Source of the DNA: Tessaracoccus palaemonis
Lineage (GTDB): Bacteria; Actinomycetota; Actinomycetes; Propionibacteriales; Propionibacteriaceae
Direction: 5' to 3'
Assembly (NCBI RefSeq): GCF_019316905.1
Contig: NZ_CP079216.1
Span: 2,914,001 to 2,978,000, forward strand
DNA length: 64,000 nucleotides
Of this stretch, positions 1 through 64,000 are shown piece by piece; the first letter of the stretch is position 1, and each line of letters begins with the position of its first letter. The notes below the pieces were generated by a model, which was not told the origin of the DNA, made no database searches, and saw nothing but the letters and a program-made list of their open reading frames with translations. A program made the position numbers and the translations under genes.

Positions 1-1
1 C

Positions 2-91
2 GTCGGCACGAACGACAACGTCGATGAGGTCTACACCTACACCAGCGAGAGCGGCGCGGGCTCGTGGGGCGACGCCCCCACCACTCCGTGA
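2..91 (+). CDS. C-terminal tail of a probable type IV pilin (partial)
   Basis: An open frame enters from the left edge and stops at a TGA at 89-91, leaving 29 residues that end GSWGDAPTTP. The tail is rich in Thr, Ser, Gly and Asp, as in the exposed C-terminus of a small secreted pilin. It lies directly upstream of three minor-pilin genes and is followed by a strong hairpin, the usual arrangement for a highly expressed major pilin at the head of a pil operon. The N-terminal prepilin motif is outside the window, so the identity is inferred from context only. Confidence 0.5.
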   Translation, partial: VGTNDNVDEVYTYTSESGAGSWGDAPTTP

Positions 92-108
92 TCCGGACCC
101 CCTGATCC

Positions 109-150
109 ACGTCGTGCCTGCGCGGTCCCCCCACCGCGCGGGCACGACGT
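109..150 (+). terminator. Hairpin terminator or attenuator after the pilin gene
   Basis: Two 17-base arms (109-125 and 134-150) pair at 16 positions with one G-T pair around an 8-base loop, and a short T run follows. It sits 18 bases after the pilin stop and before the ribosome-binding site of the next gene. It probably stops most transcription after the abundant pilin and lets a fraction continue into the assembly genes. Confidence 0.6.
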
Positions 151-191
151 TTCCGCACCCCACCCACCCACCCGACGGACGGAGGCCCGCC

Positions 192-1541
192 ATGCGACGA
201 CTGCAGCGCTTCGACGACGGCGGCTTCACGCTCGTCGAGGTGGTCGTCGCGATGATGATCTTCGCGATGATCGCCACCGGCTTCCTCTACGTCATGACCT
301 CAGGCCTGACCCTGTCGCGCGACACGCGGGCCCGCATCGTGGCAGCCAATCTGGCGGCCCAGCAGGTCGACATCGAGCGCTCCCGCGCCACCGTGTTCGA
401 CATCGTGAACTCGACCCGCGACGTCGAGCTGAACGGCGACACGTTCCACGTGGCCGTCAGCACCTCCTGGTCCTTCAGCAGCGGCGTGAGCGCCACCTGC
501 CAGGCCGGCGACACGACGGGCTCCATCCGCTACAAGGAGTTCACGGTCGAGGTCACCTGGGACAACATGTCCGCCAGCGCGCAGCCCGTCTACAGCGACT
601 CCACGCTCACGCCGCGCACCAAGATCAACGACCCGACGCTCGGCACGGTGCTGGTGGGCGTCATCGACGCCGCCGGCGCCGGGGTCTCCGGCGTCACCGT
701 CAACCTCGCCACCTCGACCTCCGCCTCCGTCGCCTCCGCCACCACCGACAGCGACGGCTGCGCCTACCTCCTCAAGGTCCCCGCCGGCGAGTTCACGGCC
801 TCCGTCAGCAAGACGGGCTACGTCAACGAGCAGCAGCTGAGCACGCCCACCGCGACCGTCGAGGTCACCGCCGGCGGGGCCTCGCGCCTGAGCTTCGCCT
901 ACGACCGGGCCGTCACCTTCACCACCACGTACGCGGACGGCTCGGCGACGCTGCCGACCAACCTGACGACCTCACTGGTCTCGACGTACGGCTCCTCGCT
1001 CTTCACATCGACCACCGCGGCGAACCCCAAGTCGCTTGCCGCCTTCCCTATCTCCTCCGGGTACAGCATGCTGGCCGGTCCCTACGCCGAGACTCCCGAG
1101 AACGCGGCGACAAGCTGCCTGGCCCCCGACCCCGGGCAGTGGACGGCGACGTCCACCGTCGCCGGCGCCCGCCCCGATCCGGTCGCCGGCCTGCGCGGCA
1201 CGACCGTGACGGCGAGCGTCGCGATGGGCACGGTCAAGCTCTCCTCCCCCAACGGCAGCGGTGCCTACGTGACGGCCGTCTACGTCGGCGGAGGTGACGG
1301 GGATCCCGGCTGCGCGGCCGCGACGACCACGACGGGGTCGACCTACATGACTTACACGTTCGGCACCGTGCTGTCGGGCAGCGCGAAGCCGACGCTGGCC
1401 CTCCCGTTCGGGACCTGGGAGCTCTACCGCGGGACGAGTTCCGGGGCGAAGACCACGAAGATCACCAGCGGCATCTCGGTGACCTCGAACGGGTCGGTCA
1501 CCTCCGGCAGGATCACGCTCGACCCGAGGACCACATCATGA
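192..1541 (+). CDS. Minor pilin (PilV-like) with carboxypeptidase-regulatory-like domain
   Basis: 449 residues. The ATG at 192 is chosen because GGAGG lies just upstream and it places a class III prepilin signal at the N-terminus: basic leader, cleavage after Gly11, then FTLVE with Glu16 as the conserved +5 glutamate and a hydrophobic helix to about residue 33. Residues about 152-210 (LVGVIDAAGAGVSGVTV onward, through TTDSDGCAYLLKVPAG) match the carboxypeptidase-regulatory-like beta-sandwich found in surface proteins. The rest is Ser/Thr/Gly-rich and probably extracellular. It would be processed by the peptidase at 4026 and sit at the pilus tip or base. It overlaps the next gene by ATGA. It is much longer than a typical PilV of 150-200 residues. 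Confidence 0.85.
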   Translation: MRRLQRFDDGGFTLVEVVVAMMIFAMIATGFLYVMTSGLTLSRDTRARIVAANLAAQQVDIERSRATVFDIVNSTRDVELNGDTFHVAVSTSWSFSSGVSATCQAGDTTGSIRYKEFTVEVTWDNMSASAQPVYSDSTLTPRTKINDPTLGTVLVGVIDAAGAGVSGVTVNLATSTSASVASATTDSDGCAYLLKVPAGEFTASVSKTGYVNEQQLSTPTATVEVTAGGASRLSFAYDRAVTFTTTYADGSATLPTNLTTSLVSTYGSSLFTSTTAANPKSLAAFPISSGYSMLAGPYAETPENAATSCLAPDPGQWTATSTVAGARPDPVAGLRGTTVTASVAMGTVKLSSPNGSGAYVTAVYVGGGDGDPGCAAATTTTGSTYMTYTFGTVLSGSAKPTLALPFGTWELYRGTSSGAKTTKITSGISVTSNGSVTSGRITLDPRTTS

Positions 1542-2227
1542 GCCTGCTGCGCCGGCTGCGCCGCGAGGACCAGGGGCTCACCCTGGTCGAGCTGATGGTG
1601 GCGATGGGCGTCTCCGGCCTGCTGCTGACGCTCGTCGTGGCGATGTTCGTCACCTCGACGCGGTCGGTGACCGACCAGCAGGGCGCCGTCGCGAGCAGCC
1701 GACTGGCCTCGACGGCCATGAACGAGGTCACCCGCGTCGTGCGGGCGGGCACCGAGATCCCCGTGTACGGCAACAGCGTCAACAACCCGGTCTTCGACTA
1801 CGCGGGCGCCGAGAAGATGATCATCAACTCGTTCATCGATGCCGGCTCCACCACCGACCCGGCGCCATGGCGCATCCAGTTTTCCCGCAACGCGAAGAAC
1901 GAGCTGGTGGAGACCCGCTGGGCCGCCCACCACGTGTACACGACGTACTGGGCGTTCGCCACGACGGCCAGCTACTCCCGCATCGTCGCCCGCTCGCTGC
2001 TGCCCGCCGAGAGCGCCAGCCCGCTGTTCCGCTACTACGACAAGAACGGCGATCAGCTGACCCCGTCGGCGGGTGCCAGCCTGAGCACGACGCAGATCCG
2101 CAACATCGCCGCGGTGCAGGTGACCATGAACGTGCAGGCGAACGGCTCCGGCCGCACCGACCCCGTCAGGCTGCAGAACCTGGTGGGGCTGCCCAACCTG
2201 GGCGTCGCCCGAGTGGAGGTCAAGTGA
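1538..2227 (+). CDS. Minor pilin (PilW-like prepilin)
   Basis: 229 residues with a textbook prepilin N-terminus: basic leader, predicted cleavage after Gly13, then LTLVELMVAMG, with Glu18 at +5 and a hydrophobic helix. The start overlaps the upstream stop by ATGA, so translation is probably coupled. The rest shows no recognisable enzyme domain, as expected for a PilW/GspJ-like pseudopilin that helps prime pilus assembly. Size and gene order (PilV-like, PilW-like, PilX-like) fit a minor-pilin set. Confidence 0.85.
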   Translation: MSLLRRLRREDQGLTLVELMVAMGVSGLLLTLVVAMFVTSTRSVTDQQGAVASSRLASTAMNEVTRVVRAGTEIPVYGNSVNNPVFDYAGAEKMIINSFIDAGSTTDPAPWRIQFSRNAKNELVETRWAAHHVYTTYWAFATTASYSRIVARSLLPAESASPLFRYYDKNGDQLTPSAGASLSTTQIRNIAAVQVTMNVQANGSGRTDPVRLQNLVGLPNLGVARVEVK

Positions 2228-4029
2228 TGGACGAGTTTGACGACTTCCCCGCCAAGGACTCGCGCCGCGACCGGGAGCGCGGGGCCGCCATGATCACCGT
2301 GATGGGCGTCGGGCTGGTGCTGGCGATGCTGATGTCGCTGCTGGTGGTGACCACGGTCAACGGCATGAAACAGGCCCGCGCCGACGCCAACTGGAACGCG
2401 GCCCTGGCCGCCGCCTACGCCGGGGTCGACGACTACCAGAGCCGCCTGTCCGCCGACACCAGCTACTACCGCTTCGGCAACCCCGCCTCGTCCTTCAGCG
2501 CGACGAGCACCGTCACTCTGCCGAGTGAGACCAACAAGGCCTTCGGGGTCGGCACCACGGGGACCTGGGCCAACGTGAGCGGCAGCACCGAGCGGGCGCA
2601 GTTCCGCTACGAGGTCGACAACTCGAAGTACGCGACGACCGGCCGCATCCGCGTGCGCGCCACGGGCAGGGTGGGCGACGCGACCCGCACCGTGACGGCA
2701 GACCTGAAGCAGCAGGGGTTCATCGACTACCTGTACTTCACCGACTACGAGGCACAGGACCCGTCCGTCGCGGGCACGTCGAACACCTCCTGCTTCACCG
2801 ACAGCACCAAGACGACGCTCAAGTACAGCTGGGCCGGACGCACCGTGGGTTCAACCTGCAACGAGATCTCGTTCGGCGCGGCCGACGACCTTCAGGGCCC
2901 GGTGCACAGCAACGACACCATCCGGGCCTGCGGGTCGAGGTTCGAGGGCACTGTGACCACCGCCGACTCCCGCTCGCCCTACTACTCGGCGAGGAACTCG
3001 AGCGGCTCCTCATGCACCGGCCCGACGTTCGAGCTGGCGGGCTACCCCAGCTACAGCGGCGGCGTCGTCGGCATGCCGGCCACCAACTCGGAGCTCAAGA
3101 AGGAGACCCGCACCGACCTGGTCGCTACCGAGGTCCCGCGGCCCGGGTGCCTGTACACAGGCCCGACGCAGTTCACCTTCTACGCGAACGGCACGGTCAA
3201 CATCAAGTCACCGTTCACGAAGAAGACCCGGATCGGGAACGCGAACTCCACCACGGGCACGTCGCCGGCCGAGTGCGGGACCATCTCCGCGCTGCAGTCT
3301 TCGGCCGGCGCCACCATCACGGTGCCGGAGAACAACGTGATGTACGTGCAGAACGTCCCGTCGGTCACCAGCGACGTCAACTACTGGTCCTCCAGCACCA
3401 ACCCGACCAACTTCACGTGCACGACGGCGAGCAGCACCTCCGCGGGCAAGCCGGGCTGGAGCTTCGGAACAGGCACCAACAAGATCGCCTTCCCCTCGAG
3501 CACCGAGAAGCCCCCGACCACCACCACCTACGGCTGCCGCGCAGGAGACGTCTTCGTGAGCGGCGAGTTCAACGGTGCCGCGACGCTGGCCGCCGAGAAC
3601 TACGTCTTCGTCACCGGGGACATCACCTACGTCAACGACCAGGAGGACATCCTCGGCCTCGTGGGGAACAACGCCGTGTGGGTGTACAACCCGCTGACCA
3701 GCTCCGGAAACGCCCTGCTGGCGAAGAACCGCACGATCGAGGCCGCGATCCTGTCGGTCGCGCACACGTTCCAGGTGCAGAACTACGACGCCGGCAGCAG
3801 CCGCGGAACGCTGACAGTGCTGGGCGCCATCGCGCAGAAGTACCGCGGCACGGTCGCGACGACAAGCGGCGGCAGCATCGCCACCGGTTATGCCAAGGAC
3901 TACCGCTACGACGACCGGTTCAAGTTCTACGCGCCGCCCAAGTTCCTCAACCCCGTCACCACCACCTACGGCGTGACGAGCTGGGTCGAGAGCAAGGCCG
4001 TCTTCGCGGCCGACGGGTCGGCATCATGA
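2227..4029 (+). CDS. PilX-like pilus assembly protein
   Basis: 600 residues, starting at an ATG that overlaps the previous TGA by one base. A short acidic and basic cytoplasmic head precedes RERGAAMITVMGVG and a hydrophobic segment at about residues 20-41, like PilX_N proteins, which lack the strict G-FxxxE motif. The remaining 560 residues are Ser/Thr/Asn-rich with scattered cysteines (for example near NTSCFTDST), suggesting a secreted disulfide-bonded surface domain. Standard PilX proteins are about 200 residues, so the C-terminal part is an actinobacterial enlargement of unknown function. It overlaps the peptidase gene by ATGA. Confidence 0.75.
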   Translation: MDEFDDFPAKDSRRDRERGAAMITVMGVGLVLAMLMSLLVVTTVNGMKQARADANWNAALAAAYAGVDDYQSRLSADTSYYRFGNPASSFSATSTVTLPSETNKAFGVGTTGTWANVSGSTERAQFRYEVDNSKYATTGRIRVRATGRVGDATRTVTADLKQQGFIDYLYFTDYEAQDPSVAGTSNTSCFTDSTKTTLKYSWAGRTVGSTCNEISFGAADDLQGPVHSNDTIRACGSRFEGTVTTADSRSPYYSARNSSGSSCTGPTFELAGYPSYSGGVVGMPATNSELKKETRTDLVATEVPRPGCLYTGPTQFTFYANGTVNIKSPFTKKTRIGNANSTTGTSPAECGTISALQSSAGATITVPENNVMYVQNVPSVTSDVNYWSSSTNPTNFTCTTASSTSAGKPGWSFGTGTNKIAFPSSTEKPPTTTTYGCRAGDVFVSGEFNGAATLAAENYVFVTGDITYVNDQEDILGLVGNNAVWVYNPLTSSGNALLAKNRTIEAAILSVAHTFQVQNYDAGSSRGTLTVLGAIAQKYRGTVATTSGGSIATGYAKDYRYDDRFKFYAPPKFLNPVTTTYGVTSWVESKAVFAADGSAS

Positions 4030-4838
4030 GCGACCTGTTCCCGCCCGTCGTGGGCATCGCGCTGGCCGTCGTCCTCGGCGCCCTGATCGGCTCGTTCCTG
4101 AACGTCGTGATCTGGCGCGTGCCCCGCGGCGAGAGCATCGTCAGCCCCGGCTCCGCGTGCCCGGGCTGCGGAGCCGACATCGCCTGGTACGACAACGTGC
4201 CGATCCTGTCGTGGCTGGTACTGCGCGCCCGGTGCCGCCACTGCCACCAGCCGATCTCGGCGCGCTACCCGGCGGTCGAGGGCTGCACCGCGGCGGCCTT
4301 CGGGGTCGTCGTCTGGGGCGCGTACGCGGGCAGCTACCCCGCGGCCGTGCTCCCCGTGCTGCTGTACTGGGCCGCCGTCGCGATCGCGCTCGCCCTGATC
4401 GACGTGGACCATCACCGCCTGCCCGACGCCATCGTGCTGCCCTCCTACGTCGTCACCGTCGCGCTGCTGGTCCTCGCCTCCGTGCTGACCGGGGACTATG
4501 CGCGACTGGTCGCGGCGCTGATCGGCGGCATCGCGCTCGGCGGCTTCTACCTGGCGCTCGCGCTGCTCCGCCCCGGCGGGATGGGGCTCGGCGATGTGAA
4601 GCTCGCCGGCGCGCTCGGCATGCTGGTGGCCTGGCTCGGCTGGGCCGAGCTGCTCGTCGGCGCCTTCGCCGCCTTCCTGATCGGCGGGCTCGTCGGCGTT
4701 GGGCTGATGGCCGGCAGCCGGGCCACCCGCAAGACGGCGCTGCCGTTCGGCCCCTTCATGCTGCTGGGCGCCGCCCTCGGCATCTGGGCCGGGCGACCGC
4801 TCGCCGACCTCTACCTGACAGCGACAGGACTCGCCTGA
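4026..4838 (+). CDS. pilD: Prepilin peptidase (type IV leader peptidase)
   Basis: 270 residues, multi-spanning inner-membrane aspartic protease that cuts prepilin leaders and may methylate the new N-terminus. Visible motifs: the N-terminal GSFLNVVIWRVPRGES signature, two zinc-type CxxC pairs (Cys45/48 and Cys70/73), catalytic Asp125 in ALIDVDHHRLPD and Asp189 in GMGLGDVK. Both the cysteine domain and the two aspartates are intact, so a bifunctional full-length enzyme is likely. Start overlaps the PilX-like stop by ATGA. Its substrates are probably the prepilins encoded just upstream. Confidence 0.95.
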   Translation: MSDLFPPVVGIALAVVLGALIGSFLNVVIWRVPRGESIVSPGSACPGCGADIAWYDNVPILSWLVLRARCRHCHQPISARYPAVEGCTAAAFGVVVWGAYAGSYPAAVLPVLLYWAAVAIALALIDVDHHRLPDAIVLPSYVVTVALLVLASVLTGDYARLVAALIGGIALGGFYLALALLRPGGMGLGDVKLAGALGMLVAWLGWAELLVGAFAAFLIGGLVGVGLMAGSRATRKTALPFGPFMLLGAALGIWAGRPLADLYLTATGLA

Positions 4839-4869
4839 TGCGCACGGCACACCCAACCCGGAGGACCAC

Positions 4870-6009
4870 ATGGCAGCAGTAGTCGCACTCGACCTCAGCC
4901 GTACGTCGTTGCGCGCTGTGCAGGTCGAGTCGCCGTATACCGCCCGGCCGGCGATCAGCCGGTTCGCGTCGATCCCGATCCCCGAGGGGACCGTCCACGA
5001 CGGCGAGATCGTCGACCAGACGCGGGCGATCCGGGCCCTGAAGGACCTGTGGAAGATCGGCGGGTTCACGACCCGCAAGGTCGCCTTCGCCATCAGCAAC
5101 CGCAAGGTCGTCGTGCGCGAGGTCTCGCTGCCGGCCCTGCTGGGCACCAGCCGCCGCACGAGCCTGCGGTTCGCGGTCGAGGGGCAGGTCCCGATCGACC
5201 TCGACGACGCCATCCTCGACTTCCTGCCGCTGCGCGACGTGCACGAGAACGGCGAGTACCGGCAGGAGGGGCTCCTTGTCGCGACGGTCCGCAGCAGCCT
5301 CGAGACGACGGTGACGGCCATCGAGGACTCCGGCCGGCAGATCGACGCGATCGACTTCTCCGGGTTCTCGCTGCTCCGCGCGCTGCCTGCGCCCCACCCG
5401 GGCACCCACGCGATCGTCAACGTCGGCGCCTCCAGCACCACCGTCGTCATCTCACGCGCCGGGACGCCGGGCTTCGTCCGCGTCGTGCCGAGCGGCGGCG
5501 ACGACGTGTCCCGCAGCATCGAGCGGGCGCTCGGCGTCAGCTTCGCCGAGGCGGAGCAGGACAAGATCGCCCGCGGACTGCAGGGCGGGGCGACCACAGC
5601 CCGCGACATCGACGCCGAGACCGTGCTCCGCGAGAACATCGCAGGGCTCATCACATCGGTGCGCAACACCTTCACGTACTGGTCGAACTCGCACCCCGAG
5701 TCGCCCGTCGAGACGGTGGTCCTGACCGGTGGCGGCAGCCGACTCATGGGGCTCCCGCTCGTCCTGTCGAAGGCGCTGGGGGTCGAGGTGAGCTACGGCA
5801 ACCCGCTGGGCGCGTTCCAGATGGCGCGCCGTCTGCGCGACTCCGAGATGGAGCGCTGGGCACTCGAGCTCGCGGCCCCCCTGGGCGTCGCGCTGGGCGC
5901 GAAGGCGCGTCCGGCGACCCAGGCACAGGCGCCGACGTCGAGGAAGGCGGGCCGGTCCGCCCCGACCGCCAAGGAGAAGGCCGCCGCGAAACGAGGAGCG
6001 AGGAAATGA
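4870..6009 (+). CDS. pilM: Type IV pilus assembly protein PilM
   Basis: 379 residues, actin-like cytoplasmic ATPase-fold protein that binds the N-terminus of PilN and links the inner-membrane alignment complex to the motor. The N-terminal VALDLSRTSLRAVQVE matches the phosphate-1 motif of the FtsA/PilM fold, and VLTGGGSRLMGLPLVL near residue 290 is the adenosine motif. GGAGG precedes the ATG at 4870. The last 40 residues are a Lys/Arg/Ala-rich tail not needed for the fold. It overlaps pilN by ATGA. Confidence 0.9.
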   Translation: MAAVVALDLSRTSLRAVQVESPYTARPAISRFASIPIPEGTVHDGEIVDQTRAIRALKDLWKIGGFTTRKVAFAISNRKVVVREVSLPALLGTSRRTSLRFAVEGQVPIDLDDAILDFLPLRDVHENGEYRQEGLLVATVRSSLETTVTAIEDSGRQIDAIDFSGFSLLRALPAPHPGTHAIVNVGASSTTVVISRAGTPGFVRVVPSGGDDVSRSIERALGVSFAEAEQDKIARGLQGGATTARDIDAETVLRENIAGLITSVRNTFTYWSNSHPESPVETVVLTGGGSRLMGLPLVLSKALGVEVSYGNPLGAFQMARRLRDSEMERWALELAAPLGVALGAKARPATQAQAPTSRKAGRSAPTAKEKAAAKRGARK

Positions 6010-6836
6010 GCGCAGGACTTGCCACCGGCCCCGAGGCCGGGCAGGAGGACCTCCCCGTCGGGGCCGTCGTCAGCACCCCCGTGATGGGCGTGGTCCGCGT
6101 CGACCTGGTGCCGCCGATCGTCGAGGCGCGACGCAGGAGCGCCCGCACCATCCGGGCCCTCGTCTACGGGCTGGTGGCGCTGATCGTCGCGGTGGTGATG
6201 GCAATCCTGGCCATGTCGATGCTCGCCCTCAAGGCCGAGACGACGCTCGACGACGAGCGCACCCGCGGTCAGCTGCTCGTCCAGCAGCAGAACGAGTACA
6301 GCGAGCTGATCTCGGTCAAGCGCAGCCTCGCCGACTACGAGTTCGCGTTGCCCGAGGCGCTGTTCGCCGAGGCCAACTGGGCGCGACTGATGACCGAACT
6401 CGACACGGTGCTGCCGGACGAGGTCACGCTCGTGACCGAGGACGTCGCGGTGCGGGGCCTGGGGAACGACGACGGGTCCGTGTCTGACAACGGCGGCCTT
6501 GACGCCCAGGGCGTGATCCAGATCTCCTTCACCGCGAACGCGGACAGGTTCGACTCCCCCACCCCGCTGCTCAACGCGCTGAGCGAGCTCACCGGGTTCC
6601 AGAGCGCCACCGTCGACGCGGTCTCCGCGTCCGACGAGGTGGGCTACGTCATCACGGGCGTCGTCCAGCTCGGCAGCGAGGCGCTCGGCGGGACGTCACG
6701 GGTCAAGGATCTCGACGAGGACCTGATGGCCGACCTCCACCAGCAGCTGCAGGACGTCGCGACCGGCGCAAACCAGGAGCCGGCCGATACCGAGACCGAC
6801 GACACGACCATCGACGGCTCGACCGAAGGGGAGTGA
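6006..6836 (+). CDS. pilN: Type IV pilus assembly protein PilN
   Basis: 276 residues, longer than the typical 190-220. A cytoplasmic N-terminus contains VRVDLVPPIVEARR, equivalent to the PilM-binding INLLP motif, then one transmembrane helix at about residues 55-78, a coiled region, and a ferredoxin-like PilN domain. The C-terminus is acidic and Thr-rich. The start is set by ATGA overlap with pilM; pilO begins one base after its stop. Together with PilM and PilO it forms the inner-membrane platform of the pilus. Confidence 0.85.
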   Translation: MSAGLATGPEAGQEDLPVGAVVSTPVMGVVRVDLVPPIVEARRRSARTIRALVYGLVALIVAVVMAILAMSMLALKAETTLDDERTRGQLLVQQQNEYSELISVKRSLADYEFALPEALFAEANWARLMTELDTVLPDEVTLVTEDVAVRGLGNDDGSVSDNGGLDAQGVIQISFTANADRFDSPTPLLNALSELTGFQSATVDAVSASDEVGYVITGVVQLGSEALGGTSRVKDLDEDLMADLHQQLQDVATGANQEPADTETDDTTIDGSTEGE

Positions 6837-6837
6837 C

Positions 6838-7401
6838 ATGGACAAGCACCGCCTCAGCCTCATCATCATCGGCGTCCTCGCCGTCGCCATCCTCTTCGGG
6901 GGATGGGCCGTCGGGATCCAGCCGCAACTGGACCGCATCGATCAGGCCACCACGCAGACCGAGGGCATCCGCCAGCTCAACGACGCCCAGCAGGCGAAGA
7001 ACAACGAGCTCGCGGCCGACATGGTGAACATGGACGACTACCAGGACGAGTGGAAATCGCTGCAGCAGGCGATCCCCGCCGCCCGCTCGCAGCAGGAGCT
7101 CATCAACCAGATCGACGCGGCCGCCACGTCGGCCGACGTCGACGTGCGGACCCTGAGCTTCGACGCCGCCGCGGCCTACACCCCGCCGACCGGCCTGACG
7201 ATCACGGCCCCGCCGAACAGCTCGCTGGTCGCGGTGCCGCTCACCATGACCGCCAACGGCACACGCACGCAGCTGGAGGCCTTCGTCACGAACCTGCAGA
7301 AGTCCAAGCGGATCATCACCATCGCCTCGACCCAGTTCAACGGCCAGGAGGACGGCACCCTCCAGCTCTCCGGCACCACCTGGGTCCTCCTCCCCTCCTG
7401 A
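6838..7401 (+). CDS. pilO: Type IV pilus assembly protein PilO
   Basis: 187 residues: short cytoplasmic start, one transmembrane helix (about residues 6-27), a coiled coil rich in Gln, Asn and Glu (residues 30-85), then a ferredoxin-like domain ending in a beta-rich stretch (GTLQLSGTTWVLLP). This is the PilO/GspM architecture. It directly follows pilN. No secretin or PilP follows, as expected for an organism with one membrane. The ATPase and platform genes (PilB, PilT, PilC) are not in the window and may lie upstream. Confidence 0.85.
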   Translation: MDKHRLSLIIIGVLAVAILFGGWAVGIQPQLDRIDQATTQTEGIRQLNDAQQAKNNELAADMVNMDDYQDEWKSLQQAIPAARSQQELINQIDAAATSADVDVRTLSFDAAAAYTPPTGLTITAPPNSSLVAVPLTMTANGTRTQLEAFVTNLQKSKRIITIASTQFNGQEDGTLQLSGTTWVLLPS

Positions 7402-7451
7402 CCCGCCCCGTCGTCGCCCCCCCCCGGGCCGGGATCGTCGGTCCCGGGGCT

Positions 7452-7536
7452 GCGATGAGCACGACACACTTGTCATCGCCGCTGCGAGCGTTCACATACC
7501 GATTTTCGGGCGACGACAAGGAGGAAGTGCTCATTC
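7452..7536. repeat. Palindromic element family A, copy 1 (degenerate right arm)
   Basis: It begins GCGATGAGCACGACACAC, identical to the left arm of the element at 42721, and has nearly the same total length (85 against 86 bases). The right arm is decayed: only the terminal GTGCTCAT remains complementary. It lies 50 bases after the pilO stop in a 264-base gap that otherwise shows nothing but the upstream region of the next gene. Confidence 0.75.
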
Positions 7537-7665
7537 GGACCTGTCGGCGAACCGTCCGGATCGCGCGTCTGGACCGGTTTCCACGCCACGCCCCGACCCG
7601 TTAGGGTGGCGTTGGAATTACCGCATACGAGGCGCGCGAAAATGCGCGGGTAGGAGGGGCGTGCG

Positions 7666-8472
7666 ATGGCAGGCTCGACCAACGTCACAGTCGACCACGC
7701 GGACAACGGGCTTCTCGTCTGCGACGTGGTGGGCGCGAGTCAGCTGTCGCCCAACTTCGTGCGCCTCACGTTTGGCGGCGACGCGCTCCGCCAGTGGCGA
7801 CACGTCGGCTACGACCAGTGGTTCCGCCTCGCCGTCCCGACGTCCGAGGGGACGCGGTTCGACAACCTCTCTGGGCGCTACGGCATGGGCGGCTACCTGC
7901 GGTACCTGACCACCCCGAAGGCCACCCGCCCCGAGATCCGCAACTACACGGTCCGAAACTGGCGACCCGAACAGGCGGAGTTGGACGTCGACTTCCTCAC
8001 GCACGGCGACGAGGGGGTAGCCGGCTCCTGGGCCGCCGGGCTGCCCGTCGGCGACACCGTCGGCCTGATCGACCAGGGACACGGCTTCCGCCCTGAGCGC
8101 GGCACCGACGACGTGCTGCTCGTGGGTGACGCGACGGCCATGCCCGCGATCCTCGGCATCCTCCGCGACCTGCCCGAGAGCGCACGCGGCACCGCCATCA
8201 TCGAGGTGCAGGACGAGGACGACCACCAGGAGGCCGAGCGCCCCGCCGGCGTGGGCCTGCGCTGGATCGAGGGCCGCCCCGGCAACCGCCCAGGGATGGC
8301 CGCGCTGCGCGCCCTGCAGGACCTGACGCCGCCCTCGCACCGCGTCAACGCCTTCGTCGCAGGCGAGTCGCAGCTCGCCACGGGCGGTCGTCGCCACCTC
8401 GTCGGCGAGTGGGGCATCCCGAAGGACCGCGTGACCTTCTGCGGCTACTGGCGCTGCCCCACCTCCCACTGA
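7666..8472 (+). CDS. Siderophore-interacting protein (ferric-siderophore reductase)
   Basis: 268 residues, cytoplasmic NAD(P)H-dependent FAD enzyme of the SIP/ViuB family that releases iron from imported ferric siderophores. Family marks are RNYTVRNW (FAD-binding R-x-Y-T), HGDEGVAGSWAAGLPVGD (flavin diphosphate binding), VLLVGDATAMPAI (nicotinamide domain) and the aromatic C-terminus GYWRC. AGGAGG precedes the ATG. It lies 14 bases upstream of the nitronate monooxygenase gene, so both are probably one transcript. I saw no convincing iron-regulator box upstream. Confidence 0.9.
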   Translation: MAGSTNVTVDHADNGLLVCDVVGASQLSPNFVRLTFGGDALRQWRHVGYDQWFRLAVPTSEGTRFDNLSGRYGMGGYLRYLTTPKATRPEIRNYTVRNWRPEQAELDVDFLTHGDEGVAGSWAAGLPVGDTVGLIDQGHGFRPERGTDDVLLVGDATAMPAILGILRDLPESARGTAIIEVQDEDDHQEAERPAGVGLRWIEGRPGNRPGMAALRALQDLTPPSHRVNAFVAGESQLATGGRRHLVGEWGIPKDRVTFCGYWRCPTSH

Positions 8473-8486
8473 CCCGCTCAGACGCA

Positions 8487-9503
8487 ATGACCGACCGCCT
8501 GCTGGACTCACCGCTGCCGATCGTGGCCGCGCCGATGGCCGGCGGCCCGTCGACCGTCGCACTCGCCCACGCGGTCGCCGCCGCAGGGGCCTTCCCGTTC
8601 CTGGCCGGCGGCTACAAGACCGTCGAAGCGCTGGAGGCAGAGGTCGAGCAGCTCCGACTGCTGGATGTCGCCTTCGGGGTCAACCTGTTCGTCCCCGGCC
8701 ACGACACGCTCGACGAGCGCGCGTTCGCCGCGTACGCCGCCGAGCTTGGCGCGGAGGCGGCGCAGTTCGGGCTGGAGTTGGACCCGACGCCCGTCAGGGA
8801 CGACGACGGGTGGGGCGAGAAGCTCGCCTGGTTGCTCGCCCACCCCGTGCCCGCGGTGTCCCTAACCTTCGGGATCCCCGATCACGGGGACATCGCCGCG
8901 CTGCGCCTTGTCGGTTCGCGGGTGCTCGCGACGGTGACGACCCCAGAGGAGGCACGCCTGGCCCGCGACGCGGGCGTGGACGGGATCGTCGTGCAGGGCG
9001 CTGCCGCCGGCGGCCACTCCGCCACGTTCGACCCCACCCGCACACCCGGGCCCATGCCTACGGCCACGCTTCTCCGACGCGTGCTCCGAGAGGTGGACCT
9101 GCCGGTCGTCGCGACGGGCGGTGTCGACGGCCCGCAGGCGGTGCGCACGCTGTTGGACGCTGGCGCGCAGTCGGTCGCCGTGGGAACCCTGCTGCTCCGC
9201 ACGGACGAGGCTGGCACCTCGCCCACGCACCGGCGGGCGCTGGGCGACCCGTCGTTCGTCGAGACGGTGCTCACCCGGGCATTCACCGGTCGACCGGCCC
9301 GGGCGTTGCGCAACGGGTTCGTCGACCGGCACCCGGACGGGATCGTCGGCTACCCGGCCGTGCATCACCTCACCCGCGCGCTGAGGCAGGCCGCGGGTGC
9401 GGCGGGAGATGCCGACCGGCTGCACCTGTGGGCCGGGACCGGCTGGCGCAGCGCCCCCACCGGCCCCGCCGCCGACGTCGTCCGTCACCTCGTCGGCGAC
9501 TGA
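8487..9503 (+). CDS. Nitronate monooxygenase family protein
   Basis: 338 residues, FMN-dependent TIM barrel of the nitronate monooxygenase (2-nitropropane dioxygenase) family, which oxidises toxic alkyl nitronates such as propionate-3-nitronate. IVAAPMAGGPSTVALAHAV at the N-terminus, the VQGAAAGGHSATF stretch with the family histidine, and VATGGVDGPQAVRTLLDAGA plus VAVGTLLLRTDEA for phosphate binding are all present. The ATG at 8487 follows the previous stop by 14 bases; an upstream in-frame start would overlap the previous gene. Substrate specificity cannot be read from the sequence. Confidence 0.85.
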   Translation: MTDRLLDSPLPIVAAPMAGGPSTVALAHAVAAAGAFPFLAGGYKTVEALEAEVEQLRLLDVAFGVNLFVPGHDTLDERAFAAYAAELGAEAAQFGLELDPTPVRDDDGWGEKLAWLLAHPVPAVSLTFGIPDHGDIAALRLVGSRVLATVTTPEEARLARDAGVDGIVVQGAAAGGHSATFDPTRTPGPMPTATLLRRVLREVDLPVVATGGVDGPQAVRTLLDAGAQSVAVGTLLLRTDEAGTSPTHRRALGDPSFVETVLTRAFTGRPARALRNGFVDRHPDGIVGYPAVHHLTRALRQAAGAAGDADRLHLWAGTGWRSAPTGPAADVVRHLVGD

Positions 9504-9518
9504 GGCGCCGCCCGGGCC

Positions 9519-9848
9519 GTTGAGCTTGTCGAAACGCAGCCCCGGCTCGTTGAGCCTGTCGAAACGCCCTGAGCGCAGCGAAGGGGCTCACCCGAGCCCA
9601 CGCCTCGCTCCGCTCGGCGCCCTTCGACAAGCTCAGGGAACCGGGTCGTTGAGCCTGTCGAAACGCCCTGAGCGCAGCGAAGGGGCTCACCCGAGCCCAC
9701 CGCCTCGCTCCGCTCGGCGCCCTTCGACAAGCTCAGGGAACCGGAGGACAAGCTCAGGGAACCGGAGGACAAGCTCAGGGAACCGGAGGACAAGCTCAGG
9801 GAACCGGGTCGTTGAGCTCGTCGAAACGCCCTGAGCGCAGCGAAGGGT
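9519..9848. repeat. REP-like repeat block 1
   Basis: About 330 bases built from two parts: GTTGAGCCTGTCGAAACGCC and its near-inverse CCTTCGACAAGCTCAGGG, separated by a CTCGCTCCGCTCGGCGCC linker. A unit of roughly 100 bases occurs twice in tandem, followed by four 21-base repeats and a third partial unit. The same motifs recur at 36343-36640. It begins 16 bases after a stop codon and fills most of the 475-base gap before the fumarase gene. Such motifs are common as dispersed intergenic repeats in high-GC actinobacteria; no gene is supported here. Confidence 0.85.
9726..9809. repeat. Four tandem 21-base repeats
   Basis: The unit GACAAGCTCAGGGAACCGGAG repeats head to tail at 9726, 9747, 9768 and 9789; the last unit ends in GT in place of AG. 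The first three copies are identical, which points to recent slippage or unequal crossover within the larger REP-like block. No spacers separate the units. Confidence 0.9.
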
Positions 9849-9952
9849 CTTGCCGAAACCACGTTCTTTTCGACAGGCATTTCAAGCATAAAACGCCCAA
9901 TCCCCTTGCCCCGACCCGCTCACAGAAGCCCCGATCCGGTTTGAGAAACTGA

Positions 9953-9968
9953 CCTCGAACATTCGAGG
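9953..9968. promoter_or_regulatory. Short inverted repeat before the fumarase gene
   Basis: A 16-base inverted repeat, CCTCGAACATTCGAGG, ends 10 bases before the fumarase ATG and abuts the GGAAGAAGG ribosome-binding site. It could be an operator or a small translation-control hairpin. No regulator was recognised for it. Confidence 0.3.
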
Positions 9969-9978
9969 AAGAAGGACC

Positions 9979-11679
<1,701 letters not shown>

Positions 11680-11698
11680 TCTGGCGTTGAAACCGAAA

Positions 11699-11734
11699 GG
11701 TCGGGCCCCCTCCTGAAGTGGAGGGGGCCCGACC
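11699..11734. terminator. Bidirectional terminator between fumarase and subtilase genes
   Basis: A perfect 15-base-pair stem (11699-11713 with 11720-11734) closes a 6-base loop, GC-rich throughout. It lies 20 bases after the fumarase stop and 22 bases after the convergent protease stop, so it can serve both strands. No long T run follows, as is common in high-GC genomes. Confidence 0.8.
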
Positions 11735-11755
11735 CGTCTGCGCCGGCTGACAGGG

Positions 11756-13492
11756 TCAGCGGGCGATGGCCTTCGACGACTTCTTCGACGACGAGCCCTT
11801 GCCGGCCGCGTTCTTCGCCTTGACGGTGACCACGTAGCCCTTGCCCTTCTTGAGGCCCTTGAACGTGGCCTTGCGGGCCGAGGAGGAGACCGTGATGGTC
11901 TTCTTCTTGCCGTCCGACTTGCGCTCCGCGGTCACGAGGTAGCCGGAGATCTTCCCGCCTCCGGTGGTGGGCTTCTTCCAGGTCGCGATGATCGAGACGG
12001 ACTTGTCCTTCTTCGACCCCGACGTGGCCTTGACGCTCTTCGGCTTGCCCGGCAGCGCCAGCATGGTGGCGGTCACGGACTTCGCCGCGCCGGTCCCCCT
12101 TGCGCTGACCGCGCGGACGGACATCGTCGTCTTGGTGCCCGGCTTGAGTGACTTCCAGGTGTAGGAGCGGGCCGAGCTCTTCAGCTTGACCTTCTTGCCC
12201 GCGCGCTCGACGACGTACCCGGTGACAGAGAAGCCCTCGACCGTCGTCGGCGCCTTCCAGGTCAGCTTCACCGTGTGCTTGGAGTCGCTGCGGGTCGCCT
12301 TCACCGAGGTCGGGGTGTTCGGCTTGACGGGGACATAGACGAGCCTGCCTGCCGACCCCTTGAGGCTGGTGACCGTGCCGGTCGTGGCCTCTGACAGGAC
12401 GCGCTTGACGACGGTGGCTGCGGAGGCGCGCTTGCGCTCCAGTGAGCGCAGGATGGTGCCGGTCACGTGCGGGGCGGCCATGGAGGTGCCGCTGCCCGTT
12501 GCGATCCGGCCCTCGGTGTAGAGGCTGACGATCTTCTCCCCGGGGGCGAAGACGTCGACGGAGCGACCGTAGTTCGAGAACGACGCCCTGGCGTCGGTCT
12601 TGGTGGTGGCGCCCACGACGACCGGCACGGTCGAGCGGGCCGGCGTCGTGTTGGCCACCGAGGTTCCGTCGTTTCCGGCGGCCACCACGACGGGCATCCC
12701 AGCCCTGACGAGGTCGGCAACGGCCGACTCTATGACCGCGGCCACGTCCTCGCCCACCACGGAGACGTACCCACCGAGCGACATGTTGACCACGACGCGA
12801 CCGGCCAGCTGGGGCTGCTCCTGGTACCAGGTGAGGAGGTCCGTCAGGGCCAGGTAGAGGCTCTCGGGGCTGCCGTTGCCCTCGCAGTCGAGGACTCGGA
12901 GCGGGAGCACACTCGCGGACGTTGCGACGCCGTAGCCGGTGCTCGCGATCGTGCCCGCGACGTGGGTGCCGTGGCCGTTGCAGTCGGTGGTGTCGGAATC
13001 ACCGTCGACGTAGTCCCAGCCGTAGCCCTGGAGGAGTCGACCGCCGAACTGGGTGCTGGGGCTCACGCCGGAGTCGATGACGACCGCGATGGTGTTGGTG
13101 CCGCTGAAGGTCGTGGTGTTGAACTTCTTGTCGAGCGACTTGGAGCGCTGGTCGATGCGATCGAGGCCCCACGAGTTGACGGTGGATGTGCTCGCCTGGG
13201 CGGTCAGCGACTCGGACCCGATCCAGGAGGTTGTGATGTCGGGCAGGACGGCAAGGACGCCGTCCTCGCGGCGCAGGGACTCTGCCTGAGCCGCGGTCAG
13301 TTCGCGCGTCTCGCGCTCGAACTGGCCCTGGATCTGGGCGATGCTGGCGCCGCTCTGGGCGCTGAAGCCGGCCTTCTTGGTCAGGACGACGTAATCCTCC
13401 GTGGCGGGGGCTGCCGTGGCGGGCGTCGCGGCGACACCCGCGAGCAGCGCTCCGACAGACAGGAGGGCGAGCCACTTACTCGCACGTTCCAT
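11756..13492 (-). CDS. Secreted subtilisin-like serine protease with two fibronectin III domains
   Basis: 578 residues. The ATG at 13492 gives a signal peptide (residues 1 to about 28, ending ATPATAA), whereas the longer frame adds a non-signal stretch. A short inhibitor-I9-like propeptide follows, then the peptidase S8 domain with Asp140 (VVIDSGV), His174 (NGHGTHVAG), oxyanion Asn274 (AAGND) and Ser337 (GTSMAAPHV). Two fibronectin III-like domains start near residues 391 and 485. The C-terminus is very rich in Lys and Ser and lacks a sortase motif, so the enzyme is probably released or held by charge on the wall. Calcium-dependent secreted proteolysis is the likely role. Confidence 0.92.
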   Translation of the reverse strand: MERASKWLALLSVGALLAGVAATPATAAPATEDYVVLTKKAGFSAQSGASIAQIQGQFERETRELTAAQAESLRREDGVLAVLPDITTSWIGSESLTAQASTSTVNSWGLDRIDQRSKSLDKKFNTTTFSGTNTIAVVIDSGVSPSTQFGGRLLQGYGWDYVDGDSDTTDCNGHGTHVAGTIASTGYGVATSASVLPLRVLDCEGNGSPESLYLALTDLLTWYQEQPQLAGRVVVNMSLGGYVSVVGEDVAAVIESAVADLVRAGMPVVVAAGNDGTSVANTTPARSTVPVVVGATTKTDARASFSNYGRSVDVFAPGEKIVSLYTEGRIATGSGTSMAAPHVTGTILRSLERKRASAATVVKRVLSEATTGTVTSLKGSAGRLVYVPVKPNTPTSVKATRSDSKHTVKLTWKAPTTVEGFSVTGYVVERAGKKVKLKSSARSYTWKSLKPGTKTTMSVRAVSARGTGAAKSVTATMLALPGKPKSVKATSGSKKDKSVSIIATWKKPTTGGGKISGYLVTAERKSDGKKKTITVSSSARKATFKGLKKGKGYVVTVKAKNAAGKGSSSKKSSKAIAR

Positions 13493-13796
13493 TGGGCGAA
13501 CCTTTCTCACGTGAGTCGGTCGCACAGACGCCCCCGACCTCAGCAGAAACCTAGCGGGATTCCCGGCGCTGCACGCCGCCGAAGTCGTTGTGAGACGCCC
13601 TTGCCCCGCCGACCATGCTTGTGCAACCCGCGCTGGGGCTGCCAGCACCGTCCGCCAGTCCGCGGACGCCAACGGATCGGGGACATGCCGGACGGCGAGA
13701 GGTGAGCCGCCGCCAGTGGGAGCCGGTGCGCGACGTCGCGACGGTCGGGCGTAGACTCATCCGCCGTGCCCGCTCCCGGGTACGAGAAGGAGCAGC

Positions 13797-15035
13797 GTGT
13801 TCAAGGCCGGACTGGACCCCAACTTCAACCGGTTCTGGACGACAGAATCGCTCGCCCAGTTCGCCGTCCAGCTCGGCACCATCGCGCTGCCGATCATCTC
13901 GGTCCAGCTGCTCCACGCCTCCGAGGCGCAGCTCGGCTACCTGAACGCGGCGTCGACGGCGGCCTTCCTGGTCCTGGGGCTGCCCGCTGGCGCCTGGGTT
14001 GACCGGTGGCTGAAGCGCCCGACCCTGATCGCCGCCAACCTCACCCGGGCCCTAGCCGTCAGCGCGGTGCCGGTCCTGTACTTCGCCGGCGCCCTCCAGC
14101 TGTGGCACCTCTACATCGTCGCTGCGGTCGTCGGGCTGGCGACGGTGTTCTTCGACGTGGCCTATCAGAGCTTCATCCCGATCCTCGTCGGCGTGCAGCG
14201 CATCGGTCGGGCCAACTCCCGCATGGAGGCCAGCGTGCAGCTGGCGCGGCTGGCGGGCCCGTCGATCGGTGGCCTGCTTCTGAAGGTGCTCGCGGCTCCG
14301 GTGCTGCTGGGTGCGGTCGGCGTCGGCTATCTCATCAGCTCGATCTTCCTGATCGCGACGCATGACAAGGAGAAGTCGCTGCGCCGGCCGCCCACCCGCG
14401 AACGGAACCTGTGGGCGGAGATCCGCGAGGGCCTCAGCTACGTGCTGCACAGCGCACCGATCAGCCGCATCACGCTGGCCAACCTGCTGAGCAGCGTCGC
14501 CTACACGTTCGCCATGACGCTGGTGCCGCTGGTTGTGCTGCGCCTGATCGGCATGACGTCGATCCAGTACGGCCTGTCGATGGCGGTCGGGGCGGCCGGC
14601 GGGCTCGTCGGCGCGTCGCTCTCGGGGCGCCTGACCGCCAAGTACGGGACCGCGGATGTCGTGCGCTTCTCAGCACTCGGCGCGACGGTGATGCTCCTGG
14701 CCTATCCTCTCGCGCTGCTCGCCGCCGACAGCCGCCCTCTGGCGATGGGGATCATCTTCACGCTCGGTTTCCTCGGCAACATCGCGGTGCTGATCTACAA
14801 CATCACGCAGGTCTCGCTGCGCCAGCGGCTCTGCCCGCTCCCGCTGCTGAGCCGGATGAACGCGTCGGTGCGGTTCATCGTCTGGGGCGCCATGCCGATC
14901 AGCGCGCTCGCCGCCGGCTGGCTGAGCACCGCCCTGGGCATCACGACGATCCTGTGGGTCATGGTCGCGCTCGGCCTCGTCAGCGCCGTCCCCTTGTGGC
15001 GCATCAGCCGCCACCTCACGGCCGACATCCGCTGA
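13797..15035 (+). CDS. MFS transporter (macrolide-efflux-like)
   Basis: 412 residues, about 12 transmembrane helices, major facilitator superfamily. The opening FNRFWTTESLAQFAVQLGTIALPI and the PAGAWVDRWLKRP loop after helix 2 resemble the MefA/enterobactin-exporter branch (MFS_3) of drug efflux pumps. The start is a GTG at 13797 with AAGGAG 5 bases upstream. It stands alone between a divergent protease gene and a convergent kup gene. The substrate is unknown. Confidence 0.8.
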   Translation: MFKAGLDPNFNRFWTTESLAQFAVQLGTIALPIISVQLLHASEAQLGYLNAASTAAFLVLGLPAGAWVDRWLKRPTLIAANLTRALAVSAVPVLYFAGALQLWHLYIVAAVVGLATVFFDVAYQSFIPILVGVQRIGRANSRMEASVQLARLAGPSIGGLLLKVLAAPVLLGAVGVGYLISSIFLIATHDKEKSLRRPPTRERNLWAEIREGLSYVLHSAPISRITLANLLSSVAYTFAMTLVPLVVLRLIGMTSIQYGLSMAVGAAGGLVGASLSGRLTAKYGTADVVRFSALGATVMLLAYPLALLAADSRPLAMGIIFTLGFLGNIAVLIYNITQVSLRQRLCPLPLLSRMNASVRFIVWGAMPISALAAGWLSTALGITTILWVMVALGLVSAVPLWRISRHLTADIR

Positions 15036-15097
15036 CCCTCCGCCGCCTCACACCCGCCACCGTCGTGCATCAAAGTGGGCACTTGCCTCCAGAGCGC

Positions 15098-15166
15098 GCA
15101 CAAGAATGCCCCAGGGCCAGCACGTGTCATATACCGCCACCGCTCCCGATATAGGCATTCTTGTGC
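15098..15166. repeat. Inverted repeat between convergent MFS and kup genes
   Basis: Perfect 13-base arms, GCACAAGAATGCC (15098-15110) and GGCATTCTTGTGC (15154-15166), enclose 43 bases. It sits between the two convergent stops and could form a bidirectional terminator hairpin. The long loop and the AT-rich arms resemble a dispersed palindromic element more than a standard terminator; no second copy is in the window. Confidence 0.6.
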
Positions 15167-15184
15167 CCGGGCGACCGGGTACGG

Positions 15185-17116
15185 TCAGAGCTCCACGGCC
15201 GCGCCGAGGACCGCGACGCGATCCGGGGGCAGGTGGAACACCGCCGCCCTGGGCGCCTCGACGGTGGTGAGCCAGTGGAACAGCGCCCACTGCCAGGCTG
15301 ACAGGATGCCACTGCGGTGATCGGAGATCCGCAGCGTGGAGACGAAGTACTTCGCCTCTGCCGGGTCGAAGTCGAGTTCCTCGGTCATGCCGACGGCCTC
15401 GGCCAGCGCCTTGGGGATGTTCTGGGAGTCGTTGAAGCCGACCCGGTAGCTGATGTGCACGACGCCGTCGTCGGGGTCGCCGAGGTCGTCGACGAACACC
15501 CGGTCGACGTGCCGGATGTGCGGGACGTTCTCGCTGATGACCCGCATGATGACGGTGTTCTCGTGCAGCACGTGGTTGAACTCGACGTTGTCGCGCAGCG
15601 CCAGCGGGACGGTGTTGCGGTCCGAGTGCGGGAACACCGCGATGCCCGGCAGCCGGATGACCCCGGAGTCCCGCACCTGGCCGATGAACTCGTCCATCGG
15701 GCCCTCGAGCCGTGCCTTGGCAGCGGACCTGGCCTGGTCCCCCCGCTCCCAGGTGAGCATCAGCGTGATCAGCGCGCCGGCGATGACCAGCGGGATCCAG
15801 CCACCGCTGGTGAACTTCGTGATGTTGGCCGCGAAGAACAGCAGCTCCCCGACCCCGACGAACGCGATCACCAGGGCCAGCCGCCACCAGCTCCAGTGCC
15901 ACAGCGACCGCGCGGCCAGCAGGAACAGCGTGGTGGTCAGCAGCAGGGTGCCTGTGACGGCGAGGCCGTATGCCGTGGCGAGACGCTCCGACGACCGGAA
16001 CGCCACGATCAGCGCGAGCACGCCGACGAACAGCAGCCAGTTGATGGCTCCGATGTAGATCTGGCCGCCCTCCTCCCGCGACGTCTGGGTCACGCGCAGC
16101 CGCGGCATCAGGCCGAGCCTGGCGGCCTGCCGCGACACGGAGAACGCCCCCGAGATCACCGCCTGCGACGCGATGACCGTGGCAGCGGTCGCGAGCACGA
16201 TGAGCGGGATCCGCGCCCATTCCGGGGCGAGCGAGAAGAACGGGCTCGCCGCCGTCGCGGGCTCCTTCAGGATCATGGCGCCCTGGCCGAAGTAGTTGAG
16301 CAGCAGGCACGGGAGCACCGCTGCAAACCAGGCCAGCCGGATGGGCCGACGCCCGAAGTGACCCATGTCGGCGTACAACGCCTCGGCTCCGGTGATGCAC
16401 AAGACGATGGCGCCGAGCGCGATGAACGCGACCCACGGCCGACCAAGCACGAACTGGGCAGCGAAGTGCGGCGACACGGCGGCGAGGATCTGTGGATGCG
16501 CGACGATCTTGGGGATCCCGAGGATCGCGATGGTCAGGAACCACAGCGACATCACCGGACCGAATGCCCGGCCGACGACGTGCGTGCCGTGGCGCTGGAT
16601 CAGGAACAGGCATGTCAGGACGGCGATCGCGCCGGGCAGGACGAAGTGCCCCGCGGCCGGCGCGACGAGCTCGAGCCCCTCCATCGCCGACAGCACGGAG
16701 ATGGCCGGCGTGATGACGGAGTCGCCGTAGAACAGGGCCGCGCCGACGATGCCCATGAGCGTCACGGCCCCCAGCAGGCGGGCCTGACCCCCGAGGCAGC
16801 GACGCAGCAGCGCGACCAGGGCGAGGATGCCTCCCTCGCCGTCGTTGTCGGCGCGCATGACGAGCAGCACGTACTTGATCGACACGACGAACATCACGGA
16901 CCAGAACATCAAGGAGATGACGCCGTACACGTCGAGCGGAGTGGGTGCGACGGTGTTGTGCTCGATGGAGAAAACCGTCTGCAGCGCGTACAGGGGACTG
17001 GTGCCGATGTCGCCGAACACGATGCCGAGCGCCGCAAACGCGAGCGGCAGCGAGGTGGTCTTGGACGGGGAATCGGTGGCGCCGTGCCGTGCGGCGACCG
17101 CCGCAGCGCCGCTCAC
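15185..17116 (-). CDS. kup: Kup-family low-affinity potassium transporter
   Basis: 643 residues with about 12 transmembrane helices and a cytoplasmic C-terminal domain; imports potassium with protons. Signature FAALGIVFGDIGTSPLYALQTVF opens the first helix; GDSVITPAISVLSAMEGLEL and ALYADMGHFGRRPIRLAWF are further family motifs. I place the start at a GTG at 17116 that overlaps the upstream macrodomain stop as GTGA; this gives a normal Kup length, while the longer frame adds an Arg-rich stretch antisense to the macrodomain gene. It is therefore probably translated by coupling from the macrodomain gene. Confidence 0.92.
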   Translation of the reverse strand: MSGAAAVAARHGATDSPSKTTSLPLAFAALGIVFGDIGTSPLYALQTVFSIEHNTVAPTPLDVYGVISLMFWSVMFVVSIKYVLLVMRADNDGEGGILALVALLRRCLGGQARLLGAVTLMGIVGAALFYGDSVITPAISVLSAMEGLELVAPAAGHFVLPGAIAVLTCLFLIQRHGTHVVGRAFGPVMSLWFLTIAILGIPKIVAHPQILAAVSPHFAAQFVLGRPWVAFIALGAIVLCITGAEALYADMGHFGRRPIRLAWFAAVLPCLLLNYFGQGAMILKEPATAASPFFSLAPEWARIPLIVLATAATVIASQAVISGAFSVSRQAARLGLMPRLRVTQTSREEGGQIYIGAINWLLFVGVLALIVAFRSSERLATAYGLAVTGTLLLTTTLFLLAARSLWHWSWWRLALVIAFVGVGELLFFAANITKFTSGGWIPLVIAGALITLMLTWERGDQARSAAKARLEGPMDEFIGQVRDSGVIRLPGIAVFPHSDRNTVPLALRDNVEFNHVLHENTVIMRVISENVPHIRHVDRVFVDDLGDPDDGVVHISYRVGFNDSQNIPKALAEAVGMTEELDFDPAEAKYFVSTLRISDHRSGILSAWQWALFHWLTTVEAPRAAVFHLPPDRVAVLGAAVEL

Positions 17117-17616
17117 TTCAGACCCGCGGCGTCGAGCGCAGAGCCGACCATCGCGTAGATGGCGCCGTCGTGCGCGACGATCCTCGCCTCGTCGACGGCG
17201 CTGCCCGACGAGACGATGCCCTCGATCGCGGCGGCGACGGCGTCGGCCTTCGGCCAGCCGTAGACCCCGGCGCTGATCAGGGGGAACGCGACGCTGTGGG
17301 CGCCGAGTTCGTCGGCAACCTCCAACGCCCGCCGGTAGCACGACAGCAGCTGGTCGCGGCTGCCGTGCCCGTGCACCGGTCCGACGGTGTGGATCACCCA
17401 GCGGGCGGGCAGGTCCCCCGCGGAGGTCCAGCCGGCGTCACCGGTGGCCAGGCCTCCGGGGAAGCGGCGGATGCAGTCGGCGAGGACCGCCGGCCCACCG
17501 ACACGGTGGATGGCGCCGTCGACGCCGCCTCCCCCGCGCATCGCATGGTTGGCGGCGTTGACGATCGCGTCGACCCGCTGGGCGGTGATGTCGCCCTGCT
17601 CCACGGTGACCTTCAT
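17113..17616 (-). CDS. Macrodomain protein (O-acetyl-ADP-ribose deacetylase-like)
   Basis: 167 residues from the ATG at 17616 (a GTG five codons upstream is an alternative). The fold is shown by VTVEQGDITAQRVDAIVNAANHAMRGGGGVDGAIHRVGG, split as usual into the adenosine Asp (GDIT), the NAAN ribose loop and the GGGGVDGAIH loop, and the PLISAGVYGWP diphosphate loop. Such MacroD-type enzymes remove ADP-ribose or deacetylate O-acetyl-ADP-ribose. It is the first gene of a two-gene unit with kup. Confidence 0.9.
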   Translation of the reverse strand: MKVTVEQGDITAQRVDAIVNAANHAMRGGGGVDGAIHRVGGPAVLADCIRRFPGGLATGDAGWTSAGDLPARWVIHTVGPVHGHGSRDQLLSCYRRALEVADELGAHSVAFPLISAGVYGWPKADAVAAAIEGIVSSGSAVDEARIVAHDGAIYAMVGSALDAAGLK

Positions 17617-17696
17617 GGCCACATCATCCACCCGGGAGCGGCCGCCGGAGCAGGCCGAGCGGCCGAAAGATCCATCCCGGCCGCCGTGTGACTAGG

Positions 17697-18359
17697 TCAG
17701 ACGAGCCGGTACCCCATCCCACGGACCGTCTCGAACCGCTCGCGGCCCAGCTTCCCCCGCAGGTACCGCACGTACACGTCGACGACGTTGCTGCCCGCGT
17801 CGAAGTCGTATCCCCACACGTTGCTGAGCAGCTGCTCGCGACTCAGCACCTGGCCCGGGTTCCGCAGGAACGTCTCCGCCAGGGTGAACTCCCGCGCCGA
17901 CAGGTCGATGGAGCGGCCATTGACCTCGGCCCGGCGCGTCCGCAGGTCGAGCGTCAACCCGTTGTGGCTGAGCTGCGTCGGCTCGGCAGCCGTCGGCGCC
18001 TCCGTGCGGAGCCTGAGCCGGATGCGGGCCAGCAGTTCCTCGAACGAGAATGGCTTCGGCATGTAGTCGTCGGCGCCGCCCTCGAGTCCCGCGACGCGGT
18101 CGGCGACCGACGTGCGCGCCGTCAGCATGATGACGGGCACCTTCACGCCCTGCCCACGAATCCGCTCCAGCACCTCGAACCCGTCGATGTCGGGCAGCCC
18201 GACGTCGAGGACGACCAGGTCGAAGTCCCCGTGTACGGCGAGCACTGCGCCCTCGATCCCCGATCCCGTCTGATGCGACGTGAACCCGGCGGACCGCAGT
18301 CCCTTCGCGATGAACGCGGCGATCCGGGCCTCATCCTCGATGATCAGCACTGTGCTCAT
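17697..18359 (-). CDS. OmpR/PhoB-family response regulator
   Basis: 220 residues: receiver domain with acidic pocket (IIEDEA), phosphoacceptor Asp52 in LVVLDVGLPDIDG, Thr in MLTARTS and Lys in MPKPFSF, followed by a winged-helix DNA-binding domain ending VDVYVRYLRGKLGRERFETVRGMGYRLV. The gene overlaps its histidine kinase by ATGA. Targets cannot be deduced; no sensor-specific neighbour gene is present. Confidence 0.95.
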   Translation of the reverse strand: MSTVLIIEDEARIAAFIAKGLRSAGFTSHQTGSGIEGAVLAVHGDFDLVVLDVGLPDIDGFEVLERIRGQGVKVPVIMLTARTSVADRVAGLEGGADDYMPKPFSFEELLARIRLRLRTEAPTAAEPTQLSHNGLTLDLRTRRAEVNGRSIDLSAREFTLAETFLRNPGQVLSREQLLSNVWGYDFDAGSNVVDVYVRYLRGKLGRERFETVRGMGYRLV

Positions 18360-19819
18360 GCTTCATCGTCCCTTGTCGTCGGGTCTACCGCAGGTCCGAG
18401 CGGGAGTACGAGCGTGAAGGTGGACCCGGCCCCCGCCTCCGATTCGATGTCGAGACGCCCCCCGTGCGCGCCGACGATCGACTCGACGATGCTGAGCCCG
18501 AGCCCGGCGCCGTGCTGCTGGTCGGGGGCATTGCGGGCGCGGCCGAAGCGCTCACGCACCCGGTCCAGCTCTTCGGGCGCGATGCCGATCCCCTCGTCGG
18601 CAACCCAGAGGTGGACCTCCCCGCGGTGGAGACGCGAGCCGATCGAGACCGGCGACCCCTCCGCCGAGTACTTCACCGCATTGGCCGCCAGCTGCAGCCA
18701 CGCCTGCGTGATGCGCAGCGGATCCAGCCATGCCTCAGCGTCCGCGACCGACGCCAGCCGCCATGCGCGGGGGCCGAGCGCGCGGGCCTTCTCGGCGACC
18801 TGATCGGTCAGCACAGCCAGGTCGGTCCAGGTCGGGTTCACGAAGTCGGACTCCGTGGACTTCGCCAGCATCAGGAGGTCGTTGACGAGCACCCCCATCC
18901 GGTCGAGCTCGTCGAGCGCTAGGTCGCGGGTCTGGGCGACGTCGTCTGGGTCCGAGGCGTCGACGAGTTCCAGGTGCCCACGCACGACGGTGATGGGCGT
19001 GCGCAGCTCGTGCCCGACGTCGTCGAGGAGGTTCCGCTGCCCCTCGACGGCCCGCTGGACGCGGTCGAGCATGAGGTTGACCGTGCTGGACAGCCGGGCC
19101 AGCTCGTCGTGCCCGGTCACGGGGACACGGGTCGCGAGGTCGCGCTCCCCGATGGCCTCTGTGGTGCGGCGCAGCTCCTCGATGGGCCTGAGGACCGTGC
19201 CCACCACCCGCCACGACGCCAGGGCGACGAGCAGCAGCGTGATGAGGCCGGTCAGGGAGTAGACGAGCATGGTCTGCCGCAGCCCGGCCTCGGCGAGCCC
19301 GAGGTCGTAGACCGTCACGAGCGCCCCCGTCGACCCGGGGAACTGCACAGGCACGACGAGCGCGCGGTAGCGGGCCGAGTCGGTGGCGACGGTGCGGATG
19401 ACGCTCTCGTCGTCCTCGGCGAGAACCTTGACCTCCTCGACGAGCTGGGCGTCGTTCTCGGGGCGCACGGGCACATCGCTCGACGACACCCACGCGACCT
19501 TCCCGTCGACGATCGCCATCTCGCCCGCCGCGTCGACCACCGCTGAGCGGGCCAGGTAGCTGCGCAGCAGGGCGGACGGGGTCGTGAACGGCTGGCCGGT
19601 CGACGGGTCGACGCCCTGGGTCGCGAGCACGCGCAGCTCGTCGCGGGTGCCCTCCAGCTGGTCGTCGATGCCGCTGATGATCGCGTTGTGCTGGATGAAC
19701 GCCGCGACGACGCCGGCCAGCACCAGCGCCAGGGCGGCCAGCAGGATCATCGGCAGCATGATGCGGGCGCGCAGCGACGTTCTCCTCGGGAGGGGAGGGG
19801 ACATCGGCATGCCGCCCAT
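18356..19819 (-). CDS. Membrane sensor histidine kinase
   Basis: 487 residues from the ATG at 19819; ATGs three and five codons later are possible. Two transmembrane helices (about residues 21-43 and 188-210) flank an extracytoplasmic sensor domain of about 140 residues. Then come a HAMP linker, the H-box LLDDVGHELRTPITVV (phosphorylated His270), and the ATP-binding N, G1 and G2 boxes (LAANAVKYS, VADEGIGIAPEEL, HGAGLGLSIV). It is the partner of the response regulator whose start it overlaps, transmitting an unknown envelope signal. Confidence 0.93.
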   Translation of the reverse strand: MGGMPMSPPLPRRTSLRARIMLPMILLAALALVLAGVVAAFIQHNAIISGIDDQLEGTRDELRVLATQGVDPSTGQPFTTPSALLRSYLARSAVVDAAGEMAIVDGKVAWVSSSDVPVRPENDAQLVEEVKVLAEDDESVIRTVATDSARYRALVVPVQFPGSTGALVTVYDLGLAEAGLRQTMLVYSLTGLITLLLVALASWRVVGTVLRPIEELRRTTEAIGERDLATRVPVTGHDELARLSSTVNLMLDRVQRAVEGQRNLLDDVGHELRTPITVVRGHLELVDASDPDDVAQTRDLALDELDRMGVLVNDLLMLAKSTESDFVNPTWTDLAVLTDQVAEKARALGPRAWRLASVADAEAWLDPLRITQAWLQLAANAVKYSAEGSPVSIGSRLHRGEVHLWVADEGIGIAPEELDRVRERFGRARNAPDQQHGAGLGLSIVESIVGAHGGRLDIESEAGAGSTFTLVLPLGPAVDPTTRDDEA

Positions 19820-19995
19820 CGTAGGGCGTTCGCCCAGAGCGACCAGTGCAGCGGTTCCCACAGTCAGGTTGTCGGACCTCCACAAACAACACCAGCCGAC
19901 ATTGGCCGTCGACCTCCGCCCCGATCACCCGCCGATGGGGAAATCTGTACCTAAGGTCCGAGCATTCCCGGGCCGCCCGGCTCCCAGGAGGTCAG

Positions 19996-25506
<5,511 letters not shown>

Positions 25507-25631
25507 TCCGTGGTCAGGGGTCGGCTGGGGGCGATGTCCGGCCGCGGGTCATCTCGCCGTCGGCCGAGTGGCCCTCCCACAGTTGGGCGTTGACGCTCGC
25601 CGTTGACGCTCGCCGTCGCCCCCCGACCCAC

Positions 25632-25750
25632 ACGCCACCCTTACCGACGGACGCCACCCTTACCGACGGACGCCACCCTTCGCTACCGATGCCACCGCCA
25701 TGGCGGTGGCATGTGCGAACAAGGGTGGCGTCGGTCAACAAGGGTGGCGT
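25632..25750. repeat. Palindromic element family B, copy 1
   Basis: A perfect 24-base palindrome (25689-25712), made of GCCACCGCCA and its complement inside AT ends, is flanked on the left by three ACGCCACCCTT units and on the right by two AAGGGTGGCGT units, which are exact complements. The whole can fold into a long branched hairpin. It occupies the 300-base gap between the convergent carboxylase and small zinc-ribbon genes, which otherwise shows nothing. A related copy is at 36225. Confidence 0.85.
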
Positions 25751-25806
25751 CGAGGGGACCGGTCGACGGGGCTAGCGTCTCAGCAACGGCGGTCGGTCAA
25801 CGAGGG

Positions 25807-26211
25807 TTACTCGTCGCAGGCGCAGCGCCCGTTGACGGGCAGCTGCAGGAAGCACGTCTGGCACACGCCCGGGGACTCGACCTGGATCTCAAGCGCGGCC
25901 TTCGTCTTCGGCCTGGCGGCGACCTTGGCGGCCTTCTCCCGCTCCTTGACGGCGAACGCCGACAGGGGAAGACCCTCGGTGGCCATCTTCTCGGTCTCGG
26001 CGCAGCCGGGCGCGAAGGCGATGCGGTCGGGGTAGATCTTCAGCACCGTGCGGCCGGCGGCGTTCTTGCAGTTGATGAACCTGCCGCTGTTCGGCTGGGC
26101 GAGGGTCTTCACCTGGAGCCTCACGAGCTCCCGCTGGATGGTGACGCGGTCCTCGTCGTTCAGGTTCCTGCGCCATTCCTGGATCCCACCGGTCAGTCCC
26201 GCCACGCTCAT
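25807..26211 (-). CDS. Conserved hypothetical protein with C-terminal zinc-ribbon-like motif
   Basis: 134 residues, ATG at 26211. The body is charged and lacks membrane segments (VTIQRELVRLQVKTLAQ). A Lys/Ala-rich linker (KEREKAAKVAARPKTKAA) leads to a C-terminal cysteine cluster, CQTCFLQLPVNGRCAC, that could bind zinc; the pattern is two CxxC-like pairs. I do not recognise the family. It lies alone between the carboxylase and the beta-glucan operon. Normal codon use and spacing make it a real gene. Confidence 0.7.
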   Translation of the reverse strand: MSVAGLTGGIQEWRRNLNDEDRVTIQRELVRLQVKTLAQPNSGRFINCKNAAGRTVLKIYPDRIAFAPGCAETEKMATEGLPLSAFAVKEREKAAKVAARPKTKAALEIQVESPGVCQTCFLQLPVNGRCACDE

Positions 26212-26309
26212 GTGCTCCTTCAGCTGTCAGATTCGCGGAGCCAATTGAACCACCCGGGCATGGGAATCGCAGAGTCGGGCCTGTCGCACGCGACGACGGG
26301 CGGAGGATC

Positions 26310-28307
26310 TCAGCGGGTCAACAGGAACGCGCGCAGGTAGCTCAGCGTCAGGCCGTCGTCGAGCTTGTCGGTCAAGGCGGCGATCTGGTCGACGGCCGAC
26401 GCGGCCCCGTCGCCCCCCGCGAGCGCGGAGTACAGCAGCACCCAGTCGGTGTACTGGCGGCCGTAGGCCTCCCCCTGCAGCGCCTCGGTGACGGCGGCCG
26501 GCACCTTGTCCGGGGCCGCGGCGAGGTAGCCGTGGCTCGGGCTGGCCGGCAGCACCTGGATCGCGAGGATGGCGGCGGGGTCGGGGGAGAACCAGGTGAG
26601 GTAGTCGCGCTTGCCGCCCCAGCCGATCCCGACGACGGTGTGGTCGAACCCCGCACGCGTCTCGGGCTGGAGCCAGTACGCCAGGGCACCGGCCGACTCG
26701 AGCGCGTGCATCCAGACCGCCTGCTGCTCGAGCCCCTCGTCGCCGCGGGCCCTAGCCCACAGCGCGAGCCCGGCCCAGGCGTTGACGCCCTCGGAGCTGG
26801 ACTCCTGGTTGTTCCCGTCGGCGAAGGGAGCGGTTCCCGACGCCCAGGAGTGCGACGCGTACACGTCGAAGGGCCTCAGCTGGGGGAAGTCGCCCGTGTC
26901 CGTCGGGGAGGCGATGTCGGCAGCCACCAGGTCGAGGACGGGCGACAGCTTCGCCGTCAGGTCGGGGTTGTCGGCACACAGCACGCCGGCGGCGTACAGG
27001 AAGTAGCCGTAGTGGAAGTGGTGGTCGTTGAACTCGTCGGACCCGAAAGATGGTTCCAGGCCGACCATCCCTCTGTTGGCCTCGTCGTAGACGAAGCACT
27101 GCGTCGCTCGCTGGTCCGCGCCGGCCGGCTCGGTCCAGGTGGTGAGCGCATCGGTCAGGCGGCCGGTGAGGGTCGCGGCCGCATCGTCGGCCCCGACCGC
27201 CGTGGCGATCTGCAGCAGCATCGCCTCCCGGTAGAGGGCCTTGCCGCCGAAGTAGGTGTCGGTGGGGTAGGTCGGGGCCGCGGCGACGTCGGCCGCCACC
27301 TGCTCAGCCAGCGCTCTCCTGTCGTCGGACCCGATGCCGGACAGGTCGAGGGAAGGCTCGATCGGCCAACGCTTCGACGTCCATCGAAGTGTCTCGACGG
27401 AGAACAGACGGGCCTCGCCGAGGACGGTGTCGTAGGCGCCCAGCTGCTCGCCGGCGTCGACCAGGGAGTGGTGCGGCAGGGCGGTCACCAGCGTGGGGCC
27501 GCCGTCGAAGCGCAGCGCGGTGGTCACCTCATCGTCGGCGAGGTCCCACGTCACGCCGGTCGCGGTGACGGGAGCCACCTTCTCGGCGAGGTCCGCGACC
27601 GATCCACCGGGGTGTACCGCGAACCAGGTGACGGTGCTCCCCTCAGCGACCTGGACGGACGTGCCGTCGACCGCTTCGGCGCCGACGAGCCCGTAGATGG
27701 TGCTCTCGACCGTCACCTGCCACGCGTCGCCCGCCCGTTCGTAGGCGACGGGGGCGGCGACGCTCAGGTCGCGCCGGGCGGTGAGGCTGACGGCCGGTGA
27801 CCCCTGGACGAGCCTCAGCTCGGCCAGGGTGTCGTCGCCGTCGCGGAGCTCGACGAGGACCGAGGCGACGTCGAAGCCGGTGACCATCGCGGAGACGCTC
27901 GCCCCGTCGATCACGCAGGCGAGCCCGCCGGCGCGGGCGCCGATGATGGAGGTGCCGTTGGCGCTGACCTGGGGCAGCCAGATCTCGAAGCCGGCGTCGG
28001 CGACCGCGAAGCCGATCGGCATCGGGAACACGGCCTGCGGCTCGTCGCCGAAGACAAGGCCGGAGAACCACCGGTTGGTCGGCGGGGTCAGGCCCCCGGC
28101 CAGCCGCCTGGCGTTCAGGTCCTTGATGCTGCGCTTCGGGACCGCGGCGAGCAGGCCCGTCACGGCGTCACCGCTCACGCTGCTGGGCACGGACACGGAC
28201 TTGGGCGTCGGCGGGCCGGAGCCGCACGCGACCAGGCCCGCCGCCGCGCCCGAGCCGAGGATGCCGAGCGCCGCGCGCCGGCCGATCGGGGTGTCGAAGG
28301 CTCCCAT
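26310..28307 (-). CDS. GH81-family endo-beta-1,3-glucanase, lipoprotein
   Basis: 665 residues. The N-terminus has paired arginines (GRRAALGILG) before a hydrophobic stretch and lipobox LVAC with Cys28, suggesting Tat export and lipid anchoring on the outer face of the membrane. The catalytic part shows GH81 signatures: SDEFNDHHFHYGYFLYAAG (family acid Asp) and SHSWASG followed by DGNNQESSSEGVNAW (family base Glu). GH81 enzymes cut internal beta-1,3-glucan bonds. It is the last gene of an operon with a glycosyltransferase and an adaptor, starting one base after the adaptor stop, so trimming or release of the exported glucan fits better than feeding on laminarin. Confidence 0.88.
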   Translation of the reverse strand: MGAFDTPIGRRAALGILGSGAAAGLVACGSGPPTPKSVSVPSSVSGDAVTGLLAAVPKRSIKDLNARRLAGGLTPPTNRWFSGLVFGDEPQAVFPMPIGFAVADAGFEIWLPQVSANGTSIIGARAGGLACVIDGASVSAMVTGFDVASVLVELRDGDDTLAELRLVQGSPAVSLTARRDLSVAAPVAYERAGDAWQVTVESTIYGLVGAEAVDGTSVQVAEGSTVTWFAVHPGGSVADLAEKVAPVTATGVTWDLADDEVTTALRFDGGPTLVTALPHHSLVDAGEQLGAYDTVLGEARLFSVETLRWTSKRWPIEPSLDLSGIGSDDRRALAEQVAADVAAAPTYPTDTYFGGKALYREAMLLQIATAVGADDAAATLTGRLTDALTTWTEPAGADQRATQCFVYDEANRGMVGLEPSFGSDEFNDHHFHYGYFLYAAGVLCADNPDLTAKLSPVLDLVAADIASPTDTGDFPQLRPFDVYASHSWASGTAPFADGNNQESSSEGVNAWAGLALWARARGDEGLEQQAVWMHALESAGALAYWLQPETRAGFDHTVVGIGWGGKRDYLTWFSPDPAAILAIQVLPASPSHGYLAAAPDKVPAAVTEALQGEAYGRQYTDWVLLYSALAGGDGAASAVDQIAALTDKLDDGLTLSYLRAFLLTR

Positions 28308-28308
28308 G

Positions 28309-29043
28309 TCACAGGCCCACCTTCCGCACGAAGGACCTCAGGGCGTCGGTGGGGCCGGCGAAGACCCCCTCGTCGCGGAGCTGGATCACGGCGCTGACGG
28401 GGGCCCCGTCGGTCGCGACGAGGTTGAGGTCGCGGTCGTTGAGCTCGTCGCTGGTGACCCGCACCGTGACGACGGCCTTGCCCTCGACGGTCTCGACGAC
28501 GGCCGAGTCGACCTCGCCCATCACGGTGGAGTCGTCCGGCAGCGACAGCTCCACGGTCGCGCCCCGGTCGATCAGGCCGTACTGCCCCGGGGTGAGCGTG
28601 TACTGCGCTTCGACGACGCGGCCGCTCTCGCCCGTGATGACCGCCAGCGGCTGGGTCGCGCCGAGGTAGCTCCCGGGCTCCGCGTCGATCTGCGTGACGG
28701 TTCCGTCTGTGGTCGCGAGGTAGGTCAGGGTCCCGGTCTCCTCGTCGACGCGAAGGGCGTCGGAGTCGGCGATCTTCACCTCGTTTGCCAGGTCCTGCTG
28801 CAGCGAGACGCTGCTGACCTCGAACAGCTTCTCGCCCTTCGTCACGTCGCTGCCGACGTCGACGAAGCTGCGGATGACCGTGCCGTCGTAGTTCGACGCG
28901 ACCGTCACGCTGGGCGCGACGATCGTCGCCGACGTCGACGCGATGGTGTGCTGGCGCTGGTTGAAGATGACCACCAGCGCCGCGATGACCACGAGGGTCA
29001 CGAGCAGGGTGGCTGCGAGTCTGAGTCGGTTGGTCCAGGTCAT
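28309..29043 (-). CDS. HlyD-like membrane fusion (adaptor) protein
   Basis: 244 residues, ATG at 29043 overlapping the glycosyltransferase stop by ATGA. One N-terminal transmembrane helix (about residues 7-27) is followed by lipoyl-like half motifs (ATIVAPSVTVASNYDGTVIRS and later ATTDGTVTQIDAEPGSYLG) and a beta-barrel domain, the HlyD/BgsB pattern, without a long coiled hairpin. In Gram-negative mixed-linkage glucan synthesis (BgsA/BgsB of Sinorhizobium) such an adaptor pairs with a processive glycosyltransferase. Here it would sit outside the single membrane and guide the polymer. Confidence 0.78.
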   Translation of the reverse strand: MTWTNRLRLAATLLVTLVVIAALVVIFNQRQHTIASTSATIVAPSVTVASNYDGTVIRSFVDVGSDVTKGEKLFEVSSVSLQQDLANEVKIADSDALRVDEETGTLTYLATTDGTVTQIDAEPGSYLGATQPLAVITGESGRVVEAQYTLTPGQYGLIDRGATVELSLPDDSTVMGEVDSAVVETVEGKAVVTVRVTSDELNDRDLNLVATDGAPVSAVIQLRDEGVFAGPTDALRSFVRKVGL

Positions 29044-30845
29044 TTCACGGGCTCCTTCACGAGAGGCACGGTGACGTAGGTGTTCAGGGCGCGGCTGGGG
29101 GCGGCCTCGTCGAGCTCGACGGCGCGGGCGGCGAGCTCGTCGCGGACCCGCGTGTAAGGGGTGCTGCGCGGCTCGGGCGCGCCGAGGAACTCGCTGAGGG
29201 CGACGGACTTCGCGTCCATCGCCTCGGCCTCGGCGGTGCCCCTGCGGAGGCTGCGGGCCTCGTCGAACGCGACGAGGATGAACGCCCCCAGGATCACGGT
29301 GTTGATGCCGCACCAGACGGTGGCGATGGTGAGCTGGGAGTTGAGGAGGTCGCGCCAGACGCCGACGCAGGTGGTGGCGAGCAGGAACACGAAGGTGGTG
29401 ACCTGCACGAAGATGAAGTTGAACGGCGACGCCGCGCCCTTCTTCGCGCCGGTCACGCTCCAGGCCTGGTCGCGGCCGATCACGACGTTGAAGAACGCCA
29501 ACATGTAGATCGGGAAAGACGCGGCGGAGAGCATCAGCACCTCCCAGCGGAACGAGCCGAGCGTGAAGAACGCCAGCACGACCTGCAGCAGGTAGAAGCC
29601 CGAGTAGGCCAGGAACCACTGCCAGATGCCGATGTCCATCGACACCGGCCGGAGGTCGAAGAAGATCTCCAGCGCCGGGACGAAGAGCAGCAGGCCGGGC
29701 ACGATGCCGGTGAGGTAGTGCGTGGCCGTGACGAAGTACATCAGCCGCTGGTCGAGAGAGAGGCGCCGCCTGGTGATCAGCGGGTTGCTGGTGAACAGGA
29801 TCTCGAAGCCGCCGGTGGCCCAGCGGAGCTGCTGCTTCGAGTAGCCCTCGATGGTGTCGGGGGCGTCGCCGATCGCCAGCGTGACGGGCAGGAAGATCGA
29901 CCGCCAGCCGCGGCCGTGCAGCGTGAGCGACGTCCAGACGTCCTCGGACTTGGAGTCGGTGTAGATGCCGCCGATGTCGTCGACGGCCGCGCGGCGGAAC
30001 ACCACGTTGGTGCCCACGCAGAAGGCGGCGTTGAAAGAGTTCCGGCCGGGCTGCACGAAGCGGTAGAACATCGTCTGCATGTAGCCGGCGCCGCGGGAGA
30101 TGAAGTTGTGCAGGTTGCCGTACGTCTGCGGGGTCTGCACGAACGCGACCGTCGAGTCCTCGAAGAACGGCAGAGTCTCCTCCAGGAGGCCGGGCAGGGG
30201 GACGAAGTCGGCGTCAAGGATGACGAAGAACTCACCCTTGGCGATGGTCAGCGCGTTGTTGACGTTGCCCGCCTTCGCTCCGCTGGAGCTCATGCGTCGC
30301 ACGTAGCGGCAGCCGAGTTCGGACGCCAGCGCCTGCACCTCGTCGGAGCGGCCGTCGTCGAGGATCCACGTCTTGTGTCGGCCGCGGACGGCCATGGCGG
30401 CCTCCGCGGTGCGGCGGATCACGTCGAGCGGCTCGCCGTAGACGGTGATCAGCACGTCGACGTCGATGATCCGGCCCCCCAGCCGCAGGGGCCAGGTGGT
30501 GGGGTCGTCGGGATTGGCGAGGACGCGCGGGTCGCTGGGGTCGTAGAGGGCGGTGCGGGTGGCGTAGTAGGTCCAGTCGCGGCGTTCCCGCCCCGCCAGG
30601 ATCGTCCACATGCCCGCCAACGCGTGCATGACCAGGATGGTCTCGGAGACGATGACCAGCAGCCAGGGCAGCACGTCGCCGCGGTGTCCGGGGCTGAAGA
30701 GGAACCAGCCGTAGAACAGGATGCCGATCGTCGCGATCGTCGTGAGCAGGATCATGACGGGCGAGTAGGTCTCGCGGGTCGCGGCCCGTCTCGTCGCGTC
30801 GTCGAACGCGTCGACCGACGCGTAGTCGTGTACCAGGGAGGCCAT
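29040..30845 (-). CDS. Processive family-2 glycosyltransferase (cellulose/curdlan synthase-like)
   Basis: 601 residues, ATG at 30845 with GGAGGTGG upstream. Two N-terminal transmembrane helices, a cytoplasmic GT-A domain and about five C-terminal helices. Processive-synthase residues are present: Asp163/164 (ILDDGRSD), DAD at 211-213, FCVGTN, the acidic pair SED at 300-302 and QQLRW at 338-342. It lacks a PilZ c-di-GMP domain: after the last helices there is only a charged tail of about 70 residues. The enzyme should polymerise UDP-sugar and pass the chain across the membrane. Linkage is inferred to be beta-1,3 or mixed from the GH81 neighbour. Confidence 0.88.
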   Translation of the reverse strand: MASLVHDYASVDAFDDATRRAATRETYSPVMILLTTIATIGILFYGWFLFSPGHRGDVLPWLLVIVSETILVMHALAGMWTILAGRERRDWTYYATRTALYDPSDPRVLANPDDPTTWPLRLGGRIIDVDVLITVYGEPLDVIRRTAEAAMAVRGRHKTWILDDGRSDEVQALASELGCRYVRRMSSSGAKAGNVNNALTIAKGEFFVILDADFVPLPGLLEETLPFFEDSTVAFVQTPQTYGNLHNFISRGAGYMQTMFYRFVQPGRNSFNAAFCVGTNVVFRRAAVDDIGGIYTDSKSEDVWTSLTLHGRGWRSIFLPVTLAIGDAPDTIEGYSKQQLRWATGGFEILFTSNPLITRRRLSLDQRLMYFVTATHYLTGIVPGLLLFVPALEIFFDLRPVSMDIGIWQWFLAYSGFYLLQVVLAFFTLGSFRWEVLMLSAASFPIYMLAFFNVVIGRDQAWSVTGAKKGAASPFNFIFVQVTTFVFLLATTCVGVWRDLLNSQLTIATVWCGINTVILGAFILVAFDEARSLRRGTAEAEAMDAKSVALSEFLGAPEPRSTPYTRVRDELAARAVELDEAAPSRALNTYVTVPLVKEPVK

Positions 30846-31040
30846 CGGCCACCTCCGATCATCGGGCGGTGGACCTCGGCCACGTCGTTCGGCGGGCCAA
30901 AGCACCGCTGATTGACACCACCATGGTGCACGCGCAGGGCGCGCATGGCGAGGGGGCGTTCCACAGCGGTGGACACCCCCTTGACTTCTCCCGCTTCAGG
31001 GGTGACTCTGCCCCGACCCGGAGTAGTACGGTCGAAAGGG

Positions 31041-31098
31041 CCGGAGGTGGATCGTGGTTTCGGTCGGCCGGCCGACGGGAACCGCGATCGACCTCCGG
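31041..31098. repeat. 58-base near-perfect palindrome
   Basis: Two 29-base arms meet without a loop at GGCC|GGCC (31069/31070) and match at 25 of 29 positions; the ends are CCGGAGGT and ACCTCCGG. It directly abuts a half copy of palindromic family C. No second copy is present in the window. It could be a transposition-derived element, a terminator for the leftward gene at 31211, or a regulatory cruciform. Confidence 0.75.
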
Positions 31099-31106
31099 GT
31101 AATTGA

Positions 31107-31137
31107 CGTTGGCGTCGCGGAAATACCGTTGGCGTCC
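31107..31137. repeat. Half copy of palindromic element family C
   Basis: CGTTGGCGTCGCGGAA, a variable short stretch and CGTTGGCGTCC match the right half of the full element at 33253-33332 with few differences. The matching left arm is absent; the 58-base palindrome takes its place. Confidence 0.65.
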
Positions 31138-31210
31138 GCAGTCAGCCCGGCCTCGGCTGGGCTGCGGGTGCGGCGGACGCCGGCCGCACCGGCGGCGAGT
31201 CTTCCCGCGG

Positions 31211-32377
31211 CTAGCCGAAGTCGAGGAAGTCCAGGCCGGAGATGAAATCGCCGACGCCGTCGGCGAGGTCCCCGATCCCATCGATGGCGTCGCCGATGTC
31301 GAAACCGTCGAACGCGTCGCCGATGTCCAGCAGGTCGAGCCCGGCACCTGCCGCGTCGAACCAGGCGAGCTGGCTCATCGCGTCGAGGGCCATCAGCGCG
31401 GCGTCGCCCGCGCCGATCTCGTTTCCGTGCGCCTCCAGCACCTCGCCGAAGACCTTCGCCCAGTGCGCGGAGACGCCGAACACGATCGCGTAGGGGAGGT
31501 AACGGCTGAAGATGCCCGCCGCCTCCTCAAAGCTGAACTGCTTCGCCTCCGCGGTGGCGAGGTACTGCTTGAAGCCGAGCGCCTGGATACGCACTGCCGT
31601 GCCGAGCGCCGTGCGGGGCTCGCGGCGCCGGAACCTCACCCTCGCGAAGACCGCAGATCCGATCAGGAGCACCGCCGCAGCGAGCTTGACCCAGCTGAAC
31701 CCGGTCAGCAGCATCGCCACACACCACAGCACCACCAGCACGATGCCGAGTATCGGCAGGCAGCCACCGCGACGCGGCCGCGGGTCCTTCGCGTACCAGC
31801 CCCGCCGCACCGTCTGGGCGTAGAGGTGGTCACGCAGCTGTCGCACCTCCTCCCGATGGTGCTTCGCCCACGACGACACGCTGACCGGCCCCCGGGTGGC
31901 CGTGCGGCCCTTGCCCAACAGCGAACGCAGCAGTTGCTTCTCGAACGGCTCCAGCGGGTCGCCGGGTGGTGGGCCGTCGGCGTAGCTGACCTCCCAGTCG
32001 CGGGCCTTCTTCCGCGGATCGTCGACGCGGCGGGAGTCCACGTCGACGGCGCGGATCACCACATGTCCGCGGCGGGCCAGGTCGACGATCGTGGCCGTGA
32101 TGTCGCGCATCTCCGCCACGCCGTCGACCACCGTGCCGACCAACCCGGGGGTCAGGCCGCGGGGCGGGCTGAACGCGACTGCGACCGTTCCGGCGTACTC
32201 CGGCCCCGGCTGGACCCGGTCCTCTCGCACGGCCTGGCCGCCCACCGGCGTGAGCCCCGGCGTGACACCGACGTAGATGCGGTCGTGGAAGAACCTCCGG
32301 CTGAGAGCGCCGAGCATCAGGAGCAGTGCACTGACGACGACCGCGATGACGATGAATCCGAGATCCATGGAGTCCAT
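31211..32377 (-). CDS. DUF2207-family membrane protein
   Basis: 388 residues. An N-terminal transmembrane helix, then PPRGLTPGLVGTVVDGVAEMRDITATIVDLARRGHVVI, the DUF2207 C-terminal domain hallmark (split here by residue class), two central helices (about residues 210-250), and SRYLPYAIVFGVSAHWAKVF near residue 300. The C-terminus is a run of Gly/Asp-rich repeats (DIGDAFDGFDIGDAIDG). Function of the family is unknown; the usual N-terminal immunoglobulin-like half of DUF2207 is missing, so this is a short version. Confidence 0.75.
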   Translation of the reverse strand: MDSMDLGFIVIAVVVSALLLMLGALSRRFFHDRIYVGVTPGLTPVGGQAVREDRVQPGPEYAGTVAVAFSPPRGLTPGLVGTVVDGVAEMRDITATIVDLARRGHVVIRAVDVDSRRVDDPRKKARDWEVSYADGPPPGDPLEPFEKQLLRSLLGKGRTATRGPVSVSSWAKHHREEVRQLRDHLYAQTVRRGWYAKDPRPRRGGCLPILGIVLVVLWCVAMLLTGFSWVKLAAAVLLIGSAVFARVRFRRREPRTALGTAVRIQALGFKQYLATAEAKQFSFEEAAGIFSRYLPYAIVFGVSAHWAKVFGEVLEAHGNEIGAGDAALMALDAMSQLAWFDAAGAGLDLLDIGDAFDGFDIGDAIDGIGDLADGVGDFISGLDFLDFG

Positions 32378-32400
32378 CGCCCCATTGTGGCCTCAGCGGC

Positions 32401-33210
32401 TCACGCCCGCACCCCCATCAGGTTCGCGCCGTGCTCGATGGCCTCCCTGGTCATCCTGTTCGAGAGCGCGACGCACCACGATGAGTTCGGACGACTCGCC
32501 CTGAGCAGCCCCTGTCCGGAGCGGCACCTCAACGTCGAGAAGTTCACGACGACGTGCCTGGCGGCCTGTGGCCGCAGTGAAGCGGAACCTCCGGAGGCCG
32601 TCGGCTCCGGCACTATCCCCCAGCGGACGCAGCGGGCCGTCACCCGGGGGCACGCCCGCCGACCCGGATCGACGGTGTAGACGCCCGACGGGAGGCCACG
32701 GTTCGCCGTCGACCCCGGGCCGACGCTGCCGGACTCCGTCCGAACCAGCGAGAAGGCGCATGGCACGCCCCGTCGTCGCACCCAGAGGCTCACCTGGGCG
32801 AAGCTGCCGGGCGCCGAGCCGTCGATGGCGAGTACCGCACGGGTGGAGGGCCCCACGCGTCCCGCCGGGAAGGACACGCCACCGAGACTCATCCCGGGGC
32901 AACTTCCCCAACCGGCGGCCTCTGTCGTGTTCCGCTTCGTGACCCAGTAGATCCGGCCTCCGCTGATCACCTGCAGCAAGTCCCCGGAGATGACTCCGGT
33001 GTGGGCGACCAGGCCGCCTGCCTCGACGAGCCCGGCCTGGCCCCGGCCGTCGCTCGACTCCCGCAGCAGCACGGGCGATGTCGCCACGACGAGCCCGGTC
33101 CCCACCGGAGCGCTGCGTAGCAGCCGCCCGGCCACGAGAACACTGGCGACCAGCGGACTGACCAGCAGGACGAGGCTCAGCAGCACCGTCCCCACGAGCT
33201 CCTTGCGCAT
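32401..33210 (-). CDS. Membrane-anchored hypothetical protein
   Basis: 269 residues, ATG at 33210. One hydrophobic helix near the N-terminus (LLSLVLLVSPLVASVLVAG) and an extracytoplasmic domain of about 235 residues with six or more cysteines (SCPGMS, VPCAFS, ACPRVTARC, LRCRSG), suggesting disulfide bonds. No known domain recognised. It lies 23 bases upstream of the DUF2207 gene on the same strand and may be co-transcribed. Codon bias looks normal. Confidence 0.6.
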   Translation of the reverse strand: MRKELVGTVLLSLVLLVSPLVASVLVAGRLLRSAPVGTGLVVATSPVLLRESSDGRGQAGLVEAGGLVAHTGVISGDLLQVISGGRIYWVTKRNTTEAAGWGSCPGMSLGGVSFPAGRVGPSTRAVLAIDGSAPGSFAQVSLWVRRRGVPCAFSLVRTESGSVGPGSTANRGLPSGVYTVDPGRRACPRVTARCVRWGIVPEPTASGGSASLRPQAARHVVVNFSTLRCRSGQGLLRASRPNSSWCVALSNRMTREAIEHGANLMGVRA

Positions 33211-33252
33211 CCCTGTCTCCGCCCCGAAACAGACAGCCTCAATCTACCTCCG

Positions 33253-33332
33253 GCAGACGCCAACGAAATGACCCGACGCCAACGATATTCGCGTGAATAT
33301 CGTTGGCGTCGCGGAAGTATCGTTGGCGCCTG
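33253..33332. repeat. Palindromic element family C, full copy
   Basis: An inner perfect 16-base-pair stem (33275-33290 with 33295-33310; GACGCCAACGATATTC and its complement) closes a 4-base loop, and an outer stem pairs AGACGCCAACGA with TCGTTGGCGCCT with one mismatch. It lies 48 bases after the gltA stop, where it may end gltA transcription. A half copy is at 31107. Confidence 0.85.
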
Positions 33333-33380
33333 GCCGCCAACCTGGCGCCGGGCGGTCAGCCGGGGGTCAGCTCTACGGTG

Positions 33381-34667
33381 TCAGCGTTCGGCCATCGGCA
33401 GATAGTCGCGACGCGCCGGACCGGTGTAGATCTGGCGCGGGCGTCCGATCTTGCGCTTCGGGTTGTCGTGCTCCTCGCGCCACTGGGCGATCCAGCCAGG
33501 CAGGCGGCCGAGCGCGAACAGGGCGGTGAAGTGCTGCGCCGGGAAGCCCATCGCCTCGTAGATCAGGCCGGTGTAGAAGTCGACGTTCGGGTACAGCTTG
33601 CGGCTGATGAAGTAGTCGTCGTTCAGCGCCGTCTCCTCCAGCTCAAGAGCCATCTCGAGGAGGTGGTTGTTCTTGCCGGACTGGCGAAGCAGCGTGTCGG
33701 CGTGCCCCTTGATGATCTTGGCGCGCGGGTCGTAGTTCTTGTATACGCGGTGCCCGAAGCCCATCAGCTTGACGCCGGACTCCTTGTCCTTGACCTTGGC
33801 CACGAACTCCTTGATGTCCATGCCGTAGGAGCTGATCTTGCGCAGCATCTCGAGCACTGCCTGGTTCGCGCCACCGTGCAGCGGGCCGGACAGCGCGTTG
33901 ACGCCGGAGCTGACCGATGCGTAGATGTTCGCGTCGGCGGATCCGACGAGGCGGACCGTCGAGGTGGAGGCGTTCTGCTCGTGGTCGGCGTGGAGGATGA
34001 ACAGCGTCTCGAACGCGCGGACAACCTCGGGCTTGATCTCGTAGTCCTCGGTCGGGTATCCGAAGGACAGGCGCAGATAGTTCTCGACATAGCCGAGCCC
34101 GGTCTGCGGGTAGAGGAACGGCTCGCCGACGCTCGACTTGTACGCGTAGGCGGCCAGCGTCGGCATCGAGCCCAGCAGGCGGAAGCTCGCCTCCTCGACA
34201 TGTTCCGGATTGTGCGGATCGAGGTAGTCGCGGTTGAACGCGCCGAGCGCCATCACGCCGGCGGCGAGGACACCCATCGGGTGCGCGCCGCGCGGGAAGC
34301 ACCGGAACAGCTCGCGCATCCGCTCGTCCAGCAGCATGCGACGGGTCAGCTTCGACGTGAAGCTCTCCAGCTCCTCGGCCGTCGGCAGCTCGCCGTAGAT
34401 GAGGAGGTACGCGACCTCGATGAAGGTCGACTTCTCTGCCAGCTGCTCGATCGGGTAGCCACGGTAGCGGAGGATGCCCTCGTCGCCGTCGATGAAGGTG
34501 ATCTCGGAGGTGCACGAGGCGGTGTTCACGAAACCGGGATCCAGCGTGGTCACGCCGGTCGTGGACAGGAGCTTGCCGATGTCCAGTCCGTCGTTTCCGT
34601 CCGTGGCCTTGACGACCGGCAGGTCGAGTTCGTGGTCCCCGTACTTCAGGACTCCGGAGTCGGTCAT
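33381..34667 (-). CDS. gltA: Citrate synthase
   Basis: 428 residues, type II hexameric citrate synthase; condenses oxaloacetate and acetyl-CoA at the entry of the citric acid cycle. The start MTDSGVLKYG at 34667 follows AGAAAGG and matches the family N-terminus; the longer frame is unlikely. Catalytic motifs: SGPLHGGANQAVLEML (His), MGFGHRVYKNYDPRA (His) and NVDFYTGLIYEAMGFP (Asp). It is monocistronic, divergent from the MFS gene at 34883. Confidence 0.97.
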   Translation of the reverse strand: MTDSGVLKYGDHELDLPVVKATDGNDGLDIGKLLSTTGVTTLDPGFVNTASCTSEITFIDGDEGILRYRGYPIEQLAEKSTFIEVAYLLIYGELPTAEELESFTSKLTRRMLLDERMRELFRCFPRGAHPMGVLAAGVMALGAFNRDYLDPHNPEHVEEASFRLLGSMPTLAAYAYKSSVGEPFLYPQTGLGYVENYLRLSFGYPTEDYEIKPEVVRAFETLFILHADHEQNASTSTVRLVGSADANIYASVSSGVNALSGPLHGGANQAVLEMLRKISSYGMDIKEFVAKVKDKESGVKLMGFGHRVYKNYDPRAKIIKGHADTLLRQSGKNNHLLEMALELEETALNDDYFISRKLYPNVDFYTGLIYEAMGFPAQHFTALFALGRLPGWIAQWREEHDNPKRKIGRPRQIYTGPARRDYLPMAER

Positions 34668-34882
34668 GCTGCGCCTTTCTATGGGGCCGGGCGGCTGTCG
34701 TTGGCACCCGACCATGGTTCTTGTCGGCTGATTGGCGACCCCTACCATACAGCCCTGCATCCGGACGCGCGGGGGTTTCATAACCCGTCCGGGAATCCCC
34801 TGGATGCCTCGTCACTCGGGGGCTACCATGCCCGCCGCCGTCGTTGACGCCGTCGCGCGGGGTGACCCGATACGGTTGGCGC

Positions 34883-36217
34883 GTGACCGACATTCACGCT
34901 CCCGAGGCGGGCCCCGGAGCTCTCAAGACCACCCCCGCTCCCCGACGCAAGGTCTTCGCCTGGTCGCTGTGGGACTGGGGGACGCAGCCGTTCAACACCG
35001 TCATCACGACGTTCGTGTTCGCGGTCTACCTCACCAGTTCCGCTTTCGGCGAGACCGACGAGGTGTCGATGAAGCTGGCGTGGGCCACCGGCATCTCGGG
35101 ACTGCTCATCGCCGTGCTCGCCCCGGTCCTCGGACAGGGCTCGGACCGCAGCGGCCGCCGCATGTTCAACCTGCGCTGGCAGACGTGGCTGCTCGCCGCC
35201 ATCTGCGCCGCCATGTGGTTCGTCGCCCCGGCCCCCGAGTACTTCCTGGTCGGCGCGGTGCTGCTGGGCGCGGGCAATGTCGTCTCCGAGATCGCCGCCG
35301 TCAACTACTACGCCTCGATCGACCAGGTCAGCACCCGCTACAACGTCGGCCGCGTCAGCGGGCTCGGCTGGGGCATGGGCTACCTGGGCGGCATCACGAT
35401 CCTGCTCGTCATCATCGCGGTACTCGGCTCCGACTTCCCCGCCGCCGACGTCCGTGCCGCCATGCTGATCTGCGGCGCCTGGACGCTGGTGTTCACCATC
35501 CCGATCTTCGTCGCGCTGAAGGACCGCGCGCGGTCCGTTGTACCCGCGCCGTCGCTCGGCATCGTCGGTTCCTACCGCGAGCTCTTCGCCTCGATCCGCC
35601 GCCTGTGGCGCTCCGCCCCCAACACGGTGTTCTTCCTGCTCGCCTCCGCGCTGTTCCGCGACGGACTCGCGGGCGTGTTCGCCTTCGGCGGCGTCCTCGC
35701 GCAGGGCACGTTCGGCTTCGAGTTCAGCGAGGTCGTGATCTTCGGCGTGGCCGCCAACGTCGTCGCCGGCATCGCCACCATGCTGTTCGGCCTGGTCGAC
35801 GACAAGCTCGGCCCCAAGCCCGTCATCCTCGTGTCGCTGACATGCCTGGTGATGTTCGGGTTGGGCATCTTCTGGTGGCACGACGGCGGCAAGCCCGTCT
35901 TCTGGATCCTCGGCCTGCTGATGTGCCTGTTCGTCGGCCCGGCGCAGTCGGCCAGCCGCAGCTTCCTCACCCGCCTGATCCCCGAGGGCATGAGCGGCGA
36001 GATCTTCGGCCTCTACGCAACGACCGGACGGGCTGTGAGCTTCCTCGCCCCCGCCCTGTTCGGCGTGGCCATCGCCGTCGGCGCCTCGGTGACAACTTCG
36101 AGCGAAGCCACGTCGCAGCACTGGGGCATCCTGGGCGTCGTCGTGGTCCTGTTCGCGGGCCTGATCGTCGCACTGTTCGTCAAGGAGCCCCCGAAGCACG
36201 ACCGGACGGTCGGCTGA
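34883..36217 (+). CDS. UMF1/Atg22-like MFS transporter
   Basis: 444 residues from the GTG at 34883; a TTG at 34844 would add 13 residues. About 12 helices. FAWSLWDWGTQPFNTVITTFVFAVY is the hallmark of the UMF1 (Atg22-like) branch, with NYYASIDQVSTRYNVGRVSGLGWGMGYLGG split over helices 4-5 in the same family. Yeast Atg22 exports amino acids from vacuoles; bacterial substrates are unknown. No good ribosome-binding site precedes the GTG, and TACGGT seven bases upstream fits a -10 box, so the mRNA may be leaderless. Confidence 0.85.
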   Translation: MTDIHAPEAGPGALKTTPAPRRKVFAWSLWDWGTQPFNTVITTFVFAVYLTSSAFGETDEVSMKLAWATGISGLLIAVLAPVLGQGSDRSGRRMFNLRWQTWLLAAICAAMWFVAPAPEYFLVGAVLLGAGNVVSEIAAVNYYASIDQVSTRYNVGRVSGLGWGMGYLGGITILLVIIAVLGSDFPAADVRAAMLICGAWTLVFTIPIFVALKDRARSVVPAPSLGIVGSYRELFASIRRLWRSAPNTVFFLLASALFRDGLAGVFAFGGVLAQGTFGFEFSEVVIFGVAANVVAGIATMLFGLVDDKLGPKPVILVSLTCLVMFGLGIFWWHDGGKPVFWILGLLMCLFVGPAQSASRSFLTRLIPEGMSGEIFGLYATTGRAVSFLAPALFGVAIAVGASVTTSSEATSQHWGILGVVVVLFAGLIVALFVKEPPKHDRTVG

Positions 36218-36224
36218 GCTGTCG

Positions 36225-36324
36225 GACGCCACCCTGACGCGCCGACGCTACTCGTCACTACGCATGCCACCGCCACGGCGGTGGCATGTGTCGACAGGGG
36301 TAGCGTCCGTCGACGAGGGTGGCG
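36225..36324. repeat. Palindromic element family B, copy 2
   Basis: Core arms CATGCCACCGCC (36263-36274) and GGCGGTGGCATG (36277-36288) are perfect and match the core of the element at 25632. Flanking units GACGCCACCC and GACGCTACTCGTC on the left pair with GGGGTAGCGTC and GACGAGGGTGGCG on the right. It begins 8 bases after the MFS stop codon. Confidence 0.85.
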
Positions 36325-36342
36325 CGTCGACGGAACCGGGCC

Positions 36343-36640
36343 GTTGAGCCTGTCGAAACGCCCTGAGCCTGTCGAAGGGTCCCAGCCTCACCCCAGTCAC
36401 CCGCCTCGCTCCGCTCGGCGCCCTTCGACGAGCTCAGGGAACCGGAGCGGGCTCAGGGAACCGGGTCGTTGAGCCTGTCGAGACGCCCTGAGCCTGTCGA
36501 AGGGTCCCAGCCTCACCCAGTCACGCACCTCGCTCCGCTCGGCGCCCTTCGACGAGCATGTGCTGAGCCCGTCGAAGTGCTCAGGGAACCGGAGCAGGCT
36601 CAGGGAACCGGAGCAGGCTCAGGGAACCCGAAGACACGCT
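36343..36640. repeat. REP-like repeat block 2
   Basis: Two tandem units of about 130 bases, each with GTTGAGCCTGTCGAAACG or a one-base variant, a CTCGCTCCGCTCGGCGCCC linker and CTTCGACGAGCTCAGGG or a variant, followed by three copies of GGAGC(A/G)GGCTCAGGGAACC. It shares motifs with the block at 9519 and lies between palindromic family B and the sugar-transporter promoter. Nothing in it looks coding. Confidence 0.85.
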
Positions 36641-36731
36641 CAGCAAGTGGCCTCGTCAGTGTGATGTGCTGGCCCCGTGAACGGGGGAACTCACGTCGAT
36701 GTGATCGTTATCATTTCGCAACCAATCCAGC

Positions 36732-36760
36732 TTGACCAACCGGGCCGAACAAAACATACT
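36732..36760 (+). promoter_or_regulatory. Promoter of the sugar ABC transporter operon
   Basis: TTGACC (36732-36737) and CATACT (36755-36760) are separated by 17 bases, a good match to a primary sigma-factor promoter and rare in this GC-rich DNA. It would start transcription near 36767, leaving a leader of about 140 bases before the ATG at 36909, with the operator inside. Confidence 0.65.
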
Positions 36761-36853
36761 ACCTGTTGTAGGCGCTTCGACCTCTCCATCTCAGCTTCGA
36801 GACCCAGGGGTCCACGCACACAAAGGGGCAAAAGGGGTTCCGTATCACAAGCA

Positions 36854-36869
36854 ATGTGAACGTTCACAT
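36854..36869. promoter_or_regulatory. LacI-family-type operator
   Basis: ATGTGAACGTTCACAT is a perfect 16-base palindrome with the central CG typical of LacI/GalR-family operators. It lies 40 bases upstream of the binding-protein ATG and about 90 bases downstream of the promoter, so a bound repressor would act as a roadblock, or a second promoter lies closer. The regulator gene is not next to it. Confidence 0.75.
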
Positions 36870-36908
36870 CCTTCTCCCCGCACATCCGTTATGTTCTCAG
36901 GAGGAACA

Positions 36909-38075
36909 ATGAAGTTCAGGAAGATCGTTGCGGCTGCGGCGGGCATTGCGCTCTCCCTGTCGCTCGCTGCCTGCTCCGGCGGCGGCGCCGGCACCAGCAC
37001 GTCGACCACCAGCGCCACGGGAGGCGAGACCTCCGCGGCGGCAACCGAGGGCGGCCGCGTCGGCGTGGCGATGCCCACGCAGACCTCGGAGCGCTGGATC
37101 GCCGACGGCAACGCGGTGAAGCAGCAGCTGGAGGACGCGGGCTTCACCGTCGACCTGCAGTACGCCAACGACGACATCCCGACCCAGGGCCAGCAGATCG
37201 ACCAGATGATCACGCAGGGCGCAAACGTCCTGATCGTCGCCGCCATCGACGGCACCGCGCTCGCCACCCAGCTGGAGACCGCCGCCTCGCAGGGCATCAA
37301 GGTCATCGCGTACGACCGTCTGATCCGTGACAGCAAGAACGTCGACTTCTACGTCTCGTTCGACAACTTCAAGGTGGGCGTTGCCCAGGGCAGCTCCCTG
37401 CTGAACGGCCTCGGCATCCTCGACGCCGACGGTAAGGACACCGGCGAGAAGGGCCCCTTCAACGTCGAGCTCTTCGCCGGCTCGCCCGATGACAACAACG
37501 CCACCTTCTTCTGGGAGGGCGCGATGAGCGTCCTGCAGCCCTACATCGACTCCGGGGTCCTGGTCGTTCCGTCGACGCAGACCGAGTTCGATCAGGCCGC
37601 CATCCTGCGCTGGCAGCAGGAGACCGCCCAGAAGCGCATGGAGGATCTGCTGACCGCCAACTACCAGGGCGGCACCAAGCTCGACGGGGTCCTCTCCCCG
37701 TACGACGGCCTCTCCCGTGGCATCATCACCGCCCTGCAGAACAACGGCTACTCCGGCACCATCAGCGACGGCTTCCCCGTCGTCACCGGCCAGGACGCGG
37801 AGATCGCCTCCGTCAAGCTCATCCAGGACGGCGTGCAGTTCTCGACCATCTTCAAGGACACCCGCACGCTCGCCGAGCAGGCCGTCACCGCCGCCAAGGA
37901 CCTCCTCGCCGGCAATGACCCCGAGGCCAACAACACCACCGACTACGACAACGGCGTGAAGGTTGTTCCCTCCTACCTCCTGGACGTCGTCACCGTGACG
38001 GCCGACAACATCACCGAGGCCCTCGTCGACACCGGTTACTGGACCCAGGACCAGATCGACGCAGGCGTCGCCTGA
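36909..38075 (+). CDS. chvE: Sugar ABC transporter substrate-binding lipoprotein (ChvE type)
   Basis: 388 residues; ATG behind AGGAGG. Signal peptide with lipobox LAAC anchors it outside the membrane. The mature part is a periplasmic-binding-protein type I fold: [41 protein letters not shown] and [21 protein letters not shown] (within 20-residue pieces) match ChvE/XylF multiple-monosaccharide binders. It feeds the ATPase and permease encoded next. Precise sugar unknown; xylose, galactose or arabinose are likely for the family. Confidence 0.93.
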
Positions 38076-38090
38076 TCTGACCGATAGACA

Positions 38091-38130
38091 CGGATGGCCC
38101 GGTCTCCGCTTGCCGGAGCCGGGCCATCCG
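38091..38130 (+). terminator. Intercistronic hairpin after the binding-protein gene
   Basis: Arms 38091-38108 and 38113-38130 pair almost fully with one bulged T around a CTTG loop. It lies 15 bases after the binding-protein stop and 33 bases before the ATPase gene. Such hairpins stabilise or terminate the upstream message so that the binding protein is made in excess over the membrane parts. Confidence 0.75.
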
Positions 38131-38163
38131 CGCCAACGGCCCATCAGAGAAAGGCAGGAACCC

Positions 38164-39702
38164 ATGGACGACACCAACCTCATCCTGGAGATGCGCGACA
38201 TCACCAAGACCTTCCCGGGTGTCAAGGCGCTCTCCGACGTGACCCTCAAGGTCAAGCGGGGCGAGATCCACGCGATCTGCGGCGAGAACGGCGCGGGCAA
38301 GTCCACCCTCATGAAGGTGCTCTCCGGCGTCTACCCCGCGGGCACGTACGAGGGCGAGATCTACTTCGAAGGCGAGCTGTGCCAGTTCGGGTCGATCAAC
38401 GACTCCGAGCACGCAGGCATCGTCATCATCCACCAGGAGCTTGCGCTCGTCCCGCTGCTGTCGATCGCCGAGAACATCTTCCTCGGCAACGAGCAGAAGA
38501 CGAACGGCCGTATCGACTGGCACAAGACCAACGCGGAGGCGGCAAAGCTGCTCGCCCGCGTCGGCCTGGACGAGAACCCGGTCACGCCGATCAACCAGAT
38601 CGGCGTCGGCAAGCAGCAGCTCGTGGAGATCGCCAAGGCCCTCTCCAAGCGCGTGAAGCTGCTCATCCTCGACGAGCCCACCGCGGCCCTCAACGACTCC
38701 GACTCCGCGCACCTGCTTGACCTGCTGCGCCACCTCAAGGAGCAGGGGATCACGTCGATCATGATCTCCCACAAGCTCAACGAGATCACCGCGATCGCCG
38801 ACTCCACGACGGTCATCCGCGACGGCTCGACCATCGAGACCATCGAGCGCGGGCCCGACATGACGCAGGAACGCATCATCAAGGGCATGGTCGGTCGTGA
38901 TCTCGAGCACCTCTACCCGGACCACGAGCCGAAGATCGGCGGAGAGATCCTGAGGGTCGAGAACTGGACGGTCATGCACCCGACGCAGGCGGGCCGCAAG
39001 GTCTCTGACGCCGCGAGCTTCAACGTCCACGCTGGCGAGATCGTCGGCATCGCCGGCCTGATGGGCGCCGGACGCACCGAGCTCGCCATGAGCGTCTTCG
39101 GGCAGTCCTACGGCCGGAAGGTCGACGGGAAGATGTTCCTGCACGGCAAGGAGGTCGACTTCACCAGCGTCGATCAGGCCATCAACGCAGGCGTCGCCTA
39201 CGCGACGGAGGACCGCAAGCGCTACGGCCTGAACCTGATCGAGGACATCCGCCGCAACATCTCCGCCGCGTCGCTCCCGAAGATCACCAAGGGCGTCGCG
39301 GTCAACTCCAACGAAGAGATCCGCATCGCCGAGAGCTACCGCAAGTCCATGCGGATCAAGACGCCTTCCGTGATGAGCATCGTCGGACAGCTGTCCGGCG
39401 GCAACCAGCAGAAGGTCGTCCTCAGCAAGTGGATGATGACCGAGCCAGAGGTGCTGATCCTCGACGAGCCCACCCGCGGCATCGACGTCGGCGCCAAGTA
39501 CGAGATCTACACGATCATCAACCAGCTGGCCGACGCCGGGAAGGCCGTCGTGGTCATCTCGTCGGAGCTGCCCGAGCTGCTCGGCATCTGTGACCGCATC
39601 TACACCCTCGCCTTCGGCCGGATCACCGGACAGCAGCCGAAGGGCGAAGCAACTCAGGAGAGCCTCATGAAGCTCATGACCAAAGAGAGGGAAGTCGCCT
39701 AA
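38164..39702 (+). CDS. gguA: Sugar ABC transporter ATP-binding protein (two ABC domains)
   Basis: 512 residues; ATG at 38164 after AGAAAGGCAGG. Two fused nucleotide-binding domains as in GguA/XylG/MmsA: the first has [34 protein letters not shown] and [11 protein letters not shown]; the second has [25 protein letters not shown] and [13 protein letters not shown]. The degenerate first signature and second Walker A are normal for this family. It drives import through the permease that starts directly after its stop. Confidence 0.96.
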
Positions 39703-40878
39703 ATGAACGCCATCAAGGACATCTTCTCCAAGAACCTCCGCCAGAGCGGCATCGTGTTCGCGTTCGTGGCCATCGTGGTCCTGTTCACGATCGTGACCGG
39801 GGGCACACTGCTCGCCCCCAACAACGTGTCGAACCTGGTGCTGCAGTACTCCTACATCCTGATCCTCGCGATCGGCATGCTGTTCGTGATCGTCGTCGGG
39901 CACATCGACCTGTCGGTCGGCTCGGTGATGGCCCTCGTGGGCGCCGTCTCCGCAACGCTCGTCATCAAGCAGAGCATGCCGTGGTGGGTGGGCGTCCTCG
40001 CCGGCCTCGCCGTCGGCATCGTGATCGGCATCTGGCACGGCTTCTGGGTCGCCTACGTCGGCATCCCGGGCTTCATCGTGACCCTGTCGGGCATGCTCCT
40101 GTTCCGCGGCATGACCTTCCTGGTCCTGAACAACGTCTCGCTGTCGCCCATGACGCCCGAGTACCAGATGATCGCCAGCGGCTTCCTGAACGGCCTGTTA
40201 GGCGGCAACGGGTTCGACCTGTTCACCATCCTGATCGGTGTCGTCGGCTGCGTCGGCTACGCCTGGACCCAGTGGAGCAGCCGCCGCGCCCGCATCCGCT
40301 ACGACCAGGTCGTCGAGTCGATGCCGCTGTTCATCATCAAGATCGTCGTGGTCGCCGCCGTCGTCATGTTCTTCATGTGGAAGCTGTCGACGAGCCGTGG
40401 CTTCCCGATCGTGCTGATCATCCTCGCCGCGCTCGTCCTGATCTACTCGTTCGTGTCGAAGTCGACGATCTACGGCCGCCACGTCTTCGCGATCGGCGGC
40501 AACCTCAACGCCGCCATGCTCTCGGGCGTCAAGGTCAAGCGCCGCATCTTCCAGGTGTACGTGAACATGGGCCTGCTGACCGGCATCGCCGGCATCGTCT
40601 TCTCGTCGCGTACCAACGGCGCGCAGCCGGCCGCCGGTAACGGCGTCGAGCTCGACGCCATCGCCGCCTGCTTCATCGGTGGCGCGGCCGTCACCGGTGG
40701 TGTCGGCACCGTCATCGGCGCCATGGTCGGTGGCCTGGTGATGGCCGTCATGTCGAACGGCATGCAGCTGCTGGGCTTCCAGCAGTACATGCAGCAGATC
40801 GTCAAGGGCCTGGTGCTCCTGCTCGCGGTCGCGTTCGACGTGTGGAACAAGCGTCGCGCGGTCAGCGCCAAGGCCTGA
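39703..40878 (+). CDS. gguB: Sugar ABC transporter permease
   Basis: 391 residues with about 10 transmembrane helices, of the BPD_transp_2 family (GguB/XylH/MmsB). The ATG directly follows the ATPase TAA. VGHIDLSVGSVMALVGAVSA and NLNAAMLSGVKVKRRIFQVY are family signatures, the latter close to the EAA-like coupling loop. It completes the multiple-monosaccharide importer. Confidence 0.95.
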   Translation: MNAIKDIFSKNLRQSGIVFAFVAIVVLFTIVTGGTLLAPNNVSNLVLQYSYILILAIGMLFVIVVGHIDLSVGSVMALVGAVSATLVIKQSMPWWVGVLAGLAVGIVIGIWHGFWVAYVGIPGFIVTLSGMLLFRGMTFLVLNNVSLSPMTPEYQMIASGFLNGLLGGNGFDLFTILIGVVGCVGYAWTQWSSRRARIRYDQVVESMPLFIIKIVVVAAVVMFFMWKLSTSRGFPIVLIILAALVLIYSFVSKSTIYGRHVFAIGGNLNAAMLSGVKVKRRIFQVYVNMGLLTGIAGIVFSSRTNGAQPAAGNGVELDAIAACFIGGAAVTGGVGTVIGAMVGGLVMAVMSNGMQLLGFQQYMQQIVKGLVLLLAVAFDVWNKRRAVSAKA

Positions 40879-40893
40879 TCCCGCAACACAGGA

Positions 40894-40931
40894 GGGGCGC
40901 CCCGTGGCTTCGGCCACGGGGCGCCCCTTTT
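40894..40931 (+). terminator. Rho-independent terminator of the sugar transporter operon
   Basis: A perfect 15-base-pair stem (40894-40908 with 40913-40927) with a TTCG tetraloop is followed by TTTT. This is the clearest intrinsic terminator in the window. It also lies 13 bases from the convergent stop of the acyl-CoA ligase gene. Confidence 0.92.
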
Positions 40932-40943
40932 CGTGTCGTCAGG

Positions 40944-42653
40944 TCAGTGCGGCAGCGGGGTGAGGGAGCCGAGCTGCTCCTTCACCTGCGCGCGCAGCAC
41001 CTTGCCGAGCATCGACTTGGGCAGCTCGCCCACCACGTAGAACTCGCGGGGCGTCTTGTAGCCGGTCAGTCGCTCCCTGCACCAGGCGCGGAGCTCGGCG
41101 TAGGTCACGTCGGATCCCTCCTCCGGGTGGATCGCCGCGATGACGCGCTCGCCGCCGACCTCCTCGTTGGGCATCCCGACGACCGCCGCGGCCCTGACCT
41201 TCGGGTGGGCGAGCAGCACCTGCTCCACCTCCGACGGCGAGACGTTGAAGCCGCCGGTGATGATGAGCTCCTTCACGCGGTCGACGATGGTGGTGAAGCC
41301 GTCCTCGTCGACCGTGACGACGTCGCCGGTGCGCAGCCAGCCGCCGGGCAGCAGCGTCCTGGTGGTCTCCTCGTCGTTCATCCAGTAGCCCTGGAACACC
41401 TGCGGGCCGTGGATCAGAAGCTCGCCGCGCTCCCCCTGCAGGACCTCGACGGTGGGGTCGTCGGGGTCGACGACCTTCATCCAGGTGCTCGGGAACGGTA
41501 CGCCGATCGTGCCCGTGCGGCGCGTGTCGGCGAACGGGTTGCCGAGGCACACCGGGGAGGCTTCCGTCATGCCGTAGCCCTCGACGAGAAGTCCGCCGGA
41601 GACGGACTCCCACAGCTCTACGATGTCGTCCTGCAGCGCCATGGCGCCCGAGATGCAGTACTTGGCCGAGCGCAGCGAGATCCCGCGTTCCTTGGCCCGC
41701 TTGGCGGTGGCCTCGTAGATGGGCGGGACGGCGCAGTACACCGTCGGCGGGGTCTTCTTCGCCGTGTCGAGGACCATGTCGACGTCGAACGACGGGAACA
41801 GCACCAGGCGGGCCTGCTTGAGGACGCCGTAGGTCATGAACAGCGTCATGCCGAACGCGTGGAACATCGGCAGGATCGCGTAGAAGACCTCCTTGCGGTA
41901 CTCGGCTCCGTGCATCCACGCCTCGCCCTGGCGCGCGTTGGCGAAGAGGTTCGAGTGCGTGAGCATCGCCCCCTTCGGCTGCCCCGTCGTGCCGGAGGTG
42001 TACTGGATGACGGCCAGGTCGTCCACGGAGGGGCGGGGGTGGTCGGCCGCGATGCGCGGCGCGCTGAGCAGCTTCTCCCAGGACATGGTGCCGGGGGCAG
42101 GCTGCGTGAGCTTCGCGCGGGTCGCCCTGAGCTTCTTCAGGGGCAGCTGCAACGCCAGGCGCTTCACCGTCGGGAACGCCTTGAGGAGGTTGACCGCGAC
42201 GATGTGGTCGAGCTGCACGTCGGCAGGTTGCTCGCGTAGCTTCGAGACCGCCGCGTCCCAGGCGATGACGACGCGGGCGCCGTGGTCCTCGAAGAGGTGG
42301 CGCAGCTCGCGGGCGGTGTAGAGCGGGTTGTGCTCGACGACGATCGCGCCGAGTCGCTGCACCGCATAGAACGCGACGACATGCTGGGGGCAGTTCGGCA
42401 GGATCAGCGCGACGCGGTCTCCGGTCTTGACGCCGAGGCGTCGGAGCCCCTCGGCGGCGCGCTCGATCTGGTCGCCCAACTCGGCGTACGTGGTCGTCCT
42501 GCCGAAGAAATCCAGCGCGATCGAGTCTGCCGCCTCCCGCACGGAGCGCTCGTAGAGGCTCACGAGCGAGTCGGTTGGCAACTCGATCTGTGCGGGTACC
42601 CCGGGCTGGTAGTGACGCACCCAGGGTTGGGGCATGTCGTCGTCAATGGTCAT
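40944..42653 (-). CDS. Long-chain fatty acid-CoA ligase (AMP-binding)
   Basis: 569 residues of the ANL adenylate-forming superfamily; activates fatty acids to acyl-CoA through an acyl-AMP. Motifs: IQYTSGTTGQPKGAMLTH (P-loop), GYGMTEASPVC (A5), GWLRTGDVVTVDEDG (A7), VDRVKELIITGGFNVSP (hinge) and the C-terminal catalytic Lys in PKSMLGKVLR. ATG at 42653. It stands alone between the sugar operon terminator and palindromic element A. Confidence 0.92.
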   Translation of the reverse strand: MTIDDDMPQPWVRHYQPGVPAQIELPTDSLVSLYERSVREAADSIALDFFGRTTTYAELGDQIERAAEGLRRLGVKTGDRVALILPNCPQHVVAFYAVQRLGAIVVEHNPLYTARELRHLFEDHGARVVIAWDAAVSKLREQPADVQLDHIVAVNLLKAFPTVKRLALQLPLKKLRATRAKLTQPAPGTMSWEKLLSAPRIAADHPRPSVDDLAVIQYTSGTTGQPKGAMLTHSNLFANARQGEAWMHGAEYRKEVFYAILPMFHAFGMTLFMTYGVLKQARLVLFPSFDVDMVLDTAKKTPPTVYCAVPPIYEATAKRAKERGISLRSAKYCISGAMALQDDIVELWESVSGGLLVEGYGMTEASPVCLGNPFADTRRTGTIGVPFPSTWMKVVDPDDPTVEVLQGERGELLIHGPQVFQGYWMNDEETTRTLLPGGWLRTGDVVTVDEDGFTTIVDRVKELIITGGFNVSPSEVEQVLLAHPKVRAAAVVGMPNEEVGGERVIAAIHPEEGSDVTYAELRAWCRERLTGYKTPREFYVVGELPKSMLGKVLRAQVKEQLGSLTPLPH

Positions 42654-42720
42654 GGACCCATCCTGTCAGGACCAGTGACGTGACGGAGTCCATTCAGGTG
42701 GACTGCCGCGTCACCATCCG

Positions 42721-42806
42721 GCGATGAGCACGACACACTTGTCGTCGCGAATGTGACCGAACACATCGACCAATTCCGACGATGAGCAGTGTGTCGTGCT
42801 CATCGC
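42721..42806. repeat. Palindromic element family A, copy 2 (intact)
   Basis: 86 bases with perfect 18-base terminal arms (GCGATGAGCACGACACAC and its complement at 42789-42806) and an inner TCGTCG/CGACGA pairing. It ends three bases before the stop of the leftward CBS-domain gene and lies between two genes of the same strand, so it would be transcribed as a long hairpin at the 3' end of that mRNA. A decayed copy of equal length is at 7452. Confidence 0.9.
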
Positions 42807-42809
42807 GAC

Positions 42810-43853
42810 TCAGTGGGCCGGAGTCGCGGCCGCGTCGCCGAGGAGCGCCGACGGCATCAGGCCGGGCAGCACATCCTCGAAGGTGAGCACGCCCAGCTCG
42901 ACGTCGCCGTCGGTCACGATCGCCAGCTGCGTGCGCTCCGCGCGGATGGTGGCGAGCGCCGATGCGAGCCCCGTGTCGGCAGGCAGCTTGACCGGTTCAC
43001 GCATCAGCTCGGTGGCGGGGCGGGACAGGTCGGGCTCCAGGAGGGTGTCGCGCACATGCACCACCCCGACGGTGGTCTCACCGTCGCGGACGAGCACCCG
43101 CAGGTGACGGGTGGCCCGGGTGGTGGCCTGCACGTCGGCCAGCGTCGCATCGACGGGCACGGCGGCCAGCACCTGCGACGCGGGCAGCATCTCCCGCACC
43201 GTCGTCTCCCTGAGCGCCAGCACCGAGGCGAGCGACCCCTGATAGGCGCCGTCGAGGGCCCCGACGTTCGCGGAGTGCTCGACAAGGTGCCTGAGCCCGG
43301 CCGCGTCCTGGCCCTGCGTGAGCTCATCGGTCGGCTCCGCGCCGGCCCGACGCACCATCCAGTTCGCCGCGACGTTCATCGCCTTCAGGACGGGGCGCGT
43401 CAGCCACATGTAGCCGCGCAGCGGGAGAGCGAGCAACACCGACGACCGCTCCGGGTGCGCGATGGCCCACGACTTCGGGGCCATCTCGCCGACGACGAGG
43501 TGCAGGAACGTGACAATGACCAACGCGAGCACGAACGCGACCACGTCGGCGACCACCGTCGACATGCCGCGCTCCAGGAACGGCATCAGCGCGTGGTGCA
43601 CCGCGGGCTTCGTGATGGCGCCCAACGCCAGCGTGCAGACGGTGATGCCGAGCTGTGCGCCTGCGAGCACCAGCGTCAACTCGTGCGAGTTCTTGAGCGC
43701 GGCCCGACCCGCCGCGGTCGTCGCGCGCTCCTCCAATCGGTGCGGCTTCGCGGCCATCATGGCGAACTCGGCCGCGACGAAGCAGGCGCTGAGGAAGATG
43801 ATCAGGACCGTGATCCAGGCGACGGTCCAGCCGTTCGTCTCCAGGGCGATCAT
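42810..43853 (-). CDS. CNNM/CBS-domain membrane protein (HlyC/CorC family), second gene
   Basis: 347 residues; ATG at 43853 overlaps the upstream stop by ATGA. An N-terminal CNNM transmembrane domain of three to four helices (FLSACFVAAEFAMMAAKPHRL, VVGEMAPKSWAIAHPER), then two CBS motifs that bind adenine nucleotides. It lacks the C-terminal CorC_HlyC domain present in its upstream paralogue. Related proteins take part in magnesium or cobalt homeostasis. It probably works as a heteromer with the gene at 43850. Confidence 0.9.
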   Translation of the reverse strand: MIALETNGWTVAWITVLIIFLSACFVAAEFAMMAAKPHRLEERATTAAGRAALKNSHELTLVLAGAQLGITVCTLALGAITKPAVHHALMPFLERGMSTVVADVVAFVLALVIVTFLHLVVGEMAPKSWAIAHPERSSVLLALPLRGYMWLTRPVLKAMNVAANWMVRRAGAEPTDELTQGQDAAGLRHLVEHSANVGALDGAYQGSLASVLALRETTVREMLPASQVLAAVPVDATLADVQATTRATRHLRVLVRDGETTVGVVHVRDTLLEPDLSRPATELMREPVKLPADTGLASALATIRAERTQLAIVTDGDVELGVLTFEDVLPGLMPSALLGDAAATPAH

Positions 43854-45190
43854 CGGGAGACCTCCTCGCCCTGGACGATGCGGACCCGCGACGGCACGTG
43901 GCGGGTCACCTCCAGCACCTCGAAGGTCACGACGCGCTCGGGGGCGTCGGGGTCGAGGGCGAGCTGCGCGGGCGTCGGCGCGAGGTGCAGCTCGACGCGC
44001 TGCCCGGCGTCGGGCAGGTCGCCGACCTGATGGATGATCAGGCCCGAGATGGTCTCGTAGTCGCCCTCGGGCAGCTTGAAGCCGATGCGGCGCTCGGCCT
44101 CGTCGACCGGGGTGTCGCCGGCGAGCTCCCACTCGTCGTCGAACGGCGTCGGGTCGATGTCGTGCTCGTCGACGAGCTCCCCGACGATCTCCTCCACGAG
44201 GTCCTCCAGCGTGACGATGCCGACGAAGCTGCCGAACTCGTCGATGACGCACGCGAGGTCGAGGCCGGCGTCGCGCAGGGCGACCTGCGCGTCGGGCAGT
44301 GGCATGACGGCCGGCACCAGCAGCGCGGTTCGGGTTACGGTCGTGATGCGGGCGGTGCTGTCGGCGGGCCGGTCGAGCACGTCGACCAGTTCGACGACGC
44401 CGACGACCTGGTCGCGGTCGTCGAGGACGGGGTAGCGGGTGTGGCCGGTGGCCATCGCGGCCCGGACGTCGGCGACGGTGTCGGAGGCCCGCATGAAGCC
44501 GACCTTCACCCGCGGGACCATGGCGTGCTCCACGTCGCGGCGGGGGAAGTCGATGATGCGGTCGACGACGGTGCCGATGTCGTCGGGCAGGGTGCCGCTG
44601 GCGCGCGAGTCGGCGACGACGCGCTCGAGGTCCGTGGCCGAGACCGCCGACTCGACGTCGTGCACCGGCTCGATGCGCAGCGCACGGAGCAGCAGCTCCG
44701 CGGCCTTGTCGAACACCCAGATCAGGGGCCCGAAGACGGCGAGGTAGACGCGCGTCGACGGTGTGAGCGCGTCCGCGACGGGACCGGACCGGGCGATGGC
44801 GTAGTTCTTGGGGAACAGCTCGCCGATCAGCATCTGCACGAACGTGGAGAACGCGATGGCGACGAAACCGCCGATGGCGACGGACGCTGCGGTGAGCGCA
44901 CCGCCCGAGATCAGGTGGCCGATGGCCTGGCCGATCAGCGGCTCCGCGACATAGCCGACCAGCAGCCCGGTGACAGTGATCCCCAACTGGGCTCCGGAGA
45001 GCATGAACGAGGTGCGGCGGGTGATGTCGAGGGTGGCGGCCGCCCGCTGGTCGCCGGACGCGGCGCGGCTCCCGAGCCGGGACCTGTCGACGGCGACGTA
45101 GGCGAACTCCTGGGCGACGAAATAGGCTGTGGCGGCGGTGATCAGCAGGACGACCGCGATCCCGACGAGCAGCGAGACGACAGGGCTCAC
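43850..45190 (-). CDS. CNNM/CBS-domain membrane protein (HlyC/CorC family), first gene
   Basis: 446 residues; GTG start at 45190. Domains in order: CNNM membrane domain (YFVAQEFAYVAVDRSRL, IGELFPKNYAIARSGPV), a CBS pair (FPRRDVEHAMVPRVKVGFM onward; GIVTLEDLVEEIVGELVDEH), and a C-terminal CorC_HlyC beta domain (ISGLIIHQVGDLPDAGQRV). The long name hemolysin is historical; a magnesium/divalent-cation transport role is more likely. It is the first of a coupled pair. Confidence 0.92.
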   Translation of the reverse strand: MSPVVSLLVGIAVVLLITAATAYFVAQEFAYVAVDRSRLGSRAASGDQRAAATLDITRRTSFMLSGAQLGITVTGLLVGYVAEPLIGQAIGHLISGGALTAASVAIGGFVAIAFSTFVQMLIGELFPKNYAIARSGPVADALTPSTRVYLAVFGPLIWVFDKAAELLLRALRIEPVHDVESAVSATDLERVVADSRASGTLPDDIGTVVDRIIDFPRRDVEHAMVPRVKVGFMRASDTVADVRAAMATGHTRYPVLDDRDQVVGVVELVDVLDRPADSTARITTVTRTALLVPAVMPLPDAQVALRDAGLDLACVIDEFGSFVGIVTLEDLVEEIVGELVDEHDIDPTPFDDEWELAGDTPVDEAERRIGFKLPEGDYETISGLIIHQVGDLPDAGQRVELHLAPTPAQLALDPDAPERVVTFEVLEVTRHVPSRVRIVQGEEVSR

Positions 45191-45370
45191 GAGGCGGCCC
45201 TCATCTCAGAGCTGCGTTTATGGCCCTCCGAGTCAGTGGTACTAGGCATGCCGGAAAGTATGTCAGGCCGACGCACGAGGTCCCAAGCGGAACGCCCGTC
45301 GGACCATCCGCTGACGGCGAATCCGATCGTCGGTAGGCTTCAGGCGACCCCCAGGAAAGGGAAACCGGCC

Positions 45371-46348
45371 GTGAAGAGCATCGTCGTATTCTCCGGATCC
45401 GCCCATCCACAGCTAGCCGACGACATCTGCGACCACCTGGGCATCGACCGATCTCCCGCGAAGATCTCCCGCTTCAGCAACGACTGCCTCCAGGCCCAAC
45501 TGCTGACCAACTGCCGCCAGCGCGACGTCTACATCGTCCAGCCGCTGGTGCCCCCGACGCAGGAGCACCTGATGGAGCTCCTGCTGATGATCGACGCGGC
45601 CCGCGGCGCGTCGGCCGGCCAGATCACCGCCGTCATGCCGCACTACGCGTACGCACGTTCCGACAAGAAGGACGCGGCCCGGATCTCGCTGGGCGGCCGT
45701 CTCGTGGCGGACCTGCTGAGCACCGCCGGCGTCGACCGGGTGCTCACGATGGCGCTGCACGCCCCGCAGGTGCACGGCTTCTTCTCCGTGCCCGTCGACC
45801 ACCTGACCGCCCTGGGGGTGCTGGCCGAGCACTTCCGGCAGCGGGACCTGCGCAACACCGTCATCGTCTCCCCCGACCTCGGCAACGCCAAGCAGGCGAC
45901 CCTGCTCGCACGGAAGCTCGGCCTGCCGGTGGCGGCCGGCTCGAAGCAGCGACTCGCCGATGACCGCGTGGTCATCGAGTCGATCGTCGGCGACGTCGCC
46001 GGCAAGCGCGCCATCGTGCTCGACGACGAGATCGCCACCGGCGGGTCGATCGTCGAGATCGTGAACCGCCTGGGCGACTTCGGCTGCGAGGAGATCTCGG
46101 TCGCCTGCACGCACGGGCTGTTCGCCGGCAACGCCGTCGAGAAGCTCACGTCGCACGCACGGATCTCGGAGGTCGTGACCACCGACACCGTTCCGACGCC
46201 CCAGGACTTCCCCGGCCTGACGACGCTGAGCGTCGCGCGGCTGTTCGCCCAGGCGATCGGACGGATCCACCGCGGCCGGTCGGTCAGCCGGCTGTTCAAC
46301 GACGTCGACCCCTCCTATGCGCGCCCGGAGGCGGAGGGACTCTTCTGA
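45371..46348 (+). CDS. prs: Ribose-phosphate pyrophosphokinase
   Basis: 325 residues from a GTG at 45371 preceded by AGGAAAGGG. Makes PRPP from ribose 5-phosphate and ATP for nucleotide, His and Trp synthesis. SGSAHPQLADDICDHLG opening, the flexible-loop region PHYAYARSDKKDAARISLGG and the PRPP loop AIVLDDEIATGGSIVEI are intact. The upstream frame fused to it is antisense to the CBS gene and not real. It differs from the usual KxxxRE flexible loop (RSDKKDAARIS), so this may be a second, divergent paralogue. Confidence 0.9.
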   Translation: MKSIVVFSGSAHPQLADDICDHLGIDRSPAKISRFSNDCLQAQLLTNCRQRDVYIVQPLVPPTQEHLMELLLMIDAARGASAGQITAVMPHYAYARSDKKDAARISLGGRLVADLLSTAGVDRVLTMALHAPQVHGFFSVPVDHLTALGVLAEHFRQRDLRNTVIVSPDLGNAKQATLLARKLGLPVAAGSKQRLADDRVVIESIVGDVAGKRAIVLDDEIATGGSIVEIVNRLGDFGCEEISVACTHGLFAGNAVEKLTSHARISEVVTTDTVPTPQDFPGLTTLSVARLFAQAIGRIHRGRSVSRLFNDVDPSYARPEAEGLF

Positions 46349-46349
46349 G

Positions 46350-47663
46350 TCAGGAGCGGGATCGTCGGATCCGATCCGCCACCTCGCGCCACGTCGGCAC
46401 GATCACGCCGTCGTCGGCCATGCGCCGGCGCAGCGCGTTCCGGGTGGTCAGGATGCCCGCGACGCCGACGATGAAGAACGGAGCCTGGAGTGTCCAGGCG
46501 AGCCGGAGCTCGTCGGCCGTGTAGCTGCCTCGTCCTCCGGAGATGAGATCGAGGAACACGCCCATCAGCAGGATCAGGACGGTGCTTCCGGTGAACGAGC
46601 CCGCGATGACAACGCCGTTCGCGGCTCCGAGCCGCGTGTGCGGCAGGGAGGTGCGGGGGAAGTCGAACCCGATGCCCGTGCCCGGGCCGCCGACGGCGAT
46701 GACGAGGACCAGGAGGACCAGCAGCGCCAGCGGCGCCCGGCCGGGCCACAGCAGCACCGCTGTCCAGGTGACGACGAGGGCGCCGACGACCAGGAGGGCG
46801 AGAGTGCTGCGACGCAGCGGGTGGCGCGCCGTCAGCGTCCCGATGATGGGGCCCGCGACCATGCCGGCGACCGACAGCAGCGTGAACAGCACGCCGGCGA
46901 CGGGCTGCGTCAGGCCCTGCGAGATCACCAGATACGGCATCCCCCACATGAACACGAAGGTGTTGTAGGTGAAGCCACAGGTGAAGTGGATCCAGAACCC
47001 GAGCTGCGTCGCCGGGTGCTTCAGGACGCCCGCCACCTGGCGGGGCATCTCACGCCAGGAGTCAGCGACGGTGCTCGCCTCCTGCCCCGGCGGCGCGTCG
47101 CGGATGCCCAGCAGCGCCATGGAGGCGGCGATGGCACTGCTGATCGTCGCGACGAGGAGGCCCTGAGTCCAGCCGAGGTGCTGGATGAGCGGCAGGACCA
47201 GGCCGACGGCGGCGATCTGGCCGACCGCCCCGGCCATGCCCGTCACCTGGGACAGGACGGGTACCGCGCGGGGCGTGAACCAGCGCGGCAGCAACCGGAG
47301 GACGGAGTTGAAGATGCAGGCGTCGCCGATGCCGAGCAGGATGCGGGCGAGGTAGGCGAGCGGGAGGTCGTCGACGACGGCGAGGAGCACCTGGGCGACC
47401 CCCGTGATCAGCGACCCTGTGGTGATGATCGCGCGGGAACCGAACCGGTCGAGCATGGCGCCGACGGGCACCTGCGCCACGGCGTAGACGGCGAGCTGCA
47501 GGACGACGAACGTCGACACGACGCCCGCCGTGGTGCCGAAGTGGGCGGCGGCCTCGAGTCCGGCGACGCCGAGCGCCCCGCGGTGCATCACCGCCACGGC
47601 GTACGCGAAGACGCCGATCCCCCACACCACCCATGCCATCCGGCTGTGCGCGAAGCTGTTCAA
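46350..47663 (-). CDS. MFS transporter
   Basis: 437 residues, about 12 helices. A TTG at 47663 is taken as the start because GGAGG lies 8 bases upstream, while the ATG eight codons later has no site. VPVGAMLDRFGSRAIITTG is the MFS loop 2-3 motif; the layout resembles the nitrate/oxalate/sugar-phosphate MFS_1 branch. It is convergent with prs with a one-base gap. Substrate unknown. Confidence 0.8.
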   Translation of the reverse strand: MNSFAHSRMAWVVWGIGVFAYAVAVMHRGALGVAGLEAAAHFGTTAGVVSTFVVLQLAVYAVAQVPVGAMLDRFGSRAIITTGSLITGVAQVLLAVVDDLPLAYLARILLGIGDACIFNSVLRLLPRWFTPRAVPVLSQVTGMAGAVGQIAAVGLVLPLIQHLGWTQGLLVATISSAIAASMALLGIRDAPPGQEASTVADSWREMPRQVAGVLKHPATQLGFWIHFTCGFTYNTFVFMWGMPYLVISQGLTQPVAGVLFTLLSVAGMVAGPIIGTLTARHPLRRSTLALLVVGALVVTWTAVLLWPGRAPLALLVLLVLVIAVGGPGTGIGFDFPRTSLPHTRLGAANGVVIAGSFTGSTVLILLMGVFLDLISGGRGSYTADELRLAWTLQAPFFIVGVAGILTTRNALRRRMADDGVIVPTWREVADRIRRSRS

Positions 47664-47755
47664 CGTGCGACCTCCGCGGTCACCCTACGCCACCGCTGTC
47701 CCCCGCGCCCACCGTCGCGCTGTCGTCCGGTCGCTCCGTTGCCGACGGGGTGGGG

Positions 47756-48808
47756 TCAGTCTCCGATGGTGGCGACGTCGATCACGTAGCGGTAGCGCAC
47801 CTTCGACGCCACGACGTTGTCGTAGGCCTCATCGATCCGGTCCGCCCCGATGACCTCGATCATCGGCGCGAGGCTGTGCTGCGCGCAGAAGTCGAGCATC
47901 TGCTGGGTCTCGGCGATGCCGCCGATGTTCGACCCGGCGAGGATGCGCGCCTGACCGGTCAGCGTGCCGATCGAGAACGTCGTCGGGTTCTCGGGGAGCC
48001 CGACGTTGATCAGCACGCCGTGGGCCTTGAGCAGGCCGAGGATCTTGTCGAGGTCGATGCCGTCGGAGATGGTCGACAAGATAATGTCGAAACTGCCGCG
48101 TAGCTGTTTCATGCGGTCGGCGTCCTGCGTAGAGACGTGGTCCGTCGCGCCGAGGCGCAGGCTGTCGTCACGCTTGGCCAGCGTGCGGCTGAGCACGATG
48201 GTCTCGGCGCCCAGCGCGGCGGCGAACTGCACGCCCATGTGGCCGAGCCCGCCCAGGCCGACGATGCCGACGCGCTTACCCGGGCCCGCGCCCCAGCGCT
48301 TCAGCGGGTTGTAGGTGGTGATCCCGGCGCACATCAGCGGGGCGGCGTGCTCCAGCGCCATGGTCTCGGGGACCCGCATCAGGTAGTCCTGATCCACGGT
48401 GATGCCCTTCGAGTAGCCGCCGGCGGTCGGGACGCCGTCCCAGTCGCGGCCGCCGTAGGTCCAGACGGTTCCCGGCCGGGAGGTGCAGAACTGCTCCTCG
48501 CCACGCTGGCAGGGATCACACTCGCCGCACGAGTAGACGAAGCAGCCGACGCCGACGCGGTCGCCGGGCTGGAACTTCGTGACCTCCGAGCCCACCTTCA
48601 TGACCACACCGGCGATCTCGTGGCCGGGGACCAGCGGGTAGTCAGTGTGCCCCCACTCGCCGCGGGCGGTGTGGATGTCGGAGTGGCAGATCCCGGCGTA
48701 GCGGATCTCGAAGAACACGTCGGTGGGGCCGGGCTCGCGACGGGTGATGGTGGTCGGGTGAAAACGACCGTCGGGCGAGTCGACGGCGTAGGCGGCAACC
48801 TCAGGCAT
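47756..48808 (-). CDS. Zinc-dependent NAD(P) alcohol dehydrogenase (CAD/YahK type)
   Basis: 350 residues of the medium-chain dehydrogenase family. Catalytic zinc ligands Cys41 (GICHSDIH), His63-Glu64 (PGHEIAG) and the structural zinc cysteines 94, 97, 100 and 108 are present; GIVGLGGLGHMGVQ is the cofactor loop. Sequence pattern resembles cinnamyl-alcohol dehydrogenase-like aldehyde reductases such as YahK. ATG at 48808 after a GGAGG-like site. Stands alone. Confidence 0.93.
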   Translation of the reverse strand: MPEVAAYAVDSPDGRFHPTTITRREPGPTDVFFEIRYAGICHSDIHTARGEWGHTDYPLVPGHEIAGVVMKVGSEVTKFQPGDRVGVGCFVYSCGECDPCQRGEEQFCTSRPGTVWTYGGRDWDGVPTAGGYSKGITVDQDYLMRVPETMALEHAAPLMCAGITTYNPLKRWGAGPGKRVGIVGLGGLGHMGVQFAAALGAETIVLSRTLAKRDDSLRLGATDHVSTQDADRMKQLRGSFDIILSTISDGIDLDKILGLLKAHGVLINVGLPENPTTFSIGTLTGQARILAGSNIGGIAETQQMLDFCAQHSLAPMIEVIGADRIDEAYDNVVASKVRYRYVIDVATIGD

Positions 48809-48884
48809 GGAGTTCCTCCAGTGGAAGTCTCGGGTCTCCCAAGACTAGGCCATCGGGCCGCCTCGCCGCCGCAACAGGCTCCGG

Positions 48885-50816
48885 CTAGGCATTATCCTTC
48901 CCATCACCCTCCGCTGGCCCGTCGCCGGGACCCTCGTCGAGATACTCACCGGTCGCGTAGTCGTAACCGACGGGGTTGCCGTCCTCGTCCGTGCGCTGGT
49001 ACCACTCCGTGAGTTCCTGGGTGGTGGAGTCGAAGTGCGCGGCCACCGAGTAGGACGACTCGACGTCGGTCTGCTCGACCGCCAACGCGAAGTCGTCGCC
49101 GTACTCGTCGACGCCGTGCCGGACGGCCTCGGTGACGGCGATGCGGGCGTACTCGTCGCGGATCGCCAGCGGGTCGGTGCGGAGCTCCCTGACCATCGCC
49201 ACGCACATCACGACCAGCACCACCGCGAACGGCAACGCCGCGACCACGACGAGGTTCTGCAGCCCCTGCAGCGCGTTCGCCCCCCCGAACATCAGGATGA
49301 CCACCGCGATGCCGGCCATGCACACGGCCCAGAAGGCGGTGATCAGCCGGTTCGGCTCGGGGTTCCCGCGCTGCGAGAACTGCGAGTTGACCAGCGAAGC
49401 CGAGTCGGCCGACGTGATGAAGAACACGGCGAGCATCACCACGACGACCGGGGCGACGATGGCCCCGCCGGGCAGCTCGGCCAGGACGGAGAAGATCGAC
49501 GACTCGGGCGCAGGCAGGCTGGCCGCCGTGCCGTCAGGGGCGAGCGTGCCCGACGTGCGCTGCACCCAGATCGCGGTGCCGCCGAGCACCACGAAGGCCA
49601 CCACGATGATGGTCGAGGGGATGAACAGCACGCCGAGCACGAACTGGCGGATGGTGCGGCCGCGGGAGATCTTGGCGACGAAGACGCCGACGAAGGGCGC
49701 CCAGCTGACCCACCACGCCCAGTAGAACGTCGTCCAGCTCGACAGGAACTCCTCGGTGGCCGCGCCGTCAGCCATGTTGGCGCTGAGCATCGACGGCAGG
49801 GAGCCGATGTAGTCGGTGATGACGCCGGGGATGAGGTTGGCGAGCAGTGCGGTGGGGCCGGCGACGAACACGAAGATGGCCAGCCCGACGGCGAGGATCA
49901 TGTTGATGTTGGACAGCATCCGGATGCCCTTGGCGATGCCCGACACGGCCGAGATGATCGTGCCGATCGTGAGCAGGACGATGATCATCATCGCAAGGGT
50001 GTTGCCCGTGGTGCCGATCCCGGTCACGATCTCGGTGCCGTGCGCGATCTGCATAGCGCCGATGCCGAGCGACGCGGCGGTGCCGAACAGCGTGGCGATG
50101 ATCGCCAACCCGTCGATGATGCGCGACGGCAGGCTGGTGGTCGTGCCCCGATCACCGAACAGCGGCGCCAGCACGGAACTCATGAGCGGCACCCGGCCGC
50201 GGCGGTACGACGCGTACGCCACGGAGAGGCCGACGACGGCGTAGATCGCCCAGGCGTTGATGCCCCAGTGGAACGCGGACGTCACGAGCGCGCCGCGCAG
50301 CGCCTCGTCGGAGGCCGCCTTGTAGGCGCCGGGCAGCGGCGACAGGTAGTGCGACAGCGGCTCGTACGTGCCGAAGAAGATGATGCCGATGCCGATGCCC
50401 GCGGCGAACAGCATCGCCGTCCACGAGGCTGTCGAGTATTCGGCCTTGTCACCGTCGAGCCCGAGCGGGATGCGGCCGTATCTCGTGCAGGCGAGCACGA
50501 TCAGGAACACCATCAGCACCGCGGCGAGCGAGTTGAACACCCAGCCGAGGTTCGTCATGACCCAGCCCAGCGCCGCGCTGGACGTGTCCAGCACGACCGT
50601 CGGGGCCGCGATGCCCCACACGATGAAGGCGACGATCAGGGTGCCGACGACGACGAAGAGCCGTCTGTCGACGCCGTAGCGGACGCGCTGGTCCTCGATC
50701 GAGACACCCGGAACGAGCGCCGGGTGCATCGAGTGGGGGTAGTTCACCTCCCTCAGGAACTCCTTGGCCCGGGCTCGGTTGCGTCCGGGCGTGGCGTTGC
50801 CAGAGTGGGGGGACAT
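48885..50816 (-). CDS. BCCT-family betaine/choline/carnitine transporter
   Basis: 643 residues; ATG at 50816 with AAGGAG upstream. Twelve transmembrane helices and a charged C-terminal tail of about 100 residues. Family signature WAWWVSWAPFVGVFVAKISR lies in helix 8 with FGTYEPLSHYL and GINAWAIYAVVGLSVAY in earlier helices. The acidic C-terminus, as in BetP, may sense osmotic stress. Imports compatible solutes by sodium symport. Confidence 0.95.
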   Translation of the reverse strand: MSPHSGNATPGRNRARAKEFLREVNYPHSMHPALVPGVSIEDQRVRYGVDRRLFVVVGTLIVAFIVWGIAAPTVVLDTSSAALGWVMTNLGWVFNSLAAVLMVFLIVLACTRYGRIPLGLDGDKAEYSTASWTAMLFAAGIGIGIIFFGTYEPLSHYLSPLPGAYKAASDEALRGALVTSAFHWGINAWAIYAVVGLSVAYASYRRGRVPLMSSVLAPLFGDRGTTTSLPSRIIDGLAIIATLFGTAASLGIGAMQIAHGTEIVTGIGTTGNTLAMMIIVLLTIGTIISAVSGIAKGIRMLSNINMILAVGLAIFVFVAGPTALLANLIPGVITDYIGSLPSMLSANMADGAATEEFLSSWTTFYWAWWVSWAPFVGVFVAKISRGRTIRQFVLGVLFIPSTIIVVAFVVLGGTAIWVQRTSGTLAPDGTAASLPAPESSIFSVLAELPGGAIVAPVVVVMLAVFFITSADSASLVNSQFSQRGNPEPNRLITAFWAVCMAGIAVVILMFGGANALQGLQNLVVVAALPFAVVLVVMCVAMVRELRTDPLAIRDEYARIAVTEAVRHGVDEYGDDFALAVEQTDVESSYSVAAHFDSTTQELTEWYQRTDEDGNPVGYDYATGEYLDEGPGDGPAEGDGKDNA

Positions 50817-50893
50817 GCGTCTCCTTGGGTCGACACACAGCTGTTCGCCCCGCTGCCGGGTGGTGCCCCGTCGCGCGGACGCGGCGGGGTCGG

Positions 50894-51724
50894 CTACTCG
50901 CCGGAGAGCCCCTCGAGCCACGAACCGTCGGCGGCGCCGGGCATGGGGGTCTCTGCGTCCTCGTCGGGGACGCTGCAGTCGGAGGTCTCGCCCGCGGCGG
51001 GGCCGAACTCCTTGCCGTCGAAGACGTTCTTCTTCACGAAGTCGTAGTACGCGTCGTAGCGGCCCGTGTCATAGGGGTTGTTGAGCGCGCAGCGGCCGAC
51101 GTAGTAGCCGACGACGTCGGCCCAGGTCTCCGTGACCGACGAGCCTGCGTAGTCCGAGAAGCGACCCTCCTGCGCGTAGAGAGCCAGGAACTTCTTCCAG
51201 TAGGCGGGGCTGGAAAAGCGGTCGGAGTTCAGCACGTGCGCGAGCTCGTGGACGACGAGCCGGGTCAGGCGACCCTCGTCGTCGGCGGCGATGGCCTGCT
51301 TGAACTTCGTGAAGTCGAACGAGACGTTGCCGGTCTTCGTGAGGCTCCAGTCGCCCCAGGCATAGCCGCTGATCGACGTCGCGTTCAGGCCGACGTTGCC
51401 GTCGACCTTGTCCTGCAGATCGTCGATGTAGGACGTGCACTCCATCGCGTCGATGGTCTCCCACACGATGCGGATGGACTCGCGGTTGGCCTCGGTCCAG
51501 CCGGAGCCGGTCAGCTCGAACCCGTAGTACTTCGTCAGCTTCTTCTTGATGCTGGAGATGGAGTCGTCGGCGGGGAACGCGTGCGTGGTGACGCAGGGTG
51601 CGGGGATGCCGGTGATGGGCGCGACGGGCTCCGGAGCGACGGGCAGCGCCTGTGCTGACAGTGCGGTGACGGATCCGACGGCGACGGCGAGAGCCGTTGC
51701 GGCCGCTGCGATCCATCTGCGCAA
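50894..51724 (-). CDS. Secreted HExxH metallopeptidase-like protein
   Basis: 276 residues. Signal peptide (cleavage near AQA-LP, residue 26) and a mature domain with VVHELAHVLNSDRF (His159, Glu160, His163) and downstream ETWADVVGYYVGR, whose Glu199 could be the third zinc ligand, a gluzincin pattern. Cysteines at 44, 96, 212 and near the C-terminus may form disulfides. The family was not recognised by name. It is transcribed away from the Tad locus and stands alone upstream of the BCCT gene. Confidence 0.75.
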   Translation of the reverse strand: MRRWIAAAATALAVAVGSVTALSAQALPVAPEPVAPITGIPAPCVTTHAFPADDSISSIKKKLTKYYGFELTGSGWTEANRESIRIVWETIDAMECTSYIDDLQDKVDGNVGLNATSISGYAWGDWSLTKTGNVSFDFTKFKQAIAADDEGRLTRLVVHELAHVLNSDRFSSPAYWKKFLALYAQEGRFSDYAGSSVTETWADVVGYYVGRCALNNPYDTGRYDAYYDFVKKNVFDGKEFGPAAGETSDCSVPDEDAETPMPGAADGSWLEGLSGE

Positions 51725-52082
51725 GGTTGCTCCTACTGACTGTCGTGGATGAGGACCAAGATTCTCTCAGGATTCTCAGAAAGTCAAGTTGGACGGGGCT
51801 GACTAGCCATTCTTGCTGCGGAGGGGGACATTGATCGTCCAGGAAGCAGCTGCGCAAACCGCTCAGCCGGACGTGCGCCTGCGGACGTCAGCCCCCGAGC
51901 GCAGTGGAGCCTCGCCGGCCGGGCACTACTCGCCGACGCTGCCCCGATACCGACGCCCGCGCACCCCGTTGTCGGCCGTCGGTCTCGGCGTCCGGATGCC
52001 GGAAGTTGTCAACAGCCGTCGGCAGGGCCGCGCAATGACCCGTTGCGGGACGTAGATTCTCGCCTCCAAGGGAGGAGCGACG
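51725..52082. other. Divergent intergenic region between metallopeptidase and Tad genes
   Basis: 358 bases without a gene. A direct repeat ATTCTC-TCAGG-ATTCTC lies near 51762, where the leftward promoter of the metallopeptidase is expected. TAGATT at 52053 could be the -10 box of the Tad operon; no convincing -35 box goes with it. GGGAGGAG precedes the ATG at 52083. Confidence 0.4.
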
Positions 52083-52712
52083 ATGCACAGACCCCAGCGG
52101 CCACCCACACCCGCGCCGGCGAGGCCGGACGGGGTCCAGTTGCGAGCCCAGCGCAGCCCGCGGCTGATCGCGCTGGGGGTCCTGCTCGTCGTCCTCGGCG
52201 GCATCGCCGCCGCCAGCCTGTACGCGGCCAACACGCACCACCGCAGCGTGGTCGCGATGGCAGCTGACGTCACACGTGGCCAGGTCATCGGGCGCGAGTC
52301 GCTGACGGTGGTCGAGGTCCCCGAGACCCTGGCGACCCAGGCGCTCGACGGTGAACGGATCGACGAGATGGTCGGCCAGCACGCCCTCACGGACCTCCCG
52401 GCGGGCGCGTTCCCGCTGCCCGGGCACGTCGGCGACGACCCGCTGCCCGACGGTCAGGGACTGGTGGGACTCAAACTCATGCCGGGCCGGCTGCCCGCCT
52501 CGGAGGTGGTCCCCGGCACGGAGCTGCTGGTCGTGTCGCTCGCCGAGGCGGACACCACGGCCGTCGAGGCCACGGCCGCCTCGTCGCCCGTGTTCCTCGA
52601 CGACGGCGTGACCGTCGCCCTCGACATCCGCGTGGCCGACGCGGATGCCGCGACGGTGGCCCGGCTCGCGGCCACCGACCTGGTGGCCGTCGTCGTGACA
52701 GGGGTGGCGTGA
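52083..52712 (+). CDS. CpaB/RcpC-like SAF-domain protein of the Flp (Tad) pilus
   Basis: 209 residues; ATG after GGGAGGAG. A proline-rich cytoplasmic start, one transmembrane helix (LIALGVLLVVLGGIAAASLY), then a SAF domain (VVAMAADVTRGQVIGRESL; LPAGAFPLP) as in CpaB/RcpC, which may bind cell-wall carbohydrate and support Flp pilus assembly. It opens an operon with TadZ-like and CpaF-like genes, with stop-start overlap at 52710-52712. Confidence 0.85.
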   Translation: MHRPQRPPTPAPARPDGVQLRAQRSPRLIALGVLLVVLGGIAAASLYAANTHHRSVVAMAADVTRGQVIGRESLTVVEVPETLATQALDGERIDEMVGQHALTDLPAGAFPLPGHVGDDPLPDGQGLVGLKLMPGRLPASEVVPGTELLVVSLAEADTTAVEATAASSPVFLDDGVTVALDIRVADADAATVARLAATDLVAVVVTGVA

Positions 52713-53506
52713 TGGCTGTTCTCGTCCTCTGTTCCCCCGTTGGCTCGCCCGGCGCGACGACGACAGCGCTGGGGCTCGCGCTCGGCTGGCCGCGCGACGT
52801 GCTGCTCGCCGACTGCGACCGAGACCCGTCACAGGCCGTGCTCGCCGGATACCTCCGCGGGCTCGACGCCGGAGGCCGGTCGCTGGTGGGGCTCGCGCAG
52901 GTGTATCGGGAGGCGGGAGCGCTGGAGTCGGACCTGCTGCGCCATTGCGTACCGCTCAACCAGGACGGCCATGCCCAGCGTCGCCACCTGCCGGGCTTCA
53001 CGTCCGCCGGCACCGCCCGCCTGTTCGAACACGTGTGGGGACCGCTGGGCGAGGCCTTCGCCTCGCTCGACAGGCGCGGTATCGACGTCATCGTCGACGC
53101 GGGCCGCGTGACCCACCACGGCCTCCCGTTGGCGCTCCTCACCTCGGCGGACGCGGTCGTGGTGTGCGTGCGGTCGTCACTGCGGTCGCTCGCCGGCCTG
53201 CGGATCCATCTCGCAACGCTGTCGGACCAGCTGGCCTCGCTGCCGGTGCCCGTCGGTCTGGGGCTCGCCGTCGTCGGCCCGGACCGGCCATACTCGAGCG
53301 GGGAGATCGCCGCCCAGTTCGGCGTCCCGGTGTGGGCCAGGCCGCCCTGGGATCCGCGCGCCGCGGCCGTCCTGAGCGACGGCGAGGACGAGCCCCGCCA
53401 CTTCTCCTCGTCACGGCTGCTCGGCGCGCTCCGCGACGACGCCAGGGTCATCTCGGAGCGCCTCGCTAGGGGCCGGGAGCGCGCCTCGGGGATGGTCCCG
53501 GCATGA
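52712..53506 (+). CDS. TadZ/CpaE-like ParA-fold protein with altered P-loop
   Basis: 264 residues; ATG at 52712 (a GTG one codon upstream is in frame). N-terminal CSPVGSPGATTTALGLA replaces the KGGxGKT deviant Walker A of ParA and lacks its signature Lys, LLADCDRDPS carries the ParA Asp, and VIVDAGRVTH is Walker B-like. TadZ/CpaE proteins place Tad machinery at the pole; loss of the lysine suggests weak or no ATP hydrolysis. It overlaps cpaF by ATGA. Confidence 0.8.
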   Translation: MAVLVLCSPVGSPGATTTALGLALGWPRDVLLADCDRDPSQAVLAGYLRGLDAGGRSLVGLAQVYREAGALESDLLRHCVPLNQDGHAQRRHLPGFTSAGTARLFEHVWGPLGEAFASLDRRGIDVIVDAGRVTHHGLPLALLTSADAVVVCVRSSLRSLAGLRIHLATLSDQLASLPVPVGLGLAVVGPDRPYSSGEIAAQFGVPVWARPPWDPRAAAVLSDGEDEPRHFSSSRLLGALRDDARVISERLARGRERASGMVPA

Positions 53507-54594
53507 GTGTCGACGAGATCGGCTCCCTCGCAGGTGCCCTGAACCAGCTGGGCGTCACCTACGACCCGGTCGCCCTCCCGTCGCCCGGCCCCACCCCGAC
53601 CGTCACCGTCCTCGGCGATGTCCCCACGGTCGACTGGGCGCTGGTGGTGCCGCTGCGCCGCGAGGCGGCCGACGCCATTGCCAGAGCGGCGGACGCCTGG
53701 CTGAGCGACCACGGGCGGCCGATGCCCGAGGAGGACCGTCGCGTGCGCGGCCGCGCGATCATCCGCTCGGTGGTCCACGCACACGCCCAGGCCCTGAGTG
53801 AGAGGGGCGAGGCGCTGTGGCCCATCGACCTCGAGAACCGGCATGCTGACGCCGTCGAGAACGCCATCTTCGGCTATGGGCGGCTGCAGCCCCTGTTCGA
53901 ACTGCAGACCGCGGAGAACATCGAGATCAACGGGCACGACAACGTGTGGGTGCAGCACTCCGACGGGCGGCGGGTCGCGCATCCTCCGGTGGCAGACAGC
54001 GACGAGGAGCTGATCGAGGCCATCCGCTTCCTCGGGGAGACGGCTGCTCCCCCACGGCCGTTCGACGACCTGCACCCCACGATGACGCTGGCGCTGGGCA
54101 ACCGGTTCCGGCTGCACGCCATCGGCTTCGGGCTGTCGTTCCGCCCGAGCATCGTCATCAGGCAGCACCTGCTGACCGACGTCACCCTCGCCGACCTCGC
54201 CGAGGACGGCATGCTGCCCGCCTCCGTCGCCCGGCTGCTGCAGGCCGCGGTGCTCGCGCGTCGCTCGATCGTGATCTCCGGGGACCAGGGCGCGGGCAAG
54301 ACGACGCTGCTGCGGGCGCTGATCGCCGCCATCCACCCCAACGAGAGGTTCGGGACGCTTGAGACGGACTACGAACTGCTCACCCACCTGCTCGCCAACC
54401 GTCCGAACGTGCTGGCGCTGCAGGCCAGGGTCGGAATGGGCGAAAACTCGGGGGGCGCCGCCGTCGGGTCCTACACCGTCGCCGACCTGATCCCGGAGGC
54501 GCTGCGCCAGAACCTCACCCGGCTGGTCGTCGGCGAGGTGCGCGGCGAAGAGGCAGGGGCGATGTTCGAGGCCATGCAGTCAGGCACGAGCGCT
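53503..54594 (+). pseudogene. CpaF/TadA pilus ATPase, 3' end lost to element insertion
   Basis: About 364 residues of a CpaF-family secretion ATPase: all-alpha N-domain, GRLQPLFELQTAENIEING (linker), Walker A SGDQGAGKTTLL with Lys266, a glutamate-rich Asp box and Walker B LTRLVVGEVRGEEAGAMFEA. Homology stops at MQSGT, where intact CpaF proteins continue into the catalytic His region (a GxxSTxH-type stretch) and about 80-100 more residues. The frame runs on to 54945, but this tail is the integrase gene read in the wrong frame (low-complexity Ser/Thr/Pro/Ala). The motor is therefore broken while the element is integrated. Confidence 0.85.
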
Positions 54595-54608
54595 TTACAG
54601 TTATACCC
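54583..54608. other. Probable left attachment junction (attL) inside cpaF
   Basis: CpaF coding similarity ends at about 54585-54594 (GGCACGAGCGCT), and base composition changes at once to TTTACAGTTATACCC just before the integrase ATG at 54609. Large serine integrases usually sit right beside one attachment site. The exact crossover dinucleotide cannot be set without the right end. TACAGT at 54596-54601 could be a -10 box, giving a leaderless integrase mRNA. Confidence 0.6.
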
Positions 54609-56123
54609 ATGGACGTCCTCGTGTACACCCGCATCTCCCGCGACACCACCGGCATGGCCGCCGGCGTCCAGCGCCAGGAGGCGGACTGCCGGGCACTCGC
54701 GGCAAGCCACGGCTGGACCATCACATCAGTCCACACCGACAACGACACAAGTGCCTACAGCGGCACCCCGCGCCCCGGCTACCAGGCCGTCCTCGACGAG
54801 CTTCGCCAGGGCTCGGTCGGTGCCGTCGTCGTCTGGCACGTCGACCGCCTCTACCGCCGCGTCACCGACCTCGAGGAGTACATCGCGGCCTGCCAGGTCC
54901 ACGGCGTCCCCACCTACTCCGTCCAGGCCGGCCCGCTCGACCTGACCACACCCAGCGGCCGCATGATCGCCCGCCAGCTCGGCGCCGTCGCCCAATACGA
55001 GTCAGAGCAGAAAGGCGAGCGCCAGCGCCGCGCCAACCAGCAACGAGCCCAGCAAGGACGCAACCCCACCACCCGACGCTGCTTCGGCTACGAGCCAGAC
55101 GGCCTCACTCTGCGCCCCGCGGAGGCTGACGCGATCCGCGACGCCTACCAGGCACTCCTCGCCGGCGCGAGCCTCGGCGAGATCGCCCGCATGTGGAACG
55201 CCGCCGGCCTCCACGGCCCGCAAGGAGCGATCCGCCTCCCGGCCGACGTCAAGGCCGAGTGGGAGACGGCCAAGGCCGCGGCACGGGCCGCTGGCGAGCC
55301 GATGCCGCCGCGGCCATTCGTGCCCTGCGACTGGACCGGATCTGTCGTGAGCCGAACGCTGCGACTCCCCCGCCTGGCTGGACTGAGACGGTACCGCGGG
55401 GAACTCGTCAGAGATCCGGCCACCGGCGAGCTCGTCCGCGGCGTGTGGTCGGCCATCGTCGACCTCGAGACCTGGCGCGCCGCCCAGGACGTCCTCAACG
55501 CCCCCGATCGGCAACAGTTCCCGTCTGCCGAGCGGCAGCTCCTATCAGGGCTGGCCCTGTGCGGCGAGTGCGGCGCCACGATGCAGTCCGGTGGCACGCG
55601 GGGCGGCCGCCGGCGGATCCGCTGCTCGAGCAAGTCGTCGCACGCCTACCGCGAGTCCGAGCCCATCGACACCTACGTCGAAGCCGTCATCATCGAGCGC
55701 CTCTCCCGCCCCGATGCACGGGAGCTACTGAGCCCACCCACCCCTGAGGTCGACGTCGACGGGATCCGCGCCGAGCTCCGCGCCCTGGCGGTGCGTCAGG
55801 AGGAGCTCGCCGAGGGGTTCGCCGACGGGGCCGTGACCTTGGCGCAGCTCCGCACCGCGAACGAACGCATCGACGAGACCCGCGCCCAGCTAGAGGGGTC
55901 ACTCCCCTCACCCGAGAACGCTGTCCTCCGCCGCCTGGTCGACGCCGACGACGTGCCCCAAGCGTGGGCGAACCTTCGCCAGGAGGACAAGCGCTCTGCG
56001 ATCGGCGCGCTCGCTGTCGTAGAGATCCTCGCGCCAGGGACGAAGGAGAAGGCGTACCTGGATTGGCGGGCGCGGGTGCTGAATCCGGAGAGTCTCCGGA
56101 TCACCTGGCGTCAGGGCAGGTAG
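54609..56123 (+). CDS. Large serine recombinase (integrase)
   Basis: 504 residues. N-terminal catalytic domain with nucleophile Ser10 in VYTRISRD, conserved Arg in VWHVDRLYRR and SGRMIARQLGAVAQYESEQK; a recombinase DNA-binding domain (about residues 150-280); a zinc ribbon (CGECGATMQSGG, later IRCSS); and a coiled-coil region (EELAEGFADGAVTLAQL) that controls direction. All parts are present, so the enzyme looks active. It integrates the element at attB within cpaF. Excision would need a partner factor, perhaps encoded at 60957 or downstream. Confidence 0.95.
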   Translation: MDVLVYTRISRDTTGMAAGVQRQEADCRALAASHGWTITSVHTDNDTSAYSGTPRPGYQAVLDELRQGSVGAVVVWHVDRLYRRVTDLEEYIAACQVHGVPTYSVQAGPLDLTTPSGRMIARQLGAVAQYESEQKGERQRRANQQRAQQGRNPTTRRCFGYEPDGLTLRPAEADAIRDAYQALLAGASLGEIARMWNAAGLHGPQGAIRLPADVKAEWETAKAAARAAGEPMPPRPFVPCDWTGSVVSRTLRLPRLAGLRRYRGELVRDPATGELVRGVWSAIVDLETWRAAQDVLNAPDRQQFPSAERQLLSGLALCGECGATMQSGGTRGGRRRIRCSSKSSHAYRESEPIDTYVEAVIIERLSRPDARELLSPPTPEVDVDGIRAELRALAVRQEELAEGFADGAVTLAQLRTANERIDETRAQLEGSLPSPENAVLRRLVDADDVPQAWANLRQEDKRSAIGALAVVEILAPGTKEKAYLDWRARVLNPESLRITWRQGR

Positions 56124-56159
56124 AGGTCGGCGGGGCGAGCGTCAATCAGTGCGCGCTCG
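56111..56159 (-). pseudogene. Vestigial 3' end of immA duplicated after the integrase gene
   Basis: 49 bases match 56822-56870 at 43 positions. Read on the minus strand they encode ERALIDARPADLYLP and a stop, against ERAIIDARLADLYLP and a stop in the real ImmA. The scrap overlaps the last 13 bases of the integrase gene. It marks the place where integrase and immA once met before the lipoprotein gene came between them. Confidence 0.85.
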
Positions 56160-56179
56160 CGCAGGGGCGGCGCCGTTGA

Positions 56180-56737
56180 TCATAAGTAAGGACCCCAGGC
56201 GTTGAGTTCGTCCTCGACCGCGTCGTAGGCGCGCATGGCGTTGCCCGCAGCCGTGGTGCAGTCGTCAGTGTCCGCCTCGTCGCCCATCGTGCCGCACTGC
56301 TCATCCATCCGAGCGAGCACAACCTTCAGTAATGCGTTGCGGGTGTCGTAGACCAGATCGGCGATCGAAGCTGGCACCTCTCCCAGTGCGTCGAGCTCAT
56401 CGACGGCGGTCGAGGCACGTAGCGCCATGGTCGACTCCTGCGCGTAGCAGATCTTCGCCTCGGCCGACTCGGTGGGATCGTCCATGTTGCCCATAGTCCA
56501 CCTAAATCGGCAGTCGCCCGCGCCGTCGATCACCTCGCGCCACTCGGTCTCATACTTCGCAATGACGCTGGCGTACTGCTCGATCGTCGGGCCAGTCTCG
56601 GTCGGCGTGGGGCTCGGTTCGGGCGCTGGGCTGCTCGTGGCAGCAGCGGGGCTGGTCTCGGCGGTGTCAGTCTGGGCCCCGCAGCCAGCGAGCAGCAGAA
56701 CGGCCACTGCGGCGAGCCCGATCGTCTTCTTCATCAT
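56180..56737 (-). CDS. Phage-encoded lipoprotein (possible superinfection-exclusion cargo)
   Basis: 185 residues from the ATG at 56737, which GAGAGGAA precedes. Signal peptide with lipobox LLAGC (Cys19), a low-complexity linker of Thr, Ser, Ala, Pro and Glu (about residues 22-50), then a helical domain with four cysteines. No known family. Lipoproteins expressed from prophage immunity regions often block entry of related phages; here that is an inference from position and the insertion scar on its flank. It is transcribed leftward, against the integrase. Confidence 0.7.
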   Translation of the reverse strand: MMKKTIGLAAVAVLLLAGCGAQTDTAETSPAAATSSPAPEPSPTPTETGPTIEQYASVIAKYETEWREVIDGAGDCRFRWTMGNMDDPTESAEAKICYAQESTMALRASTAVDELDALGEVPASIADLVYDTRNALLKVVLARMDEQCGTMGDEADTDDCTTAAGNAMRAYDAVEDELNAWGPYL

Positions 56738-56821
56738 GGGGTTCCTCTCCATCGCCACCTTCGCGACGAGTCGGTTTCATCGTGGCACAGCTCACTGACA
56801 GATTCCCTTGTGGGGCCAGTT

Positions 56822-57229
56822 TCAGGGCAGGTAGAGGTCGGCGAGGCGGGCGTCGATGATGGCGCGCTCGTCGTCGTCGAGCTGCTCGGCGCGGGTCGTC
56901 ACGGTCGCTGCGTCGACGTCGAGCAGGTCGGCGATCACCAGAGGGTGCCTCGACCAGGCAGCGGCGTCCGCGAGCCGTGGCACGTCGACGAGAAGCTTGG
57001 CCGCTGTCGCCCGCACCGCGGCCTCCTCGCGGGCTAGGCGGCGGCGCTGGAACGGGCCTCGCCACGCATGGACGAGCTCGTGGGTGAGAACGGCGCGCTG
57101 CTCAGCGGACGTCAGGCCGGGGTCGAGGGTGATTGTCTCCCGGCCCCAGTCGCATCGGCCGCGGCGGGGCGTGGGTGCGATGCGCAGGCTCCATCCGAGG
57201 TGGTCGAGTGCGGTCCAAGGGTCGAACAT
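56822..57229 (-). CDS. ImmA/IrrE-type metallo-endopeptidase
   Basis: 135 residues; the ATG at 57229 (FDPWTALDHLGWSLRIAP) gives the normal short-form length, longer frames run through the hairpin upstream. The active site is VLTHELVHAW with His50, Glu51 and His54, plus a downstream Glu in LAREEAAVRATA. Such proteases cleave or inactivate their cognate XRE repressor and so start prophage induction or excision. Its repressor is probably the one at 59834, separated from it by the DUF3800, small ORF and HIRAN genes. Confidence 0.9.
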   Translation of the reverse strand: MFDPWTALDHLGWSLRIAPTPRRGRCDWGRETITLDPGLTSAEQRAVLTHELVHAWRGPFQRRRLAREEAAVRATAAKLLVDVPRLADAAAWSRHPLVIADLLDVDAATVTTRAEQLDDDERAIIDARLADLYLP

Positions 57230-57308
57230 GTCCCCATCGTGGCGAGGAGGTCCGACAAGGGCGGGCGGCCGGCTCATGGGTATTCGATGCACCGAATCCA
57301 GACAGCAC

Positions 57309-57336
57309 TGTGGGCCCCGCAGATGCGGGGCCCACA
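57309..57336. terminator. Hairpin between the DUF3800 and ImmA genes
   Basis: A perfect 12-base-pair stem, TGTGGGCCCCGC (57309-57320) with its complement at 57325-57336, closes an AGAT loop. It lies 137 bases after the DUF3800 stop and 80 bases before the immA start on the same strand, so it may end the repressor operon and give immA its own control. The rest of this 243-base gap shows nothing else. Confidence 0.7.
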
Positions 57337-57472
57337 GGCAAGTATGTTCGCGCTCAAACCATAGCGCACAGTCAATGCGGGTCATTGACCGAGCCGGTGG
57401 GTGCTGGGTCACGCCCAAGGCCACCGTCTAGCCATGAGTATGCCTGATGACCGTCTCAAGTTCAACCCGGCT

Positions 57473-58228
57473 TCAGGCTCTCCCCATGGTGAGGATGTTG
57501 ACTTTCCCCTCTCGGGCATCCGCAAAGGAGTCCAACTCGAGGGCCCGCCGGAGACGCGCCGATACTTTACCCTTGGGCGCGTCGTTGGACATCGGCGGCT
57601 CAGGAGTGCTCCCAGCCCATTGGCGCCGCTCGTAAGCGATCGCGCCGGCTATGACGTCTGCCACCTGGAGCAAGTTCGTGGACTGGGAGTCCATGTCGTA
57701 GCAAGCAACCAATGCGCGGTGTCCCAGCTTCCGATGCACGTCAGCATGAACCACCCTCGCAAGGCTGGCCCCCTGAGGCGTCTGGACCAGATCAATAACC
57801 GCATTCACCAACTCACCCTTGTTGATATTGGCAGCAATCAACTGCGCGGACATCCTCGCTTGGGTCCGCCACGTCTCCTTGCGTGCCGCAAAGGCCGCCG
57901 TCGAGTCGTAGACCGAGCCACCGACCCTCACGTCAGCTTCAGCGACAAGCTCAACGAGATCGTAGTAGAACAGCACGTGATCTCGGTTGATGGACCCAAA
58001 CTTGGCCTCGCTGAAGAACTTGTGCTTCTGGCGCAGGTGTCTGATCTCACGATCCAGTTTTGCCGGCTCCCTCACCTTGATGAACCCAAGGACAAAGAAC
58101 CCGCCGCGCGAGTTCCTGGCGCCGCTCTCATCGATGTAAATCGTGGACACGGGGACATCGTCTGGAAGATGGAACCAGTCCTCGCCGTCTCCCTCTCCGA
58201 AGAGGGTGTCCTGCTCGCTTGACGTCAT
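57473..58228 (-). CDS. DUF3800-domain protein
   Basis: 251 residues. STIYIDESGARNSRGGFFVLG at residues 28 onward is the DUF3800 N-terminal signature (Asp33, Glu34, Ser35, Gly36), and LLQVADVIAGAIAYE near the C-terminus supplies the second conserved Asp; the fold is RNase H-like, so a nuclease is possible. Function is not established. The ATG at 58228 overlaps the stop of a 40-residue ORF, so it belongs to the repressor operon. Base composition is lower in GC than the host genes. Confidence 0.85.
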   Translation of the reverse strand: MTSSEQDTLFGEGDGEDWFHLPDDVPVSTIYIDESGARNSRGGFFVLGFIKVREPAKLDREIRHLRQKHKFFSEAKFGSINRDHVLFYYDLVELVAEADVRVGGSVYDSTAAFAARKETWRTQARMSAQLIAANINKGELVNAVIDLVQTPQGASLARVVHADVHRKLGHRALVACYDMDSQSTNLLQVADVIAGAIAYERRQWAGSTPEPPMSNDAPKGKVSARLRRALELDSFADAREGKVNILTMGRA

Positions 58229-58347
58229 CGCTTCGCGCCCCCACCAGATCCAGCCCTGAGCAGGGTTTCAACGTCGACTCCCGCCCCCCAATGACACAGC
58301 CCCACCCGCGCCTCCTCGGCATCGTCAGGAAGAGCCTGGTTGACCAT
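58225..58347 (-). CDS. Small 40-residue ORF between HIRAN and DUF3800 genes
   Basis: ATG at 58347 shares a base with the HIRAN stop (TAATG) and its own TGA overlaps the DUF3800 ATG (ATGA), so all three are translationally coupled. The peptide begins MVNQALPDDAEEAR and ends in Gly/Lys/Arg; it has one Cys-His pair (GLCHWG) and no membrane segment. No family recognised. The exact fit at both ends makes it more than a chance frame. Confidence 0.65.
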   Translation of the reverse strand: MVNQALPDDAEEARVGLCHWGAGVDVETLLRAGSGGGAKR

Positions 58348-59837
58348 TAGGACTCCCGCTCAACAAACTCACCGAGATCTTCCTCGGTCCACATGTCCTC
58401 GCGAACCACCACAGCCGGAGCCGGCGGGGAGAAATCAGGGCCAGCCACGCAATCAGCATCGGTCGCCCGGTACACGTGCTCAGAGATCCACCCGTCACTC
58501 AGGTCGCCGGCCTTCGCGGTGTCGAGCACGATGTCTGCCTTGATCTGGTTGCCCTTCACGAGGGCATGGCAAGCGACACTGATCCCTTCCTCGTCGCACA
58601 GCTTCACGAGCGGGAGGAAGTTCTCCGACATGTACGGGGTCAACTGCCCAATCACATCGCCGTACACACGGACCTCGATGCGCTCCTTGCCCTTGGCGAT
58701 CGACGCCACGTGGAGCGTGGCCACGACCGGATGCTCGTTGTTCCCGTTCAGCAGCGCAGCGACTTCGTTGAGGTACCGCTCCTCCCCTGTGACCTGGACA
58801 ACGGATCCGCGCGGCAGAAGCACATAGGCACCACTGGGCATCGGGCCGGGGGCTTCGATCTCGCTCAATGAGGGCAGCTTGACCTTGACGTTGGCACGCA
58901 CGGTTCCGTAGTCGATCCGCGCCCACACGTTAGCTTGCACCTCAAGCTTGAGCCCTCGCTGCGCGAGCTCAGCCACGACCGTGGCATAGTTCGCAGCCTG
59001 CGGGTCGGTCAGGTTGCCGACCCACTCGCCTGCGACGACCACGGCCGGGGCCCTGAGCCCGCCAGACGGGACCAGGTGCGCTGGCACATCCTTGACTGAT
59101 GTTCCTTCGACACCGAGTGTCACTCCGCGGCTGGCCATGAGCCGCGCGATCTCGCCCCGGTGGTCCGCCTCCCCCTCTATCTCAAACGTGTTGATACAGC
59201 GGCCCCACGGGACCAGGGGCGCAAACGCAACTGCATCACCTGCAGGGGCGAGAGACATGAACAACGCAGCAGGGAGCACTACTTCGGCTCGGTAATCGTC
59301 GAGGGTCGCCACGGTCTGGATCGTCTTAAGGTTGGCCTGGTCCATCGCCGGGGCGGCGAGGACTGCACGCTCACGAGGGACGTGACCGATCTTTCGAGTG
59401 CCGAGCGTGACGGCGATGGCGTTGGGGTCGTATTCGTTGCGCGGCTCACGCACCAGCGTGACCGTATGTCGACCTCTGCGGTTTCCCCAGCCGCTGTAGT
59501 GCTGAACCCCCACGACCGGGACTGTGGGCTCGTCCGGGAGGGCGCTAGGAAGCCCAACGTCCATGGGGTCTGAATGACTCGCCACGGGAGCCGGAGCCGG
59601 TGGCTGCTGTTGCGTGGTGAAGTACTGGGGCTGGATTTGCCCAGCGGGGCGCGCTACGGGGTTCTGGAGTCGACGCCTGAGGGGGACTCGCCACATGCCA
59701 GCAGCAAAGAGTGCTGCGATGAACAGCAACGGGCCGATCCCGGGAACGTTGCCGATGAGGATAGAGACCATGATGGCTGCGAACCAGTACCACCAGGGGT
59801 GGCGCATGGCCCACGCGGCGAATCTGTCCATGGTCAC
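58347..59837 (-). CDS. HIRAN-domain membrane protein
   Basis: 496 residues from a GTG that overlaps the repressor stop (GTGA); an ATG two codons later also has good spacing to AGGAAGAG. Two N-terminal hydrophobic segments (about residues 13-30 and 33-50) then a linker and a HIRAN domain at about 106-165 (VVGVQHYSGWGN, REPRNEYDPNAIAV, GHVPRERA). Further C-terminal beta-rich parts (IEVRVYGDVIGQLTPYMSE) look like a second HIRAN-like repeat. HIRAN domains bind DNA 3' ends or stalled forks in helicases such as HLTF; a membrane-bound stand-alone copy in a phage repressor operon is unusual. Confidence 0.8.
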   Translation of the reverse strand: MTMDRFAAWAMRHPWWYWFAAIMVSILIGNVPGIGPLLFIAALFAAGMWRVPLRRRLQNPVARPAGQIQPQYFTTQQQPPAPAPVASHSDPMDVGLPSALPDEPTVPVVGVQHYSGWGNRRGRHTVTLVREPRNEYDPNAIAVTLGTRKIGHVPRERAVLAAPAMDQANLKTIQTVATLDDYRAEVVLPAALFMSLAPAGDAVAFAPLVPWGRCINTFEIEGEADHRGEIARLMASRGVTLGVEGTSVKDVPAHLVPSGGLRAPAVVVAGEWVGNLTDPQAANYATVVAELAQRGLKLEVQANVWARIDYGTVRANVKVKLPSLSEIEAPGPMPSGAYVLLPRGSVVQVTGEERYLNEVAALLNGNNEHPVVATLHVASIAKGKERIEVRVYGDVIGQLTPYMSENFLPLVKLCDEEGISVACHALVKGNQIKADIVLDTAKAGDLSDGWISEHVYRATDADCVAGPDFSPPAPAVVVREDMWTEEDLGEFVERES

Positions 59838-60400
59838 TTCTCTTCCTCGCCCTCATCCGGCTCGTCGCCGTCGCAGGCCGCCTGGTCGACCATCAGCGAG
59901 TCGTCCATCATCTTCTGCTGCTTCGCGGTGATGTGGCGCACGTTGTCGGGCTGGCCACCGCTGGGGGTGAACGCAGCACCCGCTTTTCCGACGTCGTGGG
60001 CCGCACCGCTGCCGCCGTCGTCACTCTTCTCAGCTTCTGGCTGCCGGCCATCACTGCTACCTCCAGTTCGCTTCGCACGTAGGAGGGCATCGACCATGCT
60101 CACGACGACCTGTCGCTCATGCTGATCGAGCCCCTGTGCGCGTTCTGGCAGCTCCCAGGGCCCGTAGTTGGGCTCTGCGCCGAGTGCGGCCCTGACGACG
60201 TCCTCCTTGACGGAGAGCATGGTCGCCAGGTCGCGGATCACACGTTCGTCGCGTGTGCCGCGTTGCTTGCCGTTGGCCAGGTTGCGCACGGTTTCATAGC
60301 TGATCGAGCCTTCGGGCAGACGCCGATGCAGGGCGAGCAGCGATGTGATCTGCAGCTCCCCCATGCGTCGAGCGATCAGCTCGGGGACGGTCTCGGTCAT
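59834..60400 (-). CDS. XRE-family phage repressor
   Basis: 188 residues; ATG at 60400 with AAGGAG upstream. N-terminal helix-turn-helix (LIARRMGELQITSLLALHRR, SISYETVRNLANGKQRG) and a charged, disordered C-terminal half ending in an acidic tail (DGDEPDEGEEEK). It reads leftward from the operator array and is the likely immunity repressor. It heads a four-gene coupled operon with HIRAN, the small ORF and DUF3800. ImmA further left is its probable protease. Confidence 0.88.
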   Translation of the reverse strand: MTETVPELIARRMGELQITSLLALHRRLPEGSISYETVRNLANGKQRGTRDERVIRDLATMLSVKEDVVRAALGAEPNYGPWELPERAQGLDQHERQVVVSMVDALLRAKRTGGSSDGRQPEAEKSDDGGSGAAHDVGKAGAAFTPSGGQPDNVRHITAKQQKMMDDSLMVDQAACDGDEPDEGEEEK

Positions 60401-60450
60401 GCCGTAACCATGGCTCCTTGTGCGACAGGCCGCATTCGAACGGTAAGTGA

Positions 60451-60564
60451 CTTGTACAAGCACAAAGTAGCCTACGGCGCTTCGGCACGTAGTCAGGCCG
60501 CACCCCTTGACTTGTACAAGTTACAAGTCCACACTTGATTGCAAGTTCCCCGCTTGTAAACAAG
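60451..60564. promoter_or_regulatory. Operator array of the lysis-lysogeny switch
   Basis: Four CTTG-N-CAAG sites lie between divergent repressor and Cro-like genes: CTTGTACAAG at 60451-60460 and 60511-60520, CTTGATTGCAAG at 60534-60545 and CTTGTAAACAAG at 60553-60564. A further half-site overlaps 60521-60527. TTGACT at 60507-60512 fits a rightward -35 box, with a possible CACACT -10 box 17 bases on, so a repressor bound at the second site would block early transcription. Confidence 0.8.
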
Positions 60565-60613
60565 GAGACAGGAGAGCAAGATGAGGTCACGCATCCACTA
60601 CCAAGGAGGTTGG

Positions 60614-60883
60614 ATGAAAGTCACCGACCCGCAGCGGCTCGCACGACAGCGCCGCCGCCTGGGCTACACCCAGGCCGACCTGGCCAACCTGGTCGGCTGC
60701 ACCCAGCAGTACATCTCCATGATCGAACGAGGCGCCGACCGCGACTGCTCCGAAGGCATGGCGCTCAGGATCGCCAACCGCCTCGATCTCGACCTGGAAG
60801 ACGTCTTCGATGCTCGACCTTCCCTTCACGCGACCACAGTTCCAAGGTCCAAGCGTGGAACCAAGCGCCGGATGGCAGCCTGA
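60614..60883 (+). CDS. XRE-family Cro-like protein
   Basis: 89 residues; the ATG at 60614 is chosen for its AAGGAGGT site 5 bases upstream, although an ATG at 60581 is in frame with a weaker site. Helix-turn-helix: RLARQRRRLGYTQADLANLV and QQYISMIERGADRDCSEGMA, typical of Cro/C1 proteins. First gene of the rightward early operon, directly right of the operators, so it probably competes with the repressor for them. Confidence 0.85.
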   Translation: MKVTDPQRLARQRRRLGYTQADLANLVGCTQQYISMIERGADRDCSEGMALRIANRLDLDLEDVFDARPSLHATTVPRSKRGTKRRMAA

Positions 60884-60956
60884 CCCCAACAAAGAGAAAC
60901 GCCCCCGCCTGGAGCTAACAGGCGAGGGCAACAACCCCAGAAAGGAGTCGGATCAC

Positions 60957-61514
60957 ATGACTCAGAGTACCAACCCCGACACCACCGCCCGACGTTGGCT
61001 GCCGATCGTCGAAGCCGCCGGCTACGTCGGACTATCCCGCAGTTCGCTCGAACGACTCATCGCTCAGGGCAAGCTCACCCGCTACAAGGCTCGGAGCCGC
61101 GTGCTCGTCGACCTGGACGAGCTCGACGCCCTCGTTGTCCAGAGTGCAATGCCTTCGACCAGTGACAACGCCAGAGCAACGAGCCCTCGGCCCCGCAGGA
61201 AGAACCAGCACACCCCTGCTCCGGTGGCCGCGGAAGCTGCCTCCGACCCGACGCCCGGGACCCAGCAGCTCCGGTACGCGATGGGCTGCTTTGAGCAGAT
61301 CATCGACGGCCTGCTCATCAAGTGGAGCGTCGACACGGGATTCCTGTCCGACGGGAATCGGTTCGTGAACTTCGTCCGTGCCGTCTACAAGGAGAACGGC
61401 GATCACGACGCGTTCCGTACCCACAGCGCTCTCGCCGAGTTCCCGTGCGATGAGCAGCCCCCCGCCCATATCGCCGCCGCGATGCTGGCCGTCATCGGCG
61501 CGGTGACCGCATGA
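60957..61514 (+). CDS. Excisionase-like helix-turn-helix protein
   Basis: 185 residues; ATG at 60957 behind AAAGGAG. Residues about 14-60 form a MerR-like HTH_17 domain (LPIVEAAGYVGLSRSSLERL, then VLVDLDELDALV) as in excisionases and plasmid/phage control proteins. The C-terminal 90 residues (FEQIIDGLLIKWSVDTGFLS) are of unknown function. It could be the directionality factor for the serine integrase or an early regulator; overlap by ATGA with the next gene. Confidence 0.75.
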   Translation: MTQSTNPDTTARRWLPIVEAAGYVGLSRSSLERLIAQGKLTRYKARSRVLVDLDELDALVVQSAMPSTSDNARATSPRPRRKNQHTPAPVAAEAASDPTPGTQQLRYAMGCFEQIIDGLLIKWSVDTGFLSDGNRFVNFVRAVYKENGDHDAFRTHSALAEFPCDEQPPAHIAAAMLAVIGAVTA

Positions 61515-61681
61515 GTGCCGTCAAGCAGCTCGCCTGCGACGAGCGCCACACCGCCATCACCACACAGGCCGCCCAGGCCGCGCAGCGCGCCTACATCCGC
61601 GCCCTCGTCGACACCGCGCCACAGCTGAGCGCCGACCAGGCCGCCGTCATCACCCGCGCATTCCGAAGGAGACTCGCATGA
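61511..61681 (+). CDS. Small phage protein (56 residues)
   Basis: Its ATG overlaps the previous stop (ATGA) and its TGA overlaps the next ATG. The protein is Ala-rich and helical (ITTQAAQAAQRAYIRALVDT) with one Cys and a basic C-terminus, FRRRLA. No family recognised. The double coupling supports translation. Confidence 0.6.
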   Translation: MSAVKQLACDERHTAITTQAAQAAQRAYIRALVDTAPQLSADQAAVITRAFRRRLA

Positions 61682-61908
61682 GCTACCAGCGCATCCACGC
61701 CCAGACCACCGGCATGAAGAACGGCGTCCGGATCTTCCGCGACGTCGAACTCGACATCAACCCCGACCGCACCGAGTACGACTTCATCCCGGCGACGTAC
61801 AGCCGGCCCGCCCTGGCCCGCGTCCACCGCCGCGTGTACCGCGAGTTCGGCCGCTACGACGTCCTCCCCGAGCTGGTCGTCCAGGACTCCATCGAGGTGA
61901 TCGCATGA
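61678..61908 (+). CDS. Small phage protein (76 residues)
   Basis: ATGA overlap at both ends. Begins MSYQRIHAQTTGMKNGVRIF, a beta-rich, charged and soluble protein without known motif; no Cys or membrane segment. Part of the early operon. Function unknown. Confidence 0.6.
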   Translation: MSYQRIHAQTTGMKNGVRIFRDVELDINPDRTEYDFIPATYSRPALARVHRRVYREFGRYDVLPELVVQDSIEVIA

Positions 61909-62330
61909 GCATCACCGGACTGATCCTCCACGCCCTCGACCATACCCCCAGCTTCGTAGAGGTCCCCGACGGCGACTACCGCGCCATGGCGGACGTCCTC
62001 GGCTGCCAGTACATCGAGCACGTCCGCACCCGCATCCCCGGCGTCGCCATGATCGTCGACGATGAGGGCGCGCTCGACGAGAACCGGCAGCTGAACCTGG
62101 GCGCCGCGTTCACCCTCTACCCCGGCCGCATCTTCGGCGACGTCCTGGTCTTCTCCGAGGTCGACGGCCCCGAAGGCCGCGACGTCACCACCCTGACCCC
62201 CGAGCACATGCTCGCCGTTTGCAACCGCCTCGGCGTCCGCCATGTCGTCGGCCTCGGCCGGGAGTTCAACGCCGACGAGCCCACCGAAGACCTCGGCCTG
62301 CACCGCCTCGTTGAGAGGGGTGAAGCATGA
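61905..62330 (+). CDS. Hypothetical phage protein (141 residues)
   Basis: ATGA overlap with both neighbours. Soluble and acidic; contains VPDGDYRAMADVLGCQYIEH and LNLGAAFTLYPGRIFGDVLV. This resembles DUF3846-type actinophage proteins (aligning a daily-value style predicted N-terminal strand with the conserved GDVLV strand), but I cannot assign it firmly. No enzyme motif seen. Confidence 0.6.
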   Translation: MSITGLILHALDHTPSFVEVPDGDYRAMADVLGCQYIEHVRTRIPGVAMIVDDEGALDENRQLNLGAAFTLYPGRIFGDVLVFSEVDGPEGRDVTTLTPEHMLAVCNRLGVRHVVGLGREFNADEPTEDLGLHRLVERGEA

Positions 62331-62500
62331 GCCCCCTCGACGTCCTGCGCGACGACCACGACGACCTCGACGACTTCCTGGCCGACCACCACCACAGCGT
62401 GGAACTCGTGTCAGAACTGCTGACGGTCCTCGTCCTCCTGATCACCGTCGCCACCCTCATCGGGCTCGCATGGCTGGCCGTCGGGTGGTGGACCGCATGA
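62327..62500 (+). CDS. Small single-span membrane protein (57 residues)
   Basis: ATGA overlap at both ends. An acidic, His-containing head (VLRDDHDDLDDFLADHHH) is followed by one transmembrane helix (LLTVLVLLITVATLIGLAWL) and a WW-ended tail. Not a known holin, which would normally lie with late lysis genes; here it is in the early region. Unknown role. Confidence 0.65.
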   Translation: MSPLDVLRDDHDDLDDFLADHHHSVELVSELLTVLVLLITVATLIGLAWLAVGWWTA

Positions 62501-62637
62501 CCCGCGACGTCCGACACCTCGTCCACCCCATCCTCCCCACCGCCGCAGAGATCGCCGCGGCCGCCTCGATCGTCCTGACCGTCGTCGGCCTCCTGGTCGT
62601 CGCGTGGACGCTCACGGACTGGTGGCCGTGGTCATGA
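62497..62637 (+). CDS. Small single-span membrane protein (46 residues)
   Basis: ATG at 62497 overlaps the previous TGA. A short basic head, then one hydrophobic helix (IAAAASIVLTVVGLLVVAWT) and the end DWWPWS, similar in style to the preceding protein. The two may act as a pair in the membrane. Its stop overlaps the next ATG. Confidence 0.6.
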   Translation: MTRDVRHLVHPILPTAAEIAAAASIVLTVVGLLVVAWTLTDWWPWS

Positions 62638-63419
62638 GTGGCGAACCGATCTGGACGATCATCGACACCTGCACACACGGCGTCACCCACCACCACGGCA
62701 CGCGCCTTGGGTACATCCGTGACCACTGCCGCTGCGACGCCTGCCGCGCAGCCGCAGCGCACTACGAGCAGGCGCGACGCCGCCGCAACGCCTACGGCCG
62801 CAGCCACCTCGTCGACGCCACCCCAGCCCGCCAACACGTCCGTGCACTCATGGCCCAGGGCATGGGATGGAAGCGGATCGCCACGTTCTGCGGCGTCGCC
62901 GCCTCGACGCTCGGACCAATCCTGTACGGCGCCTACCCCGACCAGCCGAACCACCCTGACCACCGGCCCCCGCGCCTCCAGATCAGCCGGGAGCTGTCGG
63001 CGAAGCTCCTGGCCGTCGGGCTCGATGTCGCCCCCGGCGTGCGGGTCGACGCCACCGGGGTCCGCCGCCGCGTCCAGGCCCTCGTCGCCGCCGGCTGGTC
63101 CAAGCAGCAGATCGCGAGACGGCTCGGCATCGCCCCCGGCAACATGAACCTGGACATCGCCGCCACAGTCACAGGAAACACCCGGGACCGCGTCATCGAG
63201 CTCTACAACACGATGCGCCGCGAGGCACCTCCTGCCGATGACCAGTACGGGCGCTCCGCCGCGACCCGCTCACGCAATTACGCCCAGACGCGCGGCTGGG
63301 TGACGGCCGACGCGTGGGACGCCGAGAGTATCGACAATCCACGCGCGACCCCGATGCCCACCGACCCGGCATCCGTAGCTGCCCGTCGCGCAGCGCTACG
63401 CGGACGGCGGGCGGCATGA
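62634..63419 (+). CDS. Phage DNA-binding protein with helix-turn-helix segments
   Basis: 261 residues; ATG overlaps the preceding stop. N-terminal GTRLGYIRDHCRCDACRAA holds a compact C-x-C-x2-C cluster followed by basic RRRRNAYGR. Two helix-turn-helix-like stretches: MAQGMGWKRIATFCGVAAST and VAAGWSKQQIARRLGIAPGN. It resembles helix-turn-helix proteins of actinophage early regions. Probably transcriptional or replication control; exact role unknown. Confidence 0.7.
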   Translation: MSGEPIWTIIDTCTHGVTHHHGTRLGYIRDHCRCDACRAAAAHYEQARRRRNAYGRSHLVDATPARQHVRALMAQGMGWKRIATFCGVAASTLGPILYGAYPDQPNHPDHRPPRLQISRELSAKLLAVGLDVAPGVRVDATGVRRRVQALVAAGWSKQQIARRLGIAPGNMNLDIAATVTGNTRDRVIELYNTMRREAPPADDQYGRSAATRSRNYAQTRGWVTADAWDAESIDNPRATPMPTDPASVAARRAALRGRRAA

Positions 63420-63574
63420 GCGGCTCCTGCTGGCACGACGGCCCCGACCACTGCCCCGGCTGCCGACACTGCGCCGACTCCTGGGGCGACCCCGACGAAC
63501 CGCCAGTGCGCCACTACCGCAGCATCGCCGACTTCTCGTGGACCCCGGTCCACGTCCCCGAACCCGACTTCTAG
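63416..63574 (+). CDS. Small cysteine-rich phage protein (52 residues)
   Basis: ATGA overlap with the previous gene. Cys5, Cys13, Cys16 and Cys19 in CWHDGPDHCPGCRHC, with nearby histidines, form a likely zinc knuckle. The rest is acidic and Pro-rich. No family recognised; small zinc-finger proteins of this sort often modify host transcription or replication. Confidence 0.6.
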   Translation: MSGSCWHDGPDHCPGCRHCADSWGDPDEPPVRHYRSIADFSWTPVHVPEPDF

Positions 63575-63588
63575 AAAGGACCGATCGA

Positions 63589-64000
63589 ATGAGAATCGTC
63601 GGACTCGACCTCAGCCTCACCGCCACCGGCGTCGCCATCATCGACGACGGCCAGGTCAACGTCGCCACCATCCGCTCCGCAGGGCGCAAGGGCGACAGCC
63701 TCCTGCAGCGATCCGACCGCCTTGGCTGGCTCGCTCGCGAGATCGGCGGCCGCGCCCACAGCGCCGACCTGGTCGTCGTCGAACAGCCCGCCTACGCGGC
63801 CGTCACCGGCCACCACCACGATCGCTCCGGCCTGTGGTGGCTCGTCATCGATTACCTCTCCTACGACAACTCCATCCCCGTCGCCGAGGTTGCCCCCGGC
63901 ACCCTGAAGAAGTTCGTCTCCGGCCGAGGCAACGCAGGCAAGGACGAGATGTTGCTCGCCGCAGCCCACCGCTTCGCGCGCCTCGCGACGCTGTCCACCA
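63589..64000 (+). CDS. RuvC-like Holliday junction nuclease (partial, runs off the window)
   Basis: 137 residues visible; ATG at 63589 after AAAGGA. MRIVGLDLSLTATGVAIIDD gives the first catalytic Asp (Asp7) of the RuvC/RNase H fold, LVVVEQPAYAA the Glu, and GKDEMLLAAAHR an Asp downstream. Actinophage homologues resolve branched DNA during replication and packaging. The C-terminus is beyond the right edge. Confidence 0.85.
   Translation, partial: MRIVGLDLSLTATGVAIIDDGQVNVATIRSAGRKGDSLLQRSDRLGWLAREIGGRAHSADLVVVEQPAYAAVTGHHHDRSGLWWLVIDYLSYDNSIPVAEVAPGTLKKFVSGRGNAGKDEMLLAAAHRFARLATLST

Follow-up and report, generated by a model that had tools for sequence, protein, structure and literature searches.

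A siphovirus-like prophage integrated within the Tad pilus motor gene cpaF of Tessaracoccus palaemonis

Mobile elements in competence genes

Mobile elements that settle in the genes bacteria use to take up DNA are already known. They include insertions in comYC, comK, comFA and comM (Croucher et al. 2016, PMC4774983), in which an intact element occupies a coding gene of the pilus or DNA-uptake pathway, orthologous sites are used and several unrelated integrases converge. Prophages disrupt competence genes repeatedly, and this has been interpreted as escape from deletion by transformation (PMC4774983; PMC12637031). The locus we describe here shares these features but differs in its target, the ATPase of a Tad/Flp pilus in Actinobacteria with a putative role in uptake. 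Actinobacteria go unmentioned by Croucher et al. (PMC4774983).

Two other bodies of work bear on the locus. Large serine recombinases, surveyed by Durrant et al. 2022 (PMC10083194), combine a short core with a gene-specific attB, as here. Competence genes are over-represented among their targets, with the Mg-chelatase gene (ComM) alone accounting for 12.4% of site-specific integrases; the main text of that paper names neither Tad nor pilus ATPases as targets. In Listeria phage A118, which sits in comK, and the Bacillus skin element, in sigK, a serine-integrase element likewise lies in a coding gene that can be restored precisely. Regulated excision is known for those two and would be hypothetical for the present prophage. 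Searching the open-access literature for Tad or cpaF genes together with a serine integrase or prophage insertion, we found nothing relevant.

The interrupted gene and its prophage

The window, the whole 64,000-nucleotide stretch analysed, comprises bases 2914001 to 2978000 of a complete genome of 3,204,344 bp assembled as one contig. Its principal features are collected in Table 1. A preliminary description had placed a serine-integrase element inside cpaF, in conserved coding sequence, downstream of intact CpaB- and TadZ-like genes, and that picture holds. Both upstream genes are intact, although the TadZ/CpaE-like gene owes its name to its position and P-loop-like start, Pfam and NCBIfam searches with it having given no match. 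The open reading frame that follows (53503-54945, 480 aa) retains Walker A (SGDQGAGKTT) and Walker B (LVVGEVRGEEA), and its match to TadA/CpaF models ends at about residue 362 (T2SSE 2.5e-15, TIGR03819 7.6e-38), where similarity had been said to fade at MQSGT. Because its remaining codons run out of frame through attP and the integrase, this is a chimeric reading frame and no gene.

Table 1. Features of the interrupted Tad cluster and the left part of the prophage (positions in the window).
Feature	Position	Strand	Basis or remark
CpaB-like gene, first in the interrupted Tad cluster	52083..52712	+	SAF 2.7e-07, pilus_cpaB 4.1e-06
TadZ/CpaE-like gene, intact	52712..53506	+	named from position and P-loop-like start; 98% identical in sister genome G021
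5' part of cpaF, residues 1 to MQSG, with Walker A and Walker B	53503..54584	+	T2SSE, TIGR03819; 98% identical in G021
GG crossover core, attL	54583..54584	+	seamless in-frame join and symmetric attP arms; attR partner at genome 3008654-3008655 (L008:10654-10655)
Left 9.4 kb of the 40,071-bp prophage; remainder beyond the window up to genome 3008655	54585..64000	+	phage genes right of the window
Right attP arm GTTATACCCATGGAC, 15 nt from the core	54600..54614	+	perfect inverted copy at the element's right end
Large serine integrase, 504 aa	54609..56123	+	Resolvase 6.7e-30, Recombinase 2.2e-11, Zn_ribbon_recom 4.8e-08
ImmA/IrrE-like metallopeptidase (Peptidase_M78), candidate lysogeny control	56822..57229	-	1.9e-05
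HTH_3 regulator, candidate lysogeny control	60614..60883	+	5.5e-12

The missing half of the gene lies outside the window. It starts after genome base 3008655, 40,071 bp from the N-terminal part, carries the His box and includes AGTLSTTHSHSASSTIDRL, with tadB and tadC directly 3' of it; the preliminary description had proposed looking for such a piece at the far end of the element. The insertion has thus cut the His-box half of cpaF from the rest and moved tadB and tadC 40 kb away, leaving a truncated product.

Between the two halves is a siphovirus-like prophage. Beyond the window it encodes terminase, portal, head morphogenesis, scaffold, major head, major tail, primase and endolysin proteins, a complete set of structural and lysis functions as judged from the genes. 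The terminase is nearest to those of Microcystis phage MinS1 (61%) and Arthrobacter phages Kukla and TripleJ (58%). HTH regulators and the ImmA-like peptidase occupy the left part, and genes with DUF3800 and HIRAN domains lie close to the ImmA-like gene on the minus strand (window 57473-59453). At the right end, beside attR, there is a RelA/SpoT-domain gene (L008:9837-10565, 8.3e-22), possibly serving lysogeny or superinfection.

The integrase carries Resolvase, Recombinase and zinc-ribbon domains in one protein whose length falls in the range of roughly 450-600 aa for large serine integrases. It belongs to the same protein family as the integrases of Streptomyces phages R4, phiCAM and phiScoe3 and Mycobacterium phage LastHope, with 32-36% identity over most of its length; no integrase in the phage records reaches 60%. 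Viral contigs scanned with the integrase yielded two distant relatives only, and the same contigs scanned with the N- and C-terminal halves of CpaF gave no host-flank fragments.

Attachment sites and restoration in silico

If the left flank, up to window base 54584, is joined to the right flank, after genome base 3008655, the outcome is an uninterrupted CpaF of 477 codons, in frame and without stops. The protein across the rebuilt junction reads ...FEAMQSG/AGTLSTTHSHS..., the slash marking the join. Since the flanks meet so seamlessly, we infer that excision would restore cpaF exactly. The GG at the far end of the element matches the GG at the near end, which is the shared short core that the preliminary description had anticipated. 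Placing the core at GAGC, or at the first GG of attR, puts the join out of frame and makes the arms asymmetric, and both positions were rejected.

In the rebuilt attP, two arms of 15 bp, GTCCATGGGTATAAC and GTTATACCCATGGAC, form a perfect inverted repeat centred on the GG, with 15 nt between each arm and the core. When 200,000 pairs of GG positions were drawn at random from this region, their symmetric matches reached at most 12, against 15 in attP. A short core common to attL and attR, a longer attP with inverted repeats and a simple attB are an architecture typical of a large serine integrase. The integrase start codon falls within the right arm, its ATG 25 nt after the end of the core; the preliminary description had put the ATG some 15 to 25 bases past the loss of similarity. 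By its anatomy, then, the prophage entered through attP x attB recombination at the GG in cpaF.

The same codon in related genomes

In the sister genome G021 the site is empty, and CpaF is an uninterrupted, 98% identical protein. Across 35 congeneric genomes, CpaF runs full length or nearly so through the site in 31, has no match at threshold in two and is split here in two. The preliminary description had named two findings that would tell against it, an intact CpaF ending at this same point in relatives and a far end lacking the C-terminal piece or core; the 31 congeners show no such ending, and piece and core are both in place.

One of the two split congeners, G008, has an element of 23.6 kb at the same GG; the spacers there are also 15 nt long, and the arms (CATGGTCATAAC) are related. 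Its integrase is 52% identical to that of the prophage and sits on the opposite side of the core. Among 198 genomes of the family, integrases matching at E <= 1e-75 occur only in the present genome (G000), G008, G123 and G175. These genomes represent three genera, and each of the four integrases sits at the MQSG codon of cpaF. G123 has a 15.2-kb element with a GG core, 15-nt spacers and the arm ATGGGTATA; it shares an arm motif with the present genome. Further integrases at this codon, seen from one side only, are found in G140 and G071, bringing to five the other genomes in which integrases of the same clade use it. Apart from their integrases, the elements at this site are mutually unrelated.

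Polarity varies. In G008 and G175 (L083, L130) the integrase lies on the C-terminal side of attB, not the N-terminal, and the attP polarity relative to the integrase is reversed, so that GG is read as CC. In G007, cpaF is also split at the MQSG codon, by DNA with an imperfect repeat, ATGCAGGCxGGxGC, at both ends (L080:2400-2500, L088:17380-17400). There the two pieces of cpaF are on different contigs, no integrase was recognised in the flanking DNA, and a clade-related integrase lies on a third contig that carries no cpaF; we left this genome out of the count.

Targets of the wider integrase family

We gathered related integrases from genomes of the order and of the class, as well as from named genomes, and inspected the gene adjoining the start of each. 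This is a sample collected by similarity to one integrase rather than an unbiased survey. A Tad-type ATPase gene adjoins, within 110 nt, 19 of the 58 integrases: seven at MQSG (including one in an Arthrobacter, where the gene is a TadA paralogue), eight at the motif after Walker A, three at Walker A and one further upstream. Three loci with Tad-like pieces more than 110 nt from the integrase (L074, L075, L109) were not counted. A Pfam check placed tadC beside two integrases and comM beside 10, so that Tad ATPase, tadC and comM together make up 31 of the 58. Insertion in Tad and com genes is recurrent and convergent across the sample. Other related integrases adjoin unrelated or unassigned genes, and in two cases (L069 in G034, L147 in G755) the neighbour is the 3' end of ychF, which encodes a conserved GTPase.

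When twelve of the genomes were searched with the T2SSE model, 10 yielded both parts of the interrupted ATPase gene, about 8-23 kb apart. In a quick tree, a single clade (support 91) contains the integrases of this family that target MQSG, together with the G007 integrase; the other target positions in Tad ATPase genes arise several times. The prophage integrase therefore comes from a lineage that uses cpaF as its attB, inside a wider family that repeatedly adjoins Tad ATPases, tadC and comM. If 5 of 3,500 genes are taken as the background, a binomial estimate for 20 of 57 is about 1e-42, a figure good to an order of magnitude only, because the loci are related to one another and similarity was the basis on which they were collected.

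Elements that split Tad ATPase genes are often small, around 8-15 kb (G392, G334, G223, G370, G356, G381, G408, G398, G613, G318 and L133 of G049), the exceptions in size being G318 at 23 kb and G049 at about 4 kb. Elements of such lengths are too short for tailed-phage genomes and are possibly satellites or integrative elements.

Why break a pilus motor?

The explanation we favour runs as follows. A 40-kb siphovirus-like prophage entered by serine-integrase recombination at an attB inside cpaF, at the conserved MQSG codons, with crossover at GG. Its insertion takes the His-box half out of the CpaF frame and puts 40 kb between cpaF and tadB/tadC; the Tad pilus of this cluster is therefore very probably not assembled while the prophage is present. 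The likely reason is that Tad pili serve DNA uptake in Actinobacteria, so that elements which break Tad genes would escape being removed through transformation. Micrococcus luteus requires both of its tad clusters for transformation and for surface pilin (PMC4322843). Because the Tad pilus is the DNA-uptake pilus in that organism, and comM is a competence gene, we think it reasonably probable that the prophage is an actinobacterial form of the competence-disabling prophages that escape erasure by transformation. The step from a broken cpaF to blocked DNA uptake is one we infer. The genome encodes ComEC, and also a second kind of pilus in a type IV pilus cluster (window 24-6009, continuing at genome 2909670-2913472 just upstream), with N_methyl pilin-like proteins, an A24 prepilin peptidase and PilM, and upstream two T2SSE-like and two T2SSF matches. 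There is a second complete Tad ATPase/TadBC set as well. Given this cluster and this second set, DNA uptake may not depend on the interrupted pilus.

Perhaps the element gains nothing. Strongly conserved codons in a dispensable gene could simply offer a landing site that is available in many hosts, with the pilus lost as a side effect; target sites at conserved motifs (Walker A, the one that follows it, and MQSG), and the use of YchF as a target too, are what such a preference would produce. We nonetheless hold this to be unlikely: conserved dispensable genes are many, yet more than half of the integrases chose Tad ATPase, tadC or comM, and they are divergent integrases at differing positions in the gene. 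Much the least probable account, to our minds, is that a broken pilus shields the lysogen from infection by other, pilus-dependent phages. In Caulobacter, Tad pili do act as phage receptors, but we found no Tad-dependent phage of the present hosts, and the use of comM by sister integrases, ComM being a cytoplasmic protein, would go unexplained.

The preliminary description had suggested, by analogy with comK in Listeria and the Bacillus skin element, that the element could switch pilus assembly. On such a view, programmed excision would restore cpaF when the pilus is needed. Several observations are congenial to this active lysogeny: the join in silico recreates an intact gene, and the halves of cpaF show no decay. 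Measured against G021 their dN/dS values are 0.06 and 0.12, about as conserved as the neighbours (0.06-0.22), which fits either a recent insertion or retained use and is compatible with the recent or reversible disruption that had been proposed. In G175, moreover, the contig with the N-terminal part shares exactly 127 bases with the attL contig, and this overlap stops at the GG core. Since de Bruijn assemblers break contigs where the graph branches, the overlap is suggestive of a branching graph at the crossover point and hence of a second path in the sample. A second 127-base overlap, however, lies on the right side 98 nt past the core, and the fork may for that reason reflect a mixture of strains. 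We found no developmental signal, 31 of the 35 congeners simply lack an insertion, and a switch sits poorly with elements that have only their integrases in common. We regard programmed switching as rather improbable. With so many divergent integrases at Tad ATPase, tadC and comM genes, inactivation of DNA uptake driven by the elements fits better than a switch that serves the host.

Implications

The rebuilt attP/attB pairs, which have an arm motif and the GG core in common, are candidates for integration tools in these hosts. The wider question is whether serine-integrase elements of Actinobacteria have evolved, independently and repeatedly, to break Tad motor genes (at three or more conserved motifs), tadC and comM, a proposition on which we are evenly divided. 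To our knowledge, natural transformation is documented in few Actinobacteria. If the proposition is true, Tad-dependent DNA uptake would be widespread in the phylum, and strong enough to threaten prophages. And if mobile elements keep choosing Tad motor genes, such genes would mark where DNA uptake matters, a test that needs nothing more than genomes.
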